A stretch of 33,769 bases of DNA from Nocardiopsis lucentensis DSM 44048 (GTDB lineage: Bacteria > Actinomycetota > Actinomycetes > Streptosporangiales > Streptosporangiaceae), in assembly GCF_000341125.1 (NCBI RefSeq), contig NZ_ANBC01000112.1:17813-51581 (forward strand). The letters run 5' to 3'. Shown here in pieces: positions 1-33,769 of the stretch. The translations under genes and the position numbers were made by a program. Numbering within the stretch: position 1 is the stretch's first letter; each line of letters begins with the position of its first letter. The notes under the pieces are model-generated. The model had not been told where the DNA came from. It saw nothing but the letters and a program-made list of their open reading frames with translations, and did no database searches.

Positions 1-3000
1 CTGGAGGAGGTGCTGGGCGGGCGGGCGTTCGCCGCGCACGTCGAGAAGGCCGCCGAGGCCTACCTCGCCCCGGAGTTCCCCGACTACACGGGCCGCGCCG
101 CCCCCCAGGACCTCTTCGGACTCGGGGCACTCACCTACCTGATCTTCACCGGCCGCCCCCCGGGCCGGAACCGCAGCGAGCTGAGCCAGCAGATCCAGGA
201 GCACGGCTGCCTGACCCCGGCCGCGATCAGCGACGACGTCGTGCCCCAACTCGACACGCTCGTCCGCGAGTCCACCCGGCGCTCCCCCAACGACCGGTTG
301 GCCAACGTGCAGACCTTCCTGCGCATGCTCGACCAGGTCGAGGAGTACCTCACCCTTCCCGAGACCATCACCGACCCCCTCGACGCCCGCCGCGGGGACG
401 AGGTCGTGCAGGGCTGGAGGGTCCGCGAGGTCCTGGGCAAGGGGGCGACCGCCCGCGCCCTGCTCATGGGGCGCGACGGCCATCCCGAGGAGGTCGTCTA
501 CAAGGTCGCCCTCAACCAGGAGTCCGCCGCCAAGGCCCTGCGCACCGAGGCCGAGACCCTGCGCACCGTCGCCGGGAGCACCAGGATCGTGGCGCTGGCC
601 GCCACGGGCGACGAGAGCGCGTCCGGCGTCCTGGAGATCGGTGAGCGCACCATCCTGCCGCTGGAGCGCGCGGGGGAGAGCACCCTCGCCGACTACCTGT
701 CCCGCCAGGGAGCCCTGGGCCCCGGCGAGCTGCTGGGCTTCGGACGGCACCTGTTCGACGCGGTCGAGCACCTGGAGGAGCACGAGGTCTTCCACCGCGA
801 CATCAAACCCGCCAACCTCGGAGTCCGGGAGACCCGCAAGCAGGGCAGGGCCCTGGTGCTGTTCGACTTCTCCCTGTCCCAGGCGTCCGTGGAGAGCGTC
901 ACCGCCGGCACCCGCGGCTACCTCGACCCCTTCCTGGGGCAGGGCCGCCCCTACGACGACGCGGCCGAGCGCTACGCGGTGGCCGTGACCCTGCACGAGA
1001 TGGCCACCGGAGAGCTCCCGGTCTGGGACGACGACGGCGTGGGCCCGGAGTTCCTCGGCGACGACGTCGTGGTCCCCCGCCTGGCCGAGGAGGCCCTGCC
1101 CAAGCAGAGCCGCACCGCACTGGTGGCGTTCTTCCACCGGGCCCTGCACCGGGACCACCGTCAGCGCTTCGGCGCGCTGGCCGACATGCGTGACGCCTGG
1201 GAGTCCGCCTTCCACTCCGGCTCGGTCACCGACCAGGTCGAGGAGGACGAGGAGACCCGGCGGCGCAACGCCGAGGCCGCCACGCTGGACACCCCCCTGA
1301 ACCTGGCCGGGCTCACCCCGCTGGCCCTGGACGCGGCCCAGCGGCTCCTGCGCTGCGACAAGGTCGGCGACCTGCTCAGCAAACCGGTCCGGGAGATCAC
1401 GCACATGCGCGGTGTCCCCCTGGCCGTGCGCAACGAACTGCGCAAGGAGTCCTCCGAATGGCGCAGGCGCCTGGACGTGGCCGAGTACGCGGTCGCGACC
1501 CGGGCCAAGCTGCCGACCGGCGCGGGGGAGGACGTCAAGCGCAACGCCGTCCTGGACCAGGTGATCCGCCAGTTCCTCCCGACCACCACCGACGCCAACC
1601 GGCAGTGGGTGCGGGTGGTGCGTGAGCTGGTCGGCATCCCGGAGGGGCGGAAGGGCCGCAAGCACTGGTGGCCGACCCGGCGCGAGGTCGCCCGCTCCCT
1701 GGGGATCCCCCGCTCCCTGGTGGACGAGAGCCTGCGACAGGCGTGCGCCCACTGGGGAAAGAACGCCTCCCTGCTGGGCTCGGTCCGCGATGACGTCGTG
1801 GACATCCTGTCCCGCAACAGCCGGGTGCGCGAGGTCGGACAGATCGCCGCCGAACTGCTGACCCTGCGCGGCTCGACCCTGGAGGGCGACGAACGCTCGG
1901 TCTACGCCCTGGCCGCCGTGCGCGTGGTCGCCGAGTACGAGGAACAGCGCGTCGAGCAGCGGTTCGTGGTCCGCAGGTACGACCGCAGGGTGCTGGCCGC
2001 CCAGGTGATCGACGACGACCCCCGCGTGCCGGTCGAGGGCGACCTGTTCGACTACGCCGAACTGCTCGGGCTGCGCGCCGACGAACTCGTCTCCCTCGGC
2101 GACGCCGACCTTCTGCCCGGCCCCACCGCGGTCAGGGAGGCGCTGCGCGGAGTCGACGCCCCCGAGGGCATGGAACCGTTCACCGACACCGCCCTGGTGC
2201 AGATCGCGGCGGCCGCCTCCGGCAACGCCGAGGCGACTCCGCGTCTGGAGCTCTACCCGGCCGACCTCGACCTCGAGCGGGCCCTGCGGATCACCCAGGC
2301 CGTCGGCTACCTGGGCAAGCCCGGCATCACCCCGGAGCAGATCCAGGACCGGGTCCTGTCGCGGTTCCCCGCACTGCCCAGGCCCGGCGAGAAACGGTTG
2401 CGGGCACTGCTCAAGCGGCGGCACCCCAAGCTCCAGGAGACTCCGGTCGACGGCACCGTGTGCTGGTACCTGGAGCCGGAGGTCACCACCTACCAGCCCT
2501 CGACCCACACCGGACACCACGAGCCGGACCGGGTCGACGCCGCCTCCGTCGAGACGTGGAACCGCCTGGCGCAGGCCGTGGCGAGGGGCGGCTACCGGGC
2601 GGTCAAGACGTGGATGCCCGACACCGAACGCGCGGCCCACGCGCTGGGGCGGATGCCCGGTGTGGTGTCCTTCGACGTCTCCGCCGAGTTCGTCCACGTC
2701 GTCGACGAGGTCATGGACGGCATGGGAAGCGCCCTGAACTGGGACATCCTGAGCGAGGCCGACAACAGCCGCCCCGAGCCGTTCAACCGGATGCTCGCCG
2801 AGGTGTTCCGCCGCCTGGGGGAGCGTGTCCGCGCCGCCGGGGCCGACGCGCCCACCGGCGACGGGGTGGTGCTGCTGCACCGGGCGACCCCGCTGGCGCG
2901 TTACGAGCCGGGGCGTGCCCTGCTGGGCAGCCTCGTGCAGGAGGCCCGCGAGGCGAACCGTCGCCCGTACGGACTGTGGCTGCTGTGCCCGATGCGGGGG

Positions 3001-3111
3001 CCTCAGGCCGTCGCCGCCCTCGACGGGCGCTCCGCGGGCATCATCGGCGAGTCCGAGCAGGTGCTGCTGCCCAGGGGGTTCTCCGCGCCCGAGGCGGCGT
3101 TGGCGGGCTGA
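1..3111 (+). CDS. pglW: BREX type 2 serine/threonine kinase PglW, 5'-truncated by the window edge
   Basis: The frame is open from base 1, so the gene starts outside the window; about 1,036 residues remain. Residues 1-115 look like the C-lobe of a first kinase domain, with an APE motif (YLAPEF) and a helix-F stretch (DLFGLGALTYLIFTG). A second kinase domain runs from about 140 to 400, with a glycine loop GKGATA (146), VYK lysine (168), catalytic loop HRDIKPAN (265) and a metal-binding DFS in place of DFG (289). The rest, about 600 residues, contains arginine-rich helical segments and matches no domain I can name. In the Pgl/BREX-2 phage-resistance systems of streptomycetes PglW is the kinase component. 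The assignment rests on the tandem kinase layout plus pglX, pglY, pglZ and brxD later on the same strand. It is separated from pglX by about 19 kb of unrelated genes, an unusual spacing. Confidence 0.85.
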   Translation: MEEVLGGRAFAAHVEKAAEAYLAPEFPDYTGRAAPQDLFGLGALTYLIFTGRPPGRNRSELSQQIQEHGCLTPAAISDDVVPQLDTLVRESTRRSPNDRLANVQTFLRMLDQVEEYLTLPETITDPLDARRGDEVVQGWRVREVLGKGATARALLMGRDGHPEEVVYKVALNQESAAKALRTEAETLRTVAGSTRIVALAATGDESASGVLEIGERTILPLERAGESTLADYLSRQGALGPGELLGFGRHLFDAVEHLEEHEVFHRDIKPANLGVRETRKQGRALVLFDFSLSQASVESVTAGTRGYLDPFLGQGRPYDDAAERYAVAVTLHEMATGELPVWDDDGVGPEFLGDDVVVPRLAEEALPKQSRTALVAFFHRALHRDHRQRFGALADMRDAWESAFHSGSVTDQVEEDEETRRRNAEAATLDTPLNLAGLTPLALDAAQRLLRCDKVGDLLSKPVREITHMRGVPLAVRNELRKESSEWRRRLDVAEYAVATRAKLPTGAGEDVKRNAVLDQVIRQFLPTTTDANRQWVRVVRELVGIPEGRKGRKHWWPTRREVARSLGIPRSLVDESLRQACAHWGKNASLLGSVRDDVVDILSRNSRVREVGQIAAELLTLRGSTLEGDERSVYALAAVRVVAEYEEQRVEQRFVVRRYDRRVLAAQVIDDDPRVPVEGDLFDYAELLGLRADELVSLGDADLLPGPTAVREALRGVDAPEGMEPFTDTALVQIAAAASGNAEATPRLELYPADLDLERALRITQAVGYLGKPGITPEQIQDRVLSRFPALPRPGEKRLRALLKRRHPKLQETPVDGTVCWYLEPEVTTYQPSTHTGHHEPDRVDAASVETWNRLAQAVARGGYRAVKTWMPDTERAAHALGRMPGVVSFDVSAEFVHVVDEVMDGMGSALNWDILSEADNSRPEPFNRMLAEVFRRLGERVRAAGADAPTGDGVVLLHRATPLARYEPGRALLGSLVQEAREANRRPYGLWLLCPMRGPQAVAALDGRSAGIIGESEQVLLPRGFSAPEAALAG

Positions 3112-3138
3112 CTCCGGACCACGGGGTCTTCGTTGGTC

Positions 3139-3180
3139 CGAGGAGGAGCCGACCGGTGCGTGCTGGTCGGCCCCTCCTCG
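3139..3180 (+). terminator. Hairpin terminator after pglW
   Basis: Two 16-base arms (3139-3154 and 3165-3180) are inverted repeats with a single mismatch around a 10-base loop, beginning 28 bases after the pglW stop. No T-run follows, which is common for actinobacterial terminators. It separates pglW transcription from the following nuclease-helicase pair. The remaining 214 bases up to 3394 hold the presumed promoter of that pair, but no convincing -35/-10 pair was seen. Confidence 0.6.
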
Positions 3181-3394
3181 AATGAGCTGTCGTCTTCATG
3201 GGGAAATGTCTCCACAGTGGCATTCGGGCGTTCACGCCAGAAGTCGACGGGATTTTCGGATTTCGGAACACTACTGGCAGGTAGGCGCTAGCGTCGTTCT
3301 TGTCGGTCTCCCCGCGCAGCCTTCCGTGCCATTGCCCATGTGATCGGGTGTGCTTCGCTGCTGCGGGTGTCATTCTTCATTCTCTGGGGCGAGT

Positions 3395-5521
3395 GTGCGC
3401 ATCACTTCTGTTCGTGTGCAGAATTTTCGGAGGTTGCGTTCGGTCAAGGTCGACCTTGACAAGGACGCGACGGTCTTCGTGGGGGCGAACAACAGTGGGA
3501 AGACATCGATGACCCATGTCTTCCGCTTCTTCTTCGGCCGAAGGAAGAGCGACCTCACCTTCTACGACTTCAATTCGGGCTGTTGGGACCGCTTCCAGGG
3601 TGTGACGGAGCTCGACGACGAGGCTGTGGGTGAACTGCCGAGGATTCGGCTCGACCTGCTGCTGGAAGTGGGGCGGGAGGAGTGGTATCGGGTCGTCGAG
3701 TTGATGAGCCTCCACGACCTGGACCGGGACATCGGCCGTGTGGCACTGCGATTGGAGTTCGCGCCGCGTCCGGAACTGGCGCCGAGGTTCGCGGAGAGCC
3801 GCGCGAAGGCGAGGCGGGCGAAGCAGGACCTCGCACCTGGGGAGAAGGGGATCTATGAGCCCTGGCCGGAGGACCTGCGCGAGTACCTGGACCGGGAGTT
3901 GGGTTCGGCCTACGCGTTCCGGTACCACGTGATCGATCCCGCCTCCTTCGACCGGGAAGGGGCCGAGTGCGCGGAATCGGATGTCATCGGGCGCGTGTGC
4001 GACTCACCGGCCGCCGCGCAGGAGTTCGTCGACGGACTCATCCACGTCGACATGGTCGACGCGCAGCGTTTCCTGTCCGACGACCAGAACTCCAAGGGCC
4101 GTGACCTGTCCCGGCACGTGCGCAGGATACTCGAGCACTCCCGGTCGGACGAGGTCGACCACGCCGCGCACCAGGCGGTCAAGTTCTCCGAGGCGCGGGT
4201 GCAGTCCTACCTCACCGACAAGTTCGCGCCCACCTTCGAGCGACTGCACGGGGTCGCGGGGCCCGGTGTGCGCAATCCCCGGCTGAGTGTCCGCAGCCGA
4301 CAGAGCGACCAGACTCTCCTCGCCGAGAGCGCATGGGTCTACTACCAGTTCACGGCTGGCGAACACGACGAGAACCGGCAGCTTCCCGAGCGGCACAACG
4401 GATTGGGCTACAAGAACTTCCTGTTCATGCTGCTGGAGATCCACGAGATGCACCGCAGGTGGGTCTCGAGCGCTGAGCGACGGCCCCTGGTCCACCTCGT
4501 GGTCATCGAGGAACCCGAGGCGCATATGCACCCCCAGCTCCAACAGGCGTTCCTGAGGATCGTGCGGGAATTCGTCGCTGAGGAGGGCGAGACCGGCTTC
4601 CACACGCAGCTCATGGTGACCACGCACTCCCCGCACATCATCCACGACACGTCCTTCGACCCGATCCGGTACTTCCGCCGGGCCAACATCGACGGTGTGC
4701 CGATCTGCGAGGTCAGGGACCTGTCACGGCTGCAGTCCGACGACACCCGATTCCTGCGCAGGTTCCTCACGCTGACCAACTGCCACCTGTTCTTCGCCGA
4801 CGCGGTCATCCTCGTGGAGGGCGACGCCGAACGCGTCCTGCTTCCCCTGATGGTCGCCAACCATCCCGGCGACCTGCATCATGTCGCCAGCTCGCACATC
4901 CCCCTCCTGGAGGTCGGCGGGTCCCACGCCCACCGCTTCAAACCGCTCGTGGAGTTCCTGGGGCTGCCCGCCCTGGTGATCACCGACCTGGACAGCGTCA
5001 CCGATACCGTCAGCGCGGACGGTCGTACCCGCAAGAAGGCGTGCCCGGTCGGAACCGACGGAGCTGTGACCGCGAACCCCACACTCGCCGGCTGGCTGCC
5101 TGGGAAGAAGGGTGTCGACGACCTCCTGGCGCTTCCCGAGGGTGACAAGAAAGTCGAGCACCGGGAGGGCATGGTCCTCTCACGTGCGCGTGTCGCCTAC
5201 CAGACCAGGCAGAAGTTCGTGTGGGAGGAGCGGACGCACATCGCGGCCGGGCGGACCTTCGAGGAGGCCATGATCCTGGAGAACCTCCCATGGATCCGCA
5301 CGCACGGCAAGGAGATCGGACTCCGTCCCCCGGAGGGGGAGCCCGTGGAGGAACTCCTGGAGAAGGTTCACGGCTTCGTCCGCAACCCTCCTGCGGGAAA
5401 GACCAATCTCGCCCTGCACTTCTTCGAGCTGTACGCGGACGAACGGTGGAAGAACCCGCAGTACATCAACGACGGGCTGTCGTGGCTGAACGACGAGCTC
5501 GACAGGGAGGTGGAGCTGTGA
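3395..5521 (+). CDS. OLD-family ATPase/TOPRIM nuclease, Gabija GajA-like
   Basis: This is a predicted ATP-controlled DNA endonuclease of about 708 residues. The N-terminal ATPase has a Walker A motif GANNSGKTS (30-38) and, after a long insertion, the second half with VVIEEPEAHMHP (about 370, Walker B) and a switch His in THSPHII (about 412). A TOPRIM domain follows with VEGDAER (474) and VITDLDS (about 532), supplying the acidic metal-binding residues. The GTG at 3395 is preferred because a GGGG-rich ribosome site lies five bases upstream and the product then begins with the usual β-strand (RITSVRVQNFRRL); an upstream start at 3350 is possible. The gene overlaps the UvrD-like helicase downstream by four bases. 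An OLD nuclease coupled to UvrD is the defining layout of Gabija anti-phage systems. The protein is longer than the best-known GajA (under 600 residues), so a related OLD-UvrD variant is possible. Confidence 0.8.
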   Translation: MRITSVRVQNFRRLRSVKVDLDKDATVFVGANNSGKTSMTHVFRFFFGRRKSDLTFYDFNSGCWDRFQGVTELDDEAVGELPRIRLDLLLEVGREEWYRVVELMSLHDLDRDIGRVALRLEFAPRPELAPRFAESRAKARRAKQDLAPGEKGIYEPWPEDLREYLDRELGSAYAFRYHVIDPASFDREGAECAESDVIGRVCDSPAAAQEFVDGLIHVDMVDAQRFLSDDQNSKGRDLSRHVRRILEHSRSDEVDHAAHQAVKFSEARVQSYLTDKFAPTFERLHGVAGPGVRNPRLSVRSRQSDQTLLAESAWVYYQFTAGEHDENRQLPERHNGLGYKNFLFMLLEIHEMHRRWVSSAERRPLVHLVVIEEPEAHMHPQLQQAFLRIVREFVAEEGETGFHTQLMVTTHSPHIIHDTSFDPIRYFRRANIDGVPICEVRDLSRLQSDDTRFLRRFLTLTNCHLFFADAVILVEGDAERVLLPLMVANHPGDLHHVASSHIPLLEVGGSHAHRFKPLVEFLGLPALVITDLDSVTDTVSADGRTRKKACPVGTDGAVTANPTLAGWLPGKKGVDDLLALPEGDKKVEHREGMVLSRARVAYQTRQKFVWEERTHIAAGRTFEEAMILENLPWIRTHGKEIGLRPPEGEPVEELLEKVHGFVRNPPAGKTNLALHFFELYADERWKNPQYINDGLSWLNDELDREVEL

Positions 5522-7458
5522 GCACGGCGCTCGGGCAGGACGGCGTCGACGCGGACGAGCGGATCCGCGCGATCCTCCAGGACCAGGTCAAGCGGGGTTT
5601 CGTGGTGATCGCCGGGGCCGGTTCGGGCAAGACGACCTCCCTTGTCAGGGCCCTGCGCCAGATCGGCTCTCAGGAGGGAGCCGCGCTGCTCGGGCAGCGG
5701 CGTCAGGTCGCCTGCATCACCTACACCAACGCGGCGGTCGAGGAGATCACGCACAGGGTCGACGCCGAACCGCTCTTCCACGTCTCCACGATCCACAGCT
5801 TCCTGTGGCGGTTGGCGCAACCGTTCCAGGGGATGATCCGGGACTGGGTGCGGGAGGACATCACCCGTGTCATCGACCAGGGTGGTGCCGAGGACGCGGC
5901 CAGGCATGCCGAGGAACTGGAGCGGGTGGCCGACCCCTCGCTGCGCTTCAGGTACCAGACGGCGAGGAACTACGGCACGGGCGCCCTGGGCCACCACGAG
6001 GTCCTGCGCATGGTCCCGGAGATGATCATGCGCCACGAACGCCTGGCCACGATCGTCGCCCAATCATTCCCCTACGTCCTGGTGGACGAGAGCCAGGACA
6101 CCGACCCCCACGTCGTCGAGGCTCTGCGAAGCGTCGAGAGCAGAGAACGGGGAAGGTTCTGCGTCGGGTTCTTCGGCGACCCCATGCAGCGGATCTACCT
6201 GCAGGGGACCGGACTCGTCACGGGTGACGGCTCCTGGGCGGTGATCCGCAAACAGCAGAACTGGCGCTGTCCGGAGCAGGTCCTCAACGTCATCAACCGC
6301 ATCCGGAGCCTGTCGCCCCATGACGGAGACCTGCAGCAGGTGCTGGGCGGGGACGAGGGGCGCCAGGGCCACCCGGGGTACGCGGACCTGTTCGTGCTGC
6401 CCTCCCAACAGGAGGACGACACCCAACTGGATCAGGTGCGCGACCACCTCGCCGTGCGGCAGGGGGACCTGTGGTGGAGCCGGGGGACGGAGGGGGAGCA
6501 CCTCAAGATCCTCGTCCTGGAGCACCGCCTGGCCGCCCTGAGGTTGGGCTTCGGGGACCTGGACCGTGCGTTCCGTCAGGCGAGAGGAAAGCCCGGAGGG
6601 AGGCTCAAGGACGAGTACACGGAGGGGACGCACTGGAGCCTGACACCCGTACTGGACCGGCTCATCCCTCTGGTCGAGGCCGTTGAGGCAGGCCATGGCG
6701 TCACCGCACTGGCCATGCTCAGGGGATTCTCCCCCCGCCTTCGGGACTTCACCGAAGCTGACGCTCCGGTGCAGGTTTTGTCGGAGCTGAAGGCGGACAC
6801 GGACACGCTGGTCGAACTCCTCGCCCGCGACAGTGAAGAGCCCGTCGCCGAGGTGCTGCGCCACGCCGTCCGTTCGGGCATCATCCGACGGGACCGTCGG
6901 ATGAAGCCCCATCTCCCCGACAACGGTGACCTCTCCCTGCCCGAACGGGCCGTGGACGAGGAGGGGCCCGAACCTGAGGAGGAGACCGCGCACCTGACGG
7001 AGGAGCGCAAACGGGAGAGGCAGAGGAGTCTGGCGAACGTGATGCGCTCGTACCTGGCCTGTCCGGCGGGCCAGCTCCGCGCCTACCACGACTACCTCAG
7101 GGGCCGTTCGCCCTACGGAACCCAGCACGGGGTCAAGGGCGCCGAGTTCGAGCGGGTCCTGGTGCTGCTGGAGGACGACCGCAGCAACTGGAACAAGTAC
7201 TCCTACGAGAAGCTCCTCGGGCTGAGGGAGTTGAGCAAGTCCGACCGCCAGAACCTGGAACAGGACAAGGAAGACACCCAGGAACGCACGCGCAAGCTCT
7301 TCTACGTCGCCTGTTCCCGTGCGACCCGGTCCCTGGCCGTCGTGCTGTTCACCAAGGACCCGGACACCGCGCTCCGACGGCTCCACGAGTCCGACGACTG
7401 TCCCTTCCCCAAGGAGAACATCCACGGGATCGAGGACCTGGTGACACATCAGGTGTGA
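5518..7458 (+). CDS. UvrD/Rep-type superfamily 1 helicase, Gabija GajB-like
   Basis: A superfamily 1 DNA helicase of 646 residues. Visible motifs are Walker A AGAGSGKTT (32), motif Ia ITYTNAAVEEI, motif II VDESQD (189), motif III FGDPMQRIY (about 220), motif IV NWRCPEQVLN, motif V GVKGAEFERVLVL (about 538) and motif VI YVACSRAT (about 596). The start is the GTG at 5518, which overlaps the stop of the upstream TOPRIM nuclease gene (GTGA) and has a GGTGGAG ribosome site, so the two are translationally coupled and probably made in fixed ratio. In Gabija the helicase partner is thought to sense or process DNA and to assemble with the OLD nuclease. The pair is flanked by hairpin terminators and looks like a self-contained defence module. 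At 646 residues it is larger than the best-studied GajB, consistent with an extended subfamily. Confidence 0.8.
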   Translation: MSTALGQDGVDADERIRAILQDQVKRGFVVIAGAGSGKTTSLVRALRQIGSQEGAALLGQRRQVACITYTNAAVEEITHRVDAEPLFHVSTIHSFLWRLAQPFQGMIRDWVREDITRVIDQGGAEDAARHAEELERVADPSLRFRYQTARNYGTGALGHHEVLRMVPEMIMRHERLATIVAQSFPYVLVDESQDTDPHVVEALRSVESRERGRFCVGFFGDPMQRIYLQGTGLVTGDGSWAVIRKQQNWRCPEQVLNVINRIRSLSPHDGDLQQVLGGDEGRQGHPGYADLFVLPSQQEDDTQLDQVRDHLAVRQGDLWWSRGTEGEHLKILVLEHRLAALRLGFGDLDRAFRQARGKPGGRLKDEYTEGTHWSLTPVLDRLIPLVEAVEAGHGVTALAMLRGFSPRLRDFTEADAPVQVLSELKADTDTLVELLARDSEEPVAEVLRHAVRSGIIRRDRRMKPHLPDNGDLSLPERAVDEEGPEPEEETAHLTEERKRERQRSLANVMRSYLACPAGQLRAYHDYLRGRSPYGTQHGVKGAEFERVLVLLEDDRSNWNKYSYEKLLGLRELSKSDRQNLEQDKEDTQERTRKLFYVACSRATRSLAVVLFTKDPDTALRRLHESDDCPFPKENIHGIEDLVTHQV

Positions 7459-7462
7459 CCCC

Positions 7463-7489
7463 CGGGCTCCCGTCAGCGGCGGGAGCCCG
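7463..7489 (+). terminator. Hairpin terminator after the nuclease-helicase pair
   Basis: A perfect 10-bp stem (7463-7472 with 7480-7489) and a 7-base loop begin four bases after the helicase stop codon. It marks the end of the two-gene transcript. Confidence 0.7.
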
Positions 7490-7566
7490 CGCCACATCCC
7501 GTGGCATGTCCTGAACACACGTGCGGCGCTGCACGGTCCCACGGTTCCGGGCAGGGAGCCGGTCAG

Positions 7567-7596
7567 TCGGGGGCGCGGCGTAGTACGCGCCCCCGA
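7567..7596 (-). terminator. Hairpin terminator for the minus-strand ABC-ATPase gene
   Basis: A perfect 11-bp stem (7567-7577 with 7586-7596) and an 8-base loop lie 23 bases beyond the stop of the convergent gene at 7620. With the hairpin at 7463 it insulates two convergent transcripts. Confidence 0.65.
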
Positions 7597-7619
7597 AGCT
7601 CTCCCCACCGCCGCCGCGG

Positions 7620-9923
7620 TCAGGCCAACGTCAGCCGGTGTCTCCTGTCTGCCATGCCCAGCCGCGTGCACATGCCCTCGAAGTGCTTGGGGTCGGTGTC
7701 TCGGATCAGCGTGAACACCCCCTTCAGGACGTGCGTCGCGGCGGCGTCCAGGATCGGTTTGCCGACCGCGTCGGGGGTCCGGTGCGAATTGCTGTGCAGG
7801 AATCGGGTCAGTTCCCTGGCGAGGTCGCGCTTTCCGGGGAGCAGCTCTTCGACGGCCTCGGTCAGGTTCCCGCCCTTCTCCGGTACCCGGAACTGGAGGA
7901 AGTGTTCCAGCATCTTGCGCGCGTCGTTGGGAACCGAGGTGGCCAGGCGCAGGTCGGCGTCCAACGACGTGCCGTCGATCGCCTCCAGCAGGTTGTGGGT
8001 CACGCTGTGGAAGAGCAGGAGGTACTCGGTCTCCAGGATGACCGACTCCCTGCCGCGCTTGGCGTCCAGCGGAACGAGCACTGGTGCGCGATCCGCGCCC
8101 TCCCCGACCGACTTCATCATGTGCAGCGTCGTGGAGCTGTCCTTGCGCTTGAGGTCCTTGCCCCAGTGGCGCAGGAAGACGGTGTTGTGCGTGAGGACGA
8201 AGAGCTGTCGGCACAGCCCGGCGTCCGGGTCCAGTTTGGCGATCAGCATGGAGTAGACGCCGAACATCAGGTGGTCGTCCAGGCTGGAGACCGGGTCGTC
8301 GACGATGACGACGGTCTTCTCCAGGCTCCGGCCTTCGCCTACCAGGCTGGTGAGGAAGTAGATCAGGGCGATCGCGGTCCGTTCGCCCTCGCTGAGGTGG
8401 CGGGCGGGGCGGTCGTGGCGCAGCACCCGGTAGCGGCCGTCGCTGTGGACGAATCGCAGGTCCGATCGCCGCAGTAGGGAGGAGATGTCCCTGTTGAGTT
8501 CGGTGAGGAAGTACTCGGGGTCGTGTCCGAGCCGGGGGGTTTCCCGCAGTAGCTCACGGCACTCGTCCAGCGTTCGCTCCTGCTCCTGTATCAGCCGTGT
8601 CAGCTTCGACACCTCGCCGTCGTGGTCGCTGACCGGGCCCACGAGTCCGTGGAGCATGCGCTCGAACTCGCGGTCCGCGGCTCGCGCGCGTTCGTCGGCG
8701 ATTGAGTCCGTGCGCGCGTTGTGGTCGTCGATCATCCGGCCCAGCCCGGCGGTGTCGACCGCCCTCGGTGCGATGTCCGAGGGCAGCGCGAGCGGGGCGA
8801 ACATCTCGCCCCTCTTGCGCTCCAGGACCTCCACGACGCGGTCCAGCCCGTTCTGGAAGGCCGTGACCGCGCTCTCGACCTCCTTGCACGTCTCGTCGTA
8901 GTCCTCGCGCATGTCCTCGAAGAACTGTGTGCGGTGCGGGAGCGCGGAGGCGAAGTGTTCGGCCTGGGAGCGCAGGAGCCGCGTCTGTGCGACGGCGTCG
9001 TCGAGTTCGGCCAGGAGGCGGGCGTAGCCTTCGTCGAAGTGGCGTTCCAGCCGCGCCCTGCGGCCGTCGGTGATCTGCCCCTCGCAGAACAGGCAGGTGT
9101 CGCGGTCGGCGTGCAAGCTGCCGCCTTCGCGCACCCATGCCTCGTGTTCGGGACGGCCGATCAGTGCGTCGAGAGCCTCGGAGGCCACGGTGCGGGCCAA
9201 CAGAGCCACGACGTGCCCCTCCAGTTCGCCGATCGCGAGGCCGCGGGCGTTGACCGGGGAAATCGGATCGGGGGCGGAGCCGGCGATCAGGCTCCGGTCA
9301 CGGTCGCGTGCGGCGTCGAGCTCCTCCTGAGGGGTGAGCGGAGCCTTCAGAGCCCGCTTCACGTGGTTCCGGTTGAAGCCCCTGGAGAAACGGCCGCTCA
9401 CGGGCCCGAGTTCGCGGTGGGCCCTGCTCCCCAGTTCGGTGCACAGACGGTCCCGCTTGCGCTCGACCGACGCGCGCTTCTTGCGCAGGTCCTCCAGTTC
9501 GGCGCTGGCCCGTTCGAGTCCGGCCTGCGCGGCGTCCCTGCGCTCCTGCTGTTCGATGGTGGGCCGTCCCAGGTAGAGCAGCGCGTCAGCGTCGGCGCCG
9601 CCCTCTCCCTCGTGTGCGTCGAAGCGAAGGTTGCGCCGCACGTACTCGGCGCCGAAGAGGCGGACGTCGTCCCAGATCCAGTGCCCAGGACCCTCGACCG
9701 TCTCCGTGGCGTCCGGGGCGTCACCGGTCCCGACCTTGACCCTCATGCCGTGGGACCACGCGGGATCGTCCGGAACGCCGTTGATCAGCTCGGCGAACGT
9801 GCTCTTCCCGGTGCCGTTGGGGGCGTAGATCAGGTTGAGTTTCTCGAAGTCGACGGCGTTGTTGTGCTGCCTCCATCCCTGGAAGCAGCGGAAGTCCTTG
9901 ACACGGGTGACGCGCTTGATCAA
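7620..9923 (-). CDS. PrrC/RloC-like ABC-ATPase, predicted anticodon nuclease
   Basis: An SMC-like ABC ATPase of 767 residues. Walker A is YAPNGTGKST (about 33-42), a CLFC motif at 277-280 lies between predicted coiled coils (zinc-hook position), the signature is LSEGERTAIAL (about 510), Walker B is IVDDPVSSLDD (about 541) and the switch His is in VLTHNT (about 575). DDPVSSLD is typical of the PrrC/RloC (AAA_13) group. Near the C-terminus R669-x3-E673 followed by H710 or H714 resembles the Arg-Glu-His nuclease triad of PrrC, which cuts tRNA-Lys when restriction is disabled; the zinc hook favours RloC. The TTG at 9923 is chosen because GAGGA lies seven bases upstream and the protein then starts MIKRVTRVKDFRCF; an ATG at 10001 would add a 26-residue extension without homology. 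It is monocistronic within the defence cluster. The nuclease role is inferred; the ATPase fold is clear. Confidence 0.75.
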   Translation of the reverse strand: MIKRVTRVKDFRCFQGWRQHNNAVDFEKLNLIYAPNGTGKSTFAELINGVPDDPAWSHGMRVKVGTGDAPDATETVEGPGHWIWDDVRLFGAEYVRRNLRFDAHEGEGGADADALLYLGRPTIEQQERRDAAQAGLERASAELEDLRKKRASVERKRDRLCTELGSRAHRELGPVSGRFSRGFNRNHVKRALKAPLTPQEELDAARDRDRSLIAGSAPDPISPVNARGLAIGELEGHVVALLARTVASEALDALIGRPEHEAWVREGGSLHADRDTCLFCEGQITDGRRARLERHFDEGYARLLAELDDAVAQTRLLRSQAEHFASALPHRTQFFEDMREDYDETCKEVESAVTAFQNGLDRVVEVLERKRGEMFAPLALPSDIAPRAVDTAGLGRMIDDHNARTDSIADERARAADREFERMLHGLVGPVSDHDGEVSKLTRLIQEQERTLDECRELLRETPRLGHDPEYFLTELNRDISSLLRRSDLRFVHSDGRYRVLRHDRPARHLSEGERTAIALIYFLTSLVGEGRSLEKTVVIVDDPVSSLDDHLMFGVYSMLIAKLDPDAGLCRQLFVLTHNTVFLRHWGKDLKRKDSSTTLHMMKSVGEGADRAPVLVPLDAKRGRESVILETEYLLLFHSVTHNLLEAIDGTSLDADLRLATSVPNDARKMLEHFLQFRVPEKGGNLTEAVEELLPGKRDLARELTRFLHSNSHRTPDAVGKPILDAAATHVLKGVFTLIRDTDPKHFEGMCTRLGMADRRHRLTLA

Positions 9924-10066
9924 CGGGGGTCCTCGAAACCGCGTGAAGAGTGTGAACAGGAGAATCCAGGATGACAGGGCCGCACCCGTGATGTGCGGCA
10001 TTCTTCCCAGTTCACGCGGTCTTCGTCCGGCTCCGTGGAGTCCGGAAGACGATATCGATGGACAAG

Positions 10067-10095
10067 ACTATAAAAACAGCGCATCGAGCTATAAA
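10067..10095 (-). promoter_or_regulatory. Candidate promoter of the PrrC/RloC-like gene
   Basis: Read on the minus strand, TTTATA (10090-10095) and TATAGT (10067-10072) are separated by exactly 17 bases. The -10 is one base from TATAAT. It would give a leader of about 135 bases before the TTG start. Confidence 0.5.
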
Positions 10096-10373
10096 TCTCA
10101 CCAGAGTGAAAGGAATGCATCAAACATTCGAAAAAGAACATTCCAATCCGGGTAGGTCCTCACACCGGGGGATGAACCGGACAGGGAACGGAAGGGTTGA
10201 CGAGTCCCGCAGGGCATGGCCATCGGGTCTCGCCACCGGTCGCGGGGACCGGCCGACCGCGTCGGTCCGCTCTTCGAGCGGTCACACCGCCCGGAACACC
10301 CCCAACGGCCCGCCGCCACCGCGACAACCCCGACGGGGCAGGGGTTTGCGGATGGCCGGAAGGGGACACCGGC

Positions 10374-10402
10374 TTTACCCCGACCATCCGTGTGCGTAGG
10401 CT
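10374..10402 (+). promoter_or_regulatory. Candidate promoter of the nSTAND-WD40 gene
   Basis: TTTACC (10374-10379) and TAGGCT (10397-10402) are 17 bases apart, matching the actinobacterial housekeeping pattern TTGACN/TANNNT well at the -10. Transcription would begin about 50 bases before the GTG start at 10460. Confidence 0.5.
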
Positions 10403-10459
10403 CACCCGGGGCGCGGACGCCCCCATGGACTCGGGAACACGCGACCCCTCGGAGACGAC

Positions 10460-13400
10460 GTGCGGCGACGCCAACGACTCGCCCTGATGCTGCAACTGGT
10501 CCTGGTGCTGGCCGCGGGTCTGCTGGGAGTGGTCACCAACTTCGCCACCGACGGACGCGCGACACCCCTGCCCCTGCGGGTGATGGAACAGGCCGCCGTT
10601 CCCGGCCTGGTCCTCATTCTGGTGGTCCTGCTCGCGGGGCACTTCGCCGCCTACCGACTGGAGCACCCGCCCCCTCCCGAGTTCGGCTGGCAACCGGGGC
10701 GCTCGCCCTACCCCGGCCTCGCCTCCTTCCACGAGGACGAGGCCGCCGTCTTCTTCGGCCGTGCCGCCCAGACCACCGAGGCCATGCGCCGCCTCAACGG
10801 TGTCGGCGCCGAACCCCACGAGCGCTTCCTGGCCGTCATCGGCGCCTCCGGCAGCGGCAAGTCCTCCCTCGTCCAGGCCGGGATCCTGCCCCGCCTGAGA
10901 GGGCAGCGCTGGAACATCCTGCCCGTCATGGTGCCCGGAGCCGATCCGATCGGCGCCCTGGCCCGGGCTCTGGCCGCGGACCAGACGCAGGCCGACGCCT
11001 ACGCACGCCGCATTCGCCGTGACGCCGGCGAACTCCTCACCCTGCTGCGGGGGATCCGCCGCGAGAGCGGAGGCCCCCGGCGGACCGTCCTGGTCGTCGA
11101 CCAACTGGAGGAACTGGTCACTCTCAGCGGCGACCGCGATCGCGACCTCTTCCTCAACGCACTGCGCGACGCCCTGCACGGCGACCGCCACCTGAGGGTG
11201 GTGGCCACCCTGCGTGTGGAGTTCCTCGGCGACCTGCTGGGCGGCCAGGCCGCCGAACTGTTCACCAACCCCCTGGCCCTCGGTGCGCTGAGCCGTCAGG
11301 ATCTCGTCGAGATCATCGAACGACCCGCCGAGGCGGCCGGTTTCCGCTTCGAGGACGGTCTGGTCGAGCGCATCGCCCTCGACACCGGAAGCGGCGACGC
11401 CCTGCCCCTGCTCGCCTACCTGCTCCAGGAACTCCACATCCGCTCCGGCGCACGCGGGGTCGCCACCGAGGCCGACTACCGGGCCCTCGGCGGCGTGGAG
11501 GGAGCGCTGGCCCGCCACGCCGACCAGGTCACCGCCGAGCTGCGTGCCGAGGCCGACCTCGACCGCGTCCTGCGGGTCCTGCTGCGCTTCGTCACCGTCA
11601 CCAGCGGCGACGCCACCCGCCGCCGGGTGCGTCTGTCCGAACTCGACGCACGCGACCGCCACATCGTCGACGCCTTCGTCGACGCCCGCCTCCTGGTCAG
11701 CGACGTCCACGAAGGCGGCCCCGTCGCGCAGGTCGCCCACGAGGCGCTCTTCCGCCAGTGGGCGCCTCTGCGTCAACAGGTGGAGGCGCACACCGAACGC
11801 CTGCGCCAGCGTGCCGAGCTGGAGCGCTGGGCGGGCGACTGGGAGAGTTCGGGCCGCCACGCCGACTACCTGCTCACCGGAGCCCGGCTGACCACCGCGG
11901 AACGCTGGCTGGCGGCCCTGCGGGAGAACGACCAGGACACCCCCGCGCTCACCGCCTTCGTCGACGCCTCCCGCCGCCGCGACCACGGGTTCCTGCGCCG
12001 GGTGTCGCTCTCGATTGCCGAGTACGTCCTGGCCGGGGTCGAGGAGTACCCCGAACTGGCCGTCCTGCTCACCCTGGCCGCACTGGAGGAGTGCGAGCCC
12101 GTACCCGTCGTCCGCGGAGCCCTGCTGTCCGCGCTCGCCCACAGCCACTGCTCCGCTGTCCTCACCGGTCACACCGACACCGTGCGCAACCTCGCCTGGT
12201 CGCCCGACGGAACCCGGATCGCCACCGCCTCCCGGGACGGCTCCGCCCGCCTGTGGGACACCCGCGGAGGTCTGGTCCGTGAGCTGCGCGGCCACATGGG
12301 GATGGTGGAGATGGCGGCCTGGTCCCCGGACTCGCGTCGGCTGGCCACCGCCTCCCGCGACCACACGGTGCGGGTGTGGGACGCCGACTCGGGCGAGACC
12401 CTCCTGCGGTTCGCCGACGCCACCGACGTGGTGCGCGGCGTCTCCTGGAGCCCCGACGGTCGCTACGTCGCCGCGGCCTCACGCGACCGCGTCGTCCGGA
12501 TCTGGGAGGCCGACACGGGCCGTCTGAGCACCCGGTTGGCCGGGCACGACGACAACGTCCTGGGCATCCGGTGGTCGCCCGACGGCACACGCCTGGCCAC
12601 CGCCTCCCACGACCGGACCGTCATCGTCTGGGACGTCGGCGACGCACGCGAGGCCGTCAGGCTCACGGGCCACCGCGACTTCGTCGAGGGAGTGTCCTGG
12701 CATCCCGACGGGACCCGGATCGCCACGGCGTCGGGCGACCACACCGTCCGGGTGTGGGACGCGGCCACGGGGGAGCAGACCCTCCTGCTCCGCGGTCACC
12801 GCGACCGCGTGTGGAACGTGGAGTGGTCCCCCGACGGACGTCTTCTGGCCACCGCCTCGGCCGACCGCACCGCCCGTGTCTTCACCGCCGACGACGCCGA
12901 GGAGCGGGTCGTCCTGCGCGGCCACACCGACGCCGTCTGGGGCGTGGGCTGGTCGCCCGACGGCACGCGCCTGGCCACGGGGTCGGAGGACGGCACCGCG
13001 CGCCTGTGGGAGATGGAGCCCCGCACCGTGGAGCACGCGGTCCATGCTGCGGAGGGCGCGGCGGTCAACGCCGTGGCGGCCCGGGGCGGCACGGTCGCCG
13101 CGGCGGGCGAGGACGGGACCGTTCACGTGTGGGAGGAGGGCGGCGGGACGCCGGTGCGCCTGCGCGGGCACACCGGCGCGGTGCGCGACACCGCCCTGTC
13201 CCCGGACGGCTCGGCGCTCGTCTCGGGCGGCACCGACCGACGCGCCCTGCTGTGGGACCTGCAGACGGGCCGGGCCCCGGTGGAACTGGGCCATGAGGGC
13301 GCCATCGTGGAGTCGGTGTCCTGGTCGCCCGACGGAGAGCGCGTCGCCACCGGCGCCCAGGACCGGAGCATCCGCGTGTGGGACGCACGCGACGGCTCCC

Positions 13401-13996
13401 TGCTGACCACGCTGCGCGGCCACCAGGACTGGGTCGTGGGCCTGGCCTGGTCTACCGACGGGCGGATGATCGCCTCCTGCTCCGACGACCGCACCGCCCG
13501 CGTGTGGGACCTGACCACCGGTCGCGAGCACGTCGTGCTCACCGGACACGAGAACTGGGTGGACTCCGTCGCCTGGTCCCCGGACGGGACGCGCCTGGCC
13601 ACCTCCTCGGCCGACTGGACGGTGCGGGTGTGGAACCTGGCCTCGGGGCAGACCGAACGTGTCCTCACCGGGCACGGCGGTCGGGTGCCCGCGGTGGCCT
13701 GGTCGCCCGACGGCGCCCGTCTGGCCACCGCATCCCACGACCGCACCGTCCGTGTATGGGTTGTCAAGGGCGAGGGTGAACCGCTGACGGTCGGTGTCCA
13801 CCGCGACCGTGTCCTCAGCGTCGTGTGGAGTGGCGGGTCGCGGACGGTCGCCTCGGGGTCCGCGGACGGCACCGTGCGAGTGTGGGACGCGGACATGCCT
13901 GTGGCGGAGTTGACGCGTGTGGCGCGCCGGCGCACCTTCCGGGCTCTGACCCGGGAGGAGCGCCGCGCGCACCTGTTCGCGGTCGGTGAGGGATGA
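10460..13996 (+). CDS. Membrane-anchored nSTAND ATPase with 14 WD40 repeats
   Basis: A 1,178-residue signalling-type protein. Two hydrophobic helices at the N-terminus (about 7-28 and 44-63) predict a membrane hairpin with the bulk cytoplasmic. An nSTAND1-type NTPase follows from the PYPGLASFHEDEAAVFFGR stretch, with Walker A GASGSGKSS (128-136) and Walker B VLVVDQLEEL (about 210-219), then a helical region. From about residue 570 to 1150 I count 14 WD40 repeats (GH...WSPDG...TAS.D.TVRVWD), enough for two seven-bladed propellers; repeats 8 and 14 are the most diverged. The GTG start has GGAG five bases upstream. STAND proteins use repeat domains to sense a ligand and their ATPase to oligomerise, and several act in bacterial anti-phage defence, though actinomycetes also have many such proteins of unknown role. 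No nuclease or protease effector is fused here, so the membrane helices or an unlinked partner would have to act as effector. Confidence 0.8.
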   Translation: MRRRQRLALMLQLVLVLAAGLLGVVTNFATDGRATPLPLRVMEQAAVPGLVLILVVLLAGHFAAYRLEHPPPPEFGWQPGRSPYPGLASFHEDEAAVFFGRAAQTTEAMRRLNGVGAEPHERFLAVIGASGSGKSSLVQAGILPRLRGQRWNILPVMVPGADPIGALARALAADQTQADAYARRIRRDAGELLTLLRGIRRESGGPRRTVLVVDQLEELVTLSGDRDRDLFLNALRDALHGDRHLRVVATLRVEFLGDLLGGQAAELFTNPLALGALSRQDLVEIIERPAEAAGFRFEDGLVERIALDTGSGDALPLLAYLLQELHIRSGARGVATEADYRALGGVEGALARHADQVTAELRAEADLDRVLRVLLRFVTVTSGDATRRRVRLSELDARDRHIVDAFVDARLLVSDVHEGGPVAQVAHEALFRQWAPLRQQVEAHTERLRQRAELERWAGDWESSGRHADYLLTGARLTTAERWLAALRENDQDTPALTAFVDASRRRDHGFLRRVSLSIAEYVLAGVEEYPELAVLLTLAALEECEPVPVVRGALLSALAHSHCSAVLTGHTDTVRNLAWSPDGTRIATASRDGSARLWDTRGGLVRELRGHMGMVEMAAWSPDSRRLATASRDHTVRVWDADSGETLLRFADATDVVRGVSWSPDGRYVAAASRDRVVRIWEADTGRLSTRLAGHDDNVLGIRWSPDGTRLATASHDRTVIVWDVGDAREAVRLTGHRDFVEGVSWHPDGTRIATASGDHTVRVWDAATGEQTLLLRGHRDRVWNVEWSPDGRLLATASADRTARVFTADDAEERVVLRGHTDAVWGVGWSPDGTRLATGSEDGTARLWEMEPRTVEHAVHAAEGAAVNAVAARGGTVAAAGEDGTVHVWEEGGGTPVRLRGHTGAVRDTALSPDGSALVSGGTDRRALLWDLQTGRAPVELGHEGAIVESVSWSPDGERVATGAQDRSIRVWDARDGSLLTTLRGHQDWVVGLAWSTDGRMIASCSDDRTARVWDLTTGREHVVLTGHENWVDSVAWSPDGTRLATSSADWTVRVWNLASGQTERVLTGHGGRVPAVAWSPDGARLATASHDRTVRVWVVKGEGEPLTVGVHRDRVLSVVWSGGSRTVASGSADGTVRVWDADMPVAELTRVARRRTFRALTREERRAHLFAVGEG

Positions 13997-14005
13997 GGGC
14001 CGGGG

Positions 14006-14305
14006 TCAGTAGACCCGGGTGACCTCGCGGACGTCGGTGGAGACCAGGTAGTCCTTCGGGTCCAGGTCCATGGCCTCGCGATCGGGGGAATCCCAGTACC
14101 GGCGGTTGCGCTCAGCGAACGTCTCGGGGCCGTCGTAGGAGATCTCCCAGATGAAGTGGCGGCGTTCGCGGTCGATCCAGGCGCCGCCGAGGGAGAAGCC
14201 GAACTTCAGGCGCAGGGGGACGATCTCCTCCTTCCAACGTTGGGCCCACTCGTCGAGCAGGCCCTCGCGGACGGTGTAGGTGCGTACCTGGGTGGTGGCG
14301 GGCAC
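14006..14305 (-). CDS. NIPSNAP-family protein
   Basis: A 99-residue protein with the compact ferredoxin-like dimeric α/β-barrel layout of NIPSNAP proteins: an opening strand VRTYTVREGLLDEW, a central GFSLGGAWIDRERRHFIWEISYDG and a closing helix with the aromatic segment ERNRRYWDSPDRE. Family members are small dimeric proteins of mostly unknown role in bacteria. The ATG at 14305 is preceded by AAAGG at a suitable distance. It is convergent with the WD40 gene, only nine bases apart, and lies 114 bases downstream of the methyltransferase gene on the same strand, so it may share that transcript. A role in the neighbouring peptide-nucleotide locus is possible but nothing in the sequence demands it. 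Confidence 0.75.
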   Translation of the reverse strand: MPATTQVRTYTVREGLLDEWAQRWKEEIVPLRLKFGFSLGGAWIDRERRHFIWEISYDGPETFAERNRRYWDSPDREAMDLDPKDYLVSTDVREVTRVY

Positions 14306-14419
14306 GGTGCTGCCTTTCCGAAGTGGTCGGCGTGGCTTCGGTCGTCCTGAGTGTTCCCGTCACGGATGCTAGCGACGGCCAAGAGCACGAAGCGCGTGGC
14401 GGATGTGGCTCTGTTCGCC

Positions 14420-15457
14420 TCAGCGGCGGGTGCGTACACGGGCGCGTACGAGCCAGCCGTCGCCTGTCTCTTCCAGGACCGGGGACAGCGTGCCGGCACT
14501 GGGTCGATCGGCCTGTCGCCACTGGTGGACCCACCGCCGTACCTCCCGCCCGGAGGTGGTGTCCCCGGTGCTGAGCAGCCGGCCGCCACCCAGCATCGCG
14601 GCGGCACCTCCCGCCGAGGCGTGCCCCGGGGCCCAGCCGCGTGCGCCCAGGCCGAACATGCTCAGCCCTTCGGGGGCGGTCGCGTACAGGTAGGCGTGGA
14701 AGTCGGCGACCGGTTCCTCCGGGCCGAGCAGCGCCCCGCCCTCTGTTCGAGCACCGACGGCCAGGGCGTCCACCAGTGACCGCGCCCTCGCGGCGGTGTC
14801 CTCCCCGGAGATCCACATGCCGCTGACCCACCAGGGGTTTCCCTCCTGGTCGGCGGTCTGTGCGTGCACGCCGCGCGGCGGCACCAGCCACTGGGTGAGT
14901 TCCTCGGGGTGCATCTCCACGTACCCGCCCGGCCACAGCCGCTCGGCAGCCAACCGTCCGTCGCGCGTGCGGTGGGCACGCACGATCGCGTTGGCCCGGG
15001 GAAGCGGGGCGATCGCGACCGGCACGACCAGCGCCGCGCCCGGTACGCACTGGTCGGCCCAGGCCCGGTGCAGCAGGTCGCTGCTGGCCCAGGCCACGAT
15101 CCGGTCGTAGGGGGCGTGGTCGGGTGCGCCCTCAGTCCCGTCACGGGTGACGACGCGGATGTTGTCGGCGCCCCTCCGGGCGTGCAGGTCGCGCGCCCGT
15201 ACGACCAGGTCGTCCACCACGTCCACGGAGACCACCGAGCCGCCCTCACCCACGAGCGCGCCCAGCAGGGCCCCGGAGAAACCGGACCCGGTGCCGATCT
15301 CCAGCACCCGCATCCCCGGGCGCACGTCCAGGCGCTCCAACCCGGCGGTGATCGCCTCGGCCGAACTGCTCTGCCGGACGAGGCTCCCGTCCTCCCGGTG
15401 GGTGTAGTACTCCTCCGGTACGGAGGCCAGGGCGTCCTGGATACGGCTTGTGGCCAT
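14420..15457 (-). CDS. PCMT-type SAM-dependent methyltransferase
   Basis: A 345-residue protein whose N-terminal half resembles protein-L-isoaspartate O-methyltransferase: the lead-in SLVRQSSSAEAI, SAM-binding motif I VLEIGTGSG (51-59), an acidic motif around VVSVDVVDD and the YDRIVAWAS strand. The C-terminal extension of about 150 residues is not part of the minimal PCMT fold. PCMT enzymes methylate isoaspartate or related carboxylates; homologues also tailor ribosomal peptides. The ATG at 15457 is chosen because GAGG lies six bases upstream; an ATG four codons earlier has no such site. It is divergent from the MNDDGNN mini-gene and near the MccB-like and HIT genes, so a tailoring role on the peptide is an attractive inference. 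A housekeeping repair role seems less likely given the extension and the context, but is not excluded. Confidence 0.75.
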   Translation of the reverse strand: MATSRIQDALASVPEEYYTHREDGSLVRQSSSAEAITAGLERLDVRPGMRVLEIGTGSGFSGALLGALVGEGGSVVSVDVVDDLVVRARDLHARRGADNIRVVTRDGTEGAPDHAPYDRIVAWASSDLLHRAWADQCVPGAALVVPVAIAPLPRANAIVRAHRTRDGRLAAERLWPGGYVEMHPEELTQWLVPPRGVHAQTADQEGNPWWVSGMWISGEDTAARARSLVDALAVGARTEGGALLGPEEPVADFHAYLYATAPEGLSMFGLGARGWAPGHASAGGAAAMLGGGRLLSTGDTTSGREVRRWVHQWRQADRPSAGTLSPVLEETGDGWLVRARVRTRR

Positions 15458-15591
15458 CGGTTTCCTCATCTGTGGTCGTAGTGTTCTTCTCTTCGACACG
15501 GGGGAGCCAGGGCGTCTGTCGGACCCGATACACCCGAAGGCTCGGGTGGGCGTCGGCCGCACGGCGTCGGAAGCAATGTCGAGCAATGCCG

Positions 15592-15620
15592 TTGGCGGGA
15601 GCCCGGCGAAGGGCTTTGAT
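15592..15620 (+). promoter_or_regulatory. Weak candidate promoter for the heptapeptide mini-gene
   Basis: TTGGCG (15592-15597) and TTTGAT (15615-15620) are 17 bases apart on the plus strand, about 70 bases ahead of the ribosome-binding site. The -35 is good, the -10 only fair (T in place of A at its second base). Confidence 0.25.
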
Positions 15621-15687
15621 GAGTTTCGAGGCCATGGAGTGTCCCGGGTCCGCTCATGGTCTTCGCGCACACGACCACCTTCGACGT

Positions 15688-15694
15688 GAGGAGG
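15688..15694 (+). promoter_or_regulatory. Consensus ribosome-binding site of the heptapeptide ORF
   Basis: GAGGAGG ends five bases before the ATG at 15700, an optimal Shine-Dalgarno placement and among the strongest in this window. It serves no longer ORF, because the frame closes after seven codons. Confidence 0.6.
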
Positions 15695-15699
15695 CCGAG

Positions 15700-15723
15700 A
15701 TGAACGACGACGGCAACAACTGA
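15700..15723 (+). CDS. Putative heptapeptide precursor MNDDGNN, MccA-like
   Basis: ATG plus six codons and TGA encode MNDDGNN. The known microcin C precursor MccA of E. coli is also seven residues (MRTGNAN). In that pathway MccB attaches AMP through a phosphoramidate bond to the C-terminal Asn, and the N-formyl-Met matters for recognition. Here the peptide also ends in Asn and keeps a Gly-Asn-x pattern near the end. The evidence is its length, the C-terminal Asn, a consensus ribosome site five bases upstream, a 17-bp inverted repeat 24 bases downstream that would end a very short mRNA, and its position beside an MccB-like gene and a HIT hydrolase gene. It runs opposite to those two genes, unlike the mccA-mccB order of E. 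coli, so expression would be independent. ORFs this short arise by chance, so function remains an inference. Confidence 0.55.
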   Translation: MNDDGNN

Positions 15724-15747
15724 CGACGCCGAGGACCGACATGACAC

Positions 15748-15782
15748 GGGGTGGTGCGGACGAAGTTCGTCCGCACCACCCC
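15748..15782. terminator. Bidirectional terminator between the mini-gene and the HIT gene
   Basis: A perfect 17-bp inverted repeat (15748-15764 with 15766-15782) has a single central base, so the stem would close with a loop of about five bases. It lies 24 bases after the heptapeptide stop and 25 bases beyond the HIT stop on the other strand, fitting a shared terminator for convergent transcripts. Confidence 0.75.
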
Positions 15783-15807
15783 TGCGGCGTATGTGTCCCC
15801 GGGGGTG

Positions 15808-16296
15808 TCAGCGGTCCGCGTTTCTGATGCGCTCCGCGAGACCCGCCAGCCAGGTGTCGTCGGCGCGCTCGTGGTCGTGGGAGGACAGGTAGCCCTGGTA
15901 GCGGTCGAAGTAGCCGTCGACGGGCGAGACCACTTCCCGCCAGTCCTCACCCGCGTTGCCGGCGGGTCCGTGCATGGGGAAGAGCTTGGCGTGGGCGTGG
16001 TCGACCCCGTAGCCCTCGTACATGATCCCGGTGCGCGCCACGTCGGGAAAGGTGGCATCCAGGAGGCGGGCGACTTCGCGGGCGGCCAGGTGCAGGGCCG
16101 CGTATTCCCGGGGTTCCAGATCCACCACGTAGCTGGTGCGGTGGGCCTTGGGGATGACCACGGAGAACCCCTCCGTGTTGGGGAAGATCGACAGGAAGGC
16201 CACGTGTGAGGCGTCCTCCCAGATCCGGTGGGCGGGGGCGTGCCCGCTCACGATGCGGCAGAAGACACAGCCAGGGGTGGAAGGTGCGGTGTTCAA
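15808..16296 (-). CDS. HIT-family hydrolase, possible peptidyl-nucleotide immunity or processing enzyme
   Basis: A 162-residue histidine-triad protein with an opening CVFCRIVSG, the IPKAHRTSYVVDL strand and the active-site motif H100-A-H102-A-K104. In Hint-type enzymes the middle His of HxHxH is the nucleophile; it is kept here, while the third His is Lys. HIT proteins hydrolyse nucleotide phosphoramidates and related bonds, and a HIT-type phosphoramidase (MccH) is known to give immunity in some microcin C-like clusters by cutting the P-N bond. The start is TTG at 16296, supported by GAGGAG a few bases upstream, and overlaps the stop of the MccB-like gene, so the two are translationally coupled. 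This coupling is the main reason to propose a dedicated function such as self-protection rather than general dinucleotide clean-up; that function is inference. Confidence 0.8.
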   Translation of the reverse strand: MNTAPSTPGCVFCRIVSGHAPAHRIWEDASHVAFLSIFPNTEGFSVVIPKAHRTSYVVDLEPREYAALHLAAREVARLLDATFPDVARTGIMYEGYGVDHAHAKLFPMHGPAGNAGEDWREVVSPVDGYFDRYQGYLSSHDHERADDTWLAGLAERIRNADR

Positions 16297-17402
16297 CGGG
16301 CTCCTCGAAGTCGGTGCACGGAGGGTCGGACGCCGGCGCAGGTGGGGCAGTCGGGGGAGCGTTCGACGGGTTGCTCATCAAGGGCAAGCTCATGAGTCCA
16401 CACGCCCATACGCCGGTTCAGGGACGCGGGTTCACCGAACCCGCCCAGGTGTCGTAGAACGTCCAGTGCCGCCAGAGACGAGGCGAGCATGTTGACCGGG
16501 CCGTTGGACGGCGCCTGGTAGCGACCGTTGATGCGTGTGATCAGCTCGCGCAGCTCTGGATCGTCGGTGGGTGGCCGGGCGGTGAGCGTATGACAGTCCC
16601 AACAGCCCGTGACTCCGGGGATCACGAGCGGTCCCCACACCGCGATGTCGTTGACGTAGCAGGTGTTCAGCCAGACCCGTCCGGACGTGACGCAGTGCGC
16701 GTTGACCAGGTCGGTGAGGCCGGGGGAATCGGCCGAGACCAGGATCAGATCGGCATCAGGCAGGGTATCGAGACTTTCCTCATCGGTGACTTCCCCGGTG
16801 ATGGACCGAATACGGCATGTCGAATCGCGCCGCCGCAGTTCCCGGGCCAGCACCTCGGCCTTGGGCAGGTCGATATCGGCCTCGGTGAACAGGAACTGGC
16901 GGGTGAGGTTGCTCAGTTCGACGCGGTCGGAGTCCACCAGGGTCAGTTCTCCAACGCCGGCGGTGGCGAGCGCGGCGGCCACCAGGTTGCCGATACCGCC
17001 GCAGCCGAGCAGGAGTACACGGGACTGGGACAGCCGTTGCTGTACCTGTTCGGCTTGAGCACCGGACAGCTCGTAGAACAGGGCGTGCCGACTGTAACGG
17101 TCCGCGGGGTCGTAGGAGTGCGCGGAGATCAGATAGGAGTCGCGTTCCAACGTCAGCATCACCGCGTCGGCCAACGACCCGTCCACGCCGCACGACTGGG
17201 TGAGGAACACCAGTGCCTCCGAACGTGTGCGCGGAGTCATGTGGTGATGGGCGAGTTGAACGAGCGGTTTCCAGAGCCGACGGTCGTTGATGGCCTGACG
17301 GATCGATCCGAAGCCCAGGAACAGGGTCTGCGCCTGGACGCCGATCCGCACGTAGGGGGCCAGGACACGCGGGGTCTCGGAGCGGTGGGCGCAAAGGTGC
17401 AC
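16293..17402 (-). CDS. MccB-like E1-type peptide adenylyltransferase (ThiF family)
   Basis: A 369-residue ThiF/E1-like enzyme. Residues 1-100 form an N-terminal region like the peptide-clamp of MccB. RYSRHALFY (102-110) leads into the adenylation domain with LLGCGGIGN (131-139), VDSDRVE (156-162), NLTRQFLF (165-172), SAD (223-225) and YVNDIAVWGPLVIPG (249-263). Zinc ligands are C267/C270 and C352/C355. As I remember the E. coli MccB sequence, the match is close along the whole core (YSR..LFY, GCGGIGN, NLTRQ.LF, YVNDIAV.GPL). MccB uses ATP to convert the C-terminal Asn of a heptapeptide to a peptidyl-AMP phosphoramidate. The GTG start at 17402 has AAAGG ten bases upstream. It heads an operon with the HIT gene and faces the MNDDGNN mini-gene. 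ThiF proteins also work in sulfur transfer and ubiquitin-like conjugation, but no sulfur carrier is nearby. Confidence 0.85.
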   Translation of the reverse strand: MHLCAHRSETPRVLAPYVRIGVQAQTLFLGFGSIRQAINDRRLWKPLVQLAHHHMTPRTRSEALVFLTQSCGVDGSLADAVMLTLERDSYLISAHSYDPADRYSRHALFYELSGAQAEQVQQRLSQSRVLLLGCGGIGNLVAAALATAGVGELTLVDSDRVELSNLTRQFLFTEADIDLPKAEVLARELRRRDSTCRIRSITGEVTDEESLDTLPDADLILVSADSPGLTDLVNAHCVTSGRVWLNTCYVNDIAVWGPLVIPGVTGCWDCHTLTARPPTDDPELRELITRINGRYQAPSNGPVNMLASSLAALDVLRHLGGFGEPASLNRRMGVWTHELALDEQPVERSPDCPTCAGVRPSVHRLRGAR

Positions 17403-17590
17403 GGATGAGCCGCCTTTCGACGAGGGACGTGAAGGCCGGGGGGCGGGATTCCTTCGACCCTAGGACCGGCACTTCCGCCGAACCCACCGGTTGCTCGGAA
17501 TTGCTCGCGCGGCCTGTGGGAAGCCCTGGCGCCTGTCCTGCGATCCTGGGGAGACTGGACCTCCCCGTTCCCTCGGAGAGGAAGCCCCCC

Positions 17591-17791
17591 ATGAGGTTGC
17601 ACAAGATAGGGACCACGTCTCAGAACGGTGGTTGTCCCACGCTGTACGAGACCGACACCGGTGACATCGTGGTGCAGGGTGACCGGCTGACCGACCCCGA
17701 GGCTCTGGAACAGTTGAAGGATGTGCTCGAGGGCGAGGAGTTCGTCGTCGTTCCCCGCGCTTTGTTGACACGCTTCGCCCCCAAGGAGTGA
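17591..17791 (+). CDS. Small conserved-type actinobacterial protein, unknown function
   Basis: A 66-residue acidic protein, MRLHKIGTTSQNGGC at its start, with a GDIVVQG strand and an ending in a DVLEGEEFVVVPRALL segment. No catalytic motif is visible. I recall similar small proteins beside DUF6879 genes in streptomycetes, usually annotated hypothetical. The ATG at 17591 has AGAGGA upstream. Its stop lies one base before the DUF6879 start, so it is the first gene of a three-gene operon with DUF6879 and an XRE/DUF5753 regulator. The 188-base gap before it, shared with the divergent MccB-like gene, holds a small inverted repeat (17548-17553 with 17561-17566) but no clear promoter match. Confidence 0.65.
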   Translation: MRLHKIGTTSQNGGCPTLYETDTGDIVVQGDRLTDPEALEQLKDVLEGEEFVVVPRALLTRFAPKE

Positions 17792-17792
17792 G

Positions 17793-18320
17793 ATGAGCGA
17801 GATCATCAGCGGAGAGGCCTTCGACGACCTCTTCCGCCGTTACCGCCACACCGCGTGGCGGCTGGAGACCCGCTCCTATTACGGCAAGCTCGACGAGGAC
17901 CGCCCCTTCCAGGACTGGCTCGCGGGTAAGGATCCGGGGCTGGACTGGTTCACCCCCTGGCTGCGTATGGTGCGCGAGGAGTCGGCCACCGGTAAGCGCA
18001 TGGAGCGGGTCCGGCTCATCGACGACCCGCCCTCGGACTACCTGCGTTGGGAACTGTGGGGTACCCCCTACAACCTGGGCGTGGGGGAGGACATCCGCTA
18101 CCTGCCGCGCGATCACCCGATCGTCGCGGAGCTGCCCGAATTCGACTTTTGGGTCTTTGACAGCACCACTCTGGCCCGCCTGGAGTTCGACGGCGACCGG
18201 TTTCTCGGGGTGCGGCTCACTGAGGACCCCGGCCAGGTCCTGGCGGCGCTCCGGGCCCGGGACGCCGCCTGGCACCACGCGCTGACCTTCACCGAGTACA
18301 TGGCGTCCAAGGCCGTATGA
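17793..18320 (+). CDS. DUF6879 family protein
   Basis: A 175-residue protein of the family marked by an opening FDDLFRRYRHTAWRLETRSYY, a central block in which a contacted residue set reads RVRLIDDPPSDYLRWEL, and a closing FDFWVFDSTTLARLEFDG. The biochemical role is unknown. AAGGAG sits inside the end of the preceding small gene, and the stop overlaps the start of the next gene (ATGA), so the three genes are tightly coupled. In actinomycetes this family commonly accompanies XRE/DUF5753 regulators and is thought to belong to developmental or toxin-antitoxin-like regulatory sets; that role is inference. Confidence 0.75.
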   Translation: MSEIISGEAFDDLFRRYRHTAWRLETRSYYGKLDEDRPFQDWLAGKDPGLDWFTPWLRMVREESATGKRMERVRLIDDPPSDYLRWELWGTPYNLGVGEDIRYLPRDHPIVAELPEFDFWVFDSTTLARLEFDGDRFLGVRLTEDPGQVLAALRARDAAWHHALTFTEYMASKAV

Positions 18321-19165
18321 CCGATTACCAGACCGCCCGTGTCTCGCTCGGTGTCCGCCTGCGCGAACTCCGTTCCGAGGCCGGGCTGTCCGGTCGCGAG
18401 CTCTCCGCACGCCTGGGCTGGCACCCCTCGAAGGTGTCGAAGCTGGAGCATGGAAAGCAGACCGCGAGCGTGGAGGATCTGCGCTCGTGGGCGCGGGTGT
18501 GCGGGCGTGCGGAGGCCGCCGAGGGACTGGTGGCTCAGCGGCGTTCTCTGGAGACCCACTACGCGAGCTGGCGTCGTCAACTGTCGGCCGGGCACGGGCC
18601 GCGCCAGTGGGCTTACGGTGAACTCGACGAGCGCACGCGCCGCTTTCGGATCTTCGAGTCGGCGTGCGTTCCCGGCCTTCTCCAGACCGCCGACTACGCC
18701 CGGTTCATGTTCCGTAGAGGGGTGCGCCTGCACCGCACACTCGACGACGGTGGCAAGGCGGTACGCGCGAGGATGGGCCGCCAGGGGATCCTCGACCTAC
18801 CCGACAAGACCTTCCACATCCTGCTCTGGGAGCCCGCCCTGTGCCTTCGGCTGGGCCCGGAGGACGTGATGGCCGACCAGTTGACCCGTGTCATCGCGGA
18901 AATCGTGCGGGGCCGGGCGGAGATCGGGGTGATCCCGTTGCGCGCCGGCATGGACGTGGTCCCTTCCCACGGCTTCTGGATCTTCGACGACGACCAGGTC
19001 CTGGTGGAAACGATCGGGGCTGAGCTGTGCCTGACCGATGACGACGCGGTCGCCCCCTACCAGCGGGTGTTCACGGAGTTGGCGCGCTCAGCGGTGCGGG
19101 GCCCCGCAGCCGCCCGATTGGTGGAGGGAATCCGTCGTGACCTGGGGCGCTTCTCCGGCTGCTGA
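18317..19165 (+). CDS. XRE-family regulator with DUF5753 (Scr1-type) C-terminal domain
   Basis: A 282-residue DNA-binding protein. Residues about 10-65 form a helix-turn-helix (LGVRLRELRSEAGLSGRELSARLGWHPSKVSKLEHGKQ region), and the rest is the DUF5753 domain with the characteristic FESACVPGLLQTADYARFM and a closing ELARSAVRGPAAARLVEGIRRDL. Such regulators are abundant in streptomycetes and relatives, usually next to a small partner that controls them. Its start overlaps the DUF6879 stop by four bases. It probably regulates this operon, and perhaps the divergent MccB-like operon 900 bases away, but no operator was identified for it. Confidence 0.85.
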   Translation: MTDYQTARVSLGVRLRELRSEAGLSGRELSARLGWHPSKVSKLEHGKQTASVEDLRSWARVCGRAEAAEGLVAQRRSLETHYASWRRQLSAGHGPRQWAYGELDERTRRFRIFESACVPGLLQTADYARFMFRRGVRLHRTLDDGGKAVRARMGRQGILDLPDKTFHILLWEPALCLRLGPEDVMADQLTRVIAEIVRGRAEIGVIPLRAGMDVVPSHGFWIFDDDQVLVETIGAELCLTDDDAVAPYQRVFTELARSAVRGPAAARLVEGIRRDLGRFSGC

Positions 19166-19191
19166 TCGCCGCGATGGCGCTTCTATGTCGA

Positions 19192-19224
19192 ACGGCAGGC
19201 CGACAGACCTCACCGGCCTGCCGT
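19192..19224 (+). terminator. Hairpin terminator after the XRE regulator
   Basis: A perfect 11-bp stem (19192-19202 with 19214-19224) and an 11-base loop start 27 bases after the regulator stop codon, closing the 17591-19165 operon. Confidence 0.6.
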
Positions 19225-19239
19225 CCGGCCGTTCGGTCG

Positions 19240-19720
19240 GCGACCATCACCCGATACGCCATGTTCGCCGACGCGGAGGAATCGATCGACATCATGGTCT
19301 ACGCGGCTCTGTTCCGCCACGAACAGATCCCTGACTGGAACGACCTGCTTTCGAGCACGGGCCGCACGGCGTGTAGGCATTCGAGTGCTGATCGGTGATC
19401 CCGACTGCGACGTGCTCCGCACGCGCGGCCAAGAGGAGCGGTTCGGCCACGGGATCGAATCACGCTGCCGTCTGGCGCGACCGCACTACCAGGCGCTACC
19501 CCAGACAGCGGGTATCCCTGTGGCGCAGCACCCCACCACGCTGTACGGCACGGGGTACCGGGCCGACGACGACATGTACGTCGACACCCACCTCAACGGG
19601 GTCAACGCTTACGGCAAGCCTGTGTTACTCCTGCGGCGTCATGACGACGGCGGCCCGTTCGACGCCTACGCCGCCGGTTCGGACGCCGTAGGGCGGACCT
19701 CCCGGTATCTCAAGGAGTAG
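19240..19720 (+). pseudogene. Decayed XRE-type regulator gene: phospholipase-D-like C-terminal part, frameshifted
   Basis: Two frames join to give the C-terminal domain I recognise from long streptomycete XRE regulators with a phospholipase-D-like tail. Frame 1 carries ITRYAMFADAEESIDIMVYA up to NDLL near 19350, and frame 2 carries VGIRVLIGDPDCD, FGHGIESRCRLA and YRADDDMYVDTHLNGVNAYG to the stop at 19720. The break is at a TTT run at 19349-19351, where one extra T accounts for the shift. The N-terminal helix-turn-helix half is absent, since a terminator hairpin and the preceding gene occupy that space. The remnant is therefore both truncated and frameshifted. A sequencing error could explain the shift but not the missing half. 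Confidence 0.7.
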
Positions 19721-19735
19721 CCGAGTACGGCCTGT

Positions 19736-19825
19736 ACCGAGTACTACGACGATCCGCCCGCGCCCACGCCGAACAGCCCGGTGGTGGCAGCCGGCGCTGC
19801 TGTTCTCGACGAGGCGGGGCGCTGA
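19736..19825 (+). pseudogene. N-terminal remnant of a NUDIX hydrolase gene
   Basis: The codons read TEYYDDPPAPTPNSP, VVAAGAAVLDEAGR and then stop. This matches the usual opening of the NUDIX hydrolases that often follow XRE/phospholipase-D-like regulators in streptomycetes (TEY..DP.AP.PNS.V). No start codon or ribosome site remains and the sequence stops before the NUDIX box. It sits 15 bases after the decayed regulator, so both look like leftovers of one former gene pair. Confidence 0.55.
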
Positions 19826-19842
19826 CTGGATGAGGAGAGGGC

Positions 19843-20100
19843 TTACGGACGGTCGGAGCGGGTGGCGTTGAGGAAGGCATCCCACTCGCGGGCAGGGAAC
19901 GGGATGTGGCCCTTGGTGGGGTTCTTCGAGTCCCGAACGGCGGCACCACAGGGGAGGTCGGCGACCTCCACACAGTTCGGCTCTTGGCCGCTGTAGCTGC
20001 TCTTGCGGAAGCCCGTCGGGATGTGCGCGACCTCCACACAGTTGATGCGGTCGCTGCTGTAGCTGGACTTGAAGAACATCAGTTCGTCAGTCGTGCTCAT
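19843..20100 (-). CDS. DUF397 protein with two tandem repeats
   Basis: An 85-residue protein with two DUF397-type units: FFKSSYSSDRINCVEVAHI and FRKSSYSGQEPNCVEVADL, the second followed by the full AAVRDSKNPTKGHIPFPAREW tail. In streptomycete WhiJ-type loci, small DUF397 proteins partner with an adjacent XRE/DUF5753 regulator and are thought to modulate its DNA binding. The ATG at 20100 lies inside the 3' end of that regulator gene (14-base overlap), so the two are co-translated. Upstream starts at 20169 would add residues with no similarity to the family. Confidence 0.85.
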   Translation of the reverse strand: MSTTDELMFFKSSYSSDRINCVEVAHIPTGFRKSSYSGQEPNCVEVADLPCGAAVRDSKNPTKGHIPFPAREWDAFLNATRSDRP

Positions 20101-20953
20101 GTTGCTCAACGGACTCCATGATCTGCCGGATGAAGCGGATACTCTGTGTGGCTCGAAGCGCGGCAGCATTCAGGTCAGAGAAGATCGTGACAAATCGTTG
20201 GACGGACTCAGGATCCTGTACAAACAGACTATCCGTCGCGTTCTCCGTGTACACGATGCTGGGGTCGAGCTCACCAGGGAAGTCTAGGAGGTAGAAGGAG
20301 CCCGAGAGCCCTGAGTGCATCCCAGCGTTGAAGGGCAGCACTTGGAGGTCGATGTTGTGGTGGGTAGCCATGTTGATCAGGTGCTGTAGTTGTTCGCACA
20401 TGACCTCCGGGCCATCTGGTTGGCGTCGAAGAGCCGCCTCATCGATCACAGCCCACAGGTGAGGTGGATGGTGTCGGTGCAGGATGCTCTGTCGTTGCAC
20501 CCGTGCGTCCACGCTCCGCTGGATCGCATCAGCACCACACGCTCGTCCACCACGGAAGATGGCTTCGCTGTACCTGGGGGTTTGGAGTAGGCCAGGGATC
20601 ACCTGGCACTCGAAGGAACGGATCATCGAGGCTTCGACCTCGAAGTCCGGTAGTGCGTTGCCGCCGAAGACGTCCTTGTAGCTGGACCACCAGCCCCGCT
20701 CCTTGGATTCCAGGGCAAGCTCTTGCAGAGCGGCGCGGATGTCAGCGGGCGCTTCGTAGAGATCGGCCAGAGCATCGATGTCCCTGGGCTTGATGCGGCG
20801 TGCCTCGGCTGACTCGATGTTGCTCAGCGTGGACTGAGGGACAGATGTCTTCTTGGCCGCGACGGAGAGCTTGAGTCCGTGTGCTTCGCGCAGGCGACGG
20901 AGCTCCCGCGCGAGCCTACGACGCCGCACCGTGGGGCTGATGGGGTGGTTCAT
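20087..20953 (-). CDS. XRE-family regulator with DUF5753 domain (WhiJ-type)
   Basis: A 288-residue regulator. The helix-turn-helix occupies residues about 10-65 (ARELRRLREAHGLKLSVAAK, then SVPQSTLSNIES), followed by DUF5753 with MIRSFECQVIPGLLQTPRYSE and a closing FSDLNAAALRATQSIRFI. It sits between a DUF397 partner gene (overlapping, same strand) and a divergent ATP-binding protein gene, the standard WhiJ/AbaA-type arrangement in actinomycetes. The shared upstream region contains a direct repeat that could be its operator, and the -10 box lies six bases before the ATG, which suggests leaderless or near-leaderless mRNA. Confidence 0.88.
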   Translation of the reverse strand: MNHPISPTVRRRRLARELRRLREAHGLKLSVAAKKTSVPQSTLSNIESAEARRIKPRDIDALADLYEAPADIRAALQELALESKERGWWSSYKDVFGGNALPDFEVEASMIRSFECQVIPGLLQTPRYSEAIFRGGRACGADAIQRSVDARVQRQSILHRHHPPHLWAVIDEAALRRQPDGPEVMCEQLQHLINMATHHNIDLQVLPFNAGMHSGLSGSFYLLDFPGELDPSIVYTENATDSLFVQDPESVQRFVTIFSDLNAAALRATQSIRFIRQIMESVEQHEHD

Positions 20954-20959
20954 ATGGGG

Positions 20960-20965
20960 AGTCTA
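20960..20965 (-). promoter_or_regulatory. -10 box of the WhiJ-type regulator, likely leaderless
   Basis: TAGACT on the minus strand ends six bases before the ATG at 20953, placing the expected transcription start at or next to the start codon. No separate Shine-Dalgarno is present. The -35 position falls beside the first operator-like repeat. Confidence 0.45.
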
Positions 20966-20977
20966 CGCAGAAGTTGA

Positions 20978-21017
20978 CTCGAATATCGAGTTCTTCGTTG
21001 ACATCTCGAATATCGGA
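20978..21017. promoter_or_regulatory. Direct operator-like repeat in a divergent promoter region
   Basis: CTCGAATATCG occurs at 20978-20988 and again at 21005-21015, 27 bases apart. The first copy extends into the inverted repeat ACTCGA-ATA-TCGAGT (20977-20991). The sites lie between the divergent XRE/DUF5753 and ATP-binding genes, overlapping both promoters, and are AT-rich against the surroundings. They are the best candidate binding sites for the local regulator. Confidence 0.5.
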
Positions 21018-21026
21018 GAACATGAT
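20998..21026 (+). promoter_or_regulatory. Candidate promoter of the ATP-binding protein gene
   Basis: A consensus -35 TTGACA (20998-21003) is followed after 17 bases by CATGAT (21021-21026). The second operator-like repeat fills the spacer, so a bound regulator would block RNA polymerase. The leader to the ATG at 21182 would be about 150 bases. Confidence 0.5.
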
Positions 21027-21181
21027 GAGTGTGTAGCCAGTGATCGGTGTCTCACTGAGAGTTGATGGCGCTGGTCGGGCTACGCCGTGCCCCTTCCCGC
21101 TGTTCGGGAAACGCGAAGGTCTCACCCCTGCGGGCACACCGAACCCCCGTCCGCTCCACACACGCAAGGAGTCCGTTCGTC

Positions 21182-21745
21182 ATGCCCGCAAACGCACCCA
21201 TGCCTGTGCTGCCGGAGATCACCATCTCCCTCAGCGAGCTTGTCCCGCCCCGGTGCCGGCACTACTTCAACCACCGGTCCGGCCGTCCGCACTACCGCAC
21301 CCGCCGCTACGACTTCGGCTCCTCGCCCCAGTACATGCCGCTGGTCCGTGCGTTCCTCAACGCCTGCGCAGCCGAACACGACGAGGACTACCGCTACGTG
21401 TTCACCCTGCTCGGGTCGGAGCTGGCGAACAACGCCCTCTGTCACTCGAAGTCGGGGGAGCGGTTCGGGTTCTACACCCTGCGCTGCGTGCGTCGTCGTG
21501 ACGGCCTTCGCCTCACCTGCCGCGACCAGGGAGTCAGGAGTGCCTCCACTCGTGGGAGGACGGACGACCACCACCTGAGCGCCGACCCTGACGGGCTCGA
21601 CTGCGATGCCGAGTCAGGACGCGGACTGGCGCTGGTCGACGCCCTGGCCACCGACTGGGGCGACAACGGCTTCTCCGGTCACCGTCAGGTCTGGTTCTTC
21701 CTCGCCTCCGACCTCACCGGTAGCCGCTGGAAGGAGGTGCGGTAG
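21182..21745 (+). CDS. RsbW-like ATP-binding protein (HATPase_c, AbaA-type)
   Basis: A 187-residue protein with the GHKL ATPase fold of anti-sigma factor kinases: N-box LGSELANNALCHS (77-89), DQG (115-117) and G-box GRGLALVDALATDWG (146-160). The N-terminal 45 residues are specific to actinobacterial versions. The ATG at 21182 is chosen because AAGGAG lies ten bases upstream; an in-frame ATG at 21062 lacks a ribosome site. It is divergent from the XRE/DUF5753 regulator and completes a WhiJ-type trio. Such proteins can sequester sigma factors or phosphorylate anti-anti-sigma factors; which partner applies here is unknown. Confidence 0.82.
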   Translation: MPANAPMPVLPEITISLSELVPPRCRHYFNHRSGRPHYRTRRYDFGSSPQYMPLVRAFLNACAAEHDEDYRYVFTLLGSELANNALCHSKSGERFGFYTLRCVRRRDGLRLTCRDQGVRSASTRGRTDDHHLSADPDGLDCDAESGRGLALVDALATDWGDNGFSGHRQVWFFLASDLTGSRWKEVR

Positions 21746-21807
21746 GGGGCACTTCGCTTCTCGGTAGTCAGTCAGTGCCACCGAACTCAGTGTTGCCCAA
21801 CTGACGC

Positions 21808-21844
21808 GGGCCCAGGAGAGCGTTGCCGCGCTCTTCCCGGGCCC
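21808..21844 (+). terminator. Imperfect hairpin after the ATP-binding protein gene
   Basis: Arms beginning GGGCCC (21808) and ending GGGCCC (21844) pair imperfectly through inner AGAGCG/CGCTCT segments, about 60 bases beyond the stop. It may end the transcript before the small hypothetical gene. Confidence 0.4.
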
Positions 21845-21891
21845 TCAGATCCCAAAATCCGACAGTTCCACATGTTCAGAAAGCAGGATCG

Positions 21892-22230
21892 ATGACGCAT
21901 CCTATCCCCGCGCACCGACCTCCCAGTGACCAGCTCTGCCGTCCTGTGCCCCGCCCCCAGCCGCTGCTGGGACCCTTCTGCCCATCCTGTGTTCACCGGT
22001 CCTGCCGTGAACGCCGTGCCGAACGCCTTCCCCGGATCGGTGGCCACCGGGCCGAGTTCGCCCGCGAACACCTGCGCGCGGCCTCCGTTCAGGCCCGCTA
22101 CCCCCACCTGGTCGTGTGGTTCGGCGAGTCCACACAGTCCTACTGGGTGGCCGGGTCGGGCGGCCTCACCGAGGCCCCGAACCTCGGAGCCCTCCTGCTC
22201 CTGGTCGGTCCCGTGCAGGTCGGGACCTGA
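21892..22230 (+). CDS. Small hypothetical protein
   Basis: A 112-residue protein of no recognised function. It has a Cys-containing segment (FCPSCVHRSC, possible metal site), then a basic helix and a C-terminal part, ARYPHLVVWFGESTQSYWVA, that resembles short actinobacterial proteins I have seen beside ATP-binding regulators. The ATG at 21892 has AGGA a few bases upstream; the longer frame from 21823 begins inside the hairpin of the preceding gene. A terminator follows closely, supporting a real transcript. Confidence 0.55.
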   Translation: MTHPIPAHRPPSDQLCRPVPRPQPLLGPFCPSCVHRSCRERRAERLPRIGGHRAEFAREHLRAASVQARYPHLVVWFGESTQSYWVAGSGGLTEAPNLGALLLLVGPVQVGT

Positions 22231-22244
22231 GCGGCCGTCGCGTC

Positions 22245-22278
22245 GGGTGGTGATCACGTTCGAGTGTGACCACCACCC
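22245..22278 (+). terminator. Hairpin terminator before pglX
   Basis: An outer 8-bp stem and an inner 4-bp stem separated by one mismatch (22245-22257 with 22266-22278) start 14 bases after the preceding stop. It isolates pglX from the regulatory genes. No strong promoter match was seen between here and pglX. Confidence 0.6.
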
Positions 22279-22402
22279 GGTGTCTTTCGCTGTGGATCGG
22301 CGCGCGGACCGGCGGTCGGGGTTGAGGAATCGAGGTGCGACCAGCACCCTCCAGACGGGACAATGAAGGAACCCTGTCCCTCCCGTCGTGTTTGGAGCCC
22401 TC

Positions 22403-25400
22403 GTGGTCGATCATGCGCAGCTACTGAAGGACTTGCAGAAGCAGATGCGTTTGCTGGAGACAGATCTTCGGGAGCGTGGCGAGGACTCCACCGCGATCAA
22501 GGGCACCGACTCGAACGGGGAGCCGGAGACCTTCGACACCTACCTGAAGCGCGAGTACCAGCGAGCCCGAGACGCCGAGCGGACCGCGATCACCGAGGGT
22601 GAGTGGCGTGAAGGGCAGATCACCCAGGCCGCAGCGGCATGGGTGCTGTCCACGGTGTTCCTCCGCTTCTGCGAGGACAACGGACTCTTGGAGCAGCCCT
22701 TCATCACGGGGCCGAAGGACGAACGCGACCGGTACAGCGTTGCTCAGGAGTTGAAGGAAGCTTGGGTTCTCCAAGGGCGGAGCGAGAACCCGGATGCGCC
22801 CGAGCGCACCGACCGGGACTGGTTGGAGCACGCCTTCGCGCAGATGAGCGTGTCCTCGGTGATGGCCGGGTTGTTCGACAAGAAGCATAACCCGATGTGG
22901 TCTATCACCCCGTCTCACCAGGCGGCCAGGGCGCTCATCGAGTTCTGGCGCGAGGTGGGGGAGGACGGCCACCTTGTTCACGACTTCACCGACCCCGACT
23001 GGAACACCCGCTTTCTCGGTGACCTGTACCAGGACCTGTCCGAAGTGACGCGGAAGACCTACGCGCTTCTCCAGACGCCGGAGTTCGTTGAGGAATTCAT
23101 CCTCGACTACACACTGGAACCTGCCATCGAGGAGTTCGGGCTCGACGGCAACCGCATCTACCAGGAAGAAAACAAGGGCTTCCGTCTGATCGACCCAACC
23201 TGTGGGTCAGGGCACTTCCTGCTGGGTGCTTTTCACCGCCTGCTCAACAAGTGGCGCGAGACCGAGCCTGGTACGTCGGACTGGGACCTGATTAGTCGAA
23301 GCCTGCGTAGTGTGCATGGTGTCGACAAGAACCCGTATGCGGTGGCGATCGCCCGATTCCGCCTCCTCATCGCTGCGATGAAGGAAGGTGGAATCACCTC
23401 CCTGAGTGCGAGTAACCCTGAGTGGCCCATCGTTGTGGCCACGGGTGACTCGCTTCTCCATGGACGTGGTGCGCCTCAGCGGCAGGAGGGCCTGTTCGGC
23501 GCGAGCCTGGTACATCGATATTCGTCGGAGGACGTGTACGACTACGAGGGTGAGTACGACTTGTTGGAGGTGGCGAGCTACCACGCGGTGGTGGGAAACC
23601 CTCCGTACATCACGGTGAAGGACAAGCAGGAGAACCAAAACTACCGGGCCCGGTACTCAACATGCTCGGGAACGTACGCTCTCTCAGTCCCGTTCGCCGA
23701 GCGATTCTTCAACCTTGCCAAGCGTGCTGGTGGTGACAAGATCGGCGCGGGCTTCGTGGGACAGATCACCGCGAACTCCTTCATGAAGCGTGAGTTCGGC
23801 AAGAAGCTCATCGAGGAGTTCTTCCGCAACGAGGTGACCCTTACGCATGTGATCGACACGTCAGGCGCCTACATCCCCGGGCACGGAACGCCGACAGTGA
23901 TCCTGGTGGGGCGGAACCTGGTGCCCTCGCACACAGGAAGCATCCGGGCGGTCCTGGGTATCCGGGGTGAGCCCAGTCAGCCCGAGAATCCGACTGAAGG
24001 GCTGGTGTGGTCTGCAATTGTGGAGCAGATCGGAGATCCAGGTCAACTAGTTTCCGAGTGGGTGAGTGTTGCTGACTTTCCCTGGCGAGACTTTACGGTT
24101 CATCCTTGGAGTCTGTCGGGTGGGGGTGCAGGAGATGTGGTCCAGGTGATCGAGTCTGGTGCGCGAGGCTTGGCTGGGTGCATCGAAAAACCCGTGGGTA
24201 GGGCGATTCGAGCAGGGGCAGACGAAGCATATATGCGCCCTTCGCGCTCTACCTACAGCCCGCCCGGTGCTGCTCGTGGGCTCAAGGATCTGGCAGTAGG
24301 CGAAGTTATTAGAGATTGGGACTTGTCTCCCTCGGAGAAGATTTGGTATCCATACCATTCTTTGGAGGATGTGCTATCTCTGGTCAAATTTGATCTTTGG
24401 CCTCTTCGTTCTGTTCTTGCTGCCCGAAGAACATTCAAGGGAAACATGGAAGATGCGGGTCTCTCATGGTGGGAGTACATGCAACATACTGCATCTGCGT
24501 ATTCGACTCCTGAGTCGATCGTCTTTGCTTTTGTGGCTACGCATAACCACTTCGTGCTTGATCGGGGTGGGAAGGTCTTCAAGCAGTCGGCTCCGGTGAT
24601 TAAGTTGCCGGAGGGGGCTACTGAGGACCAACATCTGGAGTTGCTGGGGGTGTTGAACTCGTCGGCGGCGTGCTTCTGGCTCAAGCAGGTGAGCCAGTCC
24701 AAGGGTAACGGCGGCATCGGTGGGGGAATCTCTGACGAACTGTGGGAGCACCGGTTCGAGTTCACTGGCACCAAGCTCCAAGAATTCCCGCTTCCTCAGA
24801 AGCTTCCCCTGGCTCGATCCAAGGAGCTTGACGCGCTCGCGCAGAAGCTTTCTTCCCTTGAACCCTCCACAGTCGTGGAGTCGGCGACCCCGACCGCAGA
24901 ACTCCTCAAGGACGCGCACGCCGACCACGTCGCCACCCGTCAGCGGATGATCGCTCTCCAGGAGGAACTCGACTGGGACGTCTACCACCGCTACAACCTC
25001 ATCTCCGACGCCCAACTTGCTGAGCTGACGATCCCCGACACCGCTGACGTCCCCAGGATCAACCTGGGAGAGCGGGCCTTCGAGATCGTGCTCGCGCGCA
25101 AGATGGTCGCGGGCGAAGCCTCCACCGAGTGGTTCAACAGGCACGGCTCCACGCCCATCACTGAAATCCCCTCCCACTGGCCGGACGCCTACAAGCAGGT
25201 CGTCACCAAGCGCATCGAACTCATCGAGTCCGACAAGAACATCAACCTCCTCGAACGCCCCGAGTACAAGCGCCGCTGGCAGTCCGAACCCTGGGAGAAG
25301 AAGCAGAAGGCCGCCCTCAAGTCCTGGCTGCTGGACAAGTGTGAGGACCGCCGCCTCTGGTTCACCACCGACGACTACGGCGACGAACGCACCCGCCCGC

Positions 25401-26116
25401 TCTCCGTCCGCGCCCTGGCCAACCGGGTCCGCGACCTGTTCCCCGAGGCCGCCGAGGTCGCCGCGCTCTACGACTCCGCCACGGACTTCGGGCAGGTCAT
25501 CGAGGAGATCACCAAGACCGAGCACGTCCCCTACCTCGCGGCCCTGCGCTACAAGGACACCGGCATGCGCAAGCGCGCCGACTGGGAGCACGTGTGGGAC
25601 CTCCAGCGCCAGGAGGACAAGCTCAACGCCGACCTCGCCGAGGGCGAGCAGGAGAAGCGCCTCGACACCCCCGTCCCGCCCAAGTACACGTCCGCGGACT
25701 TCCGTCGGAACGAGTACTGGGCCAACCGGGGCAAGCTCGACGTCCCCAAGGAGCGGTTCGTCTCCTACCCGGGTGCCGAGACCGACACCGATCCGACCCT
25801 CCTGCTCGGTTGGGCCGGGTGGGACCACGCTCAGCAGGCCGACGCTCTGGCCACCCTCGCCCACGAGCGCCGCGACGAACTCGGCTGGGGCGGTGAGGAC
25901 ACCCGGGACAAGTTGGTGCCCCTCCTGGCCGGGCTCCTCGAACTGCTGCCCTGGGTCGAGCAGTGGCACACCGAGACCGACGAGTACGGTGACACCCCCG
26001 CCGAGCACGTTCGGGAGGACCTCACGGACCTGCGCAACTCCACCGGCATCACCGACTCGGAGATGACCGACTGGCGTCCCCCGGCACCGACCCGGGCTCG
26101 GCGCAAGAAGTCCTGA
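22403..26116 (+). CDS. pglX: BREX type 2 adenine-specific DNA methyltransferase PglX
   Basis: A 1,237-residue N6-adenine methyltransferase of the large PglX type. The SAM site is LIDPTCGSGHFLLG (262-275) and the catalytic motif NPPY is at 399-402. A target-recognition region follows, then a long C-terminal helical part. In BREX/Pgl systems PglX marks host DNA and is needed for defence against phage. The start is the GTG at 22403 because GGAG lies five bases upstream and the product then opens VVDHAQLLKDLQKQ, the usual beginning; a GTG five codons earlier is less well placed. Base use is uneven: around 24300-24420 GC falls to about 43%, whereas beyond 24880 it returns to about 75%, pointing to a swapped recognition region. 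A terminator follows, then pglY after 421 bases. Confidence 0.93.
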   Translation: MVDHAQLLKDLQKQMRLLETDLRERGEDSTAIKGTDSNGEPETFDTYLKREYQRARDAERTAITEGEWREGQITQAAAAWVLSTVFLRFCEDNGLLEQPFITGPKDERDRYSVAQELKEAWVLQGRSENPDAPERTDRDWLEHAFAQMSVSSVMAGLFDKKHNPMWSITPSHQAARALIEFWREVGEDGHLVHDFTDPDWNTRFLGDLYQDLSEVTRKTYALLQTPEFVEEFILDYTLEPAIEEFGLDGNRIYQEENKGFRLIDPTCGSGHFLLGAFHRLLNKWRETEPGTSDWDLISRSLRSVHGVDKNPYAVAIARFRLLIAAMKEGGITSLSASNPEWPIVVATGDSLLHGRGAPQRQEGLFGASLVHRYSSEDVYDYEGEYDLLEVASYHAVVGNPPYITVKDKQENQNYRARYSTCSGTYALSVPFAERFFNLAKRAGGDKIGAGFVGQITANSFMKREFGKKLIEEFFRNEVTLTHVIDTSGAYIPGHGTPTVILVGRNLVPSHTGSIRAVLGIRGEPSQPENPTEGLVWSAIVEQIGDPGQLVSEWVSVADFPWRDFTVHPWSLSGGGAGDVVQVIESGARGLAGCIEKPVGRAIRAGADEAYMRPSRSTYSPPGAARGLKDLAVGEVIRDWDLSPSEKIWYPYHSLEDVLSLVKFDLWPLRSVLAARRTFKGNMEDAGLSWWEYMQHTASAYSTPESIVFAFVATHNHFVLDRGGKVFKQSAPVIKLPEGATEDQHLELLGVLNSSAACFWLKQVSQSKGNGGIGGGISDELWEHRFEFTGTKLQEFPLPQKLPLARSKELDALAQKLSSLEPSTVVESATPTAELLKDAHADHVATRQRMIALQEELDWDVYHRYNLISDAQLAELTIPDTADVPRINLGERAFEIVLARKMVAGEASTEWFNRHGSTPITEIPSHWPDAYKQVVTKRIELIESDKNINLLERPEYKRRWQSEPWEKKQKAALKSWLLDKCEDRRLWFTTDDYGDERTRPLSVRALANRVRDLFPEAAEVAALYDSATDFGQVIEEITKTEHVPYLAALRYKDTGMRKRADWEHVWDLQRQEDKLNADLAEGEQEKRLDTPVPPKYTSADFRRNEYWANRGKLDVPKERFVSYPGAETDTDPTLLLGWAGWDHAQQADALATLAHERRDELGWGGEDTRDKLVPLLAGLLELLPWVEQWHTETDEYGDTPAEHVREDLTDLRNSTGITDSEMTDWRPPAPTRARRKKS

Positions 26117-26130
26117 CACCCACCCCTCGA

Positions 26131-26161
26131 CCCCGGGTCGGACGACGACTCCGGCCCGGGG
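26131..26161 (+). terminator. Hairpin terminator after pglX
   Basis: A 12-bp stem with one mismatch (26131-26142 with 26150-26161) and a 7-base loop start 14 bases after the pglX stop. It suggests that pglY-pglZ-brxD is transcribed at least partly on its own. Confidence 0.55.
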
Positions 26162-26537
26162 CCACATCCGGCCACACTCGGCCACCGTCCGCCGGGCACC
26201 CCCGGACAACACCCGGGAACGCCCCGAAGTCCGGCCGGTGACCGTACCGACACCGCACACCGCCCGCCTGACATGGGCGTTCCCCGGCACCGGAACACCC
26301 CTTCTTTCGCACTCCTCATGTCCGACCCGGGACCTTCGTCGGTGTGGAACCGCCACAGCCAGGGCATAGGCTGGAAACCCCTGATAGAACACCTGGGGCC
26401 GCGTACCACAATCCTCCCGATGTCCCCACCGCACAGGGCATCCCGGAGTCCGGTCACGCGGGCTCCTCCACCGGCGACCCCACTCACCGCACCCCGGTCT
26501 CCGACCCGACCCGATGGCAGAAAGGCGCACCCTGGCG
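26162..26537. other. pglX-pglY intergenic region
   Basis: These 376 bases hold no gene I can support; ORFs crossing them are shadows without ribosome sites. They probably contain the pglY promoter. A -10-like TAGGCT occurs at 26367-26372 with a weak GTGGAA 17 bases ahead (26344-26349); the same -10 sequence precedes the WD40 gene. Confidence 0.45.
26344..26372 (+). promoter_or_regulatory. Weak candidate promoter for pglY-pglZ-brxD
   Basis: GTGGAA (26344-26349), a 17-base spacer and TAGGCT (26367-26372). The -10 fits TANNNT, the -35 is poor. It would leave a leader of about 160 bases. Confidence 0.25.
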
Positions 26538-29500
26538 ATGACGACCCCTCCCCCCGGCCCGGGCGGCAACGGCAACGGCCGAGTCATCAGCGACCTGATC
26601 GACATCCCCGAGGCCGTCCAGGACGGCGATCTGGTCGTCAAGCTCACCGAGAGCGCCACCACCCGCCAGGCCCAGGCCATCGCCGAGTACGTGGTCACCC
26701 CCCAGCTCGCCGAGTGCTTCGACCAGGCCCTGGAGACCATCCGCTCCTCCGTCGCCGACGGCAAGTCCCAGGCCGCCTACCTGCACGGCTCCTTCGGTGC
26801 CGGTAAGAGCCACTTCCTCGCCGTGCTCTCCGCGATCCTCGACCACCACCCCGACGCGCGCGGCAAGCCCGGCCTGGCCGACATCCTCGCCAAGCACGAC
26901 ACCTGGCTCGCGAACAAGAACTTCATCGAGGTCAAGGCGCACCTGGTCGAGGAGACCGTGTCCATCGAGGCCAACATCCTCGGCGGGTATGTCCGCCAGG
27001 TTCGCGCCGACCACCCCGACGCCCCCGTTCCGGCCGTCTACCGCGCCGACGGGCTACTGGCCGATGCCCGCGAGCTGCGCGCCAACCTCGGGGACGACGC
27101 CTTCATCGCCCAGCTTCCCGCCCGGGGCTCCACGTCCGATGACGGCCAGGGCAGCGGCGGCGCCGACGTGTGGGGCGCCTTCGGCGGCCCCGCCGCCTGG
27201 ACCACCGACACCCTCGACCAGGCGTTCGCCGTCCACCCCGAGAGCACCGACTCCACCGAACGCACCCTGCGCGAGGAACTGGTCAGCGCCCTGCTCGGCG
27301 GCCCGTTCAAGCGCTACGCCGCCAGCGTCGGCGACTCCGGGGACGCCTACCTCGGCATCGACGAGGGCCTGTCGGTCATCAGCCGCCACGCCAAGGAGCA
27401 CCTGGGCTGCGACGCCGTCGTCCTGCTCCTGGACGAGCTGATCCTGCGCTTCACCGCCTTCATCGGCGACGAGGCGCGCATCAACGGCGAGATCCAGAAG
27501 ATCGCCAAGCTCGTCGAGTCCTCCCACAGCCACCGGCCCGCGCCCATCATCAGCCTCGTGCCCCGCCAGCGCGACCTGCGCGACCTGGTCGGCCTCGGCG
27601 GCGGAACCGAGGGCATCTCCCAGACCATCAGCTACTGGGACGGCCGCTTCGGCCACATCAAGCTCGCCGACGCCAACCTCACCGAGGTGGTGCGCCACCG
27701 CCTCATCAAGCCGCGCGACGCCGCCGCGGAGGCCGAGATCGACACCGCCTTCGAGCGGATGCGCAACACCCGCGCCGAGGTGCGCGACACCCTCCTGGAC
27801 AGCGACGGCGGCGCCGACACCAGCACCTGGGAGGACTTCCGCAACCTCTACCCGTTCAGCCCCGCCCTGCTGCACGTCATGGTGGACCTGTCCGCGGCGC
27901 TCCAACGCCAGCGCAGCGCGCTCAAGCTCCTCCTGCAACTGCTGGTCAACCACCGCACCAGCCTGCCGGTCGGGCAGATGGTGCCGCTCGGCGCGGTCTT
28001 CGACGTCCTCTTCGAGGGGGAGTCCCGCCCCTTCAAGGACCAGCTCAGCGCCGAGTACGCCAAGATCAGCACCTTCTACCGCAACCGGGTGCGGCCCTGG
28101 CTGCTGGACAAGCACCGGCTCACCGAGGCCGACACGGCCGGGATCGACGTGCGCTCCCCGTTCCGCCGCGACGACCTGCTCGTCAAGACCCTGCTGCTGA
28201 GCGCGCTCACCCCCAACGTGCCCGCGCTGAAGGACCTGACCGCCAGCCGCGCCATCGCCCTCAACCAGGGCATCGTCAAGGCCCGCCGCACCGGCCAGGA
28301 CGTCACCGCCGTCACCCAGTTCTTCAAGGACATGGCCGCCCAGTTCGGCGAGGTGCGCGTCGGCGCCCAGTCCACCAACCCCACCATCTCGCTCAACCTG
28401 CTGCGCGTGGACACCGAGGCGCTCATGCGCAGCGCCTACCCGGCCGCCAACGACCCCGCCCTGCGCCACCTGTTCAAGCGCCTGCTCTGGGAGGAGCTCG
28501 GACTGGACGCGGGAACCGAGCGGACCACCGTCGTGTGGCGCGGCACCCAGCGCACGGTCGAGATCGTCTTCGGCAACGTCCGTTCGCCCGAGGACATGGA
28601 CCGGGAGGACTTCCAACCGCTGGCGGCCAACGCCGTGCGGGTGGTCGTCGACTACCCCTTCGACGAGGGCGACCACAACCCCACCGAGGACCGGCACCGG
28701 GTGCAGACGCTGCGCCAGGAGTTCACCGAACCCGTCGCCGGGCTGGTGTGGCTGCCCACCTTCCTGTCCCCGAACCGGATCGAGGACGCCCGCCGGATCC
28801 TCATGATGGAGTACCTCCTCCAACCGGGCATCGTGGAGGAGAAGGCGCCCGACTGGAGCAGCGACGACCGCCGCGAGGCCCGCGCCCAGCTCGACAACCA
28901 GCGCAACCAGCTCACCAACCAGGTCCGGTCCCTGTTGCGCGGCGCCTACGGGCTCGTCGAGGCCGGCCCCGACAGCGGCGACTACGGGGCCCAGGCGGAC
29001 CCGCACATCGAGCCGCTGCCGTCGTCGCTGTCCATCCCGCTGGAGGCGGGCAGCCAGTTCCCCGCGGCATTGGAACGCGTCACCTTCAAGCTGCTGGACC
29101 ACCTGTACCCGGAGCACCCGGACCTGTCCAGCCCCACCGGCAAGGCCGCGGTGCGCCGCAGTGAACTCAGCACCGTGCTCGCCGCCGTCGAGTCCGCCAA
29201 GGCCGACAAGCTCAACCGGTACGAGCCGCCCAAGACCGACCTGAACGTGCTGCGCCGCATAGCCGACCCCCTGCACATCGCCACCGTCACCGAGGTGTTC
29301 GTGCTGCGCGACGACTGGGTGCGCAGGATCGACCGGTACGCCAGCATCGACCAGGCCACCAGCACCGACGTCAACGTCGGCAAGCTCAAGGAGTGGATCC
29401 GCACCCGCGAGGACGGTCAGGGCCTGCCCGAGGACATCGTCGACCTCATCGTGCAGGTCTACGCCGTCCAGAGCGACCGCGCCTGGATCCGGGGCGGCAA

Positions 29501-30341
29501 GCGCTACACCGGCGCCACCTTCGGCCAGCTCGCCGGTGACATCGTGCTGCGCCGCCAGGAGCTGCCCTCCGAGGAGGACTTCGAGCGGGCCAACGAGCGC
29601 GCCGAGCGGATCTTCGGGCTCACCCGCCAGCCGCTGCGCAGCGCCCGCGCCGTCCAACGCCTGGCCGAACAGCTCAAGGAACAGGCCCGCCGCCTCCAGT
29701 CGGGCACCGAACACCTGGTCGGACAGCTCACCCGGCACGCCCGGGTCCTGGGGCTGGACGACGACGCGCCCCGCCTGCGTACCGCCCGCGCGTGCGACGA
29801 CCTCCTCGGCCGCCTGGGTGGTCTGACCGACGACACCGAGCTGGTCACCGCTCTCGGACAGGCCGCCCTGCCCGGAGAGGCCGGGGTGTACAAGATGGCC
29901 ATGACCGGCGCCGGAAACCTGGCCAGCGCTCTGGACGCCGCCCAGTGGGAGCTGCTGGAGGCCCTCGAACCACTGGCCCGCGAAGGCGGTGACCAGTCCG
30001 ACCAAGCCGCCGGAATCCTCGCCCGTCTCCAGGAGACCGCGCGCCACGACGAGAGCAGCAGGCGTCTGGCCACCGCCCTCAGTGCAGCCAACAAGGAGGC
30101 CGTCGCCCTGCTCGTGCGCAAGCCCTCCAAACACACCGAGAAGGAGGGTTCGGGCAAGGGGAACGGGACATCCGAGAACACGGGTAACGACAGCGGTCCG
30201 GAGCCCCAGCCGCAGGAGACCGTCTCCTGGGTGCGGGTCGACTCCCACGACGACGTGGCCACCACCGTCGCCAAGCTCCGCCGCGACCTCGGCATCCCCG
30301 AGGGCAGGGCCATCCAGATCACCATCCGGGAGGCCGAGTGA
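26538..30341 (+). CDS. pglY: BREX type 2 P-loop ATPase PglY
   Basis: A large ATPase of about 1,267 residues. The N-terminal part opens [21 protein letters not shown], typical of the PglY/BrxC group. Walker A is [10 protein letters not shown] (84-93) and Walker B lies in [12 protein letters not shown] (about 292-303). The C-terminal third is rich in helices and ends in a Ser/Gly-rich linker and a small domain ([10 protein letters not shown], then [10 protein letters not shown]). PglY is an essential BREX-2 component, thought to be an ATP-driven assembly factor acting with PglX and PglZ on DNA. The ATG at 26538 is preferred because AGAAAGG lies upstream; an ATG at 26514 would add eight residues. 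The stop overlaps the pglZ start by four bases, so the two are translationally coupled. Confidence 0.92.
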
Positions 30342-33283
30342 CCGCCACCCGAGGCACCGCCCCCGCCCCCACCGCACTCGGACGGGTCAACGAGGAGGCC
30401 GTCACCAGCGCACTCCAGCGCGCCCTGGAGGCCGAACAGCGCCGGGTCGACAAGGGCCACCGGCCCTCCGCCGCCCGCGCCCTCGCCCTGTCCGCCGACC
30501 CGCACTGGGAGGGCCCAGACACCCTCAGCGTGCGCCACGGCGACGCGGACCTGACCGTGCGCGTCGCGGGCGCGGACAGCGTCCTGGCCATTGTGCGCGA
30601 ACTCAGCCTGCTCGGTGAGGACGTCGACCACCTCGTCGTGCTCACTCCGCTCGACCCCGCCGACTTCGGCGAGGCGCTGCTGGGCAGGTTCCTCGGCGAG
30701 GACGTCACCCGACTCAACGACTGGGAACTGCTCGCCACCGACCTCAAGGTCACCGGCATCGACCCGCGCCTGTACTCGGGCCGGTGGAGCTGGCTCGCCC
30801 ACACCCTGCGCGGCATCCGCGCCACCCGGCAGCTACGCCTGGGCACCGGCGTGCTCAAGCTCGAACAGGCCCTGTCCATCGCGGTGTCCGTGCGCTTCGG
30901 CCGTGAGCCAGGCGAACAGGTCGACAGCGCCGCCCTTCTGGAGTGGACCCGCGACCCCCACGCCGTGGCCGCGTTCACCCGACTGGGCGAGGACGAACGC
31001 GACGAGCTGCGCGCCGCCGCCGTGGAGGCCCTGGGCGCCGTCCCCCGCGTTCTCTTCACCCTCCTGGACCGCGGCCACGCCCTGGACGCCATCCCCATCG
31101 GACTGACCCTGGGCGAGCTGGCCCGGGCCGCGCGCGACGAACAACCCGGTGCGGAACAGCGGCGCGGGGTCGCCCACAACGCCCTCATCCGGGCGCAGGA
31201 ACGCTACTTCGGGCTGAGTCGGCCCAGCTCCCGGGACCTGGACGAGTTCGGCAAGTCGTGCGTCGCGGCGCTTCTGCGTCTGCTCGACCTGTCCGACCCC
31301 GTCCACGCCGACGAGACCATCCGCCGCGCCGAGGAGCTCCTCCTCCAGCTCGACGCCGGATCGATCGCCGAGACCAGCGGTCTGCTCGACGCCGGACTGC
31401 ACAGCCGCATGGCCGACCTGGGCCGCGCCATCGGGGTCGCCCTCGGCGAGGGGAACGCGTCCGTCGGCGAGTCCCTGCCGCTTCCGCAGGACCTGCGCGA
31501 GGTGGAGGAGGCGCTGACCAGGCTGTCCGAACACCGCCGCCACGCCCCCGACAGCCGCTCCGGGCTGGTCGCGGTCAACGCGGTCCGACTCCTGCGCCGC
31601 CTGGCCACCGGCACCGCCGCGCACCCTCTGGGCGCGTCCGCGCCCACCACCACCCGGGCCTGGGTGCGCGCCCACGTGCGCGACACCGGGTGGGTGGACC
31701 GGGCCGCCTCCCTCATCTGGCACCACCACACCGAGGTGCCCGTCCTCGACCAGGCCCTGGCCACCCTCTACCACCGGGTCCGCGCGTGGCGGGCCCTCGT
31801 CGACGCCGAGTTCGCCACCGTCGTCAACCGGTGGAACGGCGGACACTCGCCCACCGACGAACAGCCGCGCGCGGAGAACCTGCTCGCCCACTTCGCCCGC
31901 CCCCTGGCTGTCGGGAACGCCCCCCTGGTCATCGTCCTGGACGGGATGAGCGCCGAGGTGGCCGTACAGCTCGCCGAACACGTCAACGCGCGCGGACGCC
32001 TCGTCGAGATCGGCCGCCAGGACACGGACGGCGACCCGGCCAGGGAAGGCGCGCTGGCCACCGTCCCGTCCACGACCAACTGCTCGCGGGCCTCACTGCT
32101 CACGGGCACCCTCACCACCGGCAAGCAGGACACCGAACGCAAGGGGTTCCGCGACCTGTGGGCGAGCCCGGGCTTCGGGCGCCGCGACGCCGTGCTCTAC
32201 CACCAGCGCGACCTGGAGGCCGGGGCCGGACAGCACCTGCCCGTACGGGTCCAGGCACACCTGGAGGACACCGGCACCGTGGTCGGGGTCGTGCTCAACA
32301 CCATCGACGACGCCCTGGCCAAGGGCCGGGAGGGCAACGACCCCACCTGGCGGCCGGAGCAGGTCGGCGCGCTCACCTCCCTCCTGGACGCCGCCGCACG
32401 CGTCGGGCGGCCCGTCCTGCTCACCTCCGACCACGGCCACGTGTGGGACCGCCAGGAGGCGCGCAAGACCCAGGCGGGCGAGTCCGCCCGGTACCGCACC
32501 GGGCAGCCCGGGGACGGCGAGGTCCTCGCCACCGGCGACCGGGTGCTCGTCGGTGACGGCCGCCTCGTGGTGCCCTACCGCGAGGACATCCGCTACACCG
32601 ACCGCAAGGAGGGCTACCACGGCGGGTTCTCCGCCGCCGAGATGGTCATCCCCGTCCTGGCGTTCGTCCCCGTGCTCGACCGGGCGCCCAAGGGGTGGTC
32701 CCGGCTCTCGCCCGCCGAGTCCGAACCCACGTGGTGGTCCCAACCGCTGGAGGGCACCGCCGCCCCCGTCGCGGAGGCCGGAACGGCATCCTCCCCCGTC
32801 CAGAGCGGACGGCCCGCACCGGCTGCCTCGGCTGTCTCCGGGCCTGTCCGGGACGCCGCGGGCGGTCGACACAAGAGCACGGACGGTCGACGGTCGCGCC
32901 CCAAGCCCGCACCGGACCAGACCCCCGCGCTGTTCGGGGACGAGGACCTGGCCCCCGACAGCCTGGGCGCCAGGGTGACCGCGACGGCTCTGTTCGAGGC
33001 CAGTCTCGCGCGCGTGGCCAAGGCGCCGTCCGCGCGGGAGATCGGCGCGGTCATCGACGCCCTCGTCGCCGCGGGCGGCACCCACCCGCGCCTGCCGGTC
33101 GGCGCCGCGGCCCGGGCCGCGGGCAAGTCCGAGGCCCCGCACCGGGCCGTGCGCTTCCTCAAGATGGTCGGCAAGGTCCTCAATCTCGAGTCCTACCCGG
33201 TCCTGACCCTGACCGACGGCGACCGCGGCGCGGAACTCAACACCTCCCTGCTCCACCAGCAGTTCCTCAGCGAAGGGAGCTGA
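30338..33283 (+). CDS. pglZ: BREX type 2 alkaline-phosphatase-fold protein PglZ
   Basis: A 981-residue protein of the PglZ group, whose core belongs to the alkaline phosphatase superfamily. Metal-site motifs are [10 protein letters not shown] (about 532-541), [12 protein letters not shown] (about 579-590) and [10 protein letters not shown] (about 695-704). A low-complexity linker rich in Ala, Pro and Arg (about 805-870) leads to a C-terminal helical domain. PglZ is the signature protein of BREX systems and acts with PglX; in streptomycete Pgl it restrains PglX toxicity. The GTG at 30338 overlaps the pglY stop (GTGA). brxD begins two bases after its stop, so pglY, pglZ and brxD form one operon. 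Confidence 0.93.
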
Positions 33284-33285
33284 CC

Positions 33286-33769
33286 GTGACCACCGTCAGC
33301 GCCGCCCGCCGTGACGACGTCGTCGGAGCCCTGCGCCGCGGCACCGTCCCGCACAGCGGCCTCGACCTGTTCGCCGTGGGCCTGGACCGCTTCACCCACG
33401 CCCTGGACCGGGAACTGGGCTCGGTCACCAGCGGGGGAGCGGAGTTCAAGGCGGTCCGGGGCGAGTACGGGTCCGGCAAGACCTTCTTCGTCCGCTGGTT
33501 GGGGGAGCGGGCCAAACGCGCCAACTTCGCCGTCACCGAGATCCAGATCTCCGAGACCGAGACCCCGCTGCACCGGCTGGAGACCGTCTACCGGCGGCTG
33601 ACCGAGCGCCTCACCACCGCCACCCAGCCGCCCAGCGCCCTGCGCGAGATCGTCGACAACTGGGTCTACGCCCTGGAGGAGGACGTCCTGGCCACCGGCG
33701 AGGTGGCCGAGGACGACGAGGAGGCGCTCGACGCGGCCGTCCTGGAGCTGCTGGAGCGGCGGCTGTCCG
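33286..33769 (+). CDS. brxD: BREX type 2 ATP-binding protein BrxD, 3'-truncated by the window edge
   Basis: The first 161 residues are present. They include a GLDLFAVGLDRFTHALD segment and a Walker A motif RGEYGSGKTFF (about 59-69), as expected for BrxD, the P-loop ATPase encoded after pglZ in type 2 BREX loci. The start is GTG at 33286, two bases after the pglZ stop, with GGGAG upstream. The rest of the gene and the usual BREX-2 helicase gene would lie beyond the window. Confidence 0.88.
   Translation, partial: MTTVSAARRDDVVGALRRGTVPHSGLDLFAVGLDRFTHALDRELGSVTSGGAEFKAVRGEYGSGKTFFVRWLGERAKRANFAVTEIQISETETPLHRLETVYRRLTERLTTATQPPSALREIVDNWVYALEEDVLATGEVAEDDEEALDAAVLELLERRLS

What the first reader, a model, noticed from the sequence alone, without database searches (positions are those of the whole stretch)
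7620..9923. Predicted zinc-hook anticodon nuclease near a BREX methylation system
Seen: an ABC ATPase with CLFC hook motif, DDPVSSLD and a C-terminal R669-x3-E673...H710/H714 pattern. Known: PrrC and RloC have an Arg-Glu-His nuclease centre and ABC ATPase control; PrrC is silenced by a restriction enzyme and freed when phage disables it. Inference: this protein could be the back-up for BREX-2 or Gabija when either is inhibited. Such pairing with BREX-2 is, to my knowledge, not established.
Basis: partly seen in the sequence, partly recalled or inferred. Interest (0 to 1): 0.62.

Follow-up and report, generated by a model that had tools for sequence, protein, structure and literature searches.

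The report
RloC-type tRNA-cutting toxin inside BREX-2 locus
A soil bacterium carries, inside its BREX-2 anti-phage locus, a gene that looks like a known self-controlled toxin (RloC) that cuts tRNAs to stop a phage infection; related species keep it in the same place, which suggests, but does not prove, that the two defences work together.

Summary
Window 7620-9923 (minus) encodes a 767-residue ABC ATPase with a CLFC hook motif and R669-x3-E673-x40-H714. H714 is the conserved histidine, not H710. The protein fits RloC on each sequence feature tested: length, ABC motifs, CxxC, triad spacing with a Ser before the His, and a weak start codon (non-ATG in 7 of 8 same-order genes). In two overlapping alignments (22 and 32 rows, down to 16-17% identity) both hook cysteines and R669 are invariant. 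It is not PrrC.

In 40 genomes of the genus (Nocardiopsis), all 7 intact copies lie in or beside a BREX-2 locus (6 between pglW and pglX, 1 upstream of pglW), antiparallel to the pgl genes. Two more copies are broken, one of them beside a divergent PglX. Gabija accompanies 4 of 7. The gene is absent from 4 of 11 close BREX-2 loci, so it is cargo, not core.

The link is partly in print (2013). Published RloC has its own DNA-triggered switch and ignored its host's restriction enzyme, so I favour a self-controlled second-line toxin housed in BREX-2. A BREX-2-guarding role is possible but untested. Nothing here shows tRNA cleavage.

The parts
7620..9923 (-). RloC-type ABC ATPase / predicted anticodon nuclease, 767 aa, TTG start
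9798..9815 (-). Walker A GTGKST (residues 37-42)
   Evidence: K40 22 of 22 in A2
9084..9095 (-). zinc-hook motif CLFC (residues 277-280)
   Evidence: both Cys 22 of 22 in A2 and 32 of 32 in A3
8382..8396 (-). ABC signature LSEGE (residues 510-514)
8277..8300 (-). Walker B / D-loop DDPVSSLD (residues 542-549)
7905..7919 (-). R669-x3-E673 of the predicted nuclease triad
   Evidence: R669 22 of 22 and 32 of 32; E673 21 of 22 and 30 of 32
7782..7796 (-). H710-x-x-S713-H714; H714 is the predicted triad histidine
   Evidence: H714 21 of 22 and 27 of 32; H710 9 of 22 and 10 of 32
10060..10150 (-). AT-richer stretch upstream of the gene (GC 0.40, window 0.69) with one sigma-70-like match (10067-10095); possible promoter region
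   Evidence: consensus match only
1..3111 (+). pglW, 3' part (gene cut by the window edge; 1455 aa in the genome)
3350..5521 (+). gajA (Gabija)
   Evidence: PADLOC GajA 630 bits
5500..7458 (+). gajB (Gabija helicase); start approximate
   Evidence: PADLOC GajB 612 bits
10460..13996 (+). nSTAND NTPase with WD40 repeats, divergent neighbour
22388..26116 (+). pglX (BREX-2 methyltransferase)
   Evidence: NF033451 1711 bits
26514..30341 (+). pglY (BREX-2 ATPase)
   Evidence: NF047891 1008 bits, under that model's cut-off of 1700; PADLOC BrxC-PglY 1340 bits
30338..33283 (+). pglZ (BREX-2)
   Evidence: NF033446 676 bits

Best explanation
An RloC-type anticodon nuclease carried as exchangeable cargo in a BREX-2 locus. 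Its Rad50/SMC-like ABC head (about residues 1-120 and 470-640, from the model) and a helical insert with the CxxC hook hold the C-terminal nuclease (about 640-767, R669/E673/H714) inactive. DNA ends or phage DNA bound by the head drive ATP hydrolysis and release the nuclease, which cuts host tRNA in the anticodon loop, stops translation and aborts infection when front-line defence (BREX-2, and in this strain Gabija) has failed. Shown here: the sequence architecture, family-wide conservation, the head fold of the model, and the recurrent BREX-2 location. Taken from published RloC: DNA-dependent activation and tRNA cleavage. Inferred: that both hold for this protein, and the order of defence.
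For: Pfam and PADLOC near full-length matches; motifs and invariance. E673-x40-H714 preceded by Ser, length 767 and a non-ATG start match the RloC description: R-x3-E-x36-52-H, Ser often before His, 658-897 aa, 13 GUG and one UUG start among 70, read there as low expression (PMC2610378, passages); here 7 of 8 same-order genes start with TTG (6) or GTG (1). In that paper Ala at any of the three residues abolished activity and toxicity. AF2 model with 32 rows, mean pLDDT 79; VIA-align Z 15.0-17.5 for the 50 rows shown, SMC, Rad50 and RecF heads over about residues 1-640. Published RloC is switched on by its ATPase with linear DNA, and a DNA-break inducer activates it in its host (PMC3874168, passages). 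G547 and G682 carry relatives without a BREX-2 PglX hit, so the protein type does not need BREX-2.
Against: No activity, substrate or trigger was tested. Foldseek's global scores are low (TM by query 0.27 or less in the rows shown), and the searches are filled by the ABC head, so the C-terminal fold is untested. The Javan105 protein annotated as RloC aligns with Asp at both the E673 and H714 columns; 5 of 32 rows in A3 lack the aligned His; the distant G547 protein has CPFC and an R-x3-E but no SH after it (not aligned). Finding the intact gene only at BREX-2 in the genus is more than a fully independent toxin would predict.
Confidence: 0.62

Rival explanations
1. A PrrC-like guard of BREX-2: the nuclease is held inactive by an intact BREX-2 protein or complex and released when a phage anti-restriction factor (for example a DNA mimic) disables BREX-2.
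For: In the genus 7 of 7 intact copies are in or beside a close BREX-2 locus; the copy in a genome without PglX (G003) is broken. In the order all 8 intact copies are in genomes with PglX, which 85 of 345 have (p 1.0e-5 ignoring phylogeny). On the rpoB tree the gene needs at least 5 changes, and in 3.8 of 5 independent pairs on average BREX-2 changes with it, never against. Precedents: PrrC with its type Ic enzyme (PMC2610378, PMC3874168 passages), PARIS sensing Ocr (PMC12839542 passages), Ocr inhibiting BREX (PMC7261183, start of abstract in a listing).
Against: The sign test on the tree is not significant (p 0.125). Decay without BREX-2 rests on one clear case: the other broken copy (G006) lies about 1.7 kb from a divergent BREX-2-family PglX; counted as BREX-2-linked, the contrast is p 0.22, counted as outside it is 0.028. 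G224 has the gene 1.38 Mb from its PglX. G547 and G682 have relatives without BREX-2. In A. baylyi the R-M protein did not silence RloC. Defence genes cluster anyway. The gene is absent from 4 of 11 genomes with PglX of 74% identity or more.
Confidence: 0.2
2. A defence-island passenger with no functional tie: it lies in the pglW-pglX interval because that interval is a hotspot for defence cargo. (Compatible with the best explanation as to mechanism.)
For: The interval and its flanks also hold Gabija, WD40-STAND, an AbiL/RloB-type pair, a JetD-like protein, a caspase-like protein, DrmA and an NB-ARC/TPR gene in different species. Genes are exchanged: G025 shares 89% of this protein but 74% of PglW and PglX with the window.
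Against: A pure passenger should also be found intact elsewhere in the genus, as intact GajA is (3 of 8 outside); for this gene it is 0 of 7. The difference is not significant (p 0.12).
Confidence: 0.32
3. Not a tRNA nuclease but a Rad50-like DNA repair or sensing ATPase, or an RNase with another target.
For: The head fold matches Rad50/SMC; no close relative with a solved structure was found by sequence.
Against: PMC2610378 notes that Rad50 and SbcC lack the C-region with the triad (passage). R669 is the only invariant residue after H579.
Confidence: 0.1

Closest known systems
RloC (Geobacillus kaustophilus, Acinetobacter baylyi)
   Same: ABC head, CxxC hook insert, R-x3-E-x36-52-(S)H, length, some non-ATG starts (PMC2610378, PMC3874168 passages)
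   Different: [quoted passage not shown] substrate and trigger of this one unknown. No direct alignment with either characterised RloC was made; their sequences were not at hand
PrrC
   Same: ABC ATPase plus R/E/H triad
   Different: PrrC is 341-416 aa without a hook insert and is linked to type Ic hsd genes (PMC2610378, PMC3874168 passages); the PADLOC PrrC model gives only 27 bits, in the ABC part
PADLOC candidate family PDC-S06
   Same: near full-length match, 415 bits
   Different: a candidate family in that library; no function stated in the output
RloC-family HEPN genes in Pgl operons (PMC3710099, 2013)
   Same: same pairing of an RloC-type gene with pglX/Y/Z
   Different: reported there as a few instances within a large predicted operon; here it recurs across a genus and is transcribed against the pgl genes
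PARIS (AriA/AriB)
   Same: an ABC ATPase controlling a tRNA-cutting nuclease, recruited to BREX loci (PMC12839542 passages)
   Different: OLD-type ATPase and separate TOPRIM nuclease; AriA matches this protein only weakly

Membership tests
RloC | ABC ATPase motifs (Walker A, signature, Walker B/D-loop, His switch) | tested here: met
RloC | CxxC hook in a helical insert splitting the ATPase | tested here: met
   motif invariant 22 of 22 and 32 of 32; helices on both sides in the model; zinc binding not tested
RloC | R-x3-E-x36-52-H, often Ser before His | tested here: met
   x40, SH; published range from PMC2610378
RloC | length 658-897 aa | tested here: met
   767 aa
RloC | HEPN fold of the nuclease domain | tested here: inconclusive
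   mostly helical in the model; the fold searches test about residues 1-633 only
RloC | tRNA anticodon cleavage and wobble-nucleotide excision | not testable with these tools
   needs an assay
RloC | activation by linear DNA and ATP | not testable with these tools
   needs an assay
PrrC | 341-416 aa, no hook insert | tested here: not met
   767 aa with CxxC insert
PrrC | linked to a type Ic hsd locus | tested here: inconclusive
   none of the neighbours scanned is an hsd gene, but not every ORF was scanned
BREX-2 core component | present wherever the core genes are | tested here: not met
   absent from 4 of 11 genomes with PglX of 74% identity or more
Rad50/SbcC | ends with the ABC head, no conserved region after it | tested here: not met
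   about 125 further residues with invariant R669 and conserved E673/H714

The most novel reading that the evidence does not exclude
In Nocardiopsis an RloC-type anticodon nuclease has become dependent on BREX-2: BREX-2 holds it in check or licenses it, it fires when a phage blocks BREX-2, and it tends to decay when BREX-2 is lost. That would make it a tRNA nuclease guarding a BREX-2 system, a PrrC-like logic rebuilt on an RloC chassis.
Probability: 0.2. Interest if true: 0.68.

Novelty: new member of a known kind. Interest (0 to 1): 0.4.

Why it matters
RloC is a published toxin whose natural role and partners in phage defence are still open, and BREX effector logic is also debated. A genus in which the gene is found intact only in or beside BREX-2 loci, with a close relative (G028) whose BREX-2 lacks it, gives a natural comparison for asking whether a tRNA nuclease backs up BREX. 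If the two are independent, the finding is an ordinary RloC in a defence island.

Tried and rejected
Sequence search of solved structures with P0001 gave one match at E 0.61; with A1 only three AriA chains near E 0.0005. Foldseek on viral models: the named rows shown are Rad50/SbcC/SMC-like or recombination endonuclease subunits, many rows have no name. No HEPN or PrrC structure is among the rows shown, but one domain fills the list, so this says nothing about the C-terminus. Upstream element: the AT-richer stretch aligns among G000, G029 and G025, not clearly with the other five sequences, though G022 has an AT-richer dip too; not pursued. A classical HEPN Rx4-6H arginine: R707-x6-H714 exists in the window protein but is not conserved (rows printed). 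Gabija as the main partner was set aside: both genes intact in 4 genomes, this gene alone in 3, GajA alone in 4 (Fisher p 0.02, weaker than BREX-2). Limits: the PF13166 search in the order scored only 3 candidates per genome and the class searches 2 or 3, so misses are possible; G009 and G019 are not in the rpoB tree (38 of 40); BREX-2 there means PglX of 74% identity or more. Counting any BREX-2 PglX (16 of 40), 7 of 16 genomes have the intact gene against 0 of 24 (p 6e-4). Dropped rows: of 72 viral loci, 28 were examined and 26 used (L193 a near-copy, L196 an early stop); L018 also dropped; of 148 plasmid records with a match, 14 were fetched, all in A2; L008 (broken G003 copy) was left out of A1-A3.

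Full report
WHAT IS THERE. The ORF at 7620-9923 on the minus strand encodes 767 residues with a TTG start. Pfam AAA_13 covers residues 11-719 with 314 bits. PADLOC candidate family PDC-S06 covers 2-752 with 415 bits; the PADLOC PrrC model gives 27 bits and only in the ABC part. The weak start is shared: at the same place the eight same-order genes have TTG in 6, GTG in 1 and ATG in 1.

CONSERVATION. A1 holds eight proteins of the same order (the other seven 45-92% identical to the window protein): C277, C280, R669, E673, S713 and H714 are invariant, H710 is not. A2 holds 22 proteins down to 16% identity, including 14 plasmid relatives and a Streptococcus prophage protein annotated as RloC: C277, C280 and R669 22 of 22, E673 21, H714 21, H710 9. 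A3 holds 32 proteins, 26 of them from viral contigs: C277, C280 and R669 32 of 32, E673 30, H714 27, H710 10. The alignments overlap: A2 shares six rows with A1 and A3 six of the same genes, and some viral-contig proteins are near-copies of plasmid ones, so they are not independent samples. R669 is the only invariant residue after H579 in both A2 and A3. Against the reading: the prophage protein in A2 has Asp at both the E673 and H714 columns, five rows of A3 lack the aligned His, and the distant G547 protein has no SH after its R-x3-E (not aligned).

FAMILY. The RloC description is 658-897 aa, split ABC ATPase with CxxC, R-x3-E-x36-52-H often with Ser before His, and some GUG or UUG starts (PMC2610378, passages). 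The window protein meets each: 767 aa, CLFC, x40, SH, TTG. In that paper alanine at any triad residue abolished activity and toxicity. The HEPN survey places the RloC and PrrC nuclease domains in the HEPN superfamily (PMC3710099, passages). I could not align the protein with the two characterised RloC proteins; their sequences were not at hand.

STRUCTURE. The 32-row AlphaFold2 model has mean pLDDT 79.1 and pTM 0.51. Residues 1 to about 640 match SMC, Rad50 and RecF heads at Z 15.0-17.5 in the 50 rows shown. Foldseek's best rows are Mre11-Rad50, Lamassu LmuACB, cohesin, condensin and retron ATPase chains, with low global TM-scores (0.27 or less by query). The last 125 or so residues are mostly helical but were not tested alone. 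The hook lies in a loop between helices.

NEIGHBOURHOOD. The locus has pglW (1455 aa in the genome), gajA, gajB, this gene, an nSTAND-WD40 gene, other cargo, pglX, pglY, pglZ, then a partial brxD match and brxHI. NCBIfam PglY scores 1008 bits against a cut-off of 1700; PADLOC gives BrxC-PglY 1340 bits.

RECURRENCE. In 40 genomes of the genus the gene is found in 9: 7 intact (G000, G001, G022, G024, G025, G029, G039); one broken by stops with no match found to residues 1-67, Walker A included, in a genome without a PglX hit (G003); one C-terminal remnant about 1.7 kb from a divergent, 39% identical PglX (G006). PglX of at least 74% identity is in 11 genomes and any PglX at E 1e-100 in 16. All 7 intact copies lie in or beside the close BREX-2 locus: 6 between pglW and pglX and 1 (G022) about 4.5 kb from the pglW match, on its upstream side; all 7 run against the pgl genes. 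Fisher for intact gene against close PglX: p 1.8e-5; counting G003 as present, 1.3e-4; against any PglX, 7 of 16 and 0 of 24, p 6e-4. These ignore phylogeny. On an rpoB tree of 38 of the 40 genomes the gene needs at least 5 changes; in 5 independent pairs BREX-2 goes the same way in 3.8 on average and never the other way, p 0.125, which cannot reach significance with so few pairs. That the gene decays without BREX-2 rests on G003 alone: the intact/broken contrast is p 0.028 if G006 counts as outside and 0.22 if it counts as BREX-2-linked. In the order, 9 of 345 genomes have AAA_13 matches at E 1e-30 and 85 have PglX; the 8 intact copies are all in PglX genomes (p 1.0e-5), but in G224 the two lie 1.38 Mb apart. 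In an even draw of 325 genomes of the class, 4 have a match: three of this genus and G547; G682 came from an earlier draw of 394. G547 and G682 have no PglX hit. Ten ORFs near those two copies, chosen from 33 of 260 aa or more that include the copies themselves, were scanned with Pfam: none matched a defence family, three had no match.

NOT GABIJA, NOT CORE. GajA is in the same locus in 4 of 7. Of 8 intact GajA in the genus, 5 are in or beside a BREX-2 locus (the fifth, G033, just upstream of pglW) and 3 are in genomes without a PglX hit; a ninth, in G011, is broken. BREX-2 with close PglX lacks the gene in G005, G007, G028 and G033, whose cargo differs. G028 is a near relative of the window strain (PglW 95%), so the gene can be gained or lost while BREX-2 stays. 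In G025 the protein is 89% but PglW and PglX only 74% identical to the window's, so cargo appears to move between BREX-2 backbones.

HOW IT PROBABLY WORKS. Published RloC from G. kaustophilus needs its ATPase and linear DNA for activity; in A. baylyi a DNA-break inducer activates RloC and R-M mutants behave as wild type, though the authors leave R-M control during phage infection open (PMC3874168, passages). I therefore put the self-switched toxin first. The PrrC-like guard of BREX-2 stays open because the intact gene is found only at BREX-2 in the genus. Passenger status is the null; it is not excluded.

PRINT. PMC3710099 (passages) states that in a few instances RloC-family HEPN proteins lie in a predicted operon with pglX, pglY and pglZ and proposes suicide or a smaller phage burst. 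PMC12839542 (abstract, outline, passages) describes backup nucleases, including HEPN proteins and Gabija- or PARIS-like modules, beside BREX loci; its main text has no occurrence of RloC or PrrC. My searches in the held open-access library listed no paper on a recurrent RloC link with BREX-2 in Nocardiopsis; subscription papers are mostly not held, listings were capped and most listed papers were not read.

VERDICT. A new member of the known RloC kind, in a notable and recurrent genomic setting that is partly in print. Interest 0.4.

Noticed in passing
L068 3589-6810 (G028) and L039 6241-9414 (G025): A second, divergent PglX-like gene (40% identity) lies upstream of pglW in two species.
   Followed up: no
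window 9921-9923 and relatives: TTG or GTG starts in 7 of 8 same-order genes of this protein, as if weak translation is kept.
   Followed up: partly
L087 8048-10076 and L032 7081-8559 (G001): An AbiL-like pair (ATPase plus RloB-family protein) beside, and a JetD-like protein some kilobases from, the RloC-type gene.
   Followed up: partly
window 16293-17402 and 14420-15742, minus strand: A ThiF/E1-like gene and a PCMT-type methyltransferase gene lie in the cargo region.
   Followed up: partly
window 17793-19165 and 20087-20953: A DUF6879 gene and DUF5753 helix-turn-helix regulators; a relative of the 20087-20953 regulator is found in all 10 other close BREX-2 loci compared.
   Followed up: partly
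L048 about 1583 (outside the window): The brxD reading frame is interrupted at an ambiguous base in the assembly; whether the gene is really broken cannot be judged.
   Followed up: partly
L035 2400-4715 (G003) and L036 14500-15338 (G006): Two further copies in the genus are broken: one without its N-terminal part in a genome without a PglX hit, one a C-terminal remnant beside a divergent PglX.
   Followed up: yes
L159 3938-9612; L151 11923-21674: Distant plasmid relatives lie beside a PaeR7I-type restriction gene and methylase (Phaeobacter) and beside transposition genes with TnsA-like and TniQ products (Rhodococcus).
   Followed up: no
plasmid search: 148 plasmid records carry a relative, many at the same 23.9% identity, among them conjugative enterobacterial plasmids and large Pseudomonas plasmids.
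   Followed up: partly
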